From: Terriglobia bacterium
GTDB lineage: Bacteria; Acidobacteriota; Terriglobia; Bryobacterales; Bryobacteraceae
Assembly: GCA_025363475.1 (NCBI GenBank)
Contig: JANYDS010000061.1
Span: 1-64,000, forward strand
DNA: 64,000 nt
Direction: 5' to 3'
How positions within the stretch are numbered: the stretch's first letter is position 1; each line of letters starts with the position of its first letter. A program made the position numbers and the translations under genes. Under the pieces are notes generated by a model. That model was not told the DNA's origin, made no database searches, and saw only the letters and a program-made list of their open reading frames with translations. Of this stretch, positions 1-64,000 are shown in pieces.

Positions 1-109
1 TCACCACCTGAATCAGGGGCAGGTTCAGTCCCAGCAACGCGGCCGCCCCGGTACAAAGCAGTGTAGTGGACCCGAGCACCGGAAACACCCCCAAAATCGC
101 ACCTGCCGG
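1..109 (-). pseudogene. DUF2062-like N-terminal fragment, inverted relative to its C-terminal half
   Basis: On the minus strand an open frame runs from a stop at 110-112 to the window edge. It reads as a strongly hydrophobic segment containing GAILGVFPVLGSTTLL and ending LNLPLIQVV. From memory of the family this matches the first conserved block of short DUF2062 membrane proteins (a 'G..LGVFPVLG' loop followed by 'LRLN.P..QLVNY'). No plausible ATG lies in frame; only TTG or GTG codons at about 86-94. Function unknown; the family is membrane-embedded. The matching C-terminal block lies on the other strand at 115-288, so this is probably one gene broken by an inversion or by a chimeric junction. 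The assignment rests on recalled family patterns. Confidence 0.4.
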
Positions 110-114
110 TTACG

Positions 115-288
115 ATGGCGAAGGTGGCACACATGATTGAGACAAGTATCTGGAATACGATCACTACTCTGGGGGCGGCGACGGCGCGCGCCATCGTGGT
201 GTGGCTGCTGGTCAGTTGGGCCGTCGCGCTGATGCTTTACTTCGGTTCGGTAATTCCTCTGCGGCGCATGATTAGGGTGAAAGCATGA
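115..288 (+). pseudogene. DUF2062-like C-terminal fragment
   Basis: A 57-codon frame starts at ATG 115 (second ATG at 133) and stops at 286-288, overlapping the DUF1295 start (ATGA, 285-288). It encodes one clear membrane helix (residues about 24-44, ARAIVVWLLVSWAVALMLYF) followed by a basic tail, LRRMIRVKA. This resembles the last helix and basic end of short DUF2062 proteins. The 4-nt overlap with the next gene indicates an operon in which this protein was the first member visible here. The frame is open back to a TAG at 64-66, but residues before 115 do not look like the family. It may be a genuine small membrane protein, but a truncated DUF2062 gene fits better. Confidence 0.4.
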
Positions 289-1064
289 GTGCGCTCGAAC
301 TGACAGGCTGGGGCGCGGCCGCAGTAGTCGGCCTGATGTTTGTTCTCTGGCTGATTCACTTCCCCATGAAGAATGCCGCGATTGTGGATGGCGGCTGGGC
401 GGGCGGTTTGGCTCTGCTGGCGATCCTCTATGCCGCGATGGGGACGGGATATGGTCCGCGCCGGTTGCTAATCGGGTCAATGGGGGCGGTCTGGGGCCTG
501 CGGCTGAGTTTGTATCTGGTCCTTACACGCGTCATCGGGAAGCCGGAAGAAGGCCGTTATGTGGAACTGCGGCGTAAGTGGAAGACCGGTATTCCACTGA
601 AGTTTCTGCTTTTTTTTGAATTTCAGGCTGTCTTGTGTGTCCTGCTTTCCGCGCCGTTCCTTTTTGCGGCTTTGAATGGGGAGGTGCCGCTCTCTTCACT
701 CGAATTCGCTGCAGCATTTCTGTGGGTCATCGCGATTGCGGGCGAAGTTACTGCCGATCAGCAGTTACACCGATTCAAGAGCGACCGCAGTAACAAAGGG
801 AAAACCTGTCAGGTGGGCTTATGGAACTATTCTCGGCATCCGAATTATTTTTTCGAGTGGCTGATCTGGGTTAGTTACGCGCTGTTTGCGCTGGCGTCGC
901 CCAACGGATGGCTCGCTGTATTCGCGCCCATGTTGATGTTGTACTTCCTGTTCAAAGTAACCGGAATCCCCGCCACCGAAGCGCAGGCATTGCGGACGAA
1001 GGGTGATGACTACCGGCGTTATCAGGAATCGACCAGCGTGTTTTTTCCCTGGGTTAAAAAATGA
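285..1064 (+). CDS. DUF1295 family membrane protein (steroid 5-alpha-reductase-like)
   Basis: 259 residues with about six membrane helices. Residues around 178-200 read [18 protein letters not shown], the signature of DUF1295 proteins, related to steroid 5-alpha-reductases and isoprenylcysteine methyltransferases. The conserved Arg-His-Pro-Asn in this loop is thought to bind the NADPH or SAM cofactor in the wider fold. DUF1295 genes commonly sit beside CFA-synthase-like methyltransferases and are assumed to act on lipids; the substrate is unknown. The stop overlaps the start of the next gene by 4 nt (ATGA), so the two are probably translationally coupled. Length is normal for the family. Confidence 0.85.
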
Positions 1065-2095
1065 GCATTTGGTACGAAGACTGGCTGGAGCGGGACATTG
1101 TGCCCGACTGGCTGATTCGCTTCGCGATCCGCCGTCTGGTGGCGGGTCGTCTGCGCGATGAGACTGCGGGCGGCCCTGTGGGGATTGCGGAACGCAAGGC
1201 GCGGTTTATCGCGGAACTGAAGCAAAGCCCGATTGCGATTCAGACCGCTGCGGCCAATGAGCAGCATTACGAAGTGCCGGCAGAGTTCTACGCCCTGGCG
1301 CTGGGTCCGCACCGGAAGTATAGCTCCGCACTGTTTGAACCCGGCGACGATCTGCCAGCGGCGGAAGCTCGGATGCTCGCTTTGACCTGTGAACGCGCGG
1401 GCTTAAAAGATGGCGAGGATGTGCTGGAACTGGGCTGTGGCTGGGGTTCCCTCTCGCTGTTTATGGCGGCCCGGTATCCCAACAGCCGGATCGTCGCACT
1501 TTCCAATTCGCGTTCGCAGAAGGCTTATATCGATGGCGAAGCGTTATTGCGCGGACTGACTAACCTCGAAATTCGCACCGCAGATATCAATGACTTTGAT
1601 GCGACAGAACGTTTTGACCGGGTGGTTTCGGTGGAGATGTTTGAACACATGCGGAACTATCAGGAGTTACTGAGGCGGATTGCCGGCTGGCTGCGGCCGG
1701 GCGGGACTTTGTTCGTCCATGTCTTCGTTCATAAGGCGGCGACTTATCCGTTTGAATCGGTGGACTCTTCGGACTGGATGGCGCGGCATTTTTTTACCGG
1801 CGGTCTGATGCCGAGCGATGACTTACTCCCTTCATTTCAGGATGACTTTGCCCTCGAACAGCACTGGGTTGTGAATGGCGTCCACTACGAGAAGACTTCG
1901 AATGCGTGGCTTCAAAATATGGATCAGCACCGGGCTGAAGTGATGCAGATGTTCACGCGGGTTTACGGGGCAGGGGATGCGCTGAAGTGGGTAGTGCGAT
2001 GGAGAGTGTTCTTCATGGCGTGTGCGGAGTTGTTTGGTTATCGCGACGGGTCAGAGTGGATCGTGTCGCACTATTTGTTCCGCCGCAAAAACTAA
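1061..2095 (+). CDS. CFA-synthase/coclaurine N-methyltransferase-like SAM methyltransferase
   Basis: 344 residues, class I SAM-dependent methyltransferase. The SAM-binding motif I is [16 protein letters not shown] at about residues 125-140, and [10 protein letters not shown] is the motif IV region. The C-terminal half (LFVHVFVHK, DDWxxxxFFTGG-like [58 protein letters not shown]) follows the pattern of the plant coclaurine N-methyltransferase branch more closely than E. coli Cfa, from memory. Bacterial members are usually annotated as cyclopropane-fatty-acyl-phospholipid synthase family. The DUF1295 partner suggests a lipid or amine-lipid substrate, but this is not proven. It overlaps DUF1295 by 4 nt and is followed by a terminator. 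Confidence 0.85.
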
Positions 2096-2132
2096 AAATG
2101 GCCGTCGGGAAGTAAATCCCGGCGGCCATTTT
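2095..2132. terminator. Bidirectional intrinsic terminator
   Basis: A long inverted repeat lies between convergent genes: the left arm AAAATGGCCGTCGGGA (2095-2110), a 6-nt loop, and the right arm TCCCGGCGGCCATTTT (2117-2132), with one non-Watson-Crick position. The arms end in an A tract on one side and a T tract on the other, so it can terminate transcription in both directions, for the methyltransferase (stop 2095) and for the receptor gene (stop 2152). Confidence 0.85.
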
Positions 2133-2151
2133 CAGTCGTGCTCGACGAAGT

Positions 2152-5100
2152 TTAGAAAATGAACTTCGCCTGGTACTTGATCACGCGTCCGCCGCCGTCC
2201 TGGAAGGTCGGGTTGAGGAAGCGTCCCTGCAGCCCGGTAGCCGCGTTGGATGAGAGAGTTCCTGATCCAGGCGAGAACGGGCTGACGCTGGGTGAACCCA
2301 GCTGCGGGTGGTTGAGGGCGTTGTACATTTCCGCATGCAACTGCATTCTGACTTTTTCAGTAATGCGGAAGCTTTTGGTAATCACGGCGTTGAAGTTATT
2401 CTGGCCGGGAGTGCGTTCGGTGTTGCGGCCGGCGTTGCCGGTGCGTCCGCTATTGGCCGCGATCACCACATACTGCGCGGTCTTCGGATCAATAGCAGGG
2501 CTGCCAGGCAGATCCGGGTTGACGTAACCGGTGGCGCTGTTGGCGTTCGGGACTGCACGGACGCCTCTCATGCCATTGGGGTTCACGTCAGGACGGTCGT
2601 TTGCGCCACCGATGCCATCGGCATCGAAGCCGTTGACAACGGTATAGGGTACGCCGGATTCAATCGTGTAAATACCAGACAGCTGCCAGCCGCCCAGAGC
2701 ATTGCCGAGGATGCCTTTCTGCTCGCGCATGAAAGGCAGTTCGTAAACACTGCTGACGACGAAGCGATGCGGCCGGTCAATCAGAGAAACAGACTTCTCG
2801 CGGGCCAGACCACCGAAGACGGTAGGCACGGCCGAGTTGGCGAGAACGTTGATTCCTGAAGTGGAGAACGGATCGCTCACGTAATCAATGGTCTTGGACC
2901 ACGTGTAAGAGGCGGTGCCGAGGAAATGATCCGCGAAGCGCCTGTTTGCCGAAGCCTGAAAGCCATGGTAGTAGGAAGAGCCGCCATTGGTGCGGATATT
3001 GCGGCTGCCCTGAAGCGGATCATAACGGCTGTTGTCATATCCGGCGTTGGCGATGACCTGTGCCAGGGTGAAGCCTGCGGGCAGGATCTGAAGCGGCCTT
3101 GTAACGATCGGGTTGGCATCTTCTGTCATGAAGAGCTTGGTGCCCTTTGTGCCAACGTAAGAAAGGTCAAGAACCGTCTTCCACGGAAGTTCCCGCTGGA
3201 TGCCGAACGACCATTTCTGGTAATAGGGGCTGACCAGGTTGCTGATCACCGTGTTCTCACTGATGTTCGGCGTGAGGGTGCCCGGAGGAGGTACAACTCC
3301 GGAGATACCGGGGAGTCCGCGCGGGTTGGCTGCGGTAACGAGCGACGCAGTAAGTGACGAATTCACGGCAGGCGATGCGGTTGCTGCGTTGGAAGCAATG
3401 TTGTTATAGAAAGTATCGTACCCGATGGAATAACCAGTGCGGATGACAAGTTTCTTGTTGCCGGCGAGTTTGCCGAGGATGCCATCGCTTGACGACGGTG
3501 CCCAGGCGAGCCCGAATGCTGGCGCGAAGTTATTGTTGTCGCTCTGGATCTTGTTGGGCTTGTTCCACGGGCCATCCAGCGTTACCGGGTTCACATTGAA
3601 GAGACCGGTATAGGCGGGGTAGGTCAGGGAGTTCAGAGCCGTACCTGGGTTCTCATAGCGAAGGCCAATCGAAAGTGTCAGGTCCTGATTAACACGCCAG
3701 CGGTCTGTTACGAAGTAGTTCTGGCGGGTTAGGGTCGGGTAGTAGCGGTTAGTGCCGTAAGTTTTCGCGGCGGAACCGTTGGAACCACCGAAATCATCCA
3801 GGAAGTTAGCAAAGCCCGTATAGCCCGCCGATACCTGATAGGTCAGGGAGCCGCGAATGTTGATCGGGGCGAACTGACGTGCGCGCTGGTCAAGAATGTC
3901 GAAGCCGGCGCGAACGGTGTGGCGCCCGCGAACCACCGAAACGGTGTCCTGCAGAACATAGTTGTTGGCGAGACGACCCTGAGGGAAGCTGCCTGAAACG
4001 CCGAGACTACTGATGTTGGCTGTGGGTAGCCCGGCAATCGAATAGGAAAGCAGGGTCTGGCCCAGCGGATTGGTGGAATCGTTCGGGAACGATACATCAA
4101 TCCGGTTGTAGCCTATGCGCAGTTCGTTGGTGAAACTGGGCGAGAAAATATGAGTCTCGCTGACGGTGGTGTTTTTTGTGCCGGACACGGCATTCGTGTT
4201 CATGCCAGGGTAGCTGACGCTGGCGGGTGACGACGGGCTCGTGTCATTTGAATAACGGCCCGAGAGAAGATCCTTGTCGCTGATCTTATGGTCAATCTTG
4301 ATGCTCCACTGTTTGTCATAGAACAGGTTGGCGTAGCCGATGGTGGCGGTACCGAACTCAACCGCTGGACGACCGTTGGCGAGCGCGATGTTGGTTAACT
4401 GTGCCGTTGCGGTGGTACCGGCCAATACCTGCTTATAGATGTCGTAGCGCGGATTTGTGCCCGTCGGGAACAGTGAGTTCAGGGTTGCGTAGCCAGCTGC
4501 GGAAGGTGCTGCCGCCGTTGCAGAACCGCTGGACCGCTGGACGTCCCATTGATAACCGCCGAAGAAGAACGTGCGGTTCTTCTTGATGGCGCCGCCCAAA
4601 GTGCCGGCCCAGATGTCTTCTGTGCCCGGGAGCGGTTTGCCGCGCAACTTTACGGCCGGGTCAAGACCTTGCGTGTTGGTGATGGCATCGTCATTCGTCA
4701 CATCAAGCAGCCATGAGGCAGTACCGTGCAGCGAGTTGGTGCCGGACTTGGTGATGACGTTGACGACTGCGCCACCGGCGCGACCGAATTCAGCGTCGAA
4801 GTTCGTCGTCTGAATGCTGGTTTCCTGAACCGTATCAGGATTGGTGATCTGGAAGGCTTGGCCAGCCACCGAAATGTCGTTGTTTTCCATGCCGTCAATC
4901 ATGAAATTGTTGGAGCGGTTACGAGCGCCGTTCGATGAGAACGAACCTTGGCCGCCAATGCCGAAGCGCGACGTAGCCACGCCGGGCAACGTGAGTGCCA
5001 GTGCCACGGAGTTGCGACCCGCGATCGGCAGTTCCGTACCTTGTATGGAACTAATCGTTCCGCCGCGAACCGGCGATTCCGTCTGAAGCTGAACAGTTTC

Positions 5101-5457
5101 CGCAGAAACTTCAACAATGCTCGACTGAGTGCCGACTTCCAGCTTCACGTCAAAAGACGCGATCTGGCCTCCGGCGACGGTAAAGGCTGCCGTTTGCACG
5201 CCTTTAAAACCGGCGGAGGAAACGGTGAGTGAATAGGTGCCCGGATCGACAGCGTCGAAACGGTAGATGCCGGATCCATTGCTCTCGGTTGAGCGGATGG
5301 CATCGGTTACGTTGCTTTTCAGTTCGACTTTCGCGTTGGCCACGGTGGCAGCGCTTGGGTCGGTAATCAGACCGCTTACAGTACCGCGGCTGGTTTGCGC
5401 GTTTAGGCCAGCGGCGAGCGCAAACAGCGCTGCCGTGGCTAGAAGATAACTTCGCAT
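2152..5457 (-). CDS. Oar-like TonB-dependent outer-membrane receptor
   Basis: 1,101 residues. A signal peptide (MRSYLLATAALFALAAGLNAQ) precedes a carboxypeptidase-regulatory-like beta domain at about residues 25-105 (GTVSGLITDPSAATVANAKV, YRFDAVDPGTYSLTV). A TonB plug (about 125-240; NNFMIDGMENND, TTNFDAEFGRAGGAVVNVIT) and a long beta-barrel follow, ending in phenylalanine (KYQAKFIF) as expected for outer-membrane insertion. This architecture is greatly expanded in Acidobacteria, where such receptors probably take up oligosaccharides or peptides; the ligand cannot be told. An AGAAGGGG Shine-Dalgarno-like run lies about 11 nt upstream of ATG 5457. The gene is monocistronic and ends at the shared terminator. 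Confidence 0.9.
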   Translation of the reverse strand: MRSYLLATAALFALAAGLNAQTSRGTVSGLITDPSAATVANAKVELKSNVTDAIRSTESNGSGIYRFDAVDPGTYSLTVSSAGFKGVQTAAFTVAGGQIASFDVKLEVGTQSSIVEVSAETVQLQTESPVRGGTISSIQGTELPIAGRNSVALALTLPGVATSRFGIGGQGSFSSNGARNRSNNFMIDGMENNDISVAGQAFQITNPDTVQETSIQTTNFDAEFGRAGGAVVNVITKSGTNSLHGTASWLLDVTNDDAITNTQGLDPAVKLRGKPLPGTEDIWAGTLGGAIKKNRTFFFGGYQWDVQRSSGSATAAAPSAAGYATLNSLFPTGTNPRYDIYKQVLAGTTATAQLTNIALANGRPAVEFGTATIGYANLFYDKQWSIKIDHKISDKDLLSGRYSNDTSPSSPASVSYPGMNTNAVSGTKNTTVSETHIFSPSFTNELRIGYNRIDVSFPNDSTNPLGQTLLSYSIAGLPTANISSLGVSGSFPQGRLANNYVLQDTVSVVRGRHTVRAGFDILDQRARQFAPINIRGSLTYQVSAGYTGFANFLDDFGGSNGSAAKTYGTNRYYPTLTRQNYFVTDRWRVNQDLTLSIGLRYENPGTALNSLTYPAYTGLFNVNPVTLDGPWNKPNKIQSDNNNFAPAFGLAWAPSSSDGILGKLAGNKKLVIRTGYSIGYDTFYNNIASNAATASPAVNSSLTASLVTAANPRGLPGISGVVPPPGTLTPNISENTVISNLVSPYYQKWSFGIQRELPWKTVLDLSYVGTKGTKLFMTEDANPIVTRPLQILPAGFTLAQVIANAGYDNSRYDPLQGSRNIRTNGGSSYYHGFQASANRRFADHFLGTASYTWSKTIDYVSDPFSTSGINVLANSAVPTVFGGLAREKSVSLIDRPHRFVVSSVYELPFMREQKGILGNALGGWQLSGIYTIESGVPYTVVNGFDADGIGGANDRPDVNPNGMRGVRAVPNANSATGYVNPDLPGSPAIDPKTAQYVVIAANSGRTGNAGRNTERTPGQNNFNAVITKSFRITEKVRMQLHAEMYNALNHPQLGSPSVSPFSPGSGTLSSNAATGLQGRFLNPTFQDGGGRVIKYQAKFIF

Positions 5458-5537
5458 ATAAGAAATACCCCTTCTGTGGTTACAGATCTAACTAATTGTT
5501 ACATTTTGATGCCCGCAGGGGAAAGCCCGATTCGACT

Positions 5538-5592
5538 TGTGGGCTGGAATTTGGCGGCCAGCCCTGTGGACGAGCTGTGGGTAAGGCTGTGG
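5538..5592. repeat. Iterated TGTGG motif upstream of mraZ
   Basis: Four copies of TGTGG start at 5538, 5565, 5576 and 5588; the last three are spaced 11 and 12 bp, close to one helical turn. Two continue as TGTGGG and one as TGTGGGTAA, one mismatch from the complement of a DnaA box. They lie between the divergent receptor gene and the mraZ promoter, about 130-180 bp upstream of the -35 element. They may be a protein-binding array, or chance in G/T-rich sequence. Confidence 0.3.
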
Positions 5593-5717
5593 GATTCCGG
5601 TGGATCTTCGCCTTTTTTTCGCCCATATTGCTACTAATGGTGGTGTCCGGCTCTGCCGCCGCAGTTTGTAGTGGACCGTAAGTTAAACAAACACCACAAT
5701 TTAACTCAAAAGATGTC

Positions 5718-5746
5718 TTGCGTAAGGGAACGAGGCACTATACAAT
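5718..5746 (+). promoter_or_regulatory. Sigma70-like promoter of the dcw cluster
   Basis: TTGCGT (5718-5723), a 17-bp spacer and TACAAT (5741-5746). Transcription would start near 5753, immediately upstream of the three MraZ-box repeats, so a repressor bound there would block initiation or promoter clearance. It is the only convincing promoter I see for the roughly 16-kb cluster. Confidence 0.6.
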
Positions 5747-5760
5747 CCCTAGTAGGCCTC

Positions 5761-5790
5761 AGTGGCCAAAAGTGGCGAAAAGTGGCAGAC
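5761..5790 (+). promoter_or_regulatory. MraZ-binding boxes (three 10-bp direct repeats)
   Basis: AGTGGCCAAA, AGTGGCGAAA and AGTGGCAGAC follow one another without a gap, giving three AGTGGC motifs in exact 10-bp phase; AGTAGGCCTC just before may be a degenerate fourth. MraZ is known to bind several short G-rich direct repeats at 10-bp spacing upstream of its own gene. These boxes start about 8 nt after the inferred transcription start and end 45 nt before the chosen mraZ ATG, as expected for autorepression of the cluster. Confidence 0.75.
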
Positions 5791-5835
5791 GAACTTCAAT
5801 CAGTGTGGCAAATACCGGTCGAACCGCCCAACGGG

Positions 5836-6276
5836 ATGTATCCCGGCAAGCTGGACGACAAGGGTCGGCTGAAAATTCCTGCCAGCTTCCTGAAGTACTT
5901 CGCGGAGCTGAAAGAAACGAAGTTGTTCGTCACGTCTTTGAATCGCACTACGGTCCAAATATACACGAATTCAGCCTGGCGCGCGAAGAAAGCGGCACTG
6001 ATGTCGGCCAAGGGCAAGGCCAAAGCCGCCGCAGATGGCATCATTCTAAGTGCTGCGTTTCTAGGCACCGATGTGGAAATCGATGTTTCGGGCCGGGTGA
6101 CGTTCAATTCAGTGTTACGGCAGGAGTTGAAACTGGACGGGCAGTCGCTGCAGGTGCTGGCGACACGGGACCGGCTGGAAGTGATGCCCGCTGCGCTCTT
6201 CGACGAACGGAATCGCAAGGCGGCGGCAACGGCGGAAGCCGATATGGCCGAGCTGGAAGCAGAGGGCTTGCTCTAA
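5836..6276 (+). CDS. mraZ: Transcriptional regulator MraZ
   Basis: 146 residues from ATG 5836. Two AbrB-like MraZ half-domains are visible: LDDKGRLKIPASF near the N-terminus and VEIDVSGRVTFNSVLRQEL near residue 80, both carrying the D-x-x-G-R core. MraZ is a ring-forming DNA-binding protein that represses the dcw operon in the bacteria studied. The start is uncertain. The frame is open far upstream; GTG 5803 would give 157 residues and a more complete first beta strand, whereas ATG 5713 would lie upstream of the inferred transcription start. No good Shine-Dalgarno precedes either candidate. Three AGTGG boxes lie just upstream, and rsmH starts 20 nt after the stop. Confidence 0.9.
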   Translation: MYPGKLDDKGRLKIPASFLKYFAELKETKLFVTSLNRTTVQIYTNSAWRAKKAALMSAKGKAKAAADGIILSAAFLGTDVEIDVSGRVTFNSVLRQELKLDGQSLQVLATRDRLEVMPAALFDERNRKAAATAEADMAELEAEGLL

Positions 6277-6296
6277 ATGAGGCCGGATTGTGATCG

Positions 6297-7235
6297 ATGA
6301 CGCCTCCACACATTCAGGCCCATCACCCCGCTCATTATCCGGTCATGCTGGCGGAAACGCTGGAGTATCTGGCGGTGAAGCCGGACGGACGCTATCTGGA
6401 CTGCACGGCGGGGTTGGGCGGACATACGTCTGCTATCGCAGCACTGTTGACCGCCGGCGGAAAACTCATCTCGAACGACCGGGATGTGGAATCACTCGAA
6501 ATGGCGCGGACGACCGCCGCGGAGTGGGCGGACCGGATCGAATTTCAGCACGGCAGCTTTTCGGAATTGAAGGCCACGAATCTGGACGGCATTGTTGCCG
6601 ATCTGGGAGTCAGCAAATTTCAGCTGACCACGGGGCCGAGGGGATTTTCATTTCAGGCGGACGGGCCGCTCGATATGCGCATGGATCAAACCCAGGGGCA
6701 TACCGCAGCCGATCTGCTGAACCACAGTGGCGAAAAAGCCATTGCCAACTGGCTTCACCAGTTCGGCGAAGAAAGGAGAGCGCGGAAGATAGCTGGAGCA
6801 ATCGTTCGGGCGAGGCCAATTCGGAGCACATTACACCTGGCGGGTGTCGTGGAACTGGCCTCACCCCGGACGGGACCTTTACATCCCGCGACTCGAACCT
6901 TCATGGCGCTGCGCATGGTCGTTAACAGGGAGCAGGAAGAGCTGGATGCGCTGCTGGTGCGCGCTCCGCAGATGGTGAAGCCGGGTGGCCGGATCGTCAT
7001 TATTTCTTTCATGTCGCTGGAAGACAGAAAAGTTAAGGAAAGTTTTCGTGAACTGGCACGGGACAAAAAGGCTTTGATTTTGACGAAAAAGCCTCTGGTG
7101 CCGAGTGAGCGGGAAGTGCGGGACAATCCTCCCTCGCGCAGTGCGAAATTGCGGGCGGTGGAGATTGTGGATCAGGCGGACGAACGGCTCATCAAGGGGA
7201 TGAAACCGAACAAGTGGCAGCGCGGGGGGATTTAA
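6297..7235 (+). CDS. rsmH: 16S rRNA (cytosine-1402 N4) methyltransferase RsmH
   Basis: 312 residues. RsmH uses SAM to methylate N4 of C1402 in 16S rRNA, near the P site. Family marks are HYPVMLAETLEYL at the N-terminus, the SAM-binding YLDCTAGLGGHTSAI, DGIVADLGVSKFQL, GFSFQADGPLDMRMD, and the C-terminal RIVIISFMSLEDRKVK (usually SFHSLEDR; here Met replaces the common His). NPPSRSAKLRAVE closes the protein. This is the usual second gene of the dcw cluster, 20 nt after mraZ and 3 nt before ftsL. Confidence 0.95.
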   Translation: MTPPHIQAHHPAHYPVMLAETLEYLAVKPDGRYLDCTAGLGGHTSAIAALLTAGGKLISNDRDVESLEMARTTAAEWADRIEFQHGSFSELKATNLDGIVADLGVSKFQLTTGPRGFSFQADGPLDMRMDQTQGHTAADLLNHSGEKAIANWLHQFGEERRARKIAGAIVRARPIRSTLHLAGVVELASPRTGPLHPATRTFMALRMVVNREQEELDALLVRAPQMVKPGGRIVIISFMSLEDRKVKESFRELARDKKALILTKKPLVPSEREVRDNPPSRSAKLRAVEIVDQADERLIKGMKPNKWQRGGI

Positions 7236-7238
7236 AAA

Positions 7239-7751
7239 ATGGCTACTTTGGCGACGATGTTTCAGTTTAAGAAAGCCGGCTCGATTGCGATGACCGCCGG
7301 GAGACGCGACGTGATTCGTGCGCAGGATAATCCGTTCCTGTTGCGCGCACTTCCGAATGACGACATCTATTTCCACGCGAAGAAGATCGATAACTCGCGC
7401 GTGATGAGGCAGGCTGATCCGGGTGCTCGCGGCGAGTGCTGGTCGGCTGTAGGCGCGGCCGCTGTGCTGCTGATTTTGGGCGCGAGCATTATTGCGCCAA
7501 ATGCAGGGTCTGTGTTGGCAGGCTATCGTCTGGAAGCGCTGAAGCAGGAGCGCCAGACGCTCATCAATGAAAAACGCGATCTGGAAGTGCGGGAAGCGCG
7601 GCTGCTGAGTCCCGGTCGTTTAAATGAACTGGCGCAGGCGCGGAGTTTGTCGAGCCCTGGGTCAGATCAGGTCATTCATCTGGATGCGCAGACCAGCGTG
7701 GCATCATTTGCGCGGAATCATGTTCCTGCGGTTACGCAGGGTTCACGTTAG
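7239..7751 (+). CDS. ftsL: FtsL-like cell-division protein
   Basis: 170 residues with about 70 cytoplasmic residues, one membrane helix (AVGAAAVLLILGASIIA, about residues 72-88) and a short periplasmic coiled coil (YRLEALKQERQTLINEKRDL). Sequence alone would not identify it, but topology and position between rsmH and ftsI are those of FtsL, which with FtsB and FtsQ activates the septal FtsW-FtsI synthase. The cytoplasmic N-terminus is longer than in E. coli FtsL. GGGGGG at the end of rsmH serves as a likely ribosome-binding site. Confidence 0.7.
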   Translation: MATLATMFQFKKAGSIAMTAGRRDVIRAQDNPFLLRALPNDDIYFHAKKIDNSRVMRQADPGARGECWSAVGAAAVLLILGASIIAPNAGSVLAGYRLEALKQERQTLINEKRDLEVREARLLSPGRLNELAQARSLSSPGSDQVIHLDAQTSVASFARNHVPAVTQGSR

Positions 7752-7780
7752 CTTTCGTTTAGCGTTAGAAGGAGTTTGCA

Positions 7781-9958
7781 GTGCAGTTCTGGCGTCGAAC
7801 GGGAAGCGGGTCTGCCGCGGCCAGCCGGTTAACGGTTCTGGCCGCGGTTTTGCTGCTTTGGGCCCTGGCAATTTTCGGCAGGCTGATTAAGCTTCAGGTG
7901 CGTGAGCACGCGAAGTATGTGGCGATTGCGCGTTCGCAGCAGGAACACAAGATGGATATTCCTGCGCCGCGCGGCACTATTGTAGACCGCAACGGACAGG
8001 CGCTGGCGATTAGTGTGCCGGTGGATTCGGTGTCGGTGAATCCACAGCAGATTGCGAATTTGCGGGTGGCCACTGAGGTTTTGGGGAATACGCTTTCGCT
8101 GGATCAGACCGAACTATATAAAAGGCTGACCTGGGCGCGTGAAAAACATAAAGGCTTCCTGTGGGTGAAGCGTCGTATTGATCCCTTTGAAACGGATCGT
8201 CTGAAGGCTATGCATCTGGACTGGGTCACCTTCCACACAGAGAGCCAGCGGCACTATCCGAAGGGCTTCACCGCAGCGCATGTTCTGGGTGCGGTTTATA
8301 AGGGTGAAGAGGGCGCGGGCGGTGTCGAGCGTTCGCTTGATGCTGAGTTGCGCGGCCACATGGGCTCTGAGCGTTTGGTGATGGATGTGAAGCGGCGCGG
8401 ATTGTCGTCGCAAGTGGAAAGCGCGGCACAGGCGGGGCAGGCGCTGACGCTGACTATTGACGAGCGCATGCAGTATGTCGCCGAGCGCGAGTTAAAAGCC
8501 GGCGTGCTGGCGAAACATGCGCGTAGTGGTTCAGCCATTGTGATGAACCCGTATAACGGGGAGATTCTGGCGCTGGCGAATTATCCAAACTATGATCCGA
8601 ATACGCCGCCGATGCCGGGTGACGACCCGATCTCGCGGCTGGATCTGGGGACTTCCGTTCCCTTCGAACCGGGTAGTGTTTTCAAGGTGGTCACGCTGGC
8701 AACAGCGCTTGAGACTACGAATCTGACGCCCGAGACACCGATTGCCACCGGCGGCGGTGTGTTGAAGTTACCCGGACGCATTATTCATGAAAGCCACCAC
8801 GGCTACGGCACGATTACGATGTCCGAAGTGCTGGAGAAATCGAGTAATATCGGCGCGATCATGATAGGCACGCGTGCGGGCCGGGAAAACATGTATGAGT
8901 ACGCGCGGCGGTTTGGGTTCGGTCAAAAGACCGGCCTGCCGCTGCCTGCGGAATCTGCGGGCAAATTACGGCCCCTAAGTAAGTGGGGTACGACGTCTCT
9001 GGCCTCGGTCTCCATGGGTCAGGAAATCTCAGTAACCTCGGTTCAGCTGGCGCGATTAGGCGCGGTAATCGCCAATGGCGGCTTGATGGTTAAGCCTAAG
9101 TTGATTTTGAAACGCGGCGACAAGCTGGAACCTGCGGAAACTCCCGTTCGCATCATTCAGCCGGAGACGGCCATTAAGATGCGCCAGATGATGGAAGGCG
9201 TCGTTTTACGCGGCACCGGCCGTCTGCATGCGCGGCTTGATGGATACACGTCAGGCGGCAAGACGGGTACGGCGCAGATTTTCGATTCCGTTACTCATCA
9301 TTACACGCATAATTACAACGCGTCGTTTCTGGGCTTTGCGCCCGTGACGAATCCGGCGCTTGTGATTCTGGTGACGGTTCATAATACGTCGGGTGAGAGC
9401 GGGCAGGGGTCTGATGCGGCTGCGCCAGTGTGGTCCGCCATCATGACGGAAGCGCTGCGGATGATGGATGTCCCGAAAGATATTCCGCAGGAGCTGATGG
9501 CGAAGAAGAAGCCCGCCGCGAAGGTAAAGCCGGGCGAGTTTTCTGGTGAAGTGGCGATTGCCGGTTTGGGCGGCTCCAGCATTATGGATGGCGACGCCAG
9601 CGTGAAAGAGTTACTGGCGCAGCAGGCTAAGGTCGCGGTCGTGAAAGATCCTGATGTGATTCCAGCTTCGGGTACGGTTACTCCTGTTGCGGTAATTGCG
9701 GCAATCGCCGCGCCTGTGCCATCACTGATGGCCGCGCTTTCCGTTCCTGTGGCTCCTCAGAGTATTTCTGTGCCTGTGATACCCGGTCTGATGGTGCCGG
9801 ACTTCCGTGGCAAGTCGATGCGGGATGTGGTGGAGGAATCATCTGCGGAAGGAATTGTCGTGATGGTGGAGGGGAGTGGAGTGGCGCGGGCGCAGGCTCC
9901 GCTGCCGGGCAGTCCTCTGCGTCGCGGCGAGAGAATTCGGGTGCTTTTCACGCGCTGA
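7781..9958 (+). CDS. ftsI: Septal transpeptidase FtsI (PBP3) with a C-terminal PASTA domain
   Basis: 725 residues from GTG 7781, preceded by AAGGAG 7 nt upstream. A membrane anchor (about 19-36) is followed by the PBP dimerisation domain (GTIVDRNGQALA) and the class B transpeptidase: catalytic Ser299 in PGSVFK, SSN (EKSSNIG, about 354) and KTG (GGKTGTAQ, about 492). An alanine/valine/proline-rich linker (about 600-660) leads to one PASTA domain (VPDFRGKSMRDVVEE) at the extreme C-terminus. The enzyme cross-links septal peptidoglycan with FtsW. PASTA domains are typical of Gram-positive PBPs and Ser/Thr kinases and are absent from E. coli FtsI; they occur on division PBPs in several other phyla. 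Confidence 0.95.
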   Translation: MQFWRRTGSGSAAASRLTVLAAVLLLWALAIFGRLIKLQVREHAKYVAIARSQQEHKMDIPAPRGTIVDRNGQALAISVPVDSVSVNPQQIANLRVATEVLGNTLSLDQTELYKRLTWAREKHKGFLWVKRRIDPFETDRLKAMHLDWVTFHTESQRHYPKGFTAAHVLGAVYKGEEGAGGVERSLDAELRGHMGSERLVMDVKRRGLSSQVESAAQAGQALTLTIDERMQYVAERELKAGVLAKHARSGSAIVMNPYNGEILALANYPNYDPNTPPMPGDDPISRLDLGTSVPFEPGSVFKVVTLATALETTNLTPETPIATGGGVLKLPGRIIHESHHGYGTITMSEVLEKSSNIGAIMIGTRAGRENMYEYARRFGFGQKTGLPLPAESAGKLRPLSKWGTTSLASVSMGQEISVTSVQLARLGAVIANGGLMVKPKLILKRGDKLEPAETPVRIIQPETAIKMRQMMEGVVLRGTGRLHARLDGYTSGGKTGTAQIFDSVTHHYTHNYNASFLGFAPVTNPALVILVTVHNTSGESGQGSDAAAPVWSAIMTEALRMMDVPKDIPQELMAKKKPAAKVKPGEFSGEVAIAGLGGSSIMDGDASVKELLAQQAKVAVVKDPDVIPASGTVTPVAVIAAIAAPVPSLMAALSVPVAPQSISVPVIPGLMVPDFRGKSMRDVVEESSAEGIVVMVEGSGVARAQAPLPGSPLRRGERIRVLFTR

Positions 9959-9959
9959 T

Positions 9960-11462
9960 ATGACTACACGCGACTTGCTGGCGGGAGTTCCGGTTTTAGG
10001 TGTGTTGCCGGAGTCCGTCGCGTGCGCGGAAGTCGCCGGGCTTGAGTATGATTCGCGGCGTGTCGCCCCGGGATATTTGTTCTTCGCATTTCCGGGCGCG
10101 AAGGTGGATGGCCGGGCTTTTGCCGCGCAGGCTGTTGAGCGCGGGGCCTTCGCGGTAGTGAGTGAACTCCCGGCTCCGGTTGACGCTGTGGGTGTTCCCT
10201 GGATTCAGGTTGAGCATGGAAGGCGTGCGCTGGCGACGGCGGCGAAATCGTTTTACGGCAAGCCGGATGAAGCGGTTGAGTTGACCGGTATTACCGGCAC
10301 GAACGGGAAGACCACCACCAGTTACTTGCTGGATTCCGTGCTGCGAACTGCCGGCAGGATAACTCTGCTGGCAGGGACCATTGAATATCATTTAGGGCCA
10401 AAAGTATTGCCTGCGGCGAATACCACACCTGAATCGCTTGACCTGATGCGCATGCTGGCGGAACTGGTTGCGATGGAAGGTAGGGCGAAAGCCGCGACGA
10501 TGGAAATTTCGTCGCACGCACTGGCTTTGGGAAGAGTTTACGGACTGCATTTTCATACTGCTGTGTTTTCCAATCTGACGCGCGATCATCTCGACTTTCA
10601 CCAGACGATGGAGGCTTACTTCGCGGCGAAAGCGCTTCTGTTTGATGGCTCTGGTGGCCCTGCGCCGAAGTATGCGGTAGTCAATCGAGACGATGAGTGG
10701 GGCGTCAGACTGGGTGAGAAGCGGCTTGATTCGGAAGTGCTCTGGTACGGGCTGGGGTCTGATGCCATGGTGCGTGCGCGCAACGTGCATTCCGGGTTCG
10801 ACGGGTTGCGATTCGAAGTGGCGTTCGACAAAGTGCGCTTTGAAGTGCAGTCACCGCTGATGGGCAGGATCAATGTGTATAACATCCTGGCGGCCTGTGC
10901 GGCGGGGATGACTTATCAGTTGTCGCCCGAAGTAATAGCCACGGGGATTGCGGCGTGTCCGGGTGTACCAGGCCGTTTTGAGCGCGTGGATGAAGGCCAG
11001 CCGTTTGCCGTTGTGGTGGATTATTCGCATACGGACGACGCGCTGAAGAATGCCCTTGCTGTGGCGCGAAGCCTCGGTGCGAAGCGTGTGATTACGCTGT
11101 TCGGCTGTGGTGGCGACCGTGACCGGACCAAGCGTCCCGTGATGGGAAAAGTTGCAGGAGATTTCAGCGATCTGGTGATTTTGACCAGTGACAATCCGCG
11201 TTCAGAAGAGCCCCTGCAGATCATGAATGACGTGCTGGTGGGTTTGAAGCGCACTGACACACGCACCATTGTTGAGCCGGACAGGGCTGTGGCGATCCGC
11301 AAAGCGATTGAAGAAGCTCATGCGGGCGATGTCGTGATTCTGGCCGGGAAAGGCCATGAGACTTATCAGATATTTCGCGACCGCACCATTCACTTTGATG
11401 ACCGTGAACAGGCACGGGAAGCGTTACGGGCGTTTGGCTTTCGCAAGCGGGCCACACAATGA
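9960..11462 (+). CDS. murE: UDP-MurNAc-L-Ala-D-Glu:meso-DAP ligase MurE
   Basis: 500 residues from ATG 9960, one base after the ftsI stop. The cytoplasmic ligase adds the third residue of the peptidoglycan stem. Mur-ligase marks are the N-terminal UDP-binding YDSRRVAPGYLFFAFPG, the ATP loop GITGTNGKTTTSYLL (about 110-124) and the C-terminal domain with FGCGGDRDRTKRPVMG. TSDNPRSEEP contains the DNPR motif known to select meso-diaminopimelate over lysine, so the wall is probably the DAP type of Gram-negatives. It overlaps murF by 4 nt. Confidence 0.95.
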   Translation: MTTRDLLAGVPVLGVLPESVACAEVAGLEYDSRRVAPGYLFFAFPGAKVDGRAFAAQAVERGAFAVVSELPAPVDAVGVPWIQVEHGRRALATAAKSFYGKPDEAVELTGITGTNGKTTTSYLLDSVLRTAGRITLLAGTIEYHLGPKVLPAANTTPESLDLMRMLAELVAMEGRAKAATMEISSHALALGRVYGLHFHTAVFSNLTRDHLDFHQTMEAYFAAKALLFDGSGGPAPKYAVVNRDDEWGVRLGEKRLDSEVLWYGLGSDAMVRARNVHSGFDGLRFEVAFDKVRFEVQSPLMGRINVYNILAACAAGMTYQLSPEVIATGIAACPGVPGRFERVDEGQPFAVVVDYSHTDDALKNALAVARSLGAKRVITLFGCGGDRDRTKRPVMGKVAGDFSDLVILTSDNPRSEEPLQIMNDVLVGLKRTDTRTIVEPDRAVAIRKAIEEAHAGDVVILAGKGHETYQIFRDRTIHFDDREQAREALRAFGFRKRATQ

Positions 11463-12841
11463 TTCTTTCTATTCAGGCCATCGCTGAGAAGATCGGCGCG
11501 ACCATCGTCGCCGGAGCGACGGGAAGTGCAGGCGGCTACAGTATCGACAGCCGGACCATCAATCCCGGCGACTGTTTCTTCGCTTTGAAGGGTGCGAACC
11601 AGGATGGTCATGAATACGTCACCAAACTGCCGGAGAAAGGTGCTGCGTTGGCGGTGGTTGATCACCTTTGCCCGGTAAAAATTTCTCAGCTGGTAGTGCC
11701 CAATACTCTAATCGCCTTGCAAACACTGGCTGCGAAGGCACGCAAGCGCTGGGGCGGCATGGTGATCGGCGTTACCGGCAGCGCGGGCAAAACGACAACG
11801 AAGGACGCCATTGCGGCGCTGCTGGGTGTCGGGATGCGGACCGGACGTACCATCGGCAACTACAACAATCACGTGGGTGTGCCCCTTTCGATTTTACGTA
11901 TCCCTGACGAGTGCAAGGCTGCCGTAATTGAGATGGGTATGAATCACGCCGGCGAGATTCGCGAACTGGCTGCCATCGCTGCGCCGCAGATTGGTGTTGT
12001 CACCAATGCCGGCTGGGCACATGCGGAGTTCTTTGAAGACGGAGTTGATGGCGTGGCACGTGCCAAGCGCGAATTGATTGAAGCACTGCCTGCCGACGGC
12101 ATTGCGGTTCTGAACGCAGATGATGGACGCGTGCGCGGATTCGCGAGAGTCCATCCGGGGCGTTCTATTCTGTACGGCTTTTCGGAAGATGCAGAAGTGC
12201 GCGCGGAAGACTATCGCGAATGTCCGAAAGGCACACACTTCCGCTGCCTGGGAGTGGAGTTTGATTCGCCGCTTGCGGGCAGGCATAACGTGAGCAACGT
12301 GCTGGCTGCAATTGCAGTCGCGCGTGCCATGGGTATCTCACCTGACCGCTTGCGTGAAGCCGTACATTCACTCACCCCCGCCAAGATGCGCGGTGAGCGT
12401 TTTGAACGCGACGGGATTACCGTAATTAACGATTGCTACAACGCCAATCCGGAAGCAGTTCGCTCCATGCTAGAGCTGCTTCGCGGAGCACCTGGTAAAC
12501 GGCGCATTGCCGTGCTGGGTGAAATGCTTGAGCTTGGCCGTGAGGCCGGGACCCTTCACCGCGGAATCGGAAAATTTACTGCGGAGCTGGGTATTAGTGC
12601 CCTTGTTGGCATACGCGGCGCTGCCCGCCAGATGGTTGATGAGGCCATTCTGACGGTGTCGGACAGCGCCGCGCCTTTTTCAGGGCATTATTTTGACTCG
12701 CCGGAAGAGGCGGGAAAGTTCTTACGCAGCTATGTTGCGCCGGGTGATGTGGTGCTGTTCAAAGGCTCACGCGGAGTGGGTGTGGAACGCGCCATTGACG
12801 CGATGTTCGGGGACGCGGCCGGTTCAGGGAGACGCGGATAA
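11459..12841 (+). CDS. murF: UDP-MurNAc-tripeptide:D-Ala-D-Ala ligase MurF
   Basis: 460 residues. MurF adds D-Ala-D-Ala to complete the cytoplasmic UDP-MurNAc pentapeptide. Visible motifs are the N-terminal SIDSRTINPGDCFFALKG, the ATP loop GVTGSAGKTTTKDAI, NNHVGVPLSILR, AVIEMGMNHAGEI, and INDCYNANPEAVRSML in the C-terminal domain. The ATG lies in the murE stop region (4-nt overlap), and mraY starts 3 nt after the stop. Length is typical. Confidence 0.95.
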   Translation: MILSIQAIAEKIGATIVAGATGSAGGYSIDSRTINPGDCFFALKGANQDGHEYVTKLPEKGAALAVVDHLCPVKISQLVVPNTLIALQTLAAKARKRWGGMVIGVTGSAGKTTTKDAIAALLGVGMRTGRTIGNYNNHVGVPLSILRIPDECKAAVIEMGMNHAGEIRELAAIAAPQIGVVTNAGWAHAEFFEDGVDGVARAKRELIEALPADGIAVLNADDGRVRGFARVHPGRSILYGFSEDAEVRAEDYRECPKGTHFRCLGVEFDSPLAGRHNVSNVLAAIAVARAMGISPDRLREAVHSLTPAKMRGERFERDGITVINDCYNANPEAVRSMLELLRGAPGKRRIAVLGEMLELGREAGTLHRGIGKFTAELGISALVGIRGAARQMVDEAILTVSDSAAPFSGHYFDSPEEAGKFLRSYVAPGDVVLFKGSRGVGVERAIDAMFGDAAGSGRRG

Positions 12842-12844
12842 ATA

Positions 12845-13981
12845 ATGCTTTACTGGCTGCTGTATCAAAAGCTTGGTTCGGTGGTGGGGCCGTTCCGTGT
12901 GTTCCGGTATGTGACTTCGCGGGCGATGTTTGCGAGTCTGACGTCACTGTTTCTTTGTATTTGGCTGGGGCCGCTGCTGATCCGCAAGTTACGTGAATTT
13001 CAGATCGGGCAGCACATCCGGGAAGACGGGCCGAAGTCACACATGAAGAAAGCCGGCACCCCGACTATGGGCGGTCTGCTCATTATCATCAGTATCGTCG
13101 CGTCGGCGTTGTTGTGGGCCGATTTGACCAGTGCTTATGTCTGGCTGGCGCTGTTTGCGCTAATAATGTTTGGCGTAATCGGGTTTATTGATGATTACGC
13201 GAAGGTCATGCACAAGCGGAATCTGGGCCTCACATCGTGGCAGAAGTTCGGTCTGCAAATGGCCGTTGCGGCGGCGATTACCGGCGTGCTGGTAGTGATG
13301 CAGTATTACGGGACATATTCGACTACGCTCAACGTTCCCTTCATCAAGCAGCTCAAACCCGACTTATTGATTCATGCGGCCATGAGCAACCCCTACACTT
13401 ACGTTCTTGGATTTCTGCCATTCTATCTGTTCTTCGTTCTGGTAGTGGTGGGGGCGAGTAATGCCGTGAATGTAACTGATGGTCTGGATGGCCTGGCGAT
13501 CGGCCTGATGGTGATTTCGGCAGGTGCTTTAACCGTGCTCGCATACACCAGCGGCAATAAAGAATTTTCGGAATACTTACAACTTGCGCGCAACCCGCGA
13601 ACCGCTGAACTGACTATCTTCTGCTCGTCAATGACTGGCTCAAGTCTCGGCTTTCTCTGGTGGAATTCGCATCCGGCTGACATCTTCATGGGCGACGTGG
13701 GCAGCCTTTCCCTGGGTGGTGCCATGGGCGTAGTTGCCATCCTGATCAAGCAGGAACTGCTGCTGGTCTTCATCGCGGGCATGTTTGTGGTGGAACTGAT
13801 GAGCGTGATTCTGCAGGTGGGCAGCTTCAAGCTGCGTAATGGCAAACGCATCTTCAAGATGGCTCCGATTCACCACCATTTTGAGGCCCTCGGCTGGCAG
13901 GAATCGAAAATCATCGCGCGCTTCTGGATCGCCGGACTAGTACTGGCGCTGTTCGCCCTGACCACGTTAAAGCTGCGATGA
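12845..13981 (+). CDS. mraY: Phospho-MurNAc-pentapeptide transferase MraY
   Basis: 378 residues, about ten membrane helices. MraY transfers phospho-MurNAc-pentapeptide to undecaprenyl phosphate, giving lipid I. Diagnostic segments are KKAGTPTMGGLLI, the magnesium-binding FIDDYAKV, NVTDGLDGLA, FMGDVGSLSLGG and the histidine motif PIHHHFEALGW. It sits between murF and murD as in most dcw clusters; its stop overlaps the murD ATG by 4 nt. Confidence 0.96.
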   Translation: MLYWLLYQKLGSVVGPFRVFRYVTSRAMFASLTSLFLCIWLGPLLIRKLREFQIGQHIREDGPKSHMKKAGTPTMGGLLIIISIVASALLWADLTSAYVWLALFALIMFGVIGFIDDYAKVMHKRNLGLTSWQKFGLQMAVAAAITGVLVVMQYYGTYSTTLNVPFIKQLKPDLLIHAAMSNPYTYVLGFLPFYLFFVLVVVGASNAVNVTDGLDGLAIGLMVISAGALTVLAYTSGNKEFSEYLQLARNPRTAELTIFCSSMTGSSLGFLWWNSHPADIFMGDVGSLSLGGAMGVVAILIKQELLLVFIAGMFVVELMSVILQVGSFKLRNGKRIFKMAPIHHHFEALGWQESKIIARFWIAGLVLALFALTTLKLR

Positions 13982-15216
13982 AAGTTCTGGTTGTTGGCAT
14001 GGAAAAATCGGGTCGGGCAGCGCTGGAGTTTTTGCGCGCGCGCGGTGATGCTGTGACGGCGACTGATTTGAAAGACAGCCCTGTTGCAGGGTTTCGTCCG
14101 CAGAGCGAGGCACTGTTTGACGAGGATTGGGATGCGATTGTGGTGTCTCCCGGAGTGCCTGCGGATCTGGCGGGTCTGGAGCGCGCGCGAGGGCGTGGTG
14201 TGGATGTGATGGGCGAAGTGGAACTGGCCGCGCCTTACTTACTTGGCCCCACTATCGGGATCACGGGTTCCAATGGCAAGACCACTACGACATCGCTGGT
14301 GGGTCATATTCTGGAGAGTGCGGGCACGCCTGTACAGGTCGGCGGGAATATCGGAACGCCTGTGATTGCCATGATCGCGACATCAAGAGCTGATCAGTGG
14401 AATGTGCTGGAACTGTCGAGCTTTCAGCTGGAAACGATTCGTACGTTTCGCGCTCATGTCGGCATCTGCTTGAACGTTACGCAGAACCATCTGGACCGGC
14501 ATCACACGTTTGAGAATTATGCTGCGGCCAAGGGCAATCTGTTCCGCACGCAACAGAGCGGTGACTATGCGGTGCTCAATGTGGATGATGCGGTGTGTCG
14601 CGGCTTCGCGTCGGTCACGCAGGCAGCGGCGGTTTGGTTTTCGGGCAGTGAGATTGAGAAACTAATGCCCGCGAAAGATGTCCCGATTCCCGGCGCGCAC
14701 AATGCGGAAAATGTTATGGCAGCCGCCACCGCTGCGCGTATCGTGGGAATTTCACATGCTGACATTGCTGCCGCAGTGCGCACTTTCAAAGCCGTGGAGC
14801 ATCGGCTTGAATTTGTCAAAGAGTTGCGCGGCGTGCGCTTCTACAACGACTCGAAAGCGACCAGCGTTGACGCAACGTCGAAGGCACTTGATTCGTTTAA
14901 TGGCAACCTCTGGGTGATTCTGGGCGGGAAAGACAAAGGCAGCGATTACACGCAATTGCGCGAACGTTTGCAACGTAAAGGGCATGCGGCGCTGTTGATT
15001 GGAACTGCCGCAGAAAAGATTGCCGGGCATCTGGAAGGCTCCACGGAGCTGGTGCGTTCCGGCACGCTGGAACAGGCGGTAGCTCACGCCTGGAAGTATG
15101 CGAAGCCGGGCGACACGGTGCTGCTGGCCCCGGCCTGCGCAAGCTTCGATCAGTTTGACGGTTACGAACATCGCGGGCGAGTCTTCAAAGAATTAGTGAA
15201 CGGGTTGGGAGAGTAA
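13978..15216 (+). CDS. murD: UDP-MurNAc-L-Ala:D-Glu ligase MurD
   Basis: 412 residues, slightly shorter than E. coli MurD (438). It adds D-glutamate to UDP-MurNAc-L-Ala. The N-terminal Rossmann domain begins KVLVVGMEKSGRAAL, the ATP loop is GITGSNGKTTTTSLV (about 93-107), LNVTQNHLDRH is the family Asn/His motif, and YNDSKATSVDAT with WVILGGKDKGSDY marks the C-terminal domain. The stop TAA shares a base with the ftsW ATG (TAATG). Confidence 0.95.
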   Translation: MKVLVVGMEKSGRAALEFLRARGDAVTATDLKDSPVAGFRPQSEALFDEDWDAIVVSPGVPADLAGLERARGRGVDVMGEVELAAPYLLGPTIGITGSNGKTTTTSLVGHILESAGTPVQVGGNIGTPVIAMIATSRADQWNVLELSSFQLETIRTFRAHVGICLNVTQNHLDRHHTFENYAAAKGNLFRTQQSGDYAVLNVDDAVCRGFASVTQAAAVWFSGSEIEKLMPAKDVPIPGAHNAENVMAAATAARIVGISHADIAAAVRTFKAVEHRLEFVKELRGVRFYNDSKATSVDATSKALDSFNGNLWVILGGKDKGSDYTQLRERLQRKGHAALLIGTAAEKIAGHLEGSTELVRSGTLEQAVAHAWKYAKPGDTVLLAPACASFDQFDGYEHRGRVFKELVNGLGE

Positions 15217-16355
15217 TGGCGCAAAAGCTTAAAACAGACTGGATACTCTTCAGCACGATCGTTCTGATGGTGCTGTTTGGGGCGCTGATGATTTACAGCG
15301 CATCGTCAGTGGTGGCAGAAATCAAGATGGGGTCAAGTTACTATTTCGCGGTGCGGCAGCTGGTCTGGATAGCCATCGCGATTCCGCTGATGATGTTCAT
15401 GAAGCGTGTGAATTACCGCAAGCTGCAAACACCTGCGGTGGCATTCACGTCTATGGGCCTGGTAATGATTCTGCTGGCCATCGTGTACTTCGCTGATCCG
15501 CGTCAGCATCGCTGGATTCGTGTCGGGCCGGGAGGTTTGCAGCCCTCGGAGTTTGCCAAACCTGCGCTGGCTCTCTTTCTCGCTTACTTTATCGCCTTGC
15601 GCTCGCGGGCGATCAACAGCCGTTTTACATTGTTCCCGGCGTTTCTGGCGCTCGGCTTCGTAACCATGGCCGTGGTGGTGGCTGATCTGGGAACTGCGAT
15701 TGTGCTGGTGGGAACCGCAGCGGTGGTGTTTATTGTCGCCGGTTTAGAGCCGCGGTACATCATGCTGGCCGGTGTGATGGGGCTGGTTGGCTGTTGTGGG
15801 GCAGTTGCGGCGAAGCCTTACCGTCTGGTTCGTGTCATCAGTTACATGGACCCGGAGTTCAAAGTGGTGGATAAGGTTGATACGCACGGCTGGATTCGTG
15901 CGCAGATGAAAAAATCAATCACAGCACGGGACACTAATTATCAGACAGAGCAGGCTAAGATCGCGGTAGGTTCAGGCGGCCCGGTGGGAGTGGGCCTGAT
16001 GCAGGGGCGACAGAAGTTGTTCTATCTGCCGGAAGCGCATACAGACACAATCTACGCGGTAGTAGGAGAAGAATTCGGAATCTTCGGCTCAACCGGCTTA
16101 CTCATCGGTTTTGTAGTAATCCTGTGGCGAGGTATCCGCGCCGCACTTTTGATTCCGGATGACTTTGGACGGTACCTTGCCCTCGGCATTACTACCATGC
16201 TGGTAATTCAGGCCTTCTTCAACATGAGCGTCGTGCTCGGCATGGTGCCGACTAAGGGAATTCCGCTGCCTATGATTAGTTTCGGCGGCAGTTCGTTACT
16301 CGTGACACTGGCGTCATTAGGAATTCTGCTGAATGTATCGGAGCACGCAGGCTAG
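15216..16355 (+). CDS. ftsW: SEDS septal peptidoglycan glycosyltransferase FtsW
   Basis: 379 residues, about ten membrane helices. FtsW polymerises lipid II at the septum together with FtsI. SEDS marks are LMIYSASS in the first helix, RWIRVGPGGLQPSEFAK (around residue 100), the extracellular loop FLPEAHTDTIYAVVGEEFG, and the C-terminal VVLGMVPTKGIPLPMISFGG. FtsI is in the same operon, consistent with a cognate pair. Confidence 0.95.
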   Translation: MAQKLKTDWILFSTIVLMVLFGALMIYSASSVVAEIKMGSSYYFAVRQLVWIAIAIPLMMFMKRVNYRKLQTPAVAFTSMGLVMILLAIVYFADPRQHRWIRVGPGGLQPSEFAKPALALFLAYFIALRSRAINSRFTLFPAFLALGFVTMAVVVADLGTAIVLVGTAAVVFIVAGLEPRYIMLAGVMGLVGCCGAVAAKPYRLVRVISYMDPEFKVVDKVDTHGWIRAQMKKSITARDTNYQTEQAKIAVGSGGPVGVGLMQGRQKLFYLPEAHTDTIYAVVGEEFGIFGSTGLLIGFVVILWRGIRAALLIPDDFGRYLALGITTMLVIQAFFNMSVVLGMVPTKGIPLPMISFGGSSLLVTLASLGILLNVSEHAG

Positions 16356-17435
16356 GTGAACAGCGTTCCGCTATTTGTGATGGCCGGCGGAGGTACCGGG
16401 GGACATGTGATCCCCGGGATTGCCGTGGCGCGTGAAATATATCGTCGTGGCGGTGAAGTCTTGTTTGTTGGTACGGAGCGCGGCGTGGAGAGCCGTCTTG
16501 TGCCGCAAGCGGGCTATCGGCTGGAAATAATCCGTGTGGGCGGCATCAAGAATCTGGGTCTGCTGACACGGGTTGCCAGTTTGTGGCGGCTGGTAAATGA
16601 GACGCTGGAGCAAGTCATTCAGTTTGGTAAGTGGCAACCGGCGGCGGTCTTCAGTATGGGCGGCTATGTGGCTGGCCCGCCGGTGCTGGCTGCGCTCTTG
16701 CGCAGCGTCCCCGTAGTGGTGATGGAACCGAATGCGATTCCCGGTTTTACGAATCGCCACATTGCACGCTGGGTATCGCGCGCACTGATCAGTTTTGAAG
16801 AGACGGCACGGTTTTTTCCGAAGGGCCGGACTGAGTTAACCGGCTTGCCGGTACGGGAAGAATTCTTTGAGTTACAAGCAAAAGATGACAGCGGGTTTAC
16901 TGTGCTGATTACCGGCGGAAGTCAGGGTTCGCGGACGCTGAATGAGGCGGCACGCGCGAGCTGGCCCCTGTTCCTTGCAGCGGATCTGCCAGTGCGCTTT
17001 ATCCATCAGACCGGCCTGCTGATGTATGAGTCGGTCGCCACTGATTTCAAACAGACCGGCCTTGCTGGGGAAATCACGGCCTTCATTGCTGACATGCCTG
17101 CAGCATTCGGCCAGGCCGATTTGATCGTGTCGCGTTCCGGCGCGGGCGCAGTGTCGGAAATTGCGGCCTCGGGGCGTGCTTCGGTCCTGATCCCGTTCCC
17201 GTTTGCGTCGGATCAGCACCAGCTCAAAAATGCGGAAGCGTTTGAGCGTGCCGGTGCTGCACGTCTGTTGCGCGACAGCGAATGGACCGGGCAGAAATTC
17301 TTTGACGTCGTTAATGAACTATTCCTGGACCGTGCGCGCCTTGCCGCAATGGGCGCAGCGGCGCGGCGTCTGGCCCGTCACGGCGCGGCACAGCGGGCAG
17401 CGGAGATCTTGATGGAAACGGCTGGGGCCAACTAA
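16356..17435 (+). CDS. murG: Lipid II synthase MurG (UDP-GlcNAc transferase)
   Basis: 359 residues from GTG 16356, directly after the ftsW stop. MurG is the peripheral membrane GT28 enzyme that adds GlcNAc to lipid I. Motifs are the N-terminal G-loop AGGGTGGHVIPGIAVA, FSMGGYVAGPPVLAA, EPNAIPGFTNR, LITGGSQGSRTLNEA and the UDP-GlcNAc-binding SRSGAGAVSEIAASG followed by PFPFASDQHQLKNA. It ends where murC begins (TAATG overlap). Confidence 0.95.
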   Translation: MNSVPLFVMAGGGTGGHVIPGIAVAREIYRRGGEVLFVGTERGVESRLVPQAGYRLEIIRVGGIKNLGLLTRVASLWRLVNETLEQVIQFGKWQPAAVFSMGGYVAGPPVLAALLRSVPVVVMEPNAIPGFTNRHIARWVSRALISFEETARFFPKGRTELTGLPVREEFFELQAKDDSGFTVLITGGSQGSRTLNEAARASWPLFLAADLPVRFIHQTGLLMYESVATDFKQTGLAGEITAFIADMPAAFGQADLIVSRSGAGAVSEIAASGRASVLIPFPFASDQHQLKNAEAFERAGAARLLRDSEWTGQKFFDVVNELFLDRARLAAMGAAARRLARHGAAQRAAEILMETAGAN

Positions 17436-18808
17436 TGTTCTTTTCAAAACAACACTTGCATTTCGTGGGGATCGGCGGCATCGGCATGAGTGGAATCGCC
17501 GAAGTGCTGCTGAATCTTGGGTACACGATTTCCGGATCTGACCTGCGACTTTCGCCGACCACACACCGTCTGGCAGGCCTCGGTGCTTTGATTTACGAAG
17601 GGCATCAAGCTACCAATGTGGCGGATGCCAAAGCCATCGTGGTGAGTTCGGCTGTGGAAGACTCAAATCCGGAAGTTCAGGAAGCACGCCGGCTTCAAAT
17701 CCCCGTGATTCCGCGCGGCGAACTTCTTGCCGAACTGATGCGGCTCAAGTACGGGATCGCCATTGCAGGCAGCCACGGCAAGACCTCCACTACCTCTATG
17801 GTGGCGACAATCCTGAGTCATGCAGGCCTTGATCCCACCGTTGTGGTGGGAGGCAAAGTCGCTACGATGGGTGGCTCCAACGCCCGCGTGGGCAAGAGCG
17901 ATTTTCTGGTAGTGGAGTCGGATGAAAGCGACGGGTCGTTCCTGAAACTTTCGCCTATCCTTGCGACCGTAACCAACATTGACCGTGAGCATCTGGACCA
18001 CTACTCCGGGCTCGAAGAGATCGTCGCGTCCTTCACAGAGTTCGTGAACAAAGTTCCATTCTATGGTGCCGCAATTCTCTGTCTGGATGACGAAAACATC
18101 CAGAAGATGCTGCCCAATGTCCGCCGCCGGACCATCACCTATGGACTGACTTCGCAGGCTGACTACCAGCCCTCTGACCTCATCGCCGGTGACTTTCAAA
18201 CCCGCTTCCGGCTGCGTTCGCGCACGGCAGACCTGGGTGAATTTCAGCTGAACATTCCAGGCGGGCATAACGTGCTGAATGCCACCGCCGCCATTGCCAT
18301 CGCCATGGAACTCAACGTGGCTCCCGATGTGATCCGCGAAGGCCTGAAACAGTTCAGCGGAGTGGGCAGGCGCTTCGAAGTGAGGGGAGTTGTAAACGGC
18401 ATTACGGTAGTGGATGACTATGGTCACCACCCCACTGAAATCCGCGCGACACTGGCCGCTGCCAGGTCCTGCTGCGCGAAGCGGCTGCACGTCTTGTTTC
18501 AGCCGCACCGCTACACGCGCACCATGCATTTGATGGACGATTTCGCACGCGCTTTCCATCAGGCAGACCGCGTGGCCGTGATGGATATCTACGCGGCATC
18601 AGAGCATCCCATTGATGGCGTAACATCCGAAGTTCTGGTGGAACGGATGCGGCAGTTCGGTCATAAAGGTGCTGAGTACGCTGGCTCAGCCGATGCGGGA
18701 GTGGCAATGATCGTACAGGGAGTGGAACCGGGAGACATGATTTTAACTTTGGGCGCAGGCAGCGTCTCGCTGCTGGGCGACAGAGTTCTGGAGCGTCTCA
18801 ATGCCTAA
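17435..18808 (+). CDS. murC: UDP-MurNAc:L-Ala ligase MurC
   Basis: 457 residues. MurC catalyses the first ligation of the stem peptide. It opens with HFVGIGGIGMSGIAEVL (Rossmann UDP-binding), carries the ATP loop AGSHGKTSTTSMVATIL (about 110), VVESDESDGSFLKL, TNIDREHLDHY, the arginine motif GVGRRFEVRG and VVDDYGHHPTEIRATL in the C-terminal domain. The next gene, ftsQ, overlaps its end by 8 nt. MurB and Ddl, often found here, are absent. Confidence 0.96.
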   Translation: MFFSKQHLHFVGIGGIGMSGIAEVLLNLGYTISGSDLRLSPTTHRLAGLGALIYEGHQATNVADAKAIVVSSAVEDSNPEVQEARRLQIPVIPRGELLAELMRLKYGIAIAGSHGKTSTTSMVATILSHAGLDPTVVVGGKVATMGGSNARVGKSDFLVVESDESDGSFLKLSPILATVTNIDREHLDHYSGLEEIVASFTEFVNKVPFYGAAILCLDDENIQKMLPNVRRRTITYGLTSQADYQPSDLIAGDFQTRFRLRSRTADLGEFQLNIPGGHNVLNATAAIAIAMELNVAPDVIREGLKQFSGVGRRFEVRGVVNGITVVDDYGHHPTEIRATLAAARSCCAKRLHVLFQPHRYTRTMHLMDDFARAFHQADRVAVMDIYAASEHPIDGVTSEVLVERMRQFGHKGAEYAGSADAGVAMIVQGVEPGDMILTLGAGSVSLLGDRVLERLNA

Positions 18809-19592
18809 GATTGCGCCGCCAAAACAGAAGATGAGTTGGCGCCTGTGGGTGCGCCTCTCCGTATGGACCATCGCCCTGGCGAGCCTCGCTCTGGGCGCCC
18901 ACGAAGTGAACGCATTCCTCGCTCATGATGCACGGTTTGAACTCTCCTGTCAGGTGAATGAGTCCGCCTGTACTTCCCTTGAAATCCGTGGCACAGTCCA
19001 CGCCGACAAAGTACGTCTGCAGCATGTCTTCACTGAAGATTTCGGCGGCAGCGTTTTCCGCATCCCGCTGGCCGAGCGGCGCAGGCACTTACTCGCGGTT
19101 GACTGGGTGGGGACAGCCACCGTTGCCCGTGTCTGGCCCAACCGTCTGGTAGTTACAGTCAGTGAACGCACGCCGGTTGCTTTCGCCAAACTGCCGATGG
19201 GTGAATCCGGGCATTACCGCATGGCCCTGATTGACAGCGAAGGCGTGTTACTTTCCATCCCCGGGCGGGTACGCTTCCATCTGCCGGTACTAAGTGGTGT
19301 TACTGAAGACCAGACCGAGGCCGACCGGCGTACCAGTGTGAAAGCGGCCCAAAACTTACTAACTGATCTGGGACCTCAAGCCAAAGAAATTTCAGAAGTA
19401 AATGCGGCGAATCCGCAGGACATGCGTGTGGTGACCCAAATCGCGGGTACGGCGGTGGAACTCTGGCTGGGGGATCAGCGTTACCTCCCCCGCTATGAAC
19501 ACTTTGTCAGCCATTATGAAGAGATCCGGAAGCACTCGGAAGATGCAGGCGTGTTTGATTTGCGAATGGACGACAGGATACTGGCCAAATAG
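18801..19592 (+). CDS. ftsQ: Cell-division protein FtsQ
   Basis: 263 residues: short basic cytoplasmic N-terminus, one membrane helix (about 20-36, VWTIALASLALGAHEV), a POTRA-like periplasmic domain (residues about 55-125, ending VARVWPNRLVVTVSERTPVAFAKL) and the FtsQ beta domain. The sentence-like motif WPxRLxVxVxERxPVA is typical of FtsQ/DivIB. It links the FtsL-FtsB module to FtsW-FtsI. It overlaps murC by 8 nt, and its TAG is immediately followed by the ftsA ATG. Confidence 0.88.
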   Translation: MPKIAPPKQKMSWRLWVRLSVWTIALASLALGAHEVNAFLAHDARFELSCQVNESACTSLEIRGTVHADKVRLQHVFTEDFGGSVFRIPLAERRRHLLAVDWVGTATVARVWPNRLVVTVSERTPVAFAKLPMGESGHYRMALIDSEGVLLSIPGRVRFHLPVLSGVTEDQTEADRRTSVKAAQNLLTDLGPQAKEISEVNAANPQDMRVVTQIAGTAVELWLGDQRYLPRYEHFVSHYEEIRKHSEDAGVFDLRMDDRILAK

Positions 19593-20804
19593 ATGAAAAC
19601 GAACTCCATTGTTGCTACAGGTGTGGATGCGGGCAGCGTAAATACGCGCTGCGTAATAGGCGTACTGGAAGGTGAGCGGTTGCGCGTGCTGGGCTACGGC
19701 TCAGTCCCGTCGCGCGGCTGGTCGAAGAGTCGTCTGGCTGATCAGCAGGCGGTTTCAGAGTGCATTCTGGCTGCGGTGGAAGCAGCTGAAGCCATGGCAG
19801 GCATGACGGTGGAAACTGTTGTCGCGGGCATGGGCGGACTGACTGCGCGTGGCGCGAACAGCCGTGGCCGCATGGAACTGGGGCGACCGCGCGAAATAGA
19901 ACAGCGCGACATCAATCGCGCAATGGAACGGGCCACACGAGTTCAGCTCCAGGAAGACCGCATGGTGCTGCAAATGTTGCCGCAGGATTTCGTGGTGGAT
20001 GATCAGCCCGGCTTCCATGACCCGCGCAACATGCTGGCCTCTGCCATCGAAGCCAATGCGCTGCTGGTGACTATCTCCGCTCAGGAACATACCAACCTGG
20101 TAGGCGCCATCAACAAGGCGCATCTCTCAGTTGATGAGACCGTCTATGAACCGGTCGCCGCCTGCTATGCCAGTGTGTTGCCTGAGGACCGGCGTGAGGG
20201 TGTGGCACTGGTCGATATTGGTGCGCATTCCACGGAAGTGGTTTGCTACTACGGAGACTCCGCGCAGATGGGCGCATCTTTGCGGATCTGTGGCGATCAC
20301 TTTACCCGCGATCTGGCCCACGCGCTGCGTATTCCGTACGATGCGGCGACGATTGTGAAGCATGAATTTGGCGGCGTGCTGCCTTCGGGAATTCCCGGCA
20401 ACAGCGCCGTGGAACTGCCAGTGATTGACCGTAACGGCGAACGCAACGAATTGCGCGAAGCCCCGCGTCTCTTTATCAATCAGGTTCTTGAAGGGCGCGC
20501 GGTTGAGTTATTCGAAATGGTTCGGGAAGAACTGGCCCGTGTGGGCATGCAGCGGGCGATCTCAAGTGGCATCGTCATTACAGGCGGTGGCGCGCTGCTG
20601 CCGGGTATCTGCGACGTGGCTGAACGTGTGATGGAATGCCCGGCGCGCATTGGTCTGGCGCAGGGCTTCCTCGGCTGGCCTGATGAGTTGAACGACCCCG
20701 CCTGGACCACCGTCGCGGGCCTTTCCATGTATGCCGCGCGGTTGCGCAGTCAAGTGGATCTGGAACGTCAGTCCGTGGGTGTGCTGGGCCGGATTCTACG
20801 CTAG
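19593..20804 (+). CDS. ftsA: Cell-division protein FtsA (actin-like)
   Basis: 403 residues. FtsA is the actin-fold ATPase that anchors FtsZ filaments to the membrane. Visible are phosphate-1 GVDAGSVNTRCVIG, the SHS2/1C domain around QRDINRAMERA and RMVLQMLPQDFVVDDQ, phosphate-2 VALVDIGAHSTEVVCY, and the adenosine motif GIVITGGGALLPGI. The C-terminus (QVDLERQSVGVLGRILR) is a plausible amphipathic membrane-targeting helix. The stop overlaps the AGGAG ribosome-binding site of ftsZ. Confidence 0.93.
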   Translation: MKTNSIVATGVDAGSVNTRCVIGVLEGERLRVLGYGSVPSRGWSKSRLADQQAVSECILAAVEAAEAMAGMTVETVVAGMGGLTARGANSRGRMELGRPREIEQRDINRAMERATRVQLQEDRMVLQMLPQDFVVDDQPGFHDPRNMLASAIEANALLVTISAQEHTNLVGAINKAHLSVDETVYEPVAACYASVLPEDRREGVALVDIGAHSTEVVCYYGDSAQMGASLRICGDHFTRDLAHALRIPYDAATIVKHEFGGVLPSGIPGNSAVELPVIDRNGERNELREAPRLFINQVLEGRAVELFEMVREELARVGMQRAISSGIVITGGGALLPGICDVAERVMECPARIGLAQGFLGWPDELNDPAWTTVAGLSMYAARLRSQVDLERQSVGVLGRILR

Positions 20805-20813
20805 GAGAACATG

Positions 20814-21998
20814 ATGGACGCCTTCAAGTACGAGATGCAGGAAGACGTGCGCAAGGGTGCGCGCATCAAGGTAATTGGGGTGGGCGGCGGTGGCTCCAAC
20901 GCCGTGGGACGTATGTATGAGGAAGGGCTCGACGGCGTCGAGTTCTATGTCATGAATACGGACGCGCAGGCGCTCGAAGCCTCTCCGGTTCCGAACAGGA
21001 TCCAGATCGGTTCGCGTATCACCGGGGGGCTGGGTGCGGGTTCTGATCCTTCCATCGGCAGGCAGGCTGCACTCGAAGACACGGAACGAATTCTGGGCAT
21101 TCTCGAAGGCGCTGACCTTGTGTTCGTCACCGCAGGTCTCGGCGGCGGCACTGGTGCCGGTGCGGCTCCGGTAGTGGCTACGCTGGCGAAACAACTGGAC
21201 GCGCTGACCATTGCCATCGTCACCAAACCCTTCTCATTCGAAGGCGGCAAACGGACTCGGCAAGCCGAAGCCAGCGTCACCGATCTGGCGGCTTCTGTAG
21301 ACATTCTCACCACCATTCCTAACGACCGTCTGCTCGCCATCGCGCCGCGAGGAGCCAGCATGGCGCAGGCTTTCAAAATGGCAGATGATGTGTTGCGCCA
21401 GGCCGTGCTCGGGATCAGCGAAATTGTCCTCACACCCGGTCTGATCAACCTTGACTTCTCTGACATTAAAGCCGCCATATCGGGCATGGGCCACGCGCTG
21501 ATCGGCAATGCAGTTGCGCATGGTCCGAACGCGGCCGTGGAGGCTGCGCGGGCAGCCATCAATTCGCCGCTGCTGGAAGGCACGAAGATTCGCGGCGCGC
21601 GTCAGGTGCTCATGAACATCACGGCATCGAGCATGATCGGGCTGCATGAACTCAACGAAGCGTGCTCCATCATTCGCGAAGCTGCCGGTACCGATGACAT
21701 GCAGCTCAACTTCGGTGTGATTTCAAACGACGGCATGGGTGACGCGGTAAAGGTCACGGTCATCGCGACGGGGTTTGCCCCGGTCATGGAAATTGGCGAA
21801 CCTGCGATTGCCGTACAGACCGATGCCGAATTTTTCTCTGAACGCGGCATTGAGAATTTGCCGTCCGCCACCGCATCCGAACCGGTGGTTGCCGCAGCGC
21901 CCTCACCGGCAGAGCACGAGGAAATGTTTGAAGAGCCAGCCTACGACGAAGAACTGGATGTCCCCGCCTATCTGCGGCAGGGCAAGCTGCTGAACTAA
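20814..21998 (+). CDS. ftsZ: Cell-division GTPase FtsZ
   Basis: About 394 residues. Tubulin-like GTPase that forms the Z ring. Motifs are IKVIGVGGGGSNAVGRM, the signature loop LGGGTGAGAAPVVA (Ala where E. coli has Thr, an accepted variant), FSFEGGKR, and the catalytic T7 loop NLDFSDIKAAISGMG. A short variable linker ends in the conserved tail LDVPAYLRQ that would bind FtsA. AGGAG (20803-20807) lies 6 nt before ATG 20814 but only 3 nt before ATG 20811, favouring the second start. The stop is 5 nt from the convergent LuxR-type gene, leaving no room for a terminator between them. Confidence 0.96.
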   Translation: MDAFKYEMQEDVRKGARIKVIGVGGGGSNAVGRMYEEGLDGVEFYVMNTDAQALEASPVPNRIQIGSRITGGLGAGSDPSIGRQAALEDTERILGILEGADLVFVTAGLGGGTGAGAAPVVATLAKQLDALTIAIVTKPFSFEGGKRTRQAEASVTDLAASVDILTTIPNDRLLAIAPRGASMAQAFKMADDVLRQAVLGISEIVLTPGLINLDFSDIKAAISGMGHALIGNAVAHGPNAAVEAARAAINSPLLEGTKIRGARQVLMNITASSMIGLHELNEACSIIREAAGTDDMQLNFGVISNDGMGDAVKVTVIATGFAPVMEIGEPAIAVQTDAEFFSERGIENLPSATASEPVVAAAPSPAEHEEMFEEPAYDEELDVPAYLRQGKLLN

Positions 21999-22003
21999 CT
22001 GAT

Positions 22004-22570
22004 TCAAGCCAGACCGGTTCGCGCCAGTTCGAACCGGTTACGCACCCCCAGCTTCTGAAAAAGCCGGAACAGATAAATCTTCACCGTGCCTTCAGTAATA
22101 CCCATTTCCAGCGCGATTTGTTTATTGCGAATGCCCGTGCGCAGCCGCGCAATGATTTCGCGTTCTCTCGGCGTAAGCCAAATTTCCGGCCGCAAAGGCA
22201 AAGATCCGCCAGCCGCCCCACAGCCAATCTGCATCTCACCCGCCGCCACCCTGCGCAGCGCATCCACCAGTTGAGGTGGCTGTGAATTCTGGGGCACAAT
22301 GCCGCGCACGCCATATTCCAGCGCCTTGAAAACAGTCTCCAGTGGAAGATGATCGCTCCACAAAACCATGGGGCAGCACGGGGCCCGCTGATGCACTTCG
22401 CGCATGTGCGCCAGCGTCGGATTAGACGTCACATCAAGCAACACCAGATCAGGTGCCGGCTGGTATCCCCCTGACAACCCTTCTGACACGCCCAAACCGT
22501 TGCAGGCGAGCACACTTTTAAAGCCCTGTATGAGAACAGGCTGGTCGCTGACCAGCAAAACACTGAGCAC
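22004..22570 (-). CDS. LuxR/NarL-type response regulator with a degenerate receiver
   Basis: 188 residues from GTG 22570, with GGAGG 5 nt upstream. The N-terminal 115 residues resemble a receiver: the phospho-acceptor candidate lies in LVLLDVTSN, but the acidic pair is reduced to VSDQP and the conserved C-terminal lysine is replaced (GIVPQNSQP). The last 60 residues are a LuxR-type helix-turn-helix (LTPREREIIARL, NKQIALEMGITEGTVKIYL). It is the last gene of a three-gene minus-strand set with the REC-PilZ and CpaE-like genes, 33 nt after the former, and converges on ftsZ. No histidine kinase is adjacent. Confidence 0.85.
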   Translation of the reverse strand: MLSVLLVSDQPVLIQGFKSVLACNGLGVSEGLSGGYQPAPDLVLLDVTSNPTLAHMREVHQRAPCCPMVLWSDHLPLETVFKALEYGVRGIVPQNSQPPQLVDALRRVAAGEMQIGCGAAGGSLPLRPEIWLTPREREIIARLRTGIRNKQIALEMGITEGTVKIYLFRLFQKLGVRNRFELARTGLA

Positions 22571-22603
22571 AAAAGCCTCCGCGTCGCGCTTGAAAAGCCG
22601 CGA

Positions 22604-23425
22604 TTATATTTTTGTGCCCGCCGCCGTGCCTGGACGGGATACTGCTGCGCCTTTGGCCACCTCTGCCGGGTGGCTCGCCGACTGTCCGGGGACGGCTGCG
22701 CCTGCTGCAGGCTGCGCCTTGACCTTCCGGGTTCTGAATTCGTATTTTTCGATGCGTACCGCTGCCTGGCCATCAATTACGCGGATGACCCTGCCCTCTG
22801 CCACCAGCTTCAGCGGCACCTCGTTTTCGAGGCGCGCCGGCCAGTCCACAGACACCTGCAGCAACTGGTTCGGCTCCAGCGGTTCGTTCACCGCGAACAG
22901 AAGGCCCTTGCTGCTGATGTTGACGGTCTCACTGGTCGCCTGGCCGGAAAAGAACGGACTTTCCAGCGCATGATAGCTGACCGCGAGGCGACAGGGGAAC
23001 CGCGCATTCACGCGCCGATCGGCTCCTGTCTTCCCGGAGTCCGCGTCATCTTTCTTCAGCGCGAGCGCAATGGATCGGCCCAGACTTGTCGCGTCAGCCT
23101 CTTCGTAGCAGAAGAAATCATGCGCACCTTTGCGGATCGCGCTCACGCCGGTATCACGGTCTTTGGCGTGGCACAGCGCAATCACAGGCGTGGTGGGGGA
23201 CTGCTGTTTCAGATGCTTCAAGGTCGCAAGACCCTGCGAATCGTTCAGAAAAAGATCTGAGACGATTACATCAAAAGTGCGTTCCTGCAAGGCGCCCAGA
23301 CCGTCAAATAGCGCGTCCACCTGCACCCACTCGACGGTGCCGTCGGCCAGTTTGCCAATTTCGGCTTCGATTTCCCGGGACCACTCCTCTTCGCGGCTGA
23401 TGAAGAGAACTGAATAATCGCGCAT
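22604..23425 (-). CDS. Receiver-like/PilZ c-di-GMP-binding protein
   Basis: 273 residues. Residues 1-125 form a receiver-like domain (VLFISREEEWS; DVIVSDLFLND holds an Asp at the usual site; the conserved Lys is missing near FFCYEEADA). Residues about 135-245 are a PilZ domain with both c-di-GMP contact motifs, RRVNARFPCRL (RxxxR) and NISSKG (NxSxxG), so ligand binding is plausible. The tail (about 250-273) is Ala/Pro-rich and disordered. It lies between a CpaE-like ATPase and a LuxR-type regulator, which points to surface, pilus or polysaccharide control. The receiver may not be phosphorylated. Confidence 0.85.
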   Translation of the reverse strand: MRDYSVLFISREEEWSREIEAEIGKLADGTVEWVQVDALFDGLGALQERTFDVIVSDLFLNDSQGLATLKHLKQQSPTTPVIALCHAKDRDTGVSAIRKGAHDFFCYEEADATSLGRSIALALKKDDADSGKTGADRRVNARFPCRLAVSYHALESPFFSGQATSETVNISSKGLLFAVNEPLEPNQLLQVSVDWPARLENEVPLKLVAEGRVIRVIDGQAAVRIEKYEFRTRKVKAQPAAGAAVPGQSASHPAEVAKGAAVSRPGTAAGTKI

Positions 23426-23449
23426 AAAATTACTACCAGCTTAACCCGT

Positions 23450-24670
23450 TCAGGCTGCTTTCGGCTGACTACCTGTGTGAGGTCCATTACTTCCTGTCCG
23501 GACCATACGACTGGCAAGGCGCGTTATAGCCCTGCCAAATGGTGTATCGCACGGGAATTCGAAGCGATCCCGGGGCAGTTTGTTCAGAGATATATAGTCG
23601 TTGGGGATCACGGCAAACACTGGCATTTCAAACATCTGCTCAATGCTTTCCACCCAGAAATCCTGGGGCGACGCCGGATTACGGTTGAGAATTACGCGGA
23701 TGCGACTCTTGTCAAAACCCCTGCTGGCAAGGGTTTGCAGAATTGAACGTGTTTGGTATAACGCCAGCACATCGGGCACGGTCACAATAAACAGCTCATC
23801 CAGATTTTGCAGAAATATCCAGTTCACCGGATTCAGATGCCGGCCCAGGTCCGCGAGTATCCAGGAATACTGGCGCGCCACGAAACGGAACAGGCTTTCC
23901 GCGCGCCACGGTTCCGGCATCAGATGCAGACCTCTGACTGTTGCCTTGCCAGGCGAGGCCAGCAGGTCCACGGCGGGCGAGATGCTGGTGACGAATTCGC
24001 GCCAGGAGCCGGAGCTAAGACGGCGCACTGAATCAAACGCCTCGCCCGCGTGCCGCAGTGGATTGGCGCGAAAAATCTGATGGGTTCCGGGTGCCTGGTA
24101 ATCCAGATCAGCTACCAGAATGCGTGCCGCCGGGCTGGCTGTGTGCAGAGCCGTACTCAAATGGCAGGCGATGCTGGTGGCGCCGCAGCCGCCCTTCGCC
24201 GAAAGCACGCCCGCAATGTGGCCCCGCGCGAAGGTTGCGGTGCGGTGCAGTTCGAGCAGAGTACCAATGCGCTCCATGGCTTCATAAATTGCAGGAGCCA
24301 CCGGCAGGCAAAGGAATTCGCTCGCTCCCGCCTGCAATGCATGAATAATTTCTGATGGGTCAGGCGTGTTATGCACGGCCACCACCAGCGGCTTGTCTTC
24401 GCCGCGCCGTACCTCGGCAATCCAGTCCGTCGCTCTTTTCGTGGTTCGCGCAAGTTCGACGAAGAGGATGTCCGGTTCATCGCGTTCAATGGCTGCCGCA
24501 ATTTCAAACGGAGCAGTGTCCGGACGAAATTTGAAGGCACATACCGCGCCCCCGGCCTGCAGGGCCCCGAGGATGCCATGCGAAAGTTCCGGCGTCTCAA
24601 TCACCAGCCCTGCCTTCCAGTGCCAGTGCGTTTGCGGCGGCGAATCTTCGGCTACGGCGTTTAGCACCAA
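23450..24670 (-). CDS. CpaE/TadZ-like ParA-family ATPase with pseudo-receiver
   Basis: 406 residues from TTG 24670; GTG 24667 or a start nearer KAGLVIETPEL is possible, with no clear Shine-Dalgarno. Residues about 20-140 resemble a receiver, but the acceptor site reads PDILFVELART (Glu for Asp), as in the atypical receivers of TadZ/CpaE. From about 155 a MinD/ParA ATPase follows, with the deviant Walker A SAKGGCGATSIA and Walker A' ILVADLDYQAPG. CpaE/TadZ proteins localise type IVc (Flp) pilus machines to the pole. No other tad/cpa gene is in the window, so partners must lie elsewhere or the role is different. Confidence 0.82.
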   Translation of the reverse strand: MVLNAVAEDSPPQTHWHWKAGLVIETPELSHGILGALQAGGAVCAFKFRPDTAPFEIAAAIERDEPDILFVELARTTKRATDWIAEVRRGEDKPLVVAVHNTPDPSEIIHALQAGASEFLCLPVAPAIYEAMERIGTLLELHRTATFARGHIAGVLSAKGGCGATSIACHLSTALHTASPAARILVADLDYQAPGTHQIFRANPLRHAGEAFDSVRRLSSGSWREFVTSISPAVDLLASPGKATVRGLHLMPEPWRAESLFRFVARQYSWILADLGRHLNPVNWIFLQNLDELFIVTVPDVLALYQTRSILQTLASRGFDKSRIRVILNRNPASPQDFWVESIEQMFEMPVFAVIPNDYISLNKLPRDRFEFPCDTPFGRAITRLASRMVRTGSNGPHTGSQPKAA

Positions 24671-24837
24671 ACTATTAGTACCATCGGGAACGCGCGGACA
24701 ACAGGCTAACTTTAGTAGCTGCTTTTCCCAGCCGCGCCGTTCGGCACCGGGTTCCGAACCGCGACTGTATAGGAGTCGGCACTCAACCGCCAGTCCCTGC
24801 TAACAATCTCCATTTGCGACAATGACCTTGATTGACC

Positions 24838-25662
24838 ATGGCTGATTCCCGCCGCATGTGCCCGAACTGCCGGGCCTTCATCACCTCCAGCGACCGCAGC
24901 TGTCCCTATTGCGAGGAACGCGTAGGGCCGCGCATGATCGACGTCCGGCAGCCCGGTGAAATCATGGGCGGTCTCATTCCTCAGGCGCATTTCACCACCG
25001 TCCTGATTCTGCTCATCAATTTCGGCCTCTTCATCGCCACCACCTGGCTGGCACGAGGTATGGGTCAGCACGACGCCTTAGTCGCACTGGGCGGCAAGTC
25101 CGGCCTCGACATCATTCAGAGCCACCAGTGGTGGCGTCTCATCACCGCCGGCTTTCTGCACGGCGGCTGGCTGCACATTCTGATGAATAGCTGGGTTCTC
25201 TATGATCTGGGTGCGCAGACGGAACAGCTTTACGGAACCCCGCGGTTCCTCGGCATCTATTTCGCCGGCACCGTGGGCGGCTTTTACCTCAGTTTCATAG
25301 AAAGCCCGCGCATTCTTTCCATTGGTGCTTCGGCGGGGATCATGGGCCTGATCGGTGCCATGATTGCTTTCGGCGTGGCCAACCGGTCGTCGGTCGGCCG
25401 CGAGATCCGCAACTTCTACCTGCGCTGGGTTGCTTATATTCTGGTGCTCGGTTTTATGGGCTTCGGAAATACGGACAACTGGGCACATATCGGCGGACTT
25501 GTTGCGGGATTTGCCGTGGGTTATGTGGCGGGAACGCCGGTCCATTCCAGTCCCGCGAAGGAAATGCTGTGGCGTGCCCTGGCAACTGCCTGCGTAGTAC
25601 TAACGGCGGTTAGTTTTTTCCTGGTTTACGCGAATTTCCCCGTCGCTGATCAGTTACGCTGA
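24838..25662 (+). CDS. Rhomboid intramembrane serine protease with N-terminal zinc ribbon
   Basis: 274 residues from ATG 24838 (TTG 24832 also possible). An N-terminal zinc ribbon, MCPNCRAFITSSDRSCPYC, has two CPxC knuckles. About six membrane helices follow with rhomboid marks: HGGWLHILMNSWVLYDLG, the catalytic serine in SIGASAGIMGLIGA and the catalytic histidine in NWAHIGGLVAGFAVG. Rhomboids cleave membrane proteins within or near the helix; the substrate is unknown. The gene is divergent from the cpaE-like gene with about 170 nt between them, in which I found no convincing promoter. Confidence 0.9.
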   Translation: MADSRRMCPNCRAFITSSDRSCPYCEERVGPRMIDVRQPGEIMGGLIPQAHFTTVLILLINFGLFIATTWLARGMGQHDALVALGGKSGLDIIQSHQWWRLITAGFLHGGWLHILMNSWVLYDLGAQTEQLYGTPRFLGIYFAGTVGGFYLSFIESPRILSIGASAGIMGLIGAMIAFGVANRSSVGREIRNFYLRWVAYILVLGFMGFGNTDNWAHIGGLVAGFAVGYVAGTPVHSSPAKEMLWRALATACVVLTAVSFFLVYANFPVADQLR

Positions 25663-25709
25663 TTAAAGTTACAGAATCCCTAGCCAAAAGTACTAACGCG
25701 GCGTACTCG

Positions 25710-25774
25710 CGTGGGATATCACCGTGGGATATCAGCGTGGGATATCACCGTGGGGTACCAGCATGAGATACTAG
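25710..25774. repeat. Five 13-bp tandem repeats (CGTGGGATATCAS) ahead of the MqnA/MqnD-family gene
   Basis: Five head-to-tail 13-bp units: CGTGGGATATCAC (25710), CGTGGGATATCAG (25723), CGTGGGATATCAC (25736), CGTGGGGTACCAG (25749) and CATGAGATACTAG (25762). The first three are near-identical and contain the palindrome GATATC; the last two decay. The array ends 25 nt before ATG 25800, so it lies in the promoter or leader. It could be a multi-site operator or a variable minisatellite. Confidence 0.85.
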
Positions 25775-25799
25775 TCCATTCTACGGCCCCCTTTTCGTT

Positions 25800-26645
25800 A
25801 TGCAGGATTCCATTCCAAGAGAAATTGTCAGTGCCCACAGCCCGGACTCAGATGACGCTTTTATGTTTTACGGGATGGCCACCCGCAAAGTCCGCTCGCC
25901 GTTCCTGACATTTAAACACGTTCTATCCGATATTGAAACCCTCAATCGCAAGGCGATCGAGGGCGTTTATGACCTCAGCGCTATTTCGTACCACGCCTAC
26001 CCGACGGTCGCCGATCAGTACGTCTTGATGGCCAGTGGTTCCAGCGTTGGTGATGGGTACGGTCCACTCGTCGTGGCTCTGCATCCCATGGAGCCGGAAG
26101 AAATCAAGGGTAAGCGAATCGCCATTCCGGGCACCCTCACCACGGCCTATCTCGCGCTGAAGATTTTCGAGGCGGATTTTGAACCGGTCGTCGTGCCGTT
26201 CGACAAGATCCTTGAAACTGTGCAGAATGGCGGGGCCGATGCCGGCCTGGTGATTCACGAAGCCCAGCTGATGTACAACAAAGTGGGTTTCCACCGCGTT
26301 CTGGACACCGGCAAGTGGTGGAAAGAAAAGTTCGGTTTGCCGCTGCCGCTCGGTTGTAATGTGCTGCGCCGCGCCCTGCCTGCTGACGTAAAGACGGAGT
26401 GCTGCCGGATGATGCGCGAGAGCATTCAGTATGCGCTCGACAACCATGCGGAAGCGCTCGAATACGCGCTGCAGTTTGCCCGCGACATGGAACCGCGCCT
26501 GGCTGAGAAATTCGTCGGCATGTACGTCAATCACTACACGGTGGATGCGGGCGAACTCATTCCCCAGGCCGTGCGCAAGCTGTTCGACCTCGGGTATGAA
26601 GCCGGTCTGATCAAGAACAAGACTGAAGTCGAATTTATCCGCTGA
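25800..26645 (+). CDS. MqnA/MqnD-family protein (futalosine menaquinone pathway-like)
   Basis: 281 residues, periplasmic-binding-protein fold without a signal peptide. The start reads AHSPDSDDAFMFYGMA, the N-terminal pattern of MqnD-like enzymes; ISYHAYP, GPLVVA, IAIPGTLTTAYLALKIF and GADAGLVIHEAQLMY follow the family. MqnD converts cyclic de-hypoxanthine futalosine to 1,4-dihydroxy-6-naphthoate. The SPDSDDAFMF form is a subgroup that may differ from classic MqnD (SPCPNDTFIF), so the exact reaction is open. No other mqn gene is in the window. No Shine-Dalgarno precedes ATG 25800; the 13-bp repeats lie just upstream. Confidence 0.8.
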   Translation: MQDSIPREIVSAHSPDSDDAFMFYGMATRKVRSPFLTFKHVLSDIETLNRKAIEGVYDLSAISYHAYPTVADQYVLMASGSSVGDGYGPLVVALHPMEPEEIKGKRIAIPGTLTTAYLALKIFEADFEPVVVPFDKILETVQNGGADAGLVIHEAQLMYNKVGFHRVLDTGKWWKEKFGLPLPLGCNVLRRALPADVKTECCRMMRESIQYALDNHAEALEYALQFARDMEPRLAEKFVGMYVNHYTVDAGELIPQAVRKLFDLGYEAGLIKNKTEVEFIR

Positions 26646-26693
26646 CCTCGGCAGCAACAGCGGCATAATCAATAGCGGCATAATCTAAGGTAG

Positions 26694-27956
26694 ATGCGCC
26701 GCCTTCTACTATTTGTTTTTTGTCCCCTGATTTGCCTTTTTGCGCAGACGCCAAAGGATGTCCGCGCGGTGGCTAAACAGGGCCCGTCCGCCATTCCCGC
26801 GGTTGCCCGATATCTGAACAGCGCAGCCCTCGATACCCGCATTGAGACTGTCAAACAACTCATAGCGCTCGGCGGCAAAGATACGATTGATCCGCTGATT
26901 CAGGCCACGCGCGATGCTGACCCTGAGATGCAGATCCGTGCAACCGACGGTCTGGTGAATTATTACCTTCCCGGCTACATCCGCCAGGGCCTCGGTTCCT
27001 CCCTGGTACGCGCAGGCAATTCGGTTAAGGCGCGTTTCAATGACACCAATGATCAAGTGGTGGATGGGTTTGTGATGGTGCGCCCGGAAGTGATCGCGGC
27101 ACTCGGCAGACTGGCGCGCAGCGGGTCCAGCATGGAAGCCCGTGCCAATGGCTGCCGCGCCATCGGCATTCTGCGCGGGCAGGCCGCCTTGCCGGATCTG
27201 GTGGAAGCGCTGCGGTCGAAAGACAATACCGTGATGTATGAATCGCTGGTGGCTATGCAGAAAATCCGCGACCCCGAAGCCGGGCCCAAAGTGGCATACC
27301 TGGTGCGCGATCTCGATGATCGCGTTCAGACCACAGCCATCGAAACCGCAGGCCTGCTGCGGGCTACGGACGCGCTGCCGGCGTTGCGCAGTGTCGTGGC
27401 CAGTCCTCGCAACAATAAGGCTGCCCGCGCTGCGCTGGATGCCATTGCGATGATGCCGGAACTTGAGGACCACGACCTGCTGACGCGGCAACTCAGCCAG
27501 AAGGATGACAAGCAGCGGGCTTCGGCAGCAGAAGGGCTGGGGCGGCTGGGCAACACGGCGGATGCGCCGGAACTGGAGAAGTTGTGGCGCGAAGAAGAAA
27601 AGATGTTGCCACGGCTCGGCTCGGCGTTTGCGCTGGTGATGCAGGAACGTTTTGAGGTGACGGAAACCAGTCCGTTCCGCTATCTGGTCAACACACTGAA
27701 CTCGGCTTCTTACCGCGAAGTGGCGTACGCGTATTTAGTAGAAGCGGCGCGGCGGCCAGCGGTATTGCAGGCTTTGTATGAACCGATGGGGCAGGGAACG
27801 CGGGACGAGAAAATATACCTCGCGCGCACACTAGCGGCGAGTGGAGACCAGAGTTCCATACCTCTGCTGGATAAAGCCAGCCGGGATACGGACCAGGAAG
27901 TTGCGAAGGAAGGTTTGCGGGCTTTGAGATCCCTCAAAGCCCGGCTGGGAGTTTGA
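26694..27956 (+). CDS. Secreted HEAT-repeat protein
   Basis: 420 residues. A signal peptide (MRRLLLFVFCPLICLFAQ) precedes at least six HEAT/PBS-like alpha repeats, recognisable as AIPAVARYLNSAALDTRIETV, PLIQATRDADPEMQIRATDG, LPDLVEALRSKDNTVMYESL, VAYLVRDLDDRVQTTAIETA and IPLLDKASRDTDQEVAKEGL-type units. Such solenoids are scaffolds; no catalytic motif is visible. It follows the MqnA/MqnD-family gene by 48 nt, which hold two copies of AGCGGCATAATC (about 26658 and 26674), and could be cotranscribed with it. Confidence 0.8.
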   Translation: MRRLLLFVFCPLICLFAQTPKDVRAVAKQGPSAIPAVARYLNSAALDTRIETVKQLIALGGKDTIDPLIQATRDADPEMQIRATDGLVNYYLPGYIRQGLGSSLVRAGNSVKARFNDTNDQVVDGFVMVRPEVIAALGRLARSGSSMEARANGCRAIGILRGQAALPDLVEALRSKDNTVMYESLVAMQKIRDPEAGPKVAYLVRDLDDRVQTTAIETAGLLRATDALPALRSVVASPRNNKAARAALDAIAMMPELEDHDLLTRQLSQKDDKQRASAAEGLGRLGNTADAPELEKLWREEEKMLPRLGSAFALVMQERFEVTETSPFRYLVNTLNSASYREVAYAYLVEAARRPAVLQALYEPMGQGTRDEKIYLARTLAASGDQSSIPLLDKASRDTDQEVAKEGLRALRSLKARLGV

Positions 27957-27963
27957 AAAAAAA

Positions 27964-28173
27964 CTACTTGGCTTTCTTCTGTTTCTGCTGACCGACGCGG
28001 ACTTTCGTCTGCGCGGCTTTGGCGTCGTTGAAACCCTTGTGATCGTGACGCGAAACCGCGTCTTTAAGGTATTCGTCGACGTTGGCATCCTGGGGAAGGA
28101 CGGCCATCAGCGTGAAATTGTCTTTACAGGTGGGGCAAAACGGACGGAACCGTTTAACGTTGGGGATTGCCAT
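27964..28173 (-). CDS. Small basic protein with a CPxC motif, unknown function
   Basis: 69 residues. The N-terminus holds a single CPTC pair (FRPFCPTCKDNFTL), not enough for a full zinc site unless it dimerises, and the C-terminus is lysine-rich (VGQQKQKKAK). It converges on the HEAT-repeat gene, 7 nt apart. I do not recognise a family. Evidence that it is real is moderate: plausible amino-acid composition, an ATG start and no longer frame opposite. Confidence 0.5.
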   Translation of the reverse strand: MAIPNVKRFRPFCPTCKDNFTLMAVLPQDANVDEYLKDAVSRHDHKGFNDAKAAQTKVRVGQQKQKKAK

Positions 28174-28185
28174 AACTTTCTTAGT

Positions 28186-28488
28186 CTAGCAAATGGATCG
28201 GTCGTGGAGTGTGGACTGGCCGGATAGTTGCACACCGTCGATCAGTTCCATCACGATGTAGTTGGAATCAACGTCGTAAATCTGGCAGATGTTGGGATGA
28301 TTGAACGCCGCGATGGTGCGGGCTTCCTGCTTGAACCGAGCCGTGAACTCGGTCTTTGAAACCTTCAGCGCCACGTCGCTGTCGAGTTCCGTGTCCCGCG
28401 CTTTCCACACTTCCCCAAATCCGCCTTCGCCCAGCTTTGAAAGCAACTGATAGCGGTCGCCGAACTTGTCGCCGGGTTTGAAGTCCAT
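28186..28488 (-). pseudogene. Ser/Thr protein kinase remnant (N-lobe only)
   Basis: Begins at ATG 28488 (or 28509) and encodes the N-lobe of a bacterial Pkn kinase: YQLLSKLGEGGFGEVWKA (P-loop), VALKV with the ATP lysine, FKQEART with the alpha-C glutamate, NHPNICQIYDV and VMELIDG of the hinge. The homology stops abruptly after LSG at about 28219, and ten unrelated residues lead to the stop. The whole C-lobe, including HRD and DFG, is missing. A deletion probably joined the kinase 5' end to the region of the small CPxC gene. It cannot be an active kinase. Confidence 0.8.
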
Positions 28489-28509
28489 ATTGGCCGTTGG
28501 GGGCTTCAA

Positions 28510-28880
28510 TCAATGTATCTGAATGGGGGCCACGGTGGGGTGGAATGCCTTTGGGCCGATAAGGGCACGAGCGACCGGCTACTCGGAAGTAATCCACATT
28601 CCCAGCCAGGTTAGCCGGACATAACGTCCTTTATGTTTGGCGATGCTGGTCGCAGCACGGTATCGATCTCCGAATCGGTAGACCCGAACTAGGGCGAGTC
28701 CTTTTCTCAAAATTGCGGTGTTAACTGATCCCAAGCAATTTGTGAGCCGCCAAGAGTATTGATCACAAGCCCATTTTCAGCGTTTAAGTCATTTATCTTC
28801 AATCTTTTATCGCTATTTTCAGCCCCAAATCCTTGACACTCCATGCTAGCTTTCATGGCAGCAGAACCTCAAGGACCAAC
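28510..28880. other. Non-coding stretch between kinase remnant and SEC-C gene
   Basis: About 370 nt without a supported gene. A small hairpin, ACATAA-CGTCCT-TTATGT, lies near 28619-28636. TTGACA occurs at 28833-28838 but has no good -10 partner at 16-18 bp. The 3' part (28690-28830) is noticeably more A/T-rich than the flanking genes. AAGGACC just before ATG 28881 is a likely ribosome-binding site. Confidence 0.5.
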
Positions 28881-29573
28881 ATGACCACACCAGCCCAAAT
28901 CGCCGCAAACCAGGAAAACGCGCAGGCCTCCACCGGCCCTCGCACCGAATCCGGCAAACAAATTTCCGCCCAAAATTCCACCACCACCGGACTCTTCGCC
29001 CAAACCGCCTTCATCCGCCCCGATGAACACGAAATCTGGCAGGAATTCATCACCTCCTTCCAGACACGCCTCGCGCCCGTCGGCCCCCTCGAAGCCACTC
29101 TCACTTCCGAAATCACCGGCGCCGCCTGGCGTCTCCGCCGCTGCAATCTCGTCGAAGCCAGTCTCGACCCGGCGATAGACCCCATCACTAACCCAGCCCA
29201 AAACTCCATCGACCGGGCCCGCACCCAAGCCCAGCGCCACTTCCAGCGCAACCTCACCGAACTGAGACGTCTGCAAACCGAACGTCAGTTCCGCAAAGAA
29301 TACTTCCCCGAATCCGTCAACACCTCAGACCTCGGCGTAGCCTCAGTCCGGGAAATCATCCCCATCCTGCAAAAGATCACCACAACCGACCCGGTCAAAC
29401 AGGAAATGTTCGCCTTCGACGCCCTCAAGCGAGCCGCCTCCGACCCCAGTTGGGTTCGTTCTGCAAAATCCACACAAACACCCCGCAACGCCACCTGCCC
29501 GTGTGGTTCGGGCACAAAATACAAACGCTGCTGTGGCACAAATGCCCCGGCCGTACTCTCGAATGCCGCCTGA
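28881..29573 (+). CDS. SEC-C motif protein of the 'STGPRT..GK' family
   Basis: 230 residues from ATG 28881, with AAGGA 6 nt upstream; an earlier in-frame TTG at 28833 is less likely. The N-terminus, QENAQASTGPRTESGKQIS, is the hallmark of a family present in many copies in acidobacterial genomes. The middle is helical and charged. The C-terminus is a SEC-C zinc knuckle, CPCGSGTKYKRCCG, like that at the end of SecA. Function unknown; the zinc motif suggests protein or nucleic-acid contact. Codons are strikingly C-ending compared with the neighbours. It converges on holB with 23 nt between. Confidence 0.75.
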   Translation: MTTPAQIAANQENAQASTGPRTESGKQISAQNSTTTGLFAQTAFIRPDEHEIWQEFITSFQTRLAPVGPLEATLTSEITGAAWRLRRCNLVEASLDPAIDPITNPAQNSIDRARTQAQRHFQRNLTELRRLQTERQFRKEYFPESVNTSDLGVASVREIIPILQKITTTDPVKQEMFAFDALKRAASDPSWVRSAKSTQTPRNATCPCGSGTKYKRCCGTNAPAVLSNAA

Positions 29574-29596
29574 AGCAGCCGTCCTACCCGCCCTTT

Positions 29597-30625
29597 TTAC
29601 AAAGCCCGGCGCATCTGCATCAGCAATCCATCCAGCGCAATGGTCTTCTGAATATTGCGACGCAACAACCCCGCAATCTCATCGACACTTTTCACGGCCT
29701 GAATCAGCCACGGGCGCGAAACCTTCGCCGCCAGTGTCCCCAAATCGCTGCGCAAATCCGAATTGCGAATCGAAGTGCCGCCTTCCCGCAGCACCATCAC
29801 GTCCCGCAGCAAATCGTAAAGCAGTTTCAGATGCGATTCCAGCTTCTCGCTCTTACTCCGCCCCAGCGTCTCCGAAACCGGCAGCCACGCAGCAAACGAA
29901 ACCAGCCCCGCCCCAGTCTTAAGCAGCGTCAACATAGCCCCCCGACGCTTCTGATACGACTCAATATCCAGCGAAGCCGCAATCCCCGGACACCCCCCCG
30001 AAAGCGCAAGCCGCCGCTCAGCCTGATCCAGACCCCGCGCCCGCGCAAACTCCTGCATCTCGGCATTTTCGAGCGGCGAGAAATTCAGCACCACAGACCG
30101 CGACCGGATCGTCGGCAGTACATCGTAAAGATTCTCCACCGTCATGATCACAATCAAATGGTCGGGAGGTTCTTCCAGCGTCTTGAGCAGCGAATTCGCC
30201 GCATGTTCACCGGCACGGTCCGCCTGGTCGATCAGGAAAACCCGCCGCGCCCCATGCAGCGGTTTATACGCCGCACGTTCCTTCAGCAAACGCATCTGTG
30301 GAATGCCCAGCTGCCGCAGTGCACCATCCGGCGCGAACGTCAAAAAATCCGGATGCGAACCAAAGAACAGCGGGTCTTCATTCCGCTTATCAGCCGGAAG
30401 TTTCTCGCGCCCGTTGATCAGCGCGATGTTCCCCTCGAGGCTCAGGTCGTCGCGTTCAATCTTCTCGGGCGAACCCAGCAGCCGCGCCGCGAAACGCCGT
30501 ACCAGAGTCGCCTTGCCCAGCCCTTCCAGCCCGGCGAACAACATGGTCTGCGGGATACGCCCGCGCGTGATCATGCCCTCAAGCGTTGTCTGGACGTGTA
30601 AATTGCCCCAAAAATCCTCAAACAC
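29597..30625 (-). CDS. holB: DNA polymerase III delta-prime subunit HolB
   Basis: 342 residues from GTG 30625. Clamp-loader AAA+ subunit: MLFAGLEGLGKATLVRRFA (P-loop-like), HPDFLTFAPDG, RRVFLIDQADRAGEHAANSL, LLKTLEEPPDHLIVIM and the sensor/SRC-like TIRSRSVVLNF. The zinc-binding cysteines present in many delta-prime and tau subunits are not visible. It is the most distal gene of the long minus-strand run and overlaps tmk by 8 nt; the tmk-holB pair is a common arrangement. Confidence 0.88.
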   Translation of the reverse strand: MFEDFWGNLHVQTTLEGMITRGRIPQTMLFAGLEGLGKATLVRRFAARLLGSPEKIERDDLSLEGNIALINGREKLPADKRNEDPLFFGSHPDFLTFAPDGALRQLGIPQMRLLKERAAYKPLHGARRVFLIDQADRAGEHAANSLLKTLEEPPDHLIVIMTVENLYDVLPTIRSRSVVLNFSPLENAEMQEFARARGLDQAERRLALSGGCPGIAASLDIESYQKRRGAMLTLLKTGAGLVSFAAWLPVSETLGRSKSEKLESHLKLLYDLLRDVMVLREGGTSIRNSDLRSDLGTLAAKVSRPWLIQAVKSVDEIAGLLRRNIQKTIALDGLLMQMRRAL

Positions 30626-31283
30626 GGTCTCTCAGCACCTCGCGGATCCGCATTGCCACTTCGCCGATCGATGCACGCCCGTCCACCACTTTGATGCGCT
30701 CCGGTTCGGCTGCAGCCAGCGCCAGATAACCCGCCCGAACACGCCCATGAAACGCGGAACTCTCATCGTCAATCCGCGATTCCGCCAGCCCCATCCTTTC
30801 ATTCCGACGCCGCGCGCGCGTGAGGCTGGTCTCCAGATCAATATCGATCAGAATCGTGGTATCCGGTTTCAGCCCGGCACAGGCAATGCGGTCCAGTTGC
30901 AGCACAGTCGCAGGGTCCAGGCCCCGACCGCAGCCCTGATAAACCAGCGTGGAATCCGTAAACCGGTCGCAAAGCACAATCTGCCCCGCTTCGAGCGCAG
31001 GCCGGATCACCTGATCCACATTCTGCGCGCGACTCGCAAAATAAAGCAGCAGTTCCGCCGGTGCGCGAAGATCGAAATTCTCCGGGTTCAGCAGTATCTT
31101 GCGGATCTGCTGGCCGATGCTTGTCCCGCCCGGCTCGACAGTCTCCACCACCTGGCGCGCCTGATCGCGCAACCAGTGGCCCAGCATATGGAACTGAGTG
31201 GTTTTGCCACAACCATCAATGCCTTCGAAAGTAATGAAACGACCGCGTGACATGGGAAGAACTTCGATTTTCGCAGACGTCAT
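30618..31283 (-). CDS. tmk: Thymidylate kinase Tmk
   Basis: 221 residues from ATG 31283, preceded by AGAGG 7 nt upstream; ATG 31253 (MSRGRFITFEG) would give 211. Tmk phosphorylates dTMP to dTDP. Motifs are FITFEGIDGCGKTTQ (P-loop), EPGGTSIGQQIRKILL, the DRFTDSTLVYQG substrate motif and a LID region with RARRRNERMG. It lies 13 nt after the O-antigen-ligase-like gene, so it is probably also transcribed from the polysaccharide operon. Confidence 0.92.
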   Translation of the reverse strand: MTSAKIEVLPMSRGRFITFEGIDGCGKTTQFHMLGHWLRDQARQVVETVEPGGTSIGQQIRKILLNPENFDLRAPAELLLYFASRAQNVDQVIRPALEAGQIVLCDRFTDSTLVYQGCGRGLDPATVLQLDRIACAGLKPDTTILIDIDLETSLTRARRRNERMGLAESRIDDESSAFHGRVRAGYLALAAAEPERIKVVDGRASIGEVAMRIREVLRDRV

Positions 31284-31296
31284 CTCCCGGCCTCTG

Positions 31297-32703
31297 TTAG
31301 ACCTGCGATTCCGTATGCTCCACAACCCGGGTAACCGGCAAAGCAAAAACCGCCGCGCGGTTTTCAAGTCCGGCACTGGCAGCGGCACCGCAGATCCACG
31401 CAAAAACCATAGCGTTGGCAGGAATATAGAGGTTGAAATCCGCCAAACTATGCAGCAACAGCGCAGTCATGGCACCGGCCAACCCCACAGCCACTTCCCA
31501 GTTGCGGCCTTTTTCAAAACGAAGCGCCGCCCGCAGTACCTTAAAATAGACCACCGCGACCCAGACCATCGCCAGCACAAATCCAACCCCGCCCAGTTCC
31601 GCCATCACCTGCAGATAATCGTTGTGCGCATAGTCCGCGGTACGCATCGGGGCTACATGCTTATACCGGATCAGCCCGCTTTCAAACGTCCCCAAACCAC
31701 TCCCGGTCACCGGATAAGCTTCAATCAATTTCCGCGTGTCATGCCAAATCGCCGCGCGGTCAATTTGCGGCAATTCGCTGAGCGGGTCCGGCGGTTGCAG
31801 CAGTTTGCTGAAACGGAAGATCAGCGCATCAGTGGGCAGGAAAGCAAACGCGGAAGCAGCGAGTGCAACAGCCAGAAAACCACCAGCCGCCAGACGGCTT
31901 CGATAGTGCCGTTTGTTTCGTTGCGAAGCAGTCGTCGCAATCAGGCCGGTCAGTGTCAGGCTGAGTACAGCCGAGACGAAACCCATGCGCGACAGCGAGA
32001 CTACAATCGCCATCAGTATGACCGCAACCAGAGTCAGCGCGCCGATGGTACGCGCTGCGCCGCCCGCCGTTTTCTCCGCCCGCAGCACACCGTGCCGCCA
32101 GGCCGCAATGATCGACATCGCAGCCAGCGGCAACGCCATTTCGAGGAACCCCGAAAAATGGTCAGGGTTTACATAGGTGCCGTTCGAAGGAGCAGTCAGA
32201 CTGGCATCGCGAACGGCAGCGAACTGAAAGATTCCGAGAACGGCTTCAAGTCCGGCAAACAGCAGCAACGGCAGCATCACCAGCCACAGATGTTTCCGCA
32301 GGTGCCAGCCCAGATTGCGAACCAGCAGGAAAACCACTGCGAAGGCCCCTGCATTGATCAGCAGTTGAAACGTCCGGGCCGGATTGACCGAAATCGGAAT
32401 CCAGTATCCGGCACCTGCCGCATGCGCAAGTTCAGCCCGCGCGGGAGTGATGCGAGCAATTACCCACTCAGGCAGCGGCACCATCTGGAAAGCCGCCCAG
32501 CCCAGCAGCGCGATCATCAGACCGTTAACAACGCCGTCGAATTTGCCGGACCGACGCTGGGTCTCGAACGTTCCGTTCAGGACACCCGCGAGTGCGATCA
32601 GCAACAGGCTCCAGTTCCATTGCGTTGGGTAGACGCCAGCCTTCAGGATGAGCCCGGCACCCAGCGCCAGCGAGAGAGCTACAAGAGTGAACCAGCGCGA
32701 CAA
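31297..32703 (-). CDS. O-antigen ligase/polymerase-family membrane protein (1)
   Basis: 468 residues from TTG 32703, 5 nt after the stop of the FecR-like gene. About 12 membrane helices with a large periplasmic loop (about residues 300-375), the topology of Wzy polymerases and WaaL ligases. The segment YPVTGSGLGTFESGLIRYK followed by AHNDYLQVMAELGGVGFVL is the O-antigen-ligase-family signature (G.G.G.F and HNxYLQ). It would polymerise or ligate the exported polysaccharide. A second, divergent member lies at 40814-42367. Confidence 0.85.
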   Translation of the reverse strand: MSRWFTLVALSLALGAGLILKAGVYPTQWNWSLLLIALAGVLNGTFETQRRSGKFDGVVNGLMIALLGWAAFQMVPLPEWVIARITPARAELAHAAGAGYWIPISVNPARTFQLLINAGAFAVVFLLVRNLGWHLRKHLWLVMLPLLLFAGLEAVLGIFQFAAVRDASLTAPSNGTYVNPDHFSGFLEMALPLAAMSIIAAWRHGVLRAEKTAGGAARTIGALTLVAVILMAIVVSLSRMGFVSAVLSLTLTGLIATTASQRNKRHYRSRLAAGGFLAVALAASAFAFLPTDALIFRFSKLLQPPDPLSELPQIDRAAIWHDTRKLIEAYPVTGSGLGTFESGLIRYKHVAPMRTADYAHNDYLQVMAELGGVGFVLAMVWVAVVYFKVLRAALRFEKGRNWEVAVGLAGAMTALLLHSLADFNLYIPANAMVFAWICGAAASAGLENRAAVFALPVTRVVEHTESQV

Positions 32704-32708
32704 GTTAG

Positions 32709-33503
32709 CTAATTGCTGGCACTGATGGCCGCAGGAGTGCCGCTGGTAGCTGCGGAAACATTACCTGCGTTCGCCCCTGCCAGGGATGTTCCCACTCCCA
32801 CCGCCGCCGTGACGCCCGCAGATGCGGCTGAGACGCCCACCGCCGTAGCCGTGGCAACGGTCGCGGTTGCCGCACCCACAGTTGCACCGGCCGTCACTGC
32901 CGTCGCAGCACCCGCCGTCGCTATCCCGGCTCCTGCGGTTGCCGCGCCGGCCGTAACCACTGTGCCGCCGGCAAGACCAGCGCCCGAAGCGGTTACCAAA
33001 CCGAGGGCCGGTTTACAGCCCACCGTGTACTGGCCTTTCAGCAGTTTGGTTGTCGGGTTTGCAATGTCAATAAATCTTGGCCCGGGTCGCATCTTCACGT
33101 TGCCACCGGCTGAGCCGGTCGCTGTCGGCTCCTCCACAACATCATTGCGGAACAGGGCGACTGATTGCACTGTTTTCAGATCGTATTCAGCTGTACAGCT
33201 GAGCAGGTGGAAAGCGGGAATTGCGCCCTCCCGGTCAATCCGGGCGGAGGAGTGCGGTTGCAGAGTGATCCGCGAGCCGTCACGAAACGCGAACGCGACT
33301 GATGTGTCTTCAGTAGCTACTTCGTCCCCCCGCAACAGCGGCCACGACGGCACTCCGACTACGGAAATTTTGGCGCCGCGCAGAATGAAAGGGGCCGATG
33401 CGATCACCGTTCCGATCTGCTCAACGGCCAGCAATGACACAGGCACCATCACGCAGCACAAGGCCAGAGGAAGAGCTTTATGGAAAATTCCGTTCACTGA
33501 CAT
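32709..33503 (-). CDS. Secreted FecR-like protein with an Ala/Val/Thr/Gly-rich tail
   Basis: 264 residues. The signal peptide (about 1-26, LPLALCCVMVPVSLLA) is followed by a FecR-like beta segment (LLRGDEVATEDTSVAFAFRDGSRITLQPHSSARI). The last roughly 105 residues are made almost only of Ala, Val, Thr and Gly in AGAATA/VTAG-type units, a glycine-zipper-like stretch that could insert in a membrane or form fibrils. Function unknown. It overlaps the dehydratase stop by 1 nt (TAATG), so it is coupled to the polysaccharide genes. The complementary strand is also open, but its product (poly AVAP) is a shadow. Confidence 0.7.
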   Translation of the reverse strand: MSVNGIFHKALPLALCCVMVPVSLLAVEQIGTVIASAPFILRGAKISVVGVPSWPLLRGDEVATEDTSVAFAFRDGSRITLQPHSSARIDREGAIPAFHLLSCTAEYDLKTVQSVALFRNDVVEEPTATGSAGGNVKMRPGPRFIDIANPTTKLLKGQYTVGCKPALGLVTASGAGLAGGTVVTAGAATAGAGIATAGAATAVTAGATVGAATATVATATAVGVSAASAGVTAAVGVGTSLAGANAGNVSAATSGTPAAISASN

Positions 33504-35437
33504 TATTGTAATCTCAATTGCTGCTCTGAAAGCTCCGCTCCCGCAGTTTGGGTGAGAGCCCGCTGCAGCAGATGCAAACCCGGCGTGAACTCCGGAATGA
33601 TCTCCTGAAAGCGGGACAGCAACTGGGCAATATCGCGGGTCTCACAGATCCTCCGCAAGGCGTCCAGATGGCGCTGCATCAACTCTGGCGAAGTGCCCTC
33701 CCCGCGCAGAATTCTGATCTTGTCATGCTCGGTGGGCACAACCATCTCCTGCATCCGCTGCACTTCTTCCCGCAACTTTTCACCTGGGCGCATCCCCGTG
33801 AATTCGATCCGGATGTCATCTCCAGGCCGCAGGCCGGACAGCACAATCAGGTTCTTCGCCAGGTCCACAATCTTCACCGGATGGCCCATATTGAGCACGA
33901 ACACCTCACCGCCCCTGCCCATCGCAGAGGCCTGCAGCACCAGTTGCACCGCCTCCGGAATGGTCATAAAAAAACGTTCCATATCCGGGTGAGTTACAAG
34001 CACCGGACCGCCCCGCGCAATCTGTTCCTTGAACACCGGGACTACACTGCCAGTGCTGCCCAGCACATTGCCGAACCGTACGGAAACACAGGTAGTGCGG
34101 GGAGTCTGAATTGCCGCAATGGCCAGTTCTGCAATACGCTTGGTAGCCCCCATCACGCTGGTGGGGCGCACTGCTTTGTCAGTTGAAATCATTACGAAAT
34201 CCGTGAGGCCTTGTTCCACCGCGCAGCGTGCAGTAATCACGCTGCCGAACACATTGTTTTCCACTGATTCAAACGGATGCAGCTCCATCATCGGCACATG
34301 TTTATAGGCCGCCGCATGATACAGAATCGAAGGCTTGTGGGCAGCCATCACTTCTGATATCCGCCGGGCGTTCTGTGTGCTGCCGATCTCCGAATGCATA
34401 GTGAACCCGGGGAACAGGCGCGTCATCTCGCGTTCCAGTTCAAACAGTGCGCTCTCGGAAATTTCGAACGCCACCAGCGCTTTCGCTCCAGACCGCGCGA
34501 TCTGCCGGCACAGTTCGGAACCGATGGAACCGGCCGCTCCTGTCACCATCACCACCTTGTCGCGCAACTTTTCTGAGGTCCTGAATTCTGTCAAATTCAC
34601 TGGCGCGCGGCCCAGCAGATCTTCCACTTCCACGTCGCGGATCTGACGCGCCAGCCCGTTACCCTGGATGATCTCGGCCAGACCGGGAATGGTTTTTCGC
34701 TGCACCCCGGCCGCCTGGCAAAGGTTCAGAATACGGGCCATCTGCTCGCCGCCCGCTGAAGGGATCGCGATCAGCACTTCCGCGATCTGGTTACCGCGAA
34801 CCGCCGCTGAGAGGTTTTCACCTGTCCCCAGAACCGGGGCACCAGAGATCAGCACTCCATCCAGACCCGGGTTGTCGTCAATGAAACCGCGGACGTCATA
34901 CAACAACCGGGCGTCTGACCGGATTTCACGCAGCAGCGTGGTTCCCGCCGCACCCGCGCCGTAAATCAGAATTCGTTTGCCTGCGGGCGCCCGGCTTTGG
35001 TCAGCCGCTTCAGCATTCACGCGTACAGCTACCCGAACGCCCACAGATGCCATGAAGCACAACAGGAAATCGAGCAGAAACAGTGAACGGGGAAATGAAG
35101 GTCCGGCCGCAATGCGAATCAGAAAGGTGCTGGCCAGAGCCGCGTAGAAATTGGCCCGCAGGATCTTCTGCACATCGGCAATCGAAACAAATTTCCACCA
35201 GCCGCGCTCGAGTTGACTAAACCCGTATGCCACCGCTTTGGTAACCACCCAGACGCTGAGCGCCAGCGTGACATGCTCGCGCTCAGCCGGCGGGATGGTG
35301 AAATCGAAACGGAGCAGAAATGCAGCCACGCCCGAGAAGAAGAATATGACCAGTTGTACCAGCGCGATGATGGGGCGCTGGTTCCGGCTGGTGCGCTCCA
35401 GTGCGCCCAGTATGGCTGCTATGAATTTGCTGATCAT
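33503..35437 (-). CDS. FlaA1/PglF/WbpM-like nucleotide-sugar 4,6-dehydratase, membrane-bound
   Basis: 644 residues from ATG 35437, which overlaps the preceding stop (ATGA). Four N-terminal membrane helices (about 20-135), a Rossmann-like domain (ILIYGAGAAGTTLLREI) and a C-terminal SDR domain (VMVTGAAGSIGSELCRQI, LYHAAAYKHVPMMELHPFE). The catalytic segment STDKAVRPTSVMGATKR has Met where ordinary SDRs have Tyr, as in the PglF/WbpM group, which makes UDP-4-keto-6-deoxy sugars from UDP-GlcNAc. With the neighbouring aminotransferase and phosphosugar transferase it would supply and load an amino-deoxy first sugar. Confidence 0.9.
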   Translation of the reverse strand: MISKFIAAILGALERTSRNQRPIIALVQLVIFFFSGVAAFLLRFDFTIPPAEREHVTLALSVWVVTKAVAYGFSQLERGWWKFVSIADVQKILRANFYAALASTFLIRIAAGPSFPRSLFLLDFLLCFMASVGVRVAVRVNAEAADQSRAPAGKRILIYGAGAAGTTLLREIRSDARLLYDVRGFIDDNPGLDGVLISGAPVLGTGENLSAAVRGNQIAEVLIAIPSAGGEQMARILNLCQAAGVQRKTIPGLAEIIQGNGLARQIRDVEVEDLLGRAPVNLTEFRTSEKLRDKVVMVTGAAGSIGSELCRQIARSGAKALVAFEISESALFELEREMTRLFPGFTMHSEIGSTQNARRISEVMAAHKPSILYHAAAYKHVPMMELHPFESVENNVFGSVITARCAVEQGLTDFVMISTDKAVRPTSVMGATKRIAELAIAAIQTPRTTCVSVRFGNVLGSTGSVVPVFKEQIARGGPVLVTHPDMERFFMTIPEAVQLVLQASAMGRGGEVFVLNMGHPVKIVDLAKNLIVLSGLRPGDDIRIEFTGMRPGEKLREEVQRMQEMVVPTEHDKIRILRGEGTSPELMQRHLDALRRICETRDIAQLLSRFQEIIPEFTPGLHLLQRALTQTAGAELSEQQLRLQ

Positions 35438-36039
35438 GCCCTTGGTGAGGACAGGTGCAAAACCCGGCTGGCAGTCTGCGCCAGAATCGTCAGATCCAGC
35501 CACAGGGAACGATTGGCCGCGTACTTCTCGGCAAGGTCAAGTTTCGCAGGCAGTATCTGATCGCGGTACAGAGTCAGCGGATCAGCCGAAGCGGCCAGCA
35601 GCGATTCCTCATCGCGAAACTGTAGTGACGCAGTATCTGTGATCCCGGGACGCAGGCGCAGCAGCGTTTCATAGCGCACCCGAAACAGTTCCACGTATTC
35701 AGGGATTTCAGGCCGTGGCCCCACCAAACTCATGTCGCCTTTCAATACATTCCACAATTGCGGCAGTTCGTCGAGTTTGGCACGACGCAGGAAACGGCCC
35801 GCGCGGGTGATACGTAAGTCGCCGCCCGAAGTAATTGCAGAGCCTTTCACGGTCTTTTGCATGGAGCGGAATTTGCAGATACGGAAGGGCTCAAAGTCGC
35901 GGCCCACGCGGATCTGTGAGAAGAAGACCGGCAGCCCGGAATCGATCACGATGGCGATGGCAAGCAGCAGAAACACAGGCGAAAGTAAAAGCAGAAGTAT
36001 GGCGCTGACAGCGATATCGACCAGCCGTTTAATCAGCAT
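35434..36039 (-). CDS. PglC/WcaJ-type initiating phosphosugar transferase (short form)
   Basis: 201 residues from ATG 36039, which overlaps the aminotransferase gene by 11 nt. One N-terminal hydrophobic re-entrant helix (about 5-30) and the Bac_transf domain: VFFSQIRVGRDFEPFRICKF, KFRSM, the catalytic Asp-Glu in AKLDELPQLWNVLKGDMS, and SLVGPRPEIPEYVE. Members move a sugar-1-phosphate from UDP-sugar onto undecaprenyl phosphate and so start each polysaccharide or glycan unit. The size matches the minimal monotopic PglC type rather than the five-helix WbaP type. Confidence 0.92.
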   Translation of the reverse strand: MLIKRLVDIAVSAILLLLLSPVFLLLAIAIVIDSGLPVFFSQIRVGRDFEPFRICKFRSMQKTVKGSAITSGGDLRITRAGRFLRRAKLDELPQLWNVLKGDMSLVGPRPEIPEYVELFRVRYETLLRLRPGITDTASLQFRDEESLLAASADPLTLYRDQILPAKLDLAEKYAANRSLWLDLTILAQTASRVLHLSSPRA

Positions 36040-37201
36040 CACACCGGTATTGTGCAACGATTTCCTGCACGGCCTCAATCACGCGTTCCACGCTCTCATC
36101 ACTCATTTTGGAATAGAGGGGCAGCGAAAGCAGGCGCGGATATTCCGCAAGCGCGCGTGTACACGGGTCATGCATAGTAAGAGTGCGCTGATAGTAAGGG
36201 TGCAGCGGGATAGGGATGAAATGGACACTGCACCCAATGCCGCGGTCACGCATCTCTTCAAAAAACCGTGCCCTGTCAATCGTCAGCCGGTCAAGGTTGA
36301 GGCGCAGCACATAGAGATGCCACGAATGGCCCGCGTGCTGATAGCCGGGAGCGACTTCCACTTCATCGAGAGAGGCGAACGCGGCGGTATAGCGTGTGGC
36401 GATTTCCGCCCGCCGCGCGTTCATCCCGTTCAGTCTGCGGAGCTGATGAATGCCAATGGCAGCCGTCAGATCGCTCATGTTGTATTTGAAGCCGCACTCC
36501 ACAACCTCGTAGTACCAGCTGGCTTTTTCCGAGTACCGTTTCCAGGCGTCGCGGCTGATGCCATGCAGTAGCAGAATGCGCATGCGATCTTCCAGTTCTG
36601 CTGAGCCTGTCGTGACCATGCCGCCTTCACCGGTGGAAAGGTTTTTAGTGGCATAGAAGCTGAAAGCCACAGCATCCGATTTGCCTTTGCCAACTGCCTC
36701 ACCATCCGCGTAATATGATCCGGCGGCGTGGGCCGCATCTTCAATTACTTTGAGGTTGTGATTCGCGGCCAGCAGCCAAATCGCTTCCATATCGCAGGGC
36801 AGGCCGGCCACATGTACGGGCAGAATGGCGCGTGTTCGCGGTGTGATGGCGCGGGCAATGGCTTTGGGGTCGATGTTAAGATCTGCGCCAATGTCTGCCA
36901 GCACGGGCGTGGCACCAGTCTGGATGATGACATTCACGCTGGAGCAAAAGGTCATGGGCGTTGTGATCACTTCATCGCCCGGTCCGAGGCCGCAGGCAGC
37001 CAAAGCGACGTGCAGACCCGCGGTACAGGAGTTAACGGCGAGGGAATAGTTCGCTCCCGTATAGGCGCTGAAGTCCTTTTCAAACTGAACGGCGCGCGGA
37101 CCAGTAGTGGTCCAGCCCGAGCGCAGCGTGGCCACCAGTTCATCCACCTCATCTTCACTGTGGTCGGGAACTGCGAACGGCAGCCAGACGGGGTCGGTCA
37201 T
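36029..37201 (-). CDS. DegT/DnrJ/EryC1-type sugar aminotransferase (PglE-like)
   Basis: 390 residues. PLP-dependent transaminase of keto-sugars. Features: SLAVNSCTAGLHVALAACGL, GDEVITTPMTFCSSVNVI, VIEDAAHAAGSYY, the PLP lysine in FSFYATKNLSTGEGGM, and YNMSDLTAAIGIHQL. Its likely substrate is the UDP-4-keto-6-deoxy sugar from the neighbouring dehydratase. It overlaps the methyltransferase upstream by 4 nt (ATGA). No PglD-like acetyltransferase is nearby, so the amino sugar may stay free or be modified by another enzyme. Confidence 0.92.
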   Translation of the reverse strand: MTDPVWLPFAVPDHSEDEVDELVATLRSGWTTTGPRAVQFEKDFSAYTGANYSLAVNSCTAGLHVALAACGLGPGDEVITTPMTFCSSVNVIIQTGATPVLADIGADLNIDPKAIARAITPRTRAILPVHVAGLPCDMEAIWLLAANHNLKVIEDAAHAAGSYYADGEAVGKGKSDAVAFSFYATKNLSTGEGGMVTTGSAELEDRMRILLLHGISRDAWKRYSEKASWYYEVVECGFKYNMSDLTAAIGIHQLRRLNGMNARRAEIATRYTAAFASLDEVEVAPGYQHAGHSWHLYVLRLNLDRLTIDRARFFEEMRDRGIGCSVHFIPIPLHPYYQRTLTMHDPCTRALAEYPRLLSLPLYSKMSDESVERVIEAVQEIVAQYRCDAD

Positions 37202-37923
37202 GCGGTCTCCGGCAAAGCTGGTTTTTCGATCACGGCGACGTAGTGTGTCCGCAGGAAAGGAAGTTTTTCCAGCAGCAGCGCCAGGGTCCAGGACAACGGA
37301 ACCAGACGCCTGGCAAGCGGCGGCGCGAGGGTAGTTTTAGTCAGATGTACGATCCCTGAGGGAAACAGTTTTTGTATCTCCGCAGCGCGGATGCCGCGCA
37401 CAGCCGGGTTGGCAGGGTTATCAATTCGCAGGTCATACCAGAGGATGTGTCCGCCGGGCTTGAGGACGCGGAACATTTCCGCTGCAACGCTCCTGCGGAC
37501 GGGTTCACTCAGGATGGACGAGAAAAGCGTAAACTGGCTTACCAGATCGAAAGTCGCATCCTCCCACGGGAGTTCAGCGGCGTCGCCCGTGCGAAGGTCG
37601 GCCAGCGGCAGGCGGCTGGCGGCGCGGCGGATGCTCTCCGGGTTGAGATCGATACCGCTGAGATCGCCGCTTGATGCGCCCCACTTCGCAAACTCCAGCA
37701 GCCAGGGGCCACCGCCGCAGCCCACATCGCAAACCTTGCGGGCATGCAGAGGGAAACCGCCGTGACTCTGCAGCAAGGCGATGCAGGCGCGCACCAGCTG
37801 CTGGTTGAAGAAGAGGTTGGCAGGCCGGGCCAGGCTGTACGTATCCGGTGCGATTTCGAGTGAGCGCCGCGCATATTCGTTTTCAATGCGAGCCAGTTCC
37901 GCGCTGTGGTCCCTGCCCTTCAT
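37198..37923 (-). CDS. Class I SAM-dependent methyltransferase (polysaccharide locus)
   Basis: 241 residues. KVCDVGCGGGPWLLEFAKWG (motif I, about 63-82), LSGIDLNPESIRRA (acidic loop), ATFDLVSQFTLFSSIL and LKPGGHILWYD are the normal methyltransferase motifs. The position among glycosyltransferases suggests O-methylation of a sugar, but no substrate-specific mark is seen. It overlaps both neighbours by 4 nt. Confidence 0.85.
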   Translation of the reverse strand: MKGRDHSAELARIENEYARRSLEIAPDTYSLARPANLFFNQQLVRACIALLQSHGGFPLHARKVCDVGCGGGPWLLEFAKWGASSGDLSGIDLNPESIRRAASRLPLADLRTGDAAELPWEDATFDLVSQFTLFSSILSEPVRRSVAAEMFRVLKPGGHILWYDLRIDNPANPAVRGIRAAEIQKLFPSGIVHLTKTTLAPPLARRLVPLSWTLALLLEKLPFLRTHYVAVIEKPALPETA

Positions 37924-38927
37924 TGCGCCCCTGCCAGTGTGGAATGAACGATGCTCTCAAGCCCGTCACGCCGCTGGTCCAGGGTGAAGTGCAGGGCGAT
38001 GCGGTCACGCGCTTCGGCACGGTCTTTTTCCGGCGCAGCCAAGGCCTGACGGATCGCCGCCGCTACAGTTGCGGGATCCTGCGACGCCGCGAAGATGGCA
38101 TTTTTACCTGCCACTTCGGGAATTGCACCTTCACCGGTGACCACAGGAATACAGCCTGCCAGCATAGCTTCCGCCAGACTCATGCCGAAGCCTTCATGCT
38201 GCGAAACCTGAACGTAAACGGAGGCCCGCTGGTAGCACCGGATCAGTTCTGCTTCGCTGATCAGACCGGTGATGGTGACGTTCGCGGTGGCAATCGATTT
38301 TAGATATTCGAAGGCATCATCCGCACGTCTGCCAGCGACAACGAATGCGATTTCGGGCAGCAGCGCAGCAGCGCGTACAAAAGCTTCCAGGCCCTTGCGC
38401 TGAAGGTTGGCGCGACTGACATTGCCCACCGTAAGTACCAGCGGTTCGCGTGGCAAAGCCGCTAAGCCACTGAAGGGGTCAGGGATGCCGTGATAGAGCA
38501 CAGTCACGCGGTCAGGCGGAATACCTGCGTTGATGCGGGCCTCCTGCTGGCTGTAGCGGGAGTTGGTGATGAGCCTGGTGGCGAGCCCCATCGTCGCGCG
38601 GCTCAGCCATTTGGCCAGACCTCCGCGCTGATGGCCATAGCCGATGGCCGGGAGATTCGCCAGATCATAGCCCCCGATCACGAGGACGGACGGCTTGCCC
38701 AGCAGCCGCGCAAAAAGCAGAGGCAGAAAAGTATGCCAGGAGGCGAACCAGCCGAACACCAGATCGTGGGAGAGGACGCTGCTCCACAGTGCAAGCGGTG
38801 CGATACGCCGCGAACGGAGTTCGCAGTCGGTGACTTTGCAAAACGTGCTCAGCATTTGCTTGTCGAGTTCGACGAAGGTGGTGGCTGCATTGTGAACGAA
38901 GAGAACGCGGGGAATGTCCCGGCTCAA
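37920..38927 (-). CDS. GT4-type glycosyltransferase (a)
   Basis: 335 residues when started at TTG 38927, whose TTGA overlaps the preceding stop; the longer upstream open frame does not look coding. GT-B fold: VLFVHNAATTFVELDKQ at the start; VLVIGGYDLANLPAIGYG; LITNSRYSQQEARINAGIPPDRVTVLYHGI; and the UDP-sugar-binding QVSQHEGFGMSLAEAMLAGC with E-x7-E. It builds part of the repeat unit; donor and linkage unknown. Confidence 0.85.
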   Translation of the reverse strand: MSRDIPRVLFVHNAATTFVELDKQMLSTFCKVTDCELRSRRIAPLALWSSVLSHDLVFGWFASWHTFLPLLFARLLGKPSVLVIGGYDLANLPAIGYGHQRGGLAKWLSRATMGLATRLITNSRYSQQEARINAGIPPDRVTVLYHGIPDPFSGLAALPREPLVLTVGNVSRANLQRKGLEAFVRAAALLPEIAFVVAGRRADDAFEYLKSIATANVTITGLISEAELIRCYQRASVYVQVSQHEGFGMSLAEAMLAGCIPVVTGEGAIPEVAGKNAIFAASQDPATVAAAIRQALAAPEKDRAEARDRIALHFTLDQRRDGLESIVHSTLAGAQ

Positions 38928-40126
38928 GCTGACGCCCCGATATAGCTTTCGAACAGAATTTCGAGGCGCGCTACATTGCGGTCGAGGGAGCATACCTGCT
39001 CGGCGCGTTCCCGTGTTGCGCGACCCAGTTCTCTGCGAAGACCCGCATCGCACGCCAGTTTCCCCAGCAGTTCCGCAAACCGGGCGACCGCCGAAACGGG
39101 CACCAGCCACGCCTCTGGTTGCCCTGTGCCGAGTGGCTCGCGCACACCGGGCAGGTCGAAGGCAACCACAGGCAGGCCGCTCGACATCGCCTGCAGCAGC
39201 GACAGCGGCCAAACATCCTTTTCCACTGCGCCGTAGGCAAAAATATCCATCGCAGCCAGCAGGTCCGCAACATCATCACGATGGCCGGTGAAAACCACGC
39301 GCTCCGTGAGGCCCAGTTCCGTCACACGAGCGCGCAGGCGGGTCTCGTAGGCCTCCTCACCAAACAACGCCGCACCCGCAAACAGCAGATAGACTTCGGG
39401 ATTGGCGGCGGCCAGGCTGCTGAAAGCTTGAAGAATTTGATACTGGCCCTTCCACGGTGTGAGCCGGGAAACATTGCCGATGAGAACTGCGTCTGCGGGA
39501 ATACTAAATTTGTGGCGCACCGCATCACCATTGCGGCCCGGGCGGAACACAGCGGTATCCACCGCGTTGTTGACGATGGTAGTGCGCTGCTGCACCGTGG
39601 CCGGCAACTGATCGAAAATGGGGAAGCCGATCACGACAACATGCGAGGGCAGACGTTTGGCCAGGCTGCCAAAGACTGCACGGTAGATGCCGCCGAAGCG
39701 TTCCGAGATAAAGTCTTCGAGGTACCAGATGCAGGGGATACCGAGGCGCCTTGCCGCGAGTCCGCCATAGAAATGGCAGAGCAAACCTTTGGTAACCACA
39801 ATGGCAGGGCGTTCACCCGCCAGAAAACGCCGGGTGCCCGAAGCCGCAATCAGAATCGCAACAATATTCCAAACCCAGGCAAAAGGATTGGGGAGCTTCA
39901 CGCTGTTACCCGCCCAGAAACTGGTGGAGAGTAGCAGCGGGCGCGGCAGAATCCGCACTTCCAGACCAGCTTCGCGGCATTTGCGCGGCAGATCACCTTC
40001 CTCCGGACATGCAATCACGGGTTCCCACAGAGCACGGTTGACCTTCGCGGCGAGGTACTGCGTATTCTGCTGAACCCCGGCGATTTTCGAAGACGATTCC
40101 AGAATCATCAGCTTGCGTGCGCTCAC
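38924..40126 (-). CDS. GT4-type glycosyltransferase (b)
   Basis: 400 residues from GTG 40126 (GTGA overlap with the stop of the GT2 gene). GT-B enzyme: LMILESSSKIAGVQQNTQYLA, VTKGLLCHFYGGLAARRLGIP, IVNNAVDTAVFRPG, LIGNVSRLTPWKGQYQILQAF and a C-terminal donor site near AMSSGLPVVAFDLPGVRE. The usual E-x7-E motif reads EKDVWPLSLLQAM, with Asp/Leu changes, so donor binding may differ. A longer frame upstream belongs to the overlapping gene. Confidence 0.82.
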   Translation of the reverse strand: MSARKLMILESSSKIAGVQQNTQYLAAKVNRALWEPVIACPEEGDLPRKCREAGLEVRILPRPLLLSTSFWAGNSVKLPNPFAWVWNIVAILIAASGTRRFLAGERPAIVVTKGLLCHFYGGLAARRLGIPCIWYLEDFISERFGGIYRAVFGSLAKRLPSHVVVIGFPIFDQLPATVQQRTTIVNNAVDTAVFRPGRNGDAVRHKFSIPADAVLIGNVSRLTPWKGQYQILQAFSSLAAANPEVYLLFAGAALFGEEAYETRLRARVTELGLTERVVFTGHRDDVADLLAAMDIFAYGAVEKDVWPLSLLQAMSSGLPVVAFDLPGVREPLGTGQPEAWLVPVSAVARFAELLGKLACDAGLRRELGRATRERAEQVCSLDRNVARLEILFESYIGASA

Positions 40127-40902
40127 GGCAGGCGAGGACTTTCGTTGAGACCCAGCGCTTCCAGTTCCCAAAGTTTGGCCCGCACCAGAAACAAATAAAC
40201 CGGTATGTAAGAACAGAAAATCAAACCACGCCAGCCGTCGCGGAAACCGTGCAGCCAGACGTACCGATAGAAGAACCCCGCCCACGGGCGCAGCAGCAGA
40301 TCGTACCAGCGGAAGCGAACACCGCGTTTGTGGAGTTCATCGGCTTCATAGCGGGTGTAGCGGTCCAGGTCGCGGAAACGGCGCGATATCGAAGGCCCGT
40401 CATGGTGGATGAACGGCTGCGTGAGTGTGACGATTTCACCGGGAACCTGCAGATGGGCATGCACCTCGCGGTCTTCCCAGCGGCAGCGGTCGCGGCGGAA
40501 CAGACGGATTTGATAATCGGGCCACACACCTCCGTGGCGCATCCAGCGGCCCAGGAAATGATTGCGGCGAGGTATACGGAAAGCCTCGACTTCGGGTCGC
40601 GCACCGGCCAGAGCCTGTTCAATCTCTTCGCACAGTGCGGGCGTGAGCTCTTCATCACTGTCGATTTGCAGCACCCAATCAAACGCACACTGCGGCAACG
40701 CCCAGTTTTTCTGGGTGGCTGAGTTGCGGTATTCGTGCTGCACGACGCGTGCGCCGAATTCCGCACAAATCGCCAGAGTTGCATCGGTACTGAAGGAATC
40801 CACTACCAGCAGTTCATCTGCCCAGCTCACGGACGCCAGCGTACTGCGGACGGTAGCTGCGGAATTCCCTGTCGGCAGGAGTATGGAGAGCCGGGGGCGC
40901 AC
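40123..40902 (-). CDS. GT2-type glycosyltransferase (WaaE/KdtX-like)
   Basis: 259 residues from GTG 40902, preceded by AAAGGAG 8 nt upstream, a strong site lying inside the end of the upstream polymerase gene (89-nt overlap). GT-A fold: RLSILLPTGNSAATVRSTL, SWADELLVVDSFSTDAT, ATQKNWALPQCAFDWVLQID with the DSDEE metal site, IPRRNHFLGRWMRHGGVWPD and RLFRR. This subgroup includes the LPS-core beta-glucosyltransferase WaaE. A C-terminal amphipathic or membrane segment (LIFCSYIPVYLFLV) is present. Confidence 0.85.
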   Translation of the reverse strand: MRPRLSILLPTGNSAATVRSTLASVSWADELLVVDSFSTDATLAICAEFGARVVQHEYRNSATQKNWALPQCAFDWVLQIDSDEELTPALCEEIEQALAGARPEVEAFRIPRRNHFLGRWMRHGGVWPDYQIRLFRRDRCRWEDREVHAHLQVPGEIVTLTQPFIHHDGPSISRRFRDLDRYTRYEADELHKRGVRFRWYDLLLRPWAGFFYRYVWLHGFRDGWRGLIFCSYIPVYLFLVRAKLWELEALGLNESPRLP

Positions 40903-42367
40903 TTGGTTTTCTCCTTTCAAAATCGCTCTGGCGAGAGAGTATTTCCGCCATGATCCAGTAGAACCACGCCGGATAAGCAAGTTGCGGGAGCACGCTTACG
41001 GCCTGTGTCCATAGCAGCGCGCCAACGGTGGTGAAGCCCAGCAGCACCGCGATCAGAACATCGTGGTATTCGGTTCCTTTGCGTGTGCGGCTAATCCTGT
41101 CTATGAAACGCCAGAGCGTGAAGATATAAGCGAACAGATAAACCAGAGCGCCGGCCCAGCCGAGGTTGGCGGCAATCTGCACAAAATCGCAGTGAACCCA
41201 CCCAGCCCCTGTCCAGCCGACTCCCATAGGATTCTGTTCCGCCAGAAGCACCGCTTCCTCAAGGCGCGCCAGGTGTTTGCGGCCACTGCTGTCGTGCTCT
41301 GACGGCTTGCCATTCAGTACGGCGGCGAAGGTGGAAAAACGTTCCTGCGTACTGGCTGGGATTATGTTGTACACGCCAAGGAACAACAAGACGACCACAG
41401 CGGCTGAGATATACCGTTTCTTCAACACCGCATAGATGGCGAACTGAACGGCGACGCAACTCCACAGAATGCGGAAACCGCCGACATATACGCCTGTCGC
41501 CTGCATCAGAACCATGGCTGTAATCGCCATCCGCTGCCATGATTTTGGGTACCAGCGGCGCAGGGGGATCGCCAGCGGAATCGCCATCGCACACAGAAAC
41601 GTGGCTGCCGGGTTGCCCCAGAAGGAATAGGTGGCGCGGTTAAAGCCTTCCCCTGTGATGGTGGAACCGGTTTTGGTCACGAAACCCGGAAACAGACCGC
41701 GCACGCCCGGGACGTAATATTCGGCCACACCCCACATCGCAATCCAGGTGGAGGTAATGAAGAGTACGGTCAGAATCAGACGCCAGCGATCCCTGTTGAT
41801 GAGCATGATGCTGGTCACCATAACGATCGGGATGAGCATGAAAAAATTACGTGATTCGGACAGCATGTCATCCCACGGGTATCGTTCGCCGATGCCGCGG
41901 AACCAGCCCCAGATCCAGAAGGGAAGCATGGCAATCATCCAGCCCGGAATCAGCATTTTGTGCACGAGTGCCTTGCGGGCACGGCGCGCGGTGAAGAGCA
42001 GTACCAGGAGCGCCAGAATGAGAATTTCGGCAGGATGAATCTTGAGCCGGGGAGTAACTGTGATGGTGCGATACCCCAGACCGAAAGCCGCGACAAAGCC
42101 GACAAAGCCGATGAACAGGCTCTGTTCGCCGCCCATAATCGTGGCAAGCCCCAGCAACCCCAGGATGCTGTACATAGCCACCCGGTAGTCGATGCCCTGT
42201 GTGATGGTGCTGGCGATACCGAGGAAGATGACGATCAGGACGGAAGAGCCAACGATGAAAATATTGGAATTGCGCGTGCTGCCCGGTGCCGCAACCGGTA
42301 TTGCGGCAAACGCACCGGACCGGCGGTTGCCAGGAACTCCTCCGTTGATCGGACGGCGCGGAAGCAT
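40814..42367 (-). CDS. O-antigen ligase/polymerase-family membrane protein (2)
   Basis: 517 residues with about 11-12 membrane helices and a periplasmic loop around residues 335-385. The signature region is LLAEQNPMGVGWTGAGWVHCDFVQIAAN-like, in which HCDFVQ replaces the usual HNxYLQ. It is therefore a divergent member of the Wzy/WaaL family. Its soluble C-terminal tail (after MAEILSRQ) overlaps the GT2 start by 89 nt. With the protein at 31297-32703 it gives two such enzymes in one locus. Confidence 0.8.
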   Translation of the reverse strand: MLPRRPINGGVPGNRRSGAFAAIPVAAPGSTRNSNIFIVGSSVLIVIFLGIASTITQGIDYRVAMYSILGLLGLATIMGGEQSLFIGFVGFVAAFGLGYRTITVTPRLKIHPAEILILALLVLLFTARRARKALVHKMLIPGWMIAMLPFWIWGWFRGIGERYPWDDMLSESRNFFMLIPIVMVTSIMLINRDRWRLILTVLFITSTWIAMWGVAEYYVPGVRGLFPGFVTKTGSTITGEGFNRATYSFWGNPAATFLCAMAIPLAIPLRRWYPKSWQRMAITAMVLMQATGVYVGGFRILWSCVAVQFAIYAVLKKRYISAAVVVLLFLGVYNIIPASTQERFSTFAAVLNGKPSEHDSSGRKHLARLEEAVLLAEQNPMGVGWTGAGWVHCDFVQIAANLGWAGALVYLFAYIFTLWRFIDRISRTRKGTEYHDVLIAVLLGFTTVGALLWTQAVSVLPQLAYPAWFYWIMAEILSRQSDFERRKPSAPPALHTPADREFRSYRPQYAGVRELGR

Positions 42368-42371
42368 AACT

Positions 42372-43541
42372 CTATTTTTGAACTACCGCCTGGTAAGTCG
42401 CAAGGTACCGGTCGGCAGCATACGGCCAGCTGAACGTCTCCGCAAGGTGCCGGCTGGCCGCGACAGGCGGCACAGCAAGCCACGCAGCCATGCCTTCCCG
42501 CAGGCCTGCCACCGTGGCGGGGACAATCTGAACACCAAGGATTTCAGTTACGCCGCCGGCATCTGCTGCGAGAACCGCTTTGCCCGCAGCCAGGCCTTCG
42601 AGTGCCACAATGCCGAAGGGTTCACAGCGTGACGGTACCACAAGAAACAGACAACCGTTGAGGTAGCGGACAACGCCCGGCGGATCCAGACGTCCGGCGA
42701 ATATTATGCGCGACGCCAGGCCGGACTGAACAGCCTGGAGTGCAAGCGCGTCCTGTTCTTCGCCATCCCCCCCGATAACGAGGTCAATGCCTGGCCAGGT
42801 GCTGGCGAGTTCTGCGAACGCGGTCAGCAGCAGATCAAAGCCTTTGAGTGGCGTCAGACGGCCAAAGGCGAAAATGTAAGGGCGCTCCCTTGAAGCAGTG
42901 CTGTGGTCGAGGAACCGCGAGGCATCTATCCCGTTATGAATGGCGACACCTTTCTGTGCCACCGAAGATTCAAGCAGAGCGGCCTTACCAAGCAGCCAGC
43001 GTGAGCAAGCTGTCACCATAGTTGCCTCCCGGAGCACTGCGCACAGCGAGCGTGCGCGGGCGGAGCGAGTGAAGCCCGGCTCAATGTTTTCGAAACTCCG
43101 AAAGGGCTTTCGGCCAGCTCCGAACCACGTGAGGATTTCATTGCCATGCAGTGAGACCACGAGCGGGAACTGCCGCCCGTTCAGCAGTGCGAGAACAAAC
43201 GACGTTTGGGAAAGCGGGAAGTGAAGATTCACCACGTCCGGCCGGAACTGGCGGGCCAGACGCCGCAAGCGAAAAAGTGTAAGCGGGCCAAAGACCAGAC
43301 CGGCCAGAAAAAGATCGGGCCGGCCGGTCCTGAGCTGGTCCAGGGAAGGTTTCAGAAACAAATACCGGGTGACGCAAATTCCGTCCAGCACTTCGCGGGC
43401 GGGCAGGGAACGCGGGTAACGGCTGGTCACCACCTGCACCTGATGACCCTGCGCCTCGAATTGCCGGGCGAGTTCGTGGACCACTGTTTGCAGCCCGCCC
43501 AGCACAGGGGGATAGGAAGATGTGATGAGCAGAATGCGCAT
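42372..43541 (-). CDS. GT4-type glycosyltransferase (c)
   Basis: 389 residues. MRILLITSSYPPVLGGLQTVVHEL is a classic GT4 start (shown here within family limits as the glycine-rich acceptor loop). VVSLHGNEILTWFGAG, GVAIHNGIDASRF, AFGRLTPLKGFDLLLTAF, VIGGDGEEQDAL and the donor site PSRCEPFGIVALEGLAAG (E-x7-E) follow. It probably adds a hexose to the repeat unit. It lies 4 nt upstream of the polymerase and 6 nt downstream of the next GT4. Confidence 0.88.
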   Translation of the reverse strand: MRILLITSSYPPVLGGLQTVVHELARQFEAQGHQVQVVTSRYPRSLPAREVLDGICVTRYLFLKPSLDQLRTGRPDLFLAGLVFGPLTLFRLRRLARQFRPDVVNLHFPLSQTSFVLALLNGRQFPLVVSLHGNEILTWFGAGRKPFRSFENIEPGFTRSARARSLCAVLREATMVTACSRWLLGKAALLESSVAQKGVAIHNGIDASRFLDHSTASRERPYIFAFGRLTPLKGFDLLLTAFAELASTWPGIDLVIGGDGEEQDALALQAVQSGLASRIIFAGRLDPPGVVRYLNGCLFLVVPSRCEPFGIVALEGLAAGKAVLAADAGGVTEILGVQIVPATVAGLREGMAAWLAVPPVAASRHLAETFSWPYAADRYLATYQAVVQK

Positions 43542-43547
43542 GGGCGT

Positions 43548-44750
43548 TCACGAATTCGTGTGCCGCCTGACGCGTTCATACAGAGCCAGAGTCTTTTCCG
43601 CGATGCGCTCCGGAGTGTAGCGGGCCAGCACACGTTCACGGCCCGCCGCACCCAGACGCGCACGCAGGGGAGCGTTATTCAGCAGACGCTTGATGGCAGC
43701 GGCCAGTGCGCCGGAATCTCCCGACGGGACGAGAAGACCCGTAACGCCATCTTCAACAACTTCAGGTAACGCCCCTGCAGTTGTGGCGACAACTGGAATT
43801 CCGAAGGCCATCGCTTCGATTACACTGATGCCAAAACTTTCAAACAATGACGGCATGACGAACACTGTCGCCTGTACATAAAGATCTGCAATCGTTTCCC
43901 ACGAGATATGGCCGTTCCATGACAATTGAGTGCCGGTCAGTTTGCCTTCGGGGTCAAAGCCGAATTTTGCAGGTGCCTGGCCCATTTGCCACGGTCCCGC
44001 AAGCGTGAACTTTACAGAGCCGCTGCGGCAGACTTCCTTCGCGGCTTCGAGCAGCGGGACGATTCCTTTCACGGGAGCCAGCCTGCCTGTGTACAAAACC
44101 AGCGGTGTGGCTGATGGGTGAACTGGCCTCGCGGCATGTGCGCGGGTCAGAATCGCGGCCGAGACCGGGTTGGAAATCACCTGAATGTCTTCCAGCGGTA
44201 TTTCGCTTGTACGGGCCAGTTCCAGGGCCTGAAAAGTACTGGGAGAAGTGATCGCCGCAGCGCGCCGCAGTGCAGCCAGCTCCAGGCTGCGATCCAGCCG
44301 GATACCGGTCCCGGACGGCCCACCGCTAAATTTCTGAAAGGTGAAGTTGCTGCCGTGCAGCCGCATCACCAGCGGCGCGATTGGCTTGCGCGCCAGTTGC
44401 AGTGCGCCGGTTTCTGCTGTCTCAATTACATCCGGCACGTCATCGCGAAAAACGCGGCATGCGGCCTGATAAAAACCCTGCGACCATTCGAGCTGCCGGA
44501 CCGGATGCGTGAAGCGCGAGAGCAGCGGCACCTTGCTTAAATACCAATGGCTGCCGGGCAGTTCCGCAGGCACGATTTTGACTTTCCCGCCGCAGAGTGT
44601 TTGCACTTCCTTCCTTCGGGTCCTGGCGACTACGGTGACCCGGTGACCGGCATCAGCAAGAACCGGAATCAGGGCCCGCAGGTAAGCACTAATGCCGCCC
44701 CCCGAAGATGTCTCGTAGGGCGCTTCCATCGAGATGAAGGCTATGTGCAA
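43548..44750 (-). CDS. GT4-type glycosyltransferase (d)
   Basis: About 400 residues from TTG 44750, a start inside the end of the fusion gene (10-nt overlap); no ATG is available before IAFISMEAPYETSSGGG. GT-B marks: SGGGISAYLRALIPVLADAG, VMRLHGSNFTFQKF, VISNPVSAAIL, VLYTGRLAPVKGIVPLLEAA and the donor site PSLFESFGISVIEAMAFG. The last 100 residues resemble those of the GT4 domain of the adjacent fusion gene, suggesting an old duplication. Confidence 0.85.
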   Translation of the reverse strand: MHIAFISMEAPYETSSGGGISAYLRALIPVLADAGHRVTVVARTRRKEVQTLCGGKVKIVPAELPGSHWYLSKVPLLSRFTHPVRQLEWSQGFYQAACRVFRDDVPDVIETAETGALQLARKPIAPLVMRLHGSNFTFQKFSGGPSGTGIRLDRSLELAALRRAAAITSPSTFQALELARTSEIPLEDIQVISNPVSAAILTRAHAARPVHPSATPLVLYTGRLAPVKGIVPLLEAAKEVCRSGSVKFTLAGPWQMGQAPAKFGFDPEGKLTGTQLSWNGHISWETIADLYVQATVFVMPSLFESFGISVIEAMAFGIPVVATTAGALPEVVEDGVTGLLVPSGDSGALAAAIKRLLNNAPLRARLGAAGRERVLARYTPERIAEKTLALYERVRRHTNS

Positions 44751-47437
44751 ATGCCTGTCTTCCGCGCGGAGAACAGCACGTGGCCGGCAAATTCCAGCGG
44801 TTCGGTTTCGAGGGTCCGTCTCATACTGAAACCGGAACCGAGGCCTGTCTTCGCCATCAGCCAGCTTACGGCGAAACGCAGGGAAAGCACGGGTACGATT
44901 AGCACCGCCGTGAGGGGCATGGCGATGCGGGCGGCGCGGGGGCCACCGGTACGTCTCAGCCAGGTCCATGCCTGAAGCGGTAGCGCGCCAACTCCCGGTT
45001 TGATGCTGATGTCCGAGAAGCCGTGTTTCCGCAACAGACGCCTGATGATGAGGGGACTCAGGTTGTAATACGTCTGTCCGTGTACGGGTTCCAGAAAGGA
45101 AGCGCTGCCGCAGAAGACTCCGCCCGGTGAGAGCAGGCGTGCGGCTTCCGCAAACAGATGCTCCGGTTGTTCCAGATATTCAAGGACCTGCCATGCAATG
45201 ACGCAAGCGGCCGAGGCTGAAGCAAACGGGGCTTGCGCGATATCGCCGCGAATGATGGCGCTGAACCTGTTGCCGCCACGGCCCCGGTCTATGCCAAACC
45301 AGCGATAGCCGCGAGCTTCGGCTACAGAGCGATGACGCCCTGAACCAGCGCCCAGGTCGAGGCAGATCCCGTTCCCTTCGGGCAGAATCTCATCAAGATC
45401 ATGAAAGCGAAAAGCCCCTGCAATTGTGCGCATGTCGCGCAGCCGTGTCGCAGGTTCCGCCGGCGAGTAGGGGATGGGGCCGCGAACGGCGGCTCCGGTG
45501 TCTGACCTCGGTTTTGGCTCCCAGTAGCACTCAAAGCTGCGGAACCTGCTCTTCAGTGTTGCCGCTGGCTCGCGGAACTGGGACCGGTGGCAGGCTGTGG
45601 CACGGATTTTCTTTTCGAGCGGGACTTCGAGGGCTCGCCGGGTCCAGTCGGCAGCCGGTTCGGCGGTGAACTTCTGGACATACGGCCAGTCTTCATAGAA
45701 GCGGATGGTCGCGTTGTCGTCACAAAGAAGACGGCCGATTCCATTGACCAGCCGGTGGTCAACGTGACCGCCAATGGCACAGGGAAAATAGAAAATGGCG
45801 GAAGCCGCTTTGTCCCGCACAAGCGCCGCAATTCTTTCGTACAGGTTTGCTTCAAGGGCAGTATCGGCGGATTGGATGGCTCCCCGAAGCTGCTCGTAAC
45901 TGGTGTAGAGCGGCTGACCTGCGGCATCCTGCCGGTAAGGCGCGTCGGAGAAATCCCAGTGTTCGGCCGCACTGACATCAAGGGCAGCCAGACTCTCCTG
46001 GTCTTCTGCGCGCCGCTGCGCCTGGACATCTCCGGTAAGCTTCCATTTTGAATGCAGGTGGCGCGCAAAAGCGGAAAGTGAACCGGCTTCGGGAACGCGT
46101 GTGAAGAGTGTGATGACTGTGACTTTGGCGCCCTTGTCACGCAAGAGTTCGATCAGGCCGCCGCAGGAAATAACTGCGTCATCGGGGTGCGGGGAAAAGA
46201 AGATGTGTTCCTCGCCTTCCGTCAGATCCGCCGGGGGTTTTTCCAGCCCAGCGGCGCGCACGTAGAGCCGCACGTTGTCTTCAAGCTGGTGTTGAACCTC
46301 AAAACTGCGGCGCGCATGTTCACGGCCTGCAGCTCCCATACGGGTTCGTAAAGCGGGATCGCGCAACAGCCGGACCACGGCGGCGGCAAGCGCCTCGCTG
46401 TCGCCGGGATTCACCAGAACACCGCAGTCGCTGTCTCCCACCACTTCAGGGAACGCGCCGGCGTTGGTCACAACAACAGGCACTCCGGCCGCCATGCCTT
46501 CCAGCGCCGAGAGGCCGAAGGTTTCGTAAAACGACGGGCAGACGCAGACTTGCGCCACGTCATACCAGGCCGGCAGATCTTCGCGCGTTACATGTCCCAG
46601 CAGTTCAATCTGACCGTCCAGGCCGGACTGTTCGATCATGCGGTCAAGGTCCGCCTGGGGCAGGCTGGCGTGGCGTTTGCCCGCAAGCAGGAAACGGGTA
46701 CCGGGAACCTGCTCATTGATGCGTATAGCGGCTTCGAGCAAAACGCTGATGCCTTTGCGCAGTTCGAGACGGCCCACATAAAGCACCGCGAGGCTTCCCG
46801 GCTTGTTGCTGAAAGGAGGGTGGCCGTGTGTCGCAAGCAGCGGGATGTTGTTAGGGATGACTTCGGTGGGCGGGGTGCGGCGGCCGAGTTCACGACGAAT
46901 TTCCCTTGCGTGCGCAATGCTGGGGCTGACTAGGATCCGCGCACGAATTAAGGCGGCGCGCTGCATCATACGGCTGAGGAGCAGGGAGGCACCAATGTGC
47001 CGGCCCGGAGTGTGCAGCGCGAAAGTATATTCTTCGCCATGCAGGCGAATCACCAGAGGGATTTTCTTCAGGAAAAGCGCCACGAACAGCATCCCCGTCT
47101 CAGTGCCCTCAATGACATCAACGGGGTGTTCCGCATGCACCCGCTGCGTTTCCCGCCAGGAAATCCAGCAGTATTCCAGTTCGCGGAGAGGCTTGGCAAT
47201 TCTGCTGCCCAGCCACGGAATCTTCGAGGCGTACCAGTGAATGCTGCCGGGCTGGATGCGGCGGATCTCAATTCCACGGTCATCCTGCTGGTCCGGCTGA
47301 CCTTGTTCCGCGAGAGCTAAAACGGTAACCTGGTGCCCGCTGGCGATCAGGGCGTGTGCGAGCGTGTGAACCTGCGTACCGACGCCGCTGCCGCCGGTTC
47401 CGCTGGGGTAATCGAGGGACAGATGAAGGATGTGCAT
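44741..47437 (-). CDS. Three-domain fusion: GT4 glycosyltransferase, PIG-L deacetylase and SAM methyltransferase
   Basis: 898 residues from ATG 47437, 2 nt after the preceding stop. Residues about 1-395 are a GT4 glycosyltransferase (SLDYPSGTGGSGVGTQVHTL; VLYVGRLELRKGISVLLEAA; PSFYETFGLSALEGMAAG). Residues about 408-640 are a PIG-L/LmbE-type deacetylase with the zinc motif SPHPDDAVISCGG (417-420 HPDD) and the distal GGHVDHR. Residues about 675-898 are a class I methyltransferase (CLDLGAGSGRHRSVAEARG; VIAWQVLEYLEQPEHLF). All three active-site motifs look intact. One chain could transfer an N-acetylated sugar, deacetylate it and methylate a product. I do not recall this exact order as a named enzyme. 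Confidence 0.88.
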   Translation of the reverse strand: MHILHLSLDYPSGTGGSGVGTQVHTLAHALIASGHQVTVLALAEQGQPDQQDDRGIEIRRIQPGSIHWYASKIPWLGSRIAKPLRELEYCWISWRETQRVHAEHPVDVIEGTETGMLFVALFLKKIPLVIRLHGEEYTFALHTPGRHIGASLLLSRMMQRAALIRARILVSPSIAHAREIRRELGRRTPPTEVIPNNIPLLATHGHPPFSNKPGSLAVLYVGRLELRKGISVLLEAAIRINEQVPGTRFLLAGKRHASLPQADLDRMIEQSGLDGQIELLGHVTREDLPAWYDVAQVCVCPSFYETFGLSALEGMAAGVPVVVTNAGAFPEVVGDSDCGVLVNPGDSEALAAAVVRLLRDPALRTRMGAAGREHARRSFEVQHQLEDNVRLYVRAAGLEKPPADLTEGEEHIFFSPHPDDAVISCGGLIELLRDKGAKVTVITLFTRVPEAGSLSAFARHLHSKWKLTGDVQAQRRAEDQESLAALDVSAAEHWDFSDAPYRQDAAGQPLYTSYEQLRGAIQSADTALEANLYERIAALVRDKAASAIFYFPCAIGGHVDHRLVNGIGRLLCDDNATIRFYEDWPYVQKFTAEPAADWTRRALEVPLEKKIRATACHRSQFREPAATLKSRFRSFECYWEPKPRSDTGAAVRGPIPYSPAEPATRLRDMRTIAGAFRFHDLDEILPEGNGICLDLGAGSGRHRSVAEARGYRWFGIDRGRGGNRFSAIIRGDIAQAPFASASAACVIAWQVLEYLEQPEHLFAEAARLLSPGGVFCGSASFLEPVHGQTYYNLSPLIIRRLLRKHGFSDISIKPGVGALPLQAWTWLRRTGGPRAARIAMPLTAVLIVPVLSLRFAVSWLMAKTGLGSGFSMRRTLETEPLEFAGHVLFSARKTGICT

Positions 47438-47439
47438 GG

Positions 47440-48381
47440 CTACTCGCCGCCCAGCGCGATCAGGGCCAGATGGGTCCGCAGCCGGCCCCATCGCTGCACA
47501 AGGGAGAGAGCAGTTTCCGCCGATTTAACCCGGTCCGGGCGAAGGAAAGCAGCCAGAAGTTCGCCGGAGATCTGCAACAGACGCTTGATGTCGCGGCCCG
47601 CCTGCAGGGCATAAAACCGCCTCGATTTCGTGCGGCCATAATCGATATGCGGTTGCGATGCTCCGTCCCAATAGACACGGCTCACCAGCCATTTCGGGTT
47701 GCGCCGCCGGGGATGCACGAAATGGGAAACAGCAGCAGCCGGGGCGTAGTACAAGGGCAACCCGTTGGCGCGAAAGCGGTTGAGCAGGGCCGATTCTTCC
47801 CCCGAAATAAGCCGGGAACCTTTGCGGCCAAGGTTCTGATCGAAGCCGCCGTTGGCCAGCAGCGCAGTCACCCGGAATGCCATGTTCGCGCCAATCAGAT
47901 ATTCATCAGGGGACGTCAGAAAATGGCCTTCGCTGCCCAGATCGAGGCCGGAGTAGAGCGCCTCAAATTTCTTCGGGAGCCAGGCTGGCGGGGCAGAGCC
48001 GGTCCAGTCGAGAGAAACAAGGCCACCCACGCAGGCGGGCGCGGGGCGCAGCGTTTCAAATGCCTCAAGCAGAGTTTCCAGCCATTGCGGTTCCGCCTGG
48101 GCATCATCATCAAGGTAGGCGATGAACGGGCTGCGGACGGCGCGGGCGGCGGTGTTGCGGGCCTGCGACAGACCCAGTTTTGCTTCAAATATGTAGCGAA
48201 CGGAAGGCTGCCGCATGGCTGCCTCTTCGACGATGGCCTTTGTGGAATCGGTGGAAGCGTTATCGATCACTAAAACTTCGAATTGCTCCGCCGGCAGAGT
48301 TTGGGCGGCCAGACTGCGCAGTGCTTTTCCCAGAACGGCGGCGCCGTTGTGTGTGCAGACCGCCGCTGAAATGCACAGCAT
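47440..48381 (-). CDS. GT2-type glycosyltransferase
   Basis: 313 residues from ATG 48381, 5 nt after the preceding stop; the longer open frame upstream overlaps the neighbouring GT4. GT-A marks: ISAAVCTHNGAAVLGKALRSL, VLVIDNASTDSTKAIV, GLSQARNTAARAVRSPFIAY with YLDDDAQAEPQWLE (metal site), and SGEESALLNRFRANGLPLYY. Donor and acceptor unknown. It precedes the three-domain fusion gene by 2 nt. Confidence 0.87.
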   Translation of the reverse strand: MLCISAAVCTHNGAAVLGKALRSLAAQTLPAEQFEVLVIDNASTDSTKAIVEEAAMRQPSVRYIFEAKLGLSQARNTAARAVRSPFIAYLDDDAQAEPQWLETLLEAFETLRPAPACVGGLVSLDWTGSAPPAWLPKKFEALYSGLDLGSEGHFLTSPDEYLIGANMAFRVTALLANGGFDQNLGRKGSRLISGEESALLNRFRANGLPLYYAPAAAVSHFVHPRRRNPKWLVSRVYWDGASQPHIDYGRTKSRRFYALQAGRDIKRLLQISGELLAAFLRPDRVKSAETALSLVQRWGRLRTHLALIALGGE

Positions 48382-48386
48382 GACGA

Positions 48387-49559
48387 TTATGCGGCTGCCG
48401 CAATCATTGCCTGATATACAGGCACCATCTGTTGCACCACGCGGTCCACTGCATACAGATCTTCCACGCGCTGACGGGCAGCCCGGCCAAGTTCCGCACA
48501 ACGGGCGGGATCACCCAGCAGGGCGACTACGGCATCAACCAGCTGATCCGGCTGCCCGGGATCAAACAGTATTCCGCTCACACCGTCTTCCAACATTTCC
48601 GGGATGCCGCCGCAACGGCTGGCGATGACGGCAGCCCCGCAGGCCATGGCTTCGAGAGTAGTGTAGGGGAAATTTTCCCAGATGGAAGGCATCAGGCAAA
48701 GGGCGGCGCTTTGGTACCAGGTTTTCACGTCCTCCCGCGGCAGCAGAGCAAAAACCAGGCGGTGTTGCTGCGACCCTGCGGCGCGCATCAGCCGCGCTTG
48801 ATAAGACTTGCCATGCTCATCTTTGGTATCGTCGCCGAAGAAACGAAAGAGTGTCTCCGGGCAGCGGGCGAGCAGTGCCGGCAGGGCTTGTTCCAGCGGG
48901 GCCAGCTTACGCCGCTGCAGTCGCCCGATGAAAACGACGTCGCGCCCGCGTGCTTCGGGCACTGGCGCGTAGGCCCGGGCGTCGATGGGGTTGGGAACAA
49001 TTGCGACTCCCGTGCCGGGACGGTGTACCCAGGCCCGCGTGCGGACGGCCATCGCTTCACTGGGAGAGGACACGGCGTTTGCTCTTAGAATCACGCGCTT
49101 TTCCAGCCAGTAAAGAAAACGCTGCCGCAGATTGGCGGGCAGCCCGTCACCCTGGTCAACGAAGATCCAGGCGGTATGCAGACGCACCATGACCGGGGGA
49201 ATATTTGCGGCGAAGGAAATGAAAAAACTATCGCCCCGGTTTTCAGCGGCTTCGATCAGGTCAATTTTTTGTTTTGCGTGAACCTGACGAACTCGTTGCA
49301 ACGCCGCCCATGCAAAGCCAGGCCAGTAGCGGTTCAGTCGCCAGATCAGTCGCATACTGCTGATGTCCGGTTGTGGCAGAATTCTGTGAACCACCACCCG
49401 ACCGATGGTCTGAATGGTTTCTTCATTTACTGCCAGGCTGATGACCGTAACGCTGTGACCAGCACCCGCCAGGCCGCGGGCCATTTCGTATGTGTAAGCT
49501 CCGATTCCTCCCCAGCCGGTTTCGGGCGGGTATTCCTGGGAAACGAAGCAGATGTGCAT
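48387..49559 (-). CDS. GT4-type glycosyltransferase (e)
   Basis: 390 residues. MHICFVSQEYPPETGWGGIG opens the GT-B fold; VMVRLHTAWIFVDQG, VSSPSEAMAVRTRAW, IVPNPIDARAYAPV, VVFIGRLQRRKLAPLEQAL, and the donor site PSIWENFPYTTLEAMACG with E-x7-E (ENFPYTTLE) follow. It lies 2 nt from the upstream methyltransferase gene. Confidence 0.88.
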   Translation of the reverse strand: MHICFVSQEYPPETGWGGIGAYTYEMARGLAGAGHSVTVISLAVNEETIQTIGRVVVHRILPQPDISSMRLIWRLNRYWPGFAWAALQRVRQVHAKQKIDLIEAAENRGDSFFISFAANIPPVMVRLHTAWIFVDQGDGLPANLRQRFLYWLEKRVILRANAVSSPSEAMAVRTRAWVHRPGTGVAIVPNPIDARAYAPVPEARGRDVVFIGRLQRRKLAPLEQALPALLARCPETLFRFFGDDTKDEHGKSYQARLMRAAGSQQHRLVFALLPREDVKTWYQSAALCLMPSIWENFPYTTLEAMACGAAVIASRCGGIPEMLEDGVSGILFDPGQPDQLVDAVVALLGDPARCAELGRAARQRVEDLYAVDRVVQQMVPVYQAMIAAAA

Positions 49560-49561
49560 CG

Positions 49562-50335
49562 CTAGTTTTTCGGCCGGCCGACGAGTATGTAGGTGACCGG
49601 GGTTTCGGAAGCTTGTTCAAGCGGGGCGATGTAATAGTCGCTTTCAACGCCATTCGACAGCGAACGGGGCAGCGGAGCATGGTACAGAGTCTCCCGTCCC
49701 AGCAGCCTTCGCACCTGATTTTCAAAGCGCAGCAGACGGCTGAAGGCCACGTGCTTGTTCAGCTTTTCCAGTTCCCGCAGTATTCCCGCATGCCGGTGGT
49801 AACTGGCCGAATGGGACTGGTGATAACGCTCCTCAATATGAAAATACTTTCCGAACAGGGCGGCAAATTCAGTGAAGGGCAGTTCCGAAAGGTGGAAGGG
49901 ATTCTTCTCCGCGCCTTTGTCAATGTAATCCGGGTTTGGCGTACTGCAAACGAACATGCCGTTTTTACGGATCACGTTACGAACTGCCTGAAGGAAAAAG
50001 TCGGGATCAGGAACGTGTTCGATGGTCTCGAAGCTGACCACCAGATCAAAAGGTCCGGTGCCCGCGAGGTCGGCCACATCTTTCTGCGCGAAGGCAACGG
50101 CGGGGTGGGCGAACTGTTGCCGTGCCAGCCGCAGGGCGTCACCGGAAATATCCACACCCAGCACGCTCAGCGCCCCTGCCTGCGCCAGAATACGGGAACC
50201 GTAACCGATGCCACAGGCCGCGTCGAGTACGGATTTTCCGGCCGCGCGCGGAGCAAAAAAATCATAACGCTGCCGGTGTTCGGGGAAGTAAAGATCCCAG
50301 TCTTCAGTACCAGGGACGAGGCGTTCGGGAATCAT
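49562..50335 (-). CDS. Class I SAM-dependent methyltransferase (ABC-export polysaccharide type)
   Basis: 257 residues. SVLDAACGIGYGSRILAQAG (motif I), LGVDISGDALRLA, VVSFETIEHVPDPDFFLQ and NGMFVCSTPNPDY identify the fold; the C-terminal NPFHLSELPFTEF segment is common in methyltransferases of O-antigen loci. Coupled to the Wzt-like ATPase by a 4-nt overlap, it could methylate the chain end, as terminal modification is what Wzt carbohydrate-binding domains recognise. That role is inference. Confidence 0.87.
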   Translation of the reverse strand: MIPERLVPGTEDWDLYFPEHRQRYDFFAPRAAGKSVLDAACGIGYGSRILAQAGALSVLGVDISGDALRLARQQFAHPAVAFAQKDVADLAGTGPFDLVVSFETIEHVPDPDFFLQAVRNVIRKNGMFVCSTPNPDYIDKGAEKNPFHLSELPFTEFAALFGKYFHIEERYHQSHSASYHRHAGILRELEKLNKHVAFSRLLRFENQVRRLLGRETLYHAPLPRSLSNGVESDYYIAPLEQASETPVTYILVGRPKN

Positions 50336-51594
50336 TGTGAGAGAGAGATCCGCTCAGTGGACCAGAAACATTTCGGCCGCACCACGCCGCGCCAGTCGCC
50401 GGTGTAATCCCCGCGCGAAGTGCCATCGTCCGTAACGCTGAAGCGCAGCTTTTCTTCCACCAGAGCACAGACCGTGCGCATGTTGCCGATCACGTAGGCA
50501 TTCACGGAGTAGCTTTCGTTGTTCAGCAGGTTGGCGGGAATGGTGCAGCGCGTTCGGAAGACCCCGGGTTCATGATGGCGCGTGCACCACTCCGGGTCGC
50601 CATAGTTGGCTGTTGTGAAGAGCAGAATACCGCGTGAGTTGCGCACGCCGATGACGGGGTTCAGCCGTGCATCCGGCTGCAGAACCACATACTCCATTTC
50701 GAGGATGATGCTGTCGGAGGTGGTAAACATGCCTGCCTGTCCCCCATCACTCATCAGCAGGCGCAGTCCCAGAATTTTCGCTGTGTCGTCACCCGGCGCA
50801 TCTTCCGGGGTCCATTCGAGAGACGTGCAGTCGTCTGTACCGGCACCCAGATATTCGTCGAGAACCTTGCCGACCGGGCCGTGACTGCGCATCTGACCGG
50901 AATCGAGCAGAATCGCCGAGCGGCAAAGGACGGCGATGCTGGTGACATCGTGGCTCACAAACAGGATGGTGCGGCCCTCTCGCGTGATGTCTCCCATCTT
51001 GCCCAGACATTTTTTCTGAAAGGCGGCGTCACCCACCGCCAAAACTTCGTCCACCAGCAGAATGTCGGGCTCCAGATGCGCGGCAACGGAAAATGCCAGC
51101 CGCATGTACATGCCGCTGGAATAGTGTTTTACCGGCGTATCGATGAAGGCTTCCTGTTCGGCAAAAGCCACGATCTCGTCGAATTTTCGTTCGATTTCAG
51201 CACGCCGCATGCCGAGAATTGCACCGTTCAGATAGATGTTCTCGCGGCCGGAGAGTTCCGGGTGAAAGCCGGTTCCCACTTCGAGCAGAGACCCCAGCCT
51301 GCCTCTGATTTCCACCTTGCCGGTGGTGGGCTCAGTGATCCTCGCCAGGATCTTCAGCAGCGTGCTTTTGCCTGCACCGTTGCGGCCGATAATGCCGGTG
51401 ACTTCGCCCTGCGGGATGCTGAAATCAACGTCGCGCAGGGCCCAGAAAGGAAGACTGGCGGGTTGCGGATTGCCCCCTGTGAGGCGGCGCACGGAACGGG
51501 TAATAGTGTCGCGAAAGGTGCTGTAACCGCGACTGGTGACTCCGCCGCGGTACTGCTTGCCCAGGCCTTCAACCTGTATGGCCGGTTGGCTCAC
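50332..51594 (-). CDS. Wzt-like ABC transporter ATPase with C-terminal carbohydrate-binding domain
   Basis: 420 residues. The N-terminal ABC domain has ITGIIGRNGAGKSTLLKIL-type Walker A (about residue 70), the family-specific GSLLEVGTGFHPELSGRENI, YSSGMYMRLAFSVA (signature), DILLVDEVLAVGD (Walker B) and FVSHD. The C-terminal 170 residues are a beta-rich Wzt_C domain that in known cases binds the O-polysaccharide end. The partner permease Wzm is not adjacent or anywhere in the window, although the ATPase itself looks intact. Confidence 0.92.
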   Translation of the reverse strand: MSQPAIQVEGLGKQYRGGVTSRGYSTFRDTITRSVRRLTGGNPQPASLPFWALRDVDFSIPQGEVTGIIGRNGAGKSTLLKILARITEPTTGKVEIRGRLGSLLEVGTGFHPELSGRENIYLNGAILGMRRAEIERKFDEIVAFAEQEAFIDTPVKHYSSGMYMRLAFSVAAHLEPDILLVDEVLAVGDAAFQKKCLGKMGDITREGRTILFVSHDVTSIAVLCRSAILLDSGQMRSHGPVGKVLDEYLGAGTDDCTSLEWTPEDAPGDDTAKILGLRLLMSDGGQAGMFTTSDSIILEMEYVVLQPDARLNPVIGVRNSRGILLFTTANYGDPEWCTRHHEPGVFRTRCTIPANLLNNESYSVNAYVIGNMRTVCALVEEKLRFSVTDDGTSRGDYTGDWRGVVRPKCFWSTERISLSQ

Positions 51595-51621
51595 AGAATG
51601 GAATCCGGCACAGGATGGCTG

Positions 51622-53943
51622 CTACTTCTCGACCTTTTCCACGTCGCCGTAGACCTGCGCGTAGCTGTCGTAGACCTTCTTGTAATCGTAGCCGTAACCG
51701 TAGCCGACTGTCTTGCGCGGGTCCCACGCATTGAGCACCGTGCCGATGATCCGTGTGCCGTCTTCCACAAAGCGCCGGCTGGCGGCAAGAGCAGTATCGC
51801 GGGTGGTGAAATTCGAGCGCACCACCAGCACCACACCATCCGCAAGACGGCCCACCACGCGGGCATCTGAAATCTGAATCATGGGCGGTGTGTCAATGAT
51901 GACGGTGTCAAATTCGCGGCGTGCCCTTTCGAGCAGAGTGGCGAGGCGAGGAGAATACAGCTGGTTGGCGACGCCGCTGCCGGGGGTCCCCACCGGGAGC
52001 AGAAAGAGATCGGGGTGACCACTGGGCAGGAACGGACTATTCATGCCCTCTGGCAGCGGATGATCCAGCAGTACATCACGCAAGCCCCAGTCGCTTTCAA
52101 TGCCAAAAAGGGAGTGGATACGCGGACGGCGCAGATCGGCGTCGATGAGCAGCACTTTGCGGTTGATCTCCGCCAGTGACAACGCCAGATTGCTGGCTAC
52201 GGTGGTTTTGCCTTCGCCTGGTTTGGCGCTGGTCACCACGATGACACGGGGGCGGTCGGAATCTTCGCCCGAGAACAGAATGGAACTCAGCGTTGCACGG
52301 AATGACTCGGCCAGCAGCGAGGGCTTCATGGAAGCTCCGGCAACTAGTTCCGGCGAGAATTTGGAAGTGCCCGCGCCATTGCCGTTCCCGTTGGCATGGG
52401 AGGCAGCCCCTCCGGGGAGTATTCGCGCACCGGCAACATAGCTCAGGCGCCGCGACGCCGTTGTTTTGTCATTTGGAATCACGCCCAGTTCCGGCACATT
52501 GAGGTAGAAGCTCATTTCGCCGGGGGCCTGCACGGTTCGGTCTTCACGCTCTTTCACCAGCACCAGAATGATGCCCGCCATCAGCCCGCCCAGGGTTCCC
52601 AGCAGGCAGTTGCGCAGCATGTTCGGTTTGTAGGGAGCGCCCGGCGGCAGCGCCGCATCCACCACCCGGATATTGGTGGCACGCATGGCAGATAGCACGC
52701 CCGCTTCCTTCACCTTCTGCAGCATGGTGTCGTAAAGCGTGCGCAGCGTGTCGGCTTCGCGTTTCAGAATGTTGTAGTGGCTCAGGTTAACCGACTGGCC
52801 CGAGACCAGTTTCGACTGTGCCGTGTAATCGGCCTGAAGCAGGGCTTCGTGGCGTGAGGCCGTATCAAAATCGTTGCGAATGCGCCGCAGAATGCTGTCG
52901 CGCTCTTTCTCGACGGCCGCTTCCAGCGAATCGATTTCGGCCTGGACCCGCTTCACGCGCGGATGCTCGGCTGTCAGCGATGAAGAGAGCTCTGCTTTAG
53001 AGCGCCGCAGATCGGTCAGCTTAACCCGGTAGTCACGCAGCGAACTGTCGTCCAGAACCTCGGGCAGCGTCTCCAGCGGACTTTTTGAGGCCGTTTCATA
53101 CTTCGACTGGGCCGTGACACGGTCTGACTGGGCTTTCGAAAGGGCCTGCTGTAAATCGTTGAGTTTCTTCTCAGCAAGGTTATCTTTGTCAGACGTGACG
53201 ACCAGTCCGGTTTGCGAAGCGTATTGCTGCAGGCGCTCTTCGGCCTGCTCCAGCTTGATCTTGAAATCTTCCAGCTGGTGCCCGAGAAAATCTGTGGTGC
53301 GTTCAGAGGTCTGCCAGCGGGCCTCCATATTCTGTTCAATAAATTCGTTGGTGAGGACGTTTACGAATTGCGCCGCGACTGCCGGATCTGTGGAATCAGC
53401 TGCCACCTCAATCACCCGCGTTTGGGGCATCCAGTGCAGCGCGATGTTGCCGGAGGCCATGGCGATGGCCATACTTTGCGGGTTAGGGCGCGGGCCTTCG
53501 TTAATACGCAGGGCTTTGACTGAGGCCGAGACCACAGGCTCAGGCAAATGTGCGGCACGAAGCCAGGAGCCGATGCGCGAAGGGGGTGCCTTGACAATTC
53601 CATCCGCGCCACCCATTTTTCGAACCACACGCTCGGTGAGTGAGCGGCTGCCCAGCACTATGATCTGGGTCTGAATATCCAGCTCGGGATTAAAACTATT
53701 CCCCGGGTCGGTGGTCGGGGTGGCAGCACCCATGTTCAGGAAGTTCTCATTGAGACCCTGGATTTCAATGGTGCTCTTTGCCTGGTAGACGGGGGTTTGC
53801 GGCAAGGTGTACAGGACGGCGAGCAGAATTCCGGAAAACGCTGTAATGAGAACGGTCCATTTCCTGCGGCGCAGAATGTACAGGTAGACCAGGAGACCGC
53901 CCGAGCCTGACTCCTCACCGGTATCGGTCTGGGGGAGTTCCAT
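51622..53943 (-). CDS. Wzc-like polysaccharide co-polymerase and tyrosine autokinase
   Basis: 773 residues. A Wzz domain with a first membrane helix (about 30-50) leads to a long periplasmic coiled coil (about 205-430) and a second helix (about 450, NCLLGTLGGLMAGIILVLVK). The cytoplasmic BY-kinase has Walker A VTSAKPGEGKTTVASNLA (about 570), Walker A' VLLIDADLRRPRIH and Walker B-like TVIIDTPP. The C-terminus carries a tyrosine cluster (YGYGYDYKKVYDSYAQVY) for autophosphorylation. It controls chain length and export with the outer-membrane Wza. No Wzb-like phosphatase is visible in the window. Confidence 0.94.
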   Translation of the reverse strand: MELPQTDTGEESGSGGLLVYLYILRRRKWTVLITAFSGILLAVLYTLPQTPVYQAKSTIEIQGLNENFLNMGAATPTTDPGNSFNPELDIQTQIIVLGSRSLTERVVRKMGGADGIVKAPPSRIGSWLRAAHLPEPVVSASVKALRINEGPRPNPQSMAIAMASGNIALHWMPQTRVIEVAADSTDPAVAAQFVNVLTNEFIEQNMEARWQTSERTTDFLGHQLEDFKIKLEQAEERLQQYASQTGLVVTSDKDNLAEKKLNDLQQALSKAQSDRVTAQSKYETASKSPLETLPEVLDDSSLRDYRVKLTDLRRSKAELSSSLTAEHPRVKRVQAEIDSLEAAVEKERDSILRRIRNDFDTASRHEALLQADYTAQSKLVSGQSVNLSHYNILKREADTLRTLYDTMLQKVKEAGVLSAMRATNIRVVDAALPPGAPYKPNMLRNCLLGTLGGLMAGIILVLVKEREDRTVQAPGEMSFYLNVPELGVIPNDKTTASRRLSYVAGARILPGGAASHANGNGNGAGTSKFSPELVAGASMKPSLLAESFRATLSSILFSGEDSDRPRVIVVTSAKPGEGKTTVASNLALSLAEINRKVLLIDADLRRPRIHSLFGIESDWGLRDVLLDHPLPEGMNSPFLPSGHPDLFLLPVGTPGSGVANQLYSPRLATLLERARREFDTVIIDTPPMIQISDARVVGRLADGVVLVVRSNFTTRDTALAASRRFVEDGTRIIGTVLNAWDPRKTVGYGYGYDYKKVYDSYAQVYGDVEKVEK

Positions 53944-53951
53944 ACTGCGCT

Positions 53952-53976
53952 GGCGGGCATAATGGCCATGCCCGCC
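53952..53976 (-). promoter_or_regulatory. Perfect hairpin just upstream of the Wzc-like start
   Basis: GGCGGGCAT-N7-ATGCCCGCC forms a perfect 9-bp stem 8 nt before ATG 53943, within the 113-nt gap that separates the Wza-like and Wzc-like genes. No Shine-Dalgarno lies between it and the ATG. There is no T run, so it is not a typical terminator; it could limit wzc translation, act as an RNA-processing site or stabilise the mRNA. Confidence 0.45.
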
Positions 53977-54056
53977 GTTGCCGCGCGACGGGAAATCGCC
54001 GGGCGGAGCAGGGGTGCTGAAACTTTCGTCAGTGATTCGGTCAGCCAGGAAGTGTC

Positions 54057-55055
54057 CTATTTTGTGGTTGCGAATACTCCGGCGGAAACAATACTCGGGA
54101 TGGCTATGGCGGCCAGCTTTTTGCCCGTGCTGCCTGAGACCACCAGAATGTCATTGGCCTGCATGGAAATGTCGCGCGACTTGCCCTTCATGATGCTGCT
54201 GAGGTTTACTGTGATTTCCTCGCGCTGAGCTTTGCCCGGCAGAGTGCGCAGCACCTTGGCCTTACCCGAATTCGCGGTGGGACCCAGACCGCCCGCCATG
54301 GACAGCGCTTCCAGAATGGAAATTGTCTTGCGTTCACCCAGCGCCAGGCCGCCTGAAACTCTCACTTCCCCGACGACGTAGATCATCTCCCCTTTGGGCA
54401 CAGTAATCACGTCGTTCGGTTTGATCTCAATGTTTTCCTCGGGCTTTTTTGCTTCCATGACATCTTTCAGCACCACTTCCGCGAGGCTGAATTTGCCCGT
54501 CGGGTCTGTTGTGGCCCCGGTCAGGGGAATAACGCCGTTTTCGATCCTGCGGGTGATGCGTGCACTGTTGCCGGCATCAGGCTTGATGCCGCCAGCCATG
54601 GAAAGGACTTCATACAAGTTTTTATTGCCGCGCAACTGGAGCACACCTGGCGAACCTACCGAACCGAGCACCGATACCGGCTGACTGCGGAATTCCAGCA
54701 CAGAGATCGATACGGCCGGTTCCTTGATGTACTTTCTGAGCTTTTCCGTAAGTTGCTGCCGCAACTGCTGAACTGTCAGGCCGGCAACCTGCACCGGACC
54801 CACCAGCGGAAGATAGAGCTGGCCGTTGGTATCTACCAGAATCGGTTTATCGTTGATGTCTTCGAGTTCAGAGACGCGGATTACGATCTGATCATCCGGA
54901 CCGAGGACGTAGCTTGACCGAACCTGCGACGCGTTTTGAGGTTGAATCGAGTCGATTCCGAGCGATTGAGCAGCCATCAGCCCCGGCCAAATCAAACAAA
55001 ACACTGCCGTGGCACGTGCCGGATTTCTTATCGCTTTTCTCATCAGAATAATCAT
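54057..55055 (-). CDS. Wza-like polysaccharide export protein
   Basis: 332 residues from ATG 55055, preceded by GAGG 6 nt upstream (ATG 55043 is possible). The signal peptide (ATAVFCLIWPGLMAAQ) lacks a lipobox Cys. The Poly_export domain (YVLGPDDQIVIRVSELEDI, DTNGQLYLPLVGPVQVAGLT, LTEKLRKYIKEPAVSISVLE) and two SLBB repeats (VSVLGSVGSPGVLQLRGNKN; IYVVGEVRVSGGLALGERKT) follow. It forms the outer-membrane exit channel or its periplasmic ring for the polysaccharide. It is the first gene of the minus-strand operon. Confidence 0.93.
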   Translation of the reverse strand: MIILMRKAIRNPARATAVFCLIWPGLMAAQSLGIDSIQPQNASQVRSSYVLGPDDQIVIRVSELEDINDKPILVDTNGQLYLPLVGPVQVAGLTVQQLRQQLTEKLRKYIKEPAVSISVLEFRSQPVSVLGSVGSPGVLQLRGNKNLYEVLSMAGGIKPDAGNSARITRRIENGVIPLTGATTDPTGKFSLAEVVLKDVMEAKKPEENIEIKPNDVITVPKGEMIYVVGEVRVSGGLALGERKTISILEALSMAGGLGPTANSGKAKVLRTLPGKAQREEITVNLSSIMKGKSRDISMQANDILVVSGSTGKKLAAIAIPSIVSAGVFATTK

Positions 55056-55176
55056 TGTCAGCCTCAATCCTGCACGCCAAAACCCGATTTCCGGCAAGCT
55101 CCGCCCTGTAAGTCACAACATAAGGCGTTATCTCGTTGCCTTGTGCGTTTCGTTCTCATCTAGTGACCGTATGATT

Positions 55177-55198
55177 CAGAACGGTTTCAAATGTTCTG
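55177..55198. promoter_or_regulatory. Inverted repeat CAGAAC-N10-GTTCTG, candidate operator
   Basis: CAGAAC (55177-55182) and GTTCTG (55193-55198) are perfect 6-bp inverted half-sites, centres 16 bp apart, in the divergent region between the Wza-like gene and the TPR gene. They overlap the start site predicted from the minus-strand promoter at 55201-55228, a usual repressor position. A chance palindrome of this size is possible. Confidence 0.35.
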
Positions 55199-55200
55199 CG

Positions 55201-55228
55201 ATAATAACACCGTAGCAGATTTAGACAA
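55201..55228 (-). promoter_or_regulatory. Candidate sigma70-like promoter of the polysaccharide operon
   Basis: On the minus strand TTGTCT (55228-55223), a 16-bp spacer and TATTAT (55206-55201). The predicted start near 55194 gives a leader of about 140 nt before the Wza-like ATG 55055. The -35 match is partial (4 of 6). The rest of the 242-nt divergent region holds no other feature I can support. Confidence 0.4.
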
Positions 55229-55297
55229 CGTAGTCTTTGGACATAGTACTAGCACTAACACCCAATTTTTACATCAATATAGAGGGAATTGACCCGC

Positions 55298-56527
55298 ATG
55301 CCTACCTTTCAGTCATCGTGTGCGGTACGCCACCCGGCCGGCCCAATTCCGGTCGCGCGACGTCAGGTGGTCAATATCACGACCGTCGTCTCCTGTCTGC
55401 TTCTCGGCGGCCTCGCGTGGTCTCTTCGCGCCGATTTTGTACAGCCGCAGCCAAACAGCATCCTCGTCAGAGGAGGTTTTGTGAGGGCGGATCAACTGGT
55501 TGCGGACATGTCGTATGCCGAAATGCTGCAATCACCTGAAATTATCCGCCGCAGAGTGGCGTCCGATTCCGGCAACCCCTATCGCTGGGCGGAACTGGGC
55601 GAATACATGCAGAATAACGAGCGTTTTGTCGAAGCCCAGGTGGCGCTCGACCGTGCTGCTGCGCTCGGTCCGGAAATTCCTTCCATTCTGATGCGGGAAG
55701 CAAATTTCTACCTCCTGCGGGACAAGCCAGAGAAAATGGCGGCACTGGGCAAGCGAATTCTGGCCCTGACATCAGATTTTGACCAGATCCTCTTCATCAA
55801 CTACGCAGCTGCTGGCCTGTCCACTCGTCAGGTTATGCAACTCGGGGTTCCGGAGAACGCCCGTGCGGCTCGTTCGTGGCTGGTGGCACTGCTGCCCCGC
55901 GCTCGTCCAGAGGAGTTAATGGACGCGTGGGAGTGGCTCCGCGTAAGGGACCTCGCTGACCAGACCACGGCTGAACAACTGGTTTCGACCCTTTGGGATC
56001 GTCACTTGTACCAGCTGGCGGCGGAAACCTGGACCGGGTGGCTGGGGTCTGCGAGGGGCGATTACCTCAAACCCAACCTGCTCGCCAACCGGCGCTTCAC
56101 CAGCGAGCCGGCCGCCGTTCCGCTCGACTGGAAGGTGGGCAACACGGATAAATTTGTGATCCACAACGGCCTGAGTCTCTTTTTTAGCGGAAACGAAGCG
56201 GGTGGGTTTGTGGCTGCCGCGCAACTGGTGCCGGTCAGGCCCGGCAGGTACCGGTTTACGGCGGAACTCACTGCCACCGATATCACAACCGATGAAGGCC
56301 CTTACTTCCGCTTCTACGACGCGGAAAAGATAGACCGCTTCAATATGCTGACTCCGGGTATTCTCGGCTCATCACCCCGCCACGCGATTCACTATGAGTT
56401 TGTGGTTCCCGCCGGAACCCGGGTTTTGGGAGTGCAGCTGGAGCGCAAGGCTTCGCTTCGTTTTGACAACAAGATTAAAGGCCAGCTTTTGATCCACGAA
56501 GTTTTGCTGCTGCCAGACGGCCGTTAA
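55298..56527 (+). CDS. EPS-locus TPR protein with C-terminal carbohydrate-binding-like domain
   Basis: 409 residues from ATG 55298 (TTG 55289 lies too close to GAGGG). A signal anchor (about 25-45, ITTVVSCLLLGGLAWSL) precedes TPR-like helices (YRWAELGEYMQNNERFVEAQ; ALDRAAALGPEIPSILMREA). The last 150 residues are a beta-rich jelly-roll-like domain (LANRRFTSEPAAVPLDWKV, LVPVRPGRYRFTAELTATDI, LGVQLERKASLRFDN). It is divergent from the Wza-like gene and probably a periplasmic scaffold for polysaccharide assembly or wall attachment. The role is inferred from position and fold. Confidence 0.7.
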   Translation: MPTFQSSCAVRHPAGPIPVARRQVVNITTVVSCLLLGGLAWSLRADFVQPQPNSILVRGGFVRADQLVADMSYAEMLQSPEIIRRRVASDSGNPYRWAELGEYMQNNERFVEAQVALDRAAALGPEIPSILMREANFYLLRDKPEKMAALGKRILALTSDFDQILFINYAAAGLSTRQVMQLGVPENARAARSWLVALLPRARPEELMDAWEWLRVRDLADQTTAEQLVSTLWDRHLYQLAAETWTGWLGSARGDYLKPNLLANRRFTSEPAAVPLDWKVGNTDKFVIHNGLSLFFSGNEAGGFVAAAQLVPVRPGRYRFTAELTATDITTDEGPYFRFYDAEKIDRFNMLTPGILGSSPRHAIHYEFVVPAGTRVLGVQLERKASLRFDNKIKGQLLIHEVLLLPDGR

Positions 56528-56556
56528 AGCGCCAAGTTTAAGATCAGGAAGACAGC

Positions 56557-57990
56557 ATGTCCACTCATACACAGCTTTTCATCAACGGCGCCTGGTGCGA
56601 CAGCGCGGCCGGCAAGACGCTCGATGTTCTAAACCCGGCTACCGGCGAAACCATTGGAACCCTCGCGCATGCGGAACGCGCCGACCTTGATTTGGCTCTG
56701 GAAGCGGCGGATAAGGGCTTCCGCAGCTGGCGGAAAATCTCTGCGTATGACCGGGCAAAAACGATGCGTATCGCCGCCGGGCTGGTGCGAGAGCGTGTTG
56801 ACCTGATCGCCCGCACCATGACTGCCGAGCAGGGCAAGCCGGTGAATGAGGCGAAGGGCGAAATTCTGCTGGCCGCAGATCTGATCGAGTGGTTTTCGGA
56901 AGAAGCCCGCCGCACTTACGGACGCGTGATTCCTGCGCGCGCGGAAGGCGTCTATCAGCTGGTGGTGAAGGAACCGGTGGGTCCGGTGGCGGCCTTCTCG
57001 CCGTGGAATTTTCCCATCAATCAGGCTGTGCGCAAGATCAGTGCTGCGCTGGCGGCGGGCTGTTCCATCATCCTGAAAGGGCCGGAAGAAACGCCGGGTT
57101 CGTGTGCGGAACTGGTGCGCGCCTTTGCCGATGCGGGTGTTATCGCTGGTGCCATCAATCTGGTCTTCGGCATTCCGGCTGATATTTCCAGCTATCTGAT
57201 TCCGCATCCGGTGATTCGCAAGATTTCGTTCACCGGTTCGACGGCCGTGGGTAAACAGCTGGCGGCCCTTGCGGGTCTTCACATGAAGCGCATCACCATG
57301 GAATTGGGCGGCCACGCGCCTGCCGTGATTTTTGAAGATGCCGATCTCGATGTTGCGGCGAAGCTGCTGGGGGCCAACAAATTCCGCAATGCGGGCCAGG
57401 TCTGTGTGGCTCCCACTCGGTTTCTCATCCATAAGAGTGTTTACGAACCGTTTGTGGAGAAATTTTTGAAAGTCACCGGACGCGTTCAGGTCGGCAACGG
57501 TCTGGATAAAGGCATTTCCATGGGACCGCTGGTGCGGGAACGGCGGGTCCAGGCGATGGAAGGCTTTGTGGCCGACGCCGTCGAAAAAGGCGCTGAAGTG
57601 CAAACCGGCGGCAGTCGCATCGGGGAGCGCGGCTTCTTCTATGCTCCGACGGTGATCACGGGGGCGCCGCTGGACAGCCGCATCATGAATGAAGAACCCT
57701 TTGGGCCTCTGGCGATTATGGTGCCATTTAGTGATTTCGATGAGGCCGTGGCAGAAGCGAATCGTCTTCCTTACGGACTGGCGGCTTACGCCTATACGAA
57801 ATCCGCGAAAACCGCGAACCTGATTGGTGCTGCCATCGAGAGTGGCATGGTGTCGATTAACCACCACGGTCTGGCGTTGCCAGAGGTTCCGTTCGGCGGC
57901 GTCAAGGATTCGGGTTATGGTTCCGAAGGTGGTTCAGAAGCGATTGAAGCTTATCTGAACCACAAGTTCATCACGCAAGCCGGGCTGTAG
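56557..57990 (+). CDS. NAD(P)-dependent succinate-semialdehyde-type dehydrogenase
   Basis: 477 residues, aldehyde dehydrogenase fold. [21 protein letters not shown], the cofactor loop [15 protein letters not shown], the catalytic glutamate in MELGGHAP and the catalytic cysteine in [12 protein letters not shown] are all present. The C-terminal [20 protein letters not shown] is typical of the succinate-semialdehyde/alpha-ketoglutarate-semialdehyde group (GabD-like). The exact aldehyde is uncertain. It begins 29 nt after the TPR gene and ends 1 nt before the regulator gene; GGAAGACAGC before the ATG holds a weak ribosome-binding site. Confidence 0.9.
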
Positions 57991-57991
57991 G

Positions 57992-58831
57992 GTGGCGGCA
58001 CCCAAACGCATTTTAATCGTCGACGACGATCCGGATATTCACCTGCTGCTCGGCAAAGCCCTTGCTGACACCGGCATTGAACTCGGGAGCGCCCTCGATG
58101 GCGTGGAAGGCCTGAGCCGCATAGAAAACGAGGCGTGGGACCTGATCCTGACTGATGTAATCATGCCGGGTCTTGATGGCCTTGCGCTGCTCGAACTGGT
58201 TCGGGCGCTTCGCCCTTCGCTCCGGGTGGTGGTCATGACCGTCGACAGTACGGCGGAAAAGATCATCAGTGCCATCCGAGAGCACGCTTTCTCCTGGCTG
58301 AGTAAACCGTTCACCCTCGAAGCGGTGCGTGAAGCCGTGGAAGAGGCGTTGCAGGCGGATCGGGACGATGATATTGAAGTGTTGTCGGCGAGCCCCCGCT
58401 GGCTGGAAGTCCGCCTGCGCTGCAGACTCGCGACAGCTGCCCGCATTCTCAACTTTGTACGCGAAATGGAAACGGGGTTGCCTGCGGCCGACCGTGAAAG
58501 TGTGGGGACGGCTTTTCGCGAAATTCTCACCAACGCAATTGAACACGGTGGACACAATGACCCCCACTCGAGTGTGACCGTGACTTATATCCGGGCAGAA
58601 CAGGCGCTGCTTTACAGCGTCCGCGATCCGGGTGACGGATTTTCATTTGCGCGTCTGGAACACGCGGCGATTTCGAATTCGCCTGAAGCTCCGCTGGCGC
58701 ATGCTGAACTGCGCGAACAACGCGGGATGCGGTCCGGCGGTTTCGGGATTCTGATGACCCGCGCTCTGGTAGACGAAATGATTTACAACGAAAAAGGGAA
58801 TGAGGTTCTGCTGATTAAATACCTGAGTTAA
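57992..58831 (+). CDS. Response-regulator receiver fused to an RsbW-type HATPase domain
   Basis: 279 residues from GTG 57992. Residues 1-125 are an intact receiver: LIVDDDPDIH (acidic pair), LTDVIMPGLDG (phospho-Asp about 54), VMTVD, LSKPF (conserved Lys). Residues about 140-279 are an HATPase_c_2 domain of the anti-sigma-kinase type: EILTNAIEHGG (N box), RDPGDGFSF (G1), RSGGFGILMTRALVDEM (G2). A phosphorelay could thus directly control an RsbW-like kinase or binding activity. No anti-sigma antagonist or sigma factor is adjacent. Confidence 0.88.
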   Translation: MAAPKRILIVDDDPDIHLLLGKALADTGIELGSALDGVEGLSRIENEAWDLILTDVIMPGLDGLALLELVRALRPSLRVVVMTVDSTAEKIISAIREHAFSWLSKPFTLEAVREAVEEALQADRDDDIEVLSASPRWLEVRLRCRLATAARILNFVREMETGLPAADRESVGTAFREILTNAIEHGGHNDPHSSVTVTYIRAEQALLYSVRDPGDGFSFARLEHAAISNSPEAPLAHAELREQRGMRSGGFGILMTRALVDEMIYNEKGNEVLLIKYLS

Positions 58832-59331
58832 TCTTCGGGCGTTTCTTCTTCGGCTTCCTCTTCCTCATCCTCATCGAAACCAAACTCACCGGCAGCTTCG
58901 GCCTGCGCTGCCAGGTCTTCATCGGAAATTTCGTATTCCAGCACTTCCAGTGCCTGCTCTTCGAACGATGCGGGCACCATCAGACGCAGTTGAAATGCAC
59001 CCAGCCCCAGACTCTGGTTCTCCAGCCGGGCTGGTATCGACGCGCTTTCCAGCAGGCCCCGGGCGAGGCTGGCATCGTCAGCCACCGTATAGGTGCCGAT
59101 CAGCACCAGTTCGTCCCCTGCCGCCAGTTCATGCGAAGCAGCTATATCCGTTTCGGTGGTCTCAGCCTCCGCGACCGGTGCCGGAGTGCCGGTCTTTAAG
59201 CCCCGTGCTGCCAGTTCTTCTTCGAAACACGAACGCGCCGCGTCTACCAGATCTTCCGGTTTGGTGGCCAGCAGGGTCTCATCGGACAGCACTTCAAAAT
59301 GCCGCCGGAAATCGTCGTTGGAAATATTCAT
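58828..59331 (-). CDS. DUF2007-like acidic protein
   Basis: 167 residues from ATG 59331, with GAGG 8 nt upstream. The central part (LVLIGTYTVADDASLARGLL, IPARLENQSLGLGAFQLRLM, ASFEEQALEVLEYE) has the beta-alpha-beta pattern of DUF2007, a small putative signalling domain with similarity to PII-like folds. The C-terminus is extremely acidic (FDEDEEEEAEEETPED). The N-terminal 60 residues look like an independent helical segment. Its stop overlaps the convergent regulator gene by 4 nt. Function unknown. Confidence 0.7.
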   Translation of the reverse strand: MNISNDDFRRHFEVLSDETLLATKPEDLVDAARSCFEEELAARGLKTGTPAPVAEAETTETDIAASHELAAGDELVLIGTYTVADDASLARGLLESASIPARLENQSLGLGAFQLRLMVPASFEEQALEVLEYEISDEDLAAQAEAAGEFGFDEDEEEEAEEETPED

Positions 59332-59341
59332 TTTCAAACCC

Positions 59342-60547
59342 TCAGGCAATTATTTTGTCGCGGTAAAGCCGGTCTGTCGTCGCAGAGTCGAGGCCCAGAA
59401 ATTCGGTCAGCACTGCGGCTGAATCGGCCCCCAGCAATGGTGAAGCGCTGGTGATTTTGCCGGGTGTCTCTGATAGCTGAACGGGAACTCCCATAACATG
59501 CACCCTGCCCGCTTCGGCATGATCCACGACTGGGGTCATGTTGCGCGCAGCGGTGTGTTCGTCGTCAATCACTTCTTTCAAATTGCGGACCAGCGTACAG
59601 GGGACGCCCTGCCTTGTAAATGCCGTCATCCAGTGCGCGGCGGATTGCGAGCGGAAGATGCCTTCCAGCACGGGTTCCAGTTCCCCCCGGTTGTGAACCC
59701 GCAGCGGATTGGAATTATAACGCGGGTCATGGGTGAGATCCGCTCTGTCTATGGCCACGCAGAACGCTTCCCAAAGCTTGTCGCTGGCGACCGCGATAGT
59801 GATTTCGCGGTCCGCACACGTATAGTTCCGATAGGGAACAATCGCGTCAAACAGAGTACCCATAGGGCCGGGAATTACATCGGAAGCCAGATACCGCGCA
59901 AAGCTGGGGGCCATGGTGGACATGAGCCCGTCCAGCATGGATACATCGACAAACTGACCGCGCCCCGTGCGGTGCCGCGCTTCCACTGCCATCATGGCTC
60001 CAATCAGGGCGAACATACCGGCAGTGATGTCGGCCACGGAATGCCCGGTCTTGACGGTCTCGCCTGCTGGCGTCCCGGTGATACTCATAAGGCCGGATGC
60101 GGCCTGAATGATCAGATCCATCGCCGGTTCATTACGCCGCGGCCCCGTCTGGCCGTAGCCGGAAACCGAGACATAGATCAGCCGCGGATTGATCGCTGAG
60201 AGCGAGGCGTAGTCAAGCCCCAGGCGGTTCATAGTGCCGGGCCGGAAATTCTCGATCAGAAAATCAGATTTTGTCGCAAGCTGACGGCAGAGGTCCAGGC
60301 CTTCTTTGCTTTTCAAGTCAATCGCAAGGCTTTGTTTGCCGCTGTTGAGGCCCAGAAAATAGGCGGCGTCAGCGCCCTGAAAAGGTGGTCCCCAGGTGCG
60401 GCCAATATCACCGTGACCAGGCCCTTCCACTTTGATGACACGGGCCCCGTAGGCAGCCATCAGCATGGTGCAGTAGGGGCCTGCGAGCGCGTGGGAAAAA
60501 TCGAGAACGGTCAGGCCATCAAGCGGTGGGGGCACATGGGTCAGCAT
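59342..60547 (-). CDS. Class III (CaiB/BaiF) CoA-transferase
   Basis: 401 residues. LTVLDFSHALAGPYCTMLMA opens the family I fold; VIKVEGPGHGDIGR, SGKQSLAIDLKSKEG, DFLIENFRPGTMNRLGLDY and the catalytic aspartate in NEPAMDLIIQAASG are present, followed by GHSVADITAGMFALIGAM. Such enzymes move CoA between carboxylic acids by glutamyl/aspartyl-CoA anhydride chemistry. Neighbours (thioesterase, FadB-like) indicate fatty or aromatic acid catabolism; the acid is not identifiable. Confidence 0.92.
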   Translation of the reverse strand: MLTHVPPPLDGLTVLDFSHALAGPYCTMLMAAYGARVIKVEGPGHGDIGRTWGPPFQGADAAYFLGLNSGKQSLAIDLKSKEGLDLCRQLATKSDFLIENFRPGTMNRLGLDYASLSAINPRLIYVSVSGYGQTGPRRNEPAMDLIIQAASGLMSITGTPAGETVKTGHSVADITAGMFALIGAMMAVEARHRTGRGQFVDVSMLDGLMSTMAPSFARYLASDVIPGPMGTLFDAIVPYRNYTCADREITIAVASDKLWEAFCVAIDRADLTHDPRYNSNPLRVHNRGELEPVLEGIFRSQSAAHWMTAFTRQGVPCTLVRNLKEVIDDEHTAARNMTPVVDHAEAGRVHVMGVPVQLSETPGKITSASPLLGADSAAVLTEFLGLDSATTDRLYRDKIIA

Positions 60548-60577
60548 CTCATGCCGAGGCTCTTAAACAAGTGCGCG

Positions 60578-61876
60578 CTACGCGGCGGGGCGCAGTTCGC
60601 GCCGGTCCATATCGCGGCCAATGGTGCGTGACCCCATGAAGAGGACCAGGCCGAGGAGCACAGAAAAAACCGGCATGATCAGCATGGCCTGTTGCAGTCC
60701 TGTTGCTTTGAACGCATCGGTGATTACGGCTGAGCCGGCGAGATCAGCTGCGCGGCGCGCCATCATGTCGCTGACTTTCCCGGTGAGCAGCGGGCCGAAG
60801 CCCGCACCACAGAGATACATCGCCATGAAGTAAATCGACATCGCGGTGGCGCGCATGGCCGGTACGACGATGTCTTGAATTGCCGAGTAGACCAGGCCGT
60901 AGTAAGTGCAGAGCGCGCCGTATGACAGAGTCATGAAGACGATAGCAGCCGTTACATTGGTGGAGACAATCGACAGGTAAGCCGTTGGCGCGGCCATCAC
61001 GGTCAGCGCGGACGCCAGCAGCAGACGCCCGTTTCGGCGGCGTTTAATGACACGGTCACCCATCCAGCCGGCAATCAGCGTGCCGCCGATTCCACCAATC
61101 GCATAAGTGATGCCGGTATCAATGCCGGACTTCGCCAGTGTCACATGATGAATCCGGCTCAGGAAGGCGGGCATGAAAGTTCCCAGCGCATACATGTTGA
61201 AGTTGAGCAGCGCGCCGGAGGCGATGATCCACCAGAGGGTGGGAATTCCCGCTACGGCACGAATCGCCTTGAGACCTTTTTCCGCATGCTCCTGCGTTGC
61301 TTCCGCTGCCCCGCGCCCGGGCTCTTTCAGGCGGAGCAATAATGGAATCAGCAGCAGGGCGGGCGCGGCTGCAACCACCATCGCCGTCCGCCAGCCGAAT
61401 GCTTGCGCTACCGGACCACTGAAGAAATAGGCCAGCGCACCGCCCATCGGCACGCCGATCATGAATAATGCGAGCGGTGCCGCACGTTTATTGGCGGGGA
61501 AGAGATCGCCAATCCAGCTGGTGGCAACAGGGGCCACGGCGGATTCGCCCACAGCAAAACCCAGCCGTGAAATCAGCAGAATCGTGTAAGTGCTGGCCAG
61601 TGCGGCCATGCCCGTAAGCGCGCTCCACACGACGATTCCCGCAGTAAGAAGTTTCTTGCGGTGCCAGCGGTCGGCGAGGTTGCCGATGGGAACGCCCACC
61701 ACCGCATACAGCCAGGTGAAGACGCTGCCCAGCAGACCCACCTGAGTGTCGCTGAGATGAAACTCTTTCCTGATGGGCTCGGTCAGTGCGCCCAGCGCAT
61801 TCCGGTCATAAAAGTTCAGGATGTTGATTGCTACCAGAACTGCCAGTGCGGACTTAGCGCCGTTGTTTTTTGCCAC
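60578..61876 (-). CDS. MFS transporter, spinster/organic-anion-like
   Basis: 432 residues, 12 membrane helices. The N-terminal NILNFYDRNALGALTEPIRKEF, SDTQVGLLGSVFTWLYAVVG with the helix 2-3 loop GNLADRWHRKKLL, and RLGFAVGESAVAPVATSWIGDLF are the MFS pattern of the spinster-like group. In the acyl-CoA operon it probably imports the organic acid that the CoA-transferase activates. It overlaps the thioesterase gene by 23 nt. Confidence 0.88.
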   Translation of the reverse strand: MAKNNGAKSALAVLVAINILNFYDRNALGALTEPIRKEFHLSDTQVGLLGSVFTWLYAVVGVPIGNLADRWHRKKLLTAGIVVWSALTGMAALASTYTILLISRLGFAVGESAVAPVATSWIGDLFPANKRAAPLALFMIGVPMGGALAYFFSGPVAQAFGWRTAMVVAAAPALLLIPLLLRLKEPGRGAAEATQEHAEKGLKAIRAVAGIPTLWWIIASGALLNFNMYALGTFMPAFLSRIHHVTLAKSGIDTGITYAIGGIGGTLIAGWMGDRVIKRRRNGRLLLASALTVMAAPTAYLSIVSTNVTAAIVFMTLSYGALCTYYGLVYSAIQDIVVPAMRATAMSIYFMAMYLCGAGFGPLLTGKVSDMMARRAADLAGSAVITDAFKATGLQQAMLIMPVFSVLLGLVLFMGSRTIGRDMDRRELRPAA

Positions 61877-62336
61877 GGCTGATTATGCTATCAGAATTTG
61901 CGCCTCTGGAATCCCTGCCTGTTGAATCGAGGAATATATAAGTCACGATAGCGATGCCGGCCAGATTCTTTTTGGAGTCTGTCAGATCTACCTGCCCGAC
62001 GCATAGCGTTGAACCCAGACGGACCAGTCTGGCGCGGGCAAACAGCGTGCCTTCAGCCACCGGGCGGAAATAGTTGACCTTCAACTCCACCGTGGAAATT
62101 GCGCGTTTGCCTTCGAACCGGTGCTGAATCGCAACGCCCACGGCGGCATCGGCAATACTGGCTGACACGCCGCCGTGCAACACGCCGTTGCTGTTCAGCA
62201 AGTCCGGTTTCACTTTGCAATAGAGCGTTACGCCATCCGCATGTTCTCGGCTGATCTGTATGCCCAGCAGGCTGTTGAAGGGAATGCGGGCGAGGAACTC
62301 TTTGGTCCTCGCCACTGCCTCTTTGTTGGACGCCAT
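61854..62336 (-). CDS. PaaI-like hotdog thioesterase
   Basis: 160 residues. The hotdog fold motif NGVLHGGVSASIADAAVGVA, TVELKVNYFRPVAEG and ARLVRLGSTLCVGQVDLTD match the PaaI/YbgC-related acyl-CoA thioesterase group; the active site would use the Asp in SIADAA and the preceding helix. It would release free acid from a blocked or surplus CoA ester. The C-terminal 25 residues are basic and probably disordered. It starts 8 nt after the FadB/J-type gene. Confidence 0.88.
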   Translation of the reverse strand: MASNKEAVARTKEFLARIPFNSLLGIQISREHADGVTLYCKVKPDLLNSNGVLHGGVSASIADAAVGVAIQHRFEGKRAISTVELKVNYFRPVAEGTLFARARLVRLGSTLCVGQVDLTDSKKNLAGIAIVTYIFLDSTGRDSRGANSDSIISRGKKQRR

Positions 62337-62344
62337 GCAATTGT

Positions 62345-64000
62345 TTATGCCTGGGTTTCGTAACTGCTAAAAGTCTTGCCTTCCGCCGCCAGACGTTTGA
62401 TCAGCGGTGCAGGCGACCACAAATCTGAACCATGTTGAGCCTCAAATTCTTCAATGCGGGCCAGCACTTTTTTCAGGCCGACGGTATCGGCGTAGAACAT
62501 GGGTCCGCCGCGCCAGGCGGGGAAGCCGTAGCCGTTCAGGTAGACAATGTCGATATCGACAGGCCGCAGCGCGATGCCCTCTTCCAGAAGTTTCGCGCCT
62601 TCATTAATGAGCGCGTACATGCAACGGTCCAGAATTTCATCCTTCGAGATGGACCGCCGTTCGATGCCGCCTTCGCGCGCTACCTGTTCCGCAAACGCGG
62701 CTGTTTCAGGGTTGGGGACCGGTCTGCGATTCTCGTCATATTTCGAAAAACCGCAGCCCGCTTTCTGGCCGAAGCGCCCGTTCTCGCAGAGCAGATCGGC
62801 AACCAGCGGGACGCGCACGCCAGGCTTTTCCAGATGCCGGAACTCTTTGCGGATGCGCCAGCCGACATCGAGACCGGCGAGATCTGAAACTGCCAGCGGC
62901 CCCATAGCCCAGCCGAAATCATAGAGAGTCTTGTTGACCTCTTCCACGGTCGCGCCCTCTTCAATGAGAAACTGCGATTCGCGGAAATACGGATGCAGCA
63001 TGCGGTTGCCGATAAAGCCCCGGCAGTTACCCGCCAGTACTGCAACTTTCTTCAGCTTCTTGCCCAGTGCCATTGACGTGGCGATTACTTCTTTGGAAGT
63101 ATCTTTGCCCCGAACCACTTCGAGCAAACGCATCACATTCGCCGGACTGAAGAAGTGGTGCCCGATCACCATCTGCGGACGCTTAGTGGCAGACGCAATG
63201 TCATCAATATTCAGCGTTGATGTATTTGAAGCAAGGATGCAGGAAGGCTTGGCGATGGTATCGAGCGTGCCGAAAATTTCCTTCTTCAGCGCCATGCCTT
63301 CAAAGACCGCTTCAACTACGATATCCACCTGTTCGAAGCCGTCGTAAGTCAGCTGAGGTGTGATCAAGGCCATGCGCTGATCCATCACAGCCTGTGAGAA
63401 ACGGCCCTTCGCAACTGAGTTCGCATAGTTCTTGCGGATGACGGCGAGGCCGCGATCCAGCGCATCCTGTGCAGTCTCTTTGATGATGACCGGGATGCCC
63501 GCGTTGGCGTAATTCATGGCGATTCCGCCACCCATGGTGCCTGCGCCGATTACCGCTGCCGACTTGATTTCGTAAGTCGCAGTTTCCTTGCCGATACCCG
63601 GAATTTTGGCGACCGTGCGCTCACCGAAGAAGGCGTAAATCAGCGCTTTCGATTCTATTGAAAAGAGGCATTCATTGAACAGCTGGCCTTCAAACTCGCA
63701 GCCTTCTTCGAATGATAATTTTGTCGCGGCCTCCACGGCATCAATCGCCGCGAGGGCAGCTGGTTGTCCGCGTTTGGTTTTGCGCGCCGTGTCGCGGGCC
63801 GTTGCGAAAACGGCCGGATCTACACCAGCGAGCTTTTCGTTGCGGTCACGCGTGCGGACCACCGGCTTGTCTGCAATCTCGCGAGCAAACGCTATTGCGC
63901 CCGCCAGAATATCGCCTTCAATCAGACGGTCTGCGATGCCGAGAGCAACGGCTTCTTTGGCCGAAATCGGATCGCCCACGGCGCACATCTCCACAGCCTT
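62345..64000 (-). CDS. Bifunctional enoyl-CoA hydratase/3-hydroxyacyl-CoA dehydrogenase (FadB/FadJ type), 5' end outside window
   Basis: At least 551 residues; the frame runs off the right edge, so the start and most of the N-terminal hydratase domain are missing. The visible part begins in the hydratase C-terminal region (ISAKEAVALGIADRLI), then the NAD-binding dehydrogenase domain (SAAVIGAGTMGGGIAMNYA), the catalytic ASNTSTLNIDDIA and GHHFFSPANVMRLLEVV (His of the dyad), and two C-terminal domains (NRMLHPYFRESQFLIEEG; GYGFPAWRGGPMFYAD). It catalyses two steps of beta-oxidation. It heads the group with the thioesterase, MFS carrier and CoA-transferase. Confidence 0.94.
   Translation of the reverse strand, partial: KAVEMCAVGDPISAKEAVALGIADRLIEGDILAGAIAFAREIADKPVVRTRDRNEKLAGVDPAVFATARDTARKTKRGQPAALAAIDAVEAATKLSFEEGCEFEGQLFNECLFSIESKALIYAFFGERTVAKIPGIGKETATYEIKSAAVIGAGTMGGGIAMNYANAGIPVIIKETAQDALDRGLAVIRKNYANSVAKGRFSQAVMDQRMALITPQLTYDGFEQVDIVVEAVFEGMALKKEIFGTLDTIAKPSCILASNTSTLNIDDIASATKRPQMVIGHHFFSPANVMRLLEVVRGKDTSKEVIATSMALGKKLKKVAVLAGNCRGFIGNRMLHPYFRESQFLIEEGATVEEVNKTLYDFGWAMGPLAVSDLAGLDVGWRIRKEFRHLEKPGVRVPLVADLLCENGRFGQKAGCGFSKYDENRRPVPNPETAAFAEQVAREGGIERRSISKDEILDRCMYALINEGAKLLEEGIALRPVDIDIVYLNGYGFPAWRGGPMFYADTVGLKKVLARIEEFEAQHGSDLWSPAPLIKRLAAEGKTFSSYETQA

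Follow-up and report, generated by a model that had tools for sequence, protein, structure and literature searches.

On the minus strand of the window – the whole 64,000-nucleotide stretch of DNA analysed here – positions 44741-47437 hold a single open 898-codon frame, whose 898 aa product joins a GT4 glycosyltransferase, a PIG-L/LmbE-type deacetylase and a class I methyltransferase (MTase) in one chain. A sequence-only reading had described a three-domain fusion at these coordinates, with intact motifs and within a polysaccharide locus; Pfam matches, motifs and operon genes all agree with this, and the fusion is confirmed as real. The coding strand is the minus strand, the plus strand of the same interval carrying stops. 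The ATG lies at 47437 and the stop codon at 44741-44743; since an alternative in-frame ATG further upstream (giving 916 aa) falls within the preceding gene, 47437 is preferred as the start. Neither domain joint contains an in-frame stop. The linker between the GT4 and PIG-L domains is short (46208-46246, minus strand; residues 398-410), and that between the PIG-L and MTase domains (45443-45517, minus strand; residues 641-665) is spanned by a single alignment to a relative from Omnitrophota.

The gene sits in a tight polysaccharide operon, all of whose genes named here lie on the minus strand. A GT2 glycosyltransferase gene (47440-48501) lies 2 bases upstream, and another GT4 gene (43548-44750), if its assumed start is correct, shares 10 bases with the end of the fusion gene. 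The same locus encodes, at 33503-37923, a UDP-GlcNAc 4,6-dehydratase-like enzyme (scoring below the PseB and FnlA cut-offs), a phosphoglycosyl transferase, a DegT-type aminotransferase and a separate MTase, and, at 49562-55097, a further separate MTase, a Wzt-type ATPase with a Wzt_C domain, a Wzc-like kinase/chain-length protein and a Wza-like export protein. Besides the fusion, the operon holds five GT4/GT1-type genes, two GT2 genes and two MTases.

The three domains and their motifs

The GT4 domain (46247-47437, minus strand; residues about 1-397) is assigned from Pfam, unlike the other two, which were also modelled (PIG-L well, MTase moderately). Glyco_trans_4_4 matches from residue 17 to 196-198 (2.3e-17) and Glycos_transf_1 at 214-373 (5.9e-38), both above the Pfam cut-off. 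In keeping with the EX7E rule for GT4 glycosyltransferases, ETFGLSALE stands at residues 305-313 (46499-46525, minus strand); with both Rossmann-like halves present as well, the domain belongs to GT4 (GT-B) by sequence. The domain falls short of the NCBIfam equivalog cut-offs for MshA (94.7 vs 462.5 bits) and BshA (84.1 vs 273.7 bits), and none of the 25 NCBIfam matches listed reaches its own. Its nearest relative among the matches listed is the adjacent GT4 gene (38% identity, match 43569-44750), with which it also pairs in a tree that included all 13 other GT4 sequences passing a length filter, shorter ones having been dropped; support for the pairing is 90/86, below the starred level.

The PIG-L/LmbE-type domain (45518-46207, minus strand; residues 411-640) is identified by Pfam (PIG-L at 413-567, 2.7e-18, above the cut-off), by a confident model (pLDDT mostly about 90 or above) and by Foldseek (1.4e-16 to 3dff), the best Foldseek match being teicoplanin pseudoaglycone deacetylase. 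HPDD (46178-46189, minus strand; residues 417-420) supplies metal ligand H417, base D419 and ligand D420, and GGHVDHR (45752-45772, minus strand; residues 556-562) consists of GGHVDH at 556-561 followed by R562. We take H561 as the third metal ligand; it lies 141 residues past D420, within the 97-148 residues that a passage of a review on LmbE-like enzymes gives, alongside HXDD and a distant histidine, as the interval between ligands 2 and 3 (PMC4101496).

The MTase domain (44744-45442, minus strand; residues 666-898) matches Methyltransf_11 at 693-776 (2.6e-11, above the Pfam cut-off). Class I methyltransferases carry a glycine-rich motif I and an acidic residue after strand 2, and here we find LDLGAGSG at 693-700 (45338-45361, minus strand) and GID at 715-717; D30, G34, G36 and D53 are invariant in a nine-row alignment of the domain (A4). 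Modelled alone with nine rows, the domain reaches a mean pLDDT of 73 and a pTM of 0.71; within a 499-residue model it is poor (block pLDDT about 30-71). Its Foldseek matches mix N-, O- and other methyltransferases and do not separate N- from O-methylation. A NodS-type N-methyltransferase was set aside as a candidate, NodS being absent from the 15 Pfam families matching to E 1 in a search whose HMMER filters drop most weak matches. Within a long predicted helix (818-863) lies a hydrophobic stretch (44852-44908, minus strand; residues 844-862), which is hydrophobic also in the relatives L042 and L038 and, at the threshold used, not in L033. Key catalytic residues, on which the sequence-only reading had staked its case, are present in all three domains.

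Relatives and gene neighbourhoods

The C-terminal 499 residues of the fusion align end to end, through both domains and the linker, with a two-domain PIG-L–methyltransferase protein of Candidatus Omnitrophota STA_84 (L042; JAQTOI010000027.1, 1675-3207), at 41% identity over 506 columns and 49% between the MTase domains. L042 differs in lacking a GT4 domain, in its gene neighbours and in having N where the nearly invariant H558 stands in the fusion.

The full GT4–PIG-L–MTase architecture, for which a wider search had been suggested, appeared in no other genome searched. Matches listed from 61 genomes (including the fusion's own), its own gene aside, stay within about the GT4 part. The three-domain form was not found with residues 400-898 as query in 396 genomes of the phylum or 257 of the order, nor with the L042 protein in 334 genomes of that protein's phylum. 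On plasmids, none of 1240 records matching the whole protein covers 80% of it in one place, and the form is absent from the 20 records matching L042. Residues 400-898 gave no match in phages and, in genome_contigs, 23 pattern matches without a relative among them. An alignment of the PIG-L domain (A1) gave at least 591 matches in genome_contigs, at least 490 of them relatives, with no three-domain form among the best 80 of 490; it also gave five relatives in viral_contigs, where the two scanned (L129 and L130) are PIG-L proteins without a fusion. Among the open-licence papers listed, none could be recognised as an account of a GT/PIG-L/MTase fusion. The earlier remark that the enzyme matches no named one is right for the complete chain, although L042 is a collinear relative of the C-terminal part. 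Each domain type is ordinary; the three-part combination is what sets the protein apart among the genomes searched. By sequence, the fusion looks like a duplicated GT4 of the operon joined to a PIG-L–methyltransferase module of a distant phylum, since its nearest GT4 adjoins it in the operon and its C-terminal module is collinear with L042.

Genes for the three activities also neighbour one another pairwise in some other genomes. The profiles used (built from 11 GT4, four MTase and seven PIG-L sequences) are such that a missing neighbour is weak evidence. In all five same-phylum loci fetched by PIG-L similarity (L032, L034-L037), PIG-L is immediately preceded by a GT4-like gene; none of these GT4-like genes has a BLAST match to the fusion GT4 at E 1e-3, and the linkage therefore concerns another GT4 subgroup. 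Directly after PIG-L comes an MTase gene in L060 and L112 (fused in L042), and a GT4 is directly followed by an MTase of the fusion's family in two of the five MTase loci examined (L138 and L142). On Methylobacterium, Roseomonas and Hymenobacter plasmids (L039, L040, L136, L137), GT4 and PIG-L are adjacent as in the fusion but are separate genes, the GT4 frame of L137 being broken, and no match to the small MTase profile lies beside them. Among 80 genome_contigs loci, many cut by contig ends, 10 have any GT4 match and none a same-strand GT4 directly upstream. Of two PIG-L relatives from the fusion's own order, L139 has no GT4 in its vicinity and the L140 locus is truncated close to its upstream side. 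Among four plasmid relatives inspected, two (L134, L135) lie in clusters resembling sugar transport and catabolism.

Proposed function and its rivals

The sequence-only reading had the three domains acting consecutively in transfer, deacetylation and methylation, which remains the most economical reading; its suggestion of the freed amine as methylation site stays one option beside oxygen. We give about an even chance to a single-chain tailoring glycosyltransferase for a capsule or exopolysaccharide that treats one sugar in turn. With a nucleotide sugar as donor, the GT4 domain would add an N-acetylhexosamine, probably GlcNAc or a related sugar, to a membrane-linked oligosaccharide. The PIG-L domain would strip the acetyl group from the newly placed sugar, and the MTase, perhaps kept close to the membrane by its hydrophobic helix, would methylate the deacetylated product at either the freed amine or an oxygen. 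Such a series is suggested by the intact motifs and by best PIG-L matches that deacetylate attached GlcNAc, and action on the same sugar by the neighbouring GT4–PIG-L, PIG-L–MTase and GT4–MTase genes and by the dehydratase-like enzyme, aminotransferase and phosphoglycosyl transferase of the locus. These linkages are, however, far from universal: the same-sugar reading is weakened by the differing GT4 subgroup upstream of relatives, by the lack of general GT4–PIG-L linkage, by the catabolism-like clusters, by the N replacing H558 in L042 and by the two further MTases of the operon.

The last of these points, together with the operon's wealth of other glycosyltransferases, the PIG-L–MTase of L042 that does without a GT4 and the separate GT4 subgroup beside PIG-L in the phylum, also feeds the strongest competitor, somewhat less probable than sequential action: that the fusion mainly co-produces and co-localises three activities, each working on its own residue within the repeat unit, the GT4 adding one sugar, the PIG-L domain deacetylating a GlcNAc placed by another transferase and the MTase O-methylating elsewhere. 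Pairwise neighbourhood in several genomes suggests a common substrate and speaks against it. A narrower form of sequential action, in which an N-methylated hexosamine is built in place, with GlcNAc transferred, deacetylated and methylated on its freed amine prior to release, perhaps to form an end cap that Wzt_C recognises, seems to us unlikely. In E. coli O8/O9a, Wzt recognises methyl caps, and the operon has its own Wzt-type ATPase with Wzt_C, four genes upstream of the fusion; even so, it is rather improbable that the fusion places, deacetylates and methylates a terminal amino sugar for this ABC protein to read, given that the Wzt_C match is weak (34.4 bits vs a cut-off of 30.4), that none of the genome's nine ABC2_membrane (Wzm-type) matches lies on this contig and that the locus carries Wzc/Wza parts. 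Least probable of all is an assembly or sequencing error joining two or three genes, which the sequence-only reading had named as its own possible undoing. The three-domain form does occur in one genome only among those searched, but GT4 homology runs in-frame to about residue 397 and a PIG-L strand starts at 411, with no ATG, GTG or TTG from codon 394 through 418 in any frame; L042 independently has the PIG-L–MTase fusion, aligned end to end; and GC by codon position stays fairly uniform over the length of the gene.

If the domains do act in sequence, the fusion shows which activities have a common substrate, would link the rare PIG-L–methyltransferase module and several GT4–PIG-L gene pairs to a single series of reactions, and would serve as a compact tool with which to make N- or O-methylated amino sugars. 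The merging of an operon pathway into one chain, through a duplicated transferase and a distant-phylum module, can also be tested on this protein.

Comparison with known systems

A GT4 followed by a PIG-L protein is a classic pair, as in MshA/MshB, BshA/BshB and PIG-A/PIG-L; these resemble the fusion in that a GT4 GlcNAc transferase precedes a PIG-L-type deacetylase, but they are separate proteins without an MTase. NodB is a member of another deacetylase family. For deacetylation followed by N-methylation, the precedent is NodB then NodS of Nod factor synthesis (PMC5080398), although these too are separate proteins, unlike the fusion. The nearest solved PIG-L structures, by sequence and fold, are the teicoplanin and A40926 pseudoaglycone deacetylases Orf2* and Dbv21 (Dbv21 sequence match 7.6e-14; structural alignments with TM to target of 0.75-0.79 at 24% identity), glycopeptide enzymes without a GT4 or MTase domain. 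That role was rejected for the fusion: there is no glycopeptide cluster, and the scanned neighbours match polysaccharide families or nothing. In the passages of the review that bear on them, the pseudoaglycone enzymes deacetylate GlcNAc already on a large acceptor, and all LmbE-like enzymes then known share an N-acetyl- or N-acylglucosamine substrate core (PMC4101496).

A three-domain chain and its motifs

The gene at 44741–47437 on the minus strand is a single gene encoding 898 amino acids, in which a complete GT4 glycosyltransferase (about residues 1–397), a PIG-L deacetylase (411–640) and a class I methyltransferase (666–898, Methyltransf_11) each score above the curated Pfam cut-offs. The sequence-only reading, which had placed these three domains in one chain with their key motifs intact, is upheld on both counts: we located EX7E in GT4 (residues 305–313), HPDD (417–420) and GGHVDH (556–561) in PIG-L, and LDLGAGSG (693–700) and GID (715–717) in the methyltransferase. 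LmbE-like enzymes are described (PMC4101496) by an HXD1D2 motif and a distant His, with 97–148 residues between ligands 2 and 3; the PIG-L domain falls within this definition, with H417, D419, D420 and H561 in conserved columns and a spacing of 141 residues.

Genuineness, distribution and origin of the fusion

Missing stop codons that merge separate genes, named earlier as what would undo the fusion, are an unlikely explanation. Neither joint contains an in-frame stop, GT4 homology extends in the same frame to about residue 397, and ATG, GTG and TTG are absent in every frame from codon 394 through 418, so that a deacetylase encoded on its own would find no start codon in that stretch. Collinear alignment of the last 499 residues with a 510-residue PIG-L–methyltransferase protein of Candidatus Omnitrophota (L042, 1675–3207) gives 41% identity over 506 columns (PIG-L 36%, methyltransferase 49%), which makes the PIG-L/methyltransferase joint independent of this assembly; support for the GT4/PIG-L joint comes from this one genome (completeness 96.34%, contamination 0.18%). 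The Omnitrophota protein itself has N in place of the first H of HxDH, an H kept by nearly all relatives, and from its sequence its deacetylase may be altered.

Residues 400–898 find matches at 1e-15 in eight of the 396 phylum genomes, this one counted (five of the others in the PIG-L part and two in the methyltransferase part), and at 1e-12 in five of 257 genomes of the order, again with its own (two PIG-L, two methyltransferase), and in none of 18 same-genus genomes. The Omnitrophota protein finds 2 of 334 genomes of its phylum at 1e-18: its own and one in the methyltransferase part only. Among PIG-L frames from 80 genome_contigs loci found with the PIG-L alignment (best 80 of 490 relatives) and seven other loci, 86 lack both partners and one, L042, includes a methyltransferase; GT4 is joined to PIG-L in none of these frames. 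Searches of open-licence papers listed none recognisable as reporting the three-domain fusion.

Of the matches listed in 61 genomes, its own included, the closest for the GT4 domain is the gene that follows the fusion in the operon (43548–44750, minus strand; 38% identity, 5.9e-60), the best from another genome reaching 3.0e-37, and the two pair in a tree with support 90/86. This pairing and the collinear Omnitrophota module suggest that a duplicated operon GT4 was joined to a PIG-L–methyltransferase module. By eye, long single frames in two other genomes of the family (L005, L006) seem to combine domains of GT2 and GT4 type with others, and would be another kind of glycosyltransferase fusion.

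The polysaccharide locus and neighbourhoods of relatives

The fusion gene starts two bases past the upstream GT2 gene (47440–48501, minus strand) and overlaps the next gene by 10 bases, within a minus-strand run from 33503 to 55097. Besides the fusion, this run encodes a protein resembling UDP-GlcNAc 4,6-dehydratases, which scores 154.6 bits with PseB where the cut-off is 407.75. Also encoded are a phosphoglycosyl transferase, an aminotransferase of DegT type, two separate methyltransferases (37201 and 49565), another five GT4/GT1-type and two GT2 proteins, a Wzt-type ATPase whose Wzt_C domain matches weakly (50332–51594), and Wzc-like and Wza-like proteins. The product of 40814–42367, with no Pfam match at 1e-4 or NCBIfam match at 1e-10, looks by eye like a polymerase-type membrane protein. 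No ABC2_membrane (Wzm) match lies on the contig of this ATPase; four Wzt_C matches occur on other contigs of the genome.

A GT4-like gene lies immediately 5' of PIG-L in all five same-phylum loci fetched by PIG-L similarity (L032, L034–L037), none of these genes matching the fusion's GT4 domain by BLAST at 1e-3. The same order occurs in Methylobacterium L039 and L040, which were chosen for matching both domains and hence are not independent. Of 20 records of plasmid relatives of the Omnitrophota protein, four were inspected: GT4 precedes PIG-L in Roseomonas (L136) and Hymenobacter (L137, GT4 frame broken) and in neither Sinorhizobium (L134) nor Phyllobacterium (L135), where sugar-transport and isomerase genes surround it. 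The L136 and L137 clusters, alike across different phyla (YcaO-like protein, sugar phosphate isomerase, Gfo/Idh oxidoreductase, GT4, PIG-L), may represent an undescribed small-molecule pathway. Just 10 loci of the genome_contigs set (the 80 best among 490 relatives) show a GT4 match of any kind; of the order-level PIG-L relatives, L139 has no GT4 nearby and L140 is cut close to its upstream side.

A methyltransferase gene lies directly 3' of PIG-L in L060 and L112, and 200–330 bases upstream in L065 and L106. In L138 and L142, unlike L033, L038 and L141, a GT4 gene is immediately followed by a member of the fusion's methyltransferase family. A methyltransferase relative at L138:4957–5898, whose frame overlaps a GT4 frame, has an N-terminal CPxC...CPxC segment that is Trm112-like by eye. 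In phage DLP3, genes 96–102 (PMC7326821, Table 2) lie in one run and encode separately a PIG-L deacetylase, WcaG, WecE, a BshA-like glycosyltransferase and a methyltransferase that the authors interpret as Erm(45)-like.

Predicted structures and the proposed reaction series

In a 499-residue model the PIG-L domain is of high confidence and the methyltransferase poor; the eight top Foldseek matches of PIG-L are teicoplanin and A40926 pseudoaglycone deacetylases. Modelled separately (mean pLDDT 73.1, pTM 0.71), the methyltransferase has a predicted Rossmann-like core and a long helix (818–863) containing a hydrophobic stretch (844–862), comparable to one in L042 and L038, not in L033. Of its 50 listed Foldseek matches, 17 are titled phosphoethanolamine or other N-methyltransferases, and the list also includes RebM (a sugar O-methyltransferase), TleD, AtmM and uncharacterised enzymes; for this predicted fold, it leaves the methylation target undecided.

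The most economical account, to which we give an even chance, is that GT4 would transfer a sugar that PIG-L would then deacetylate and the methyltransferase methylate; its boldest form, methylation on the freed amine, seems improbable. The pairing of GT4 with PIG-L has well-known counterparts. NodB and NodS (PMC5080398) show that N-methylation of a hexosamine after its deacetylation is possible.
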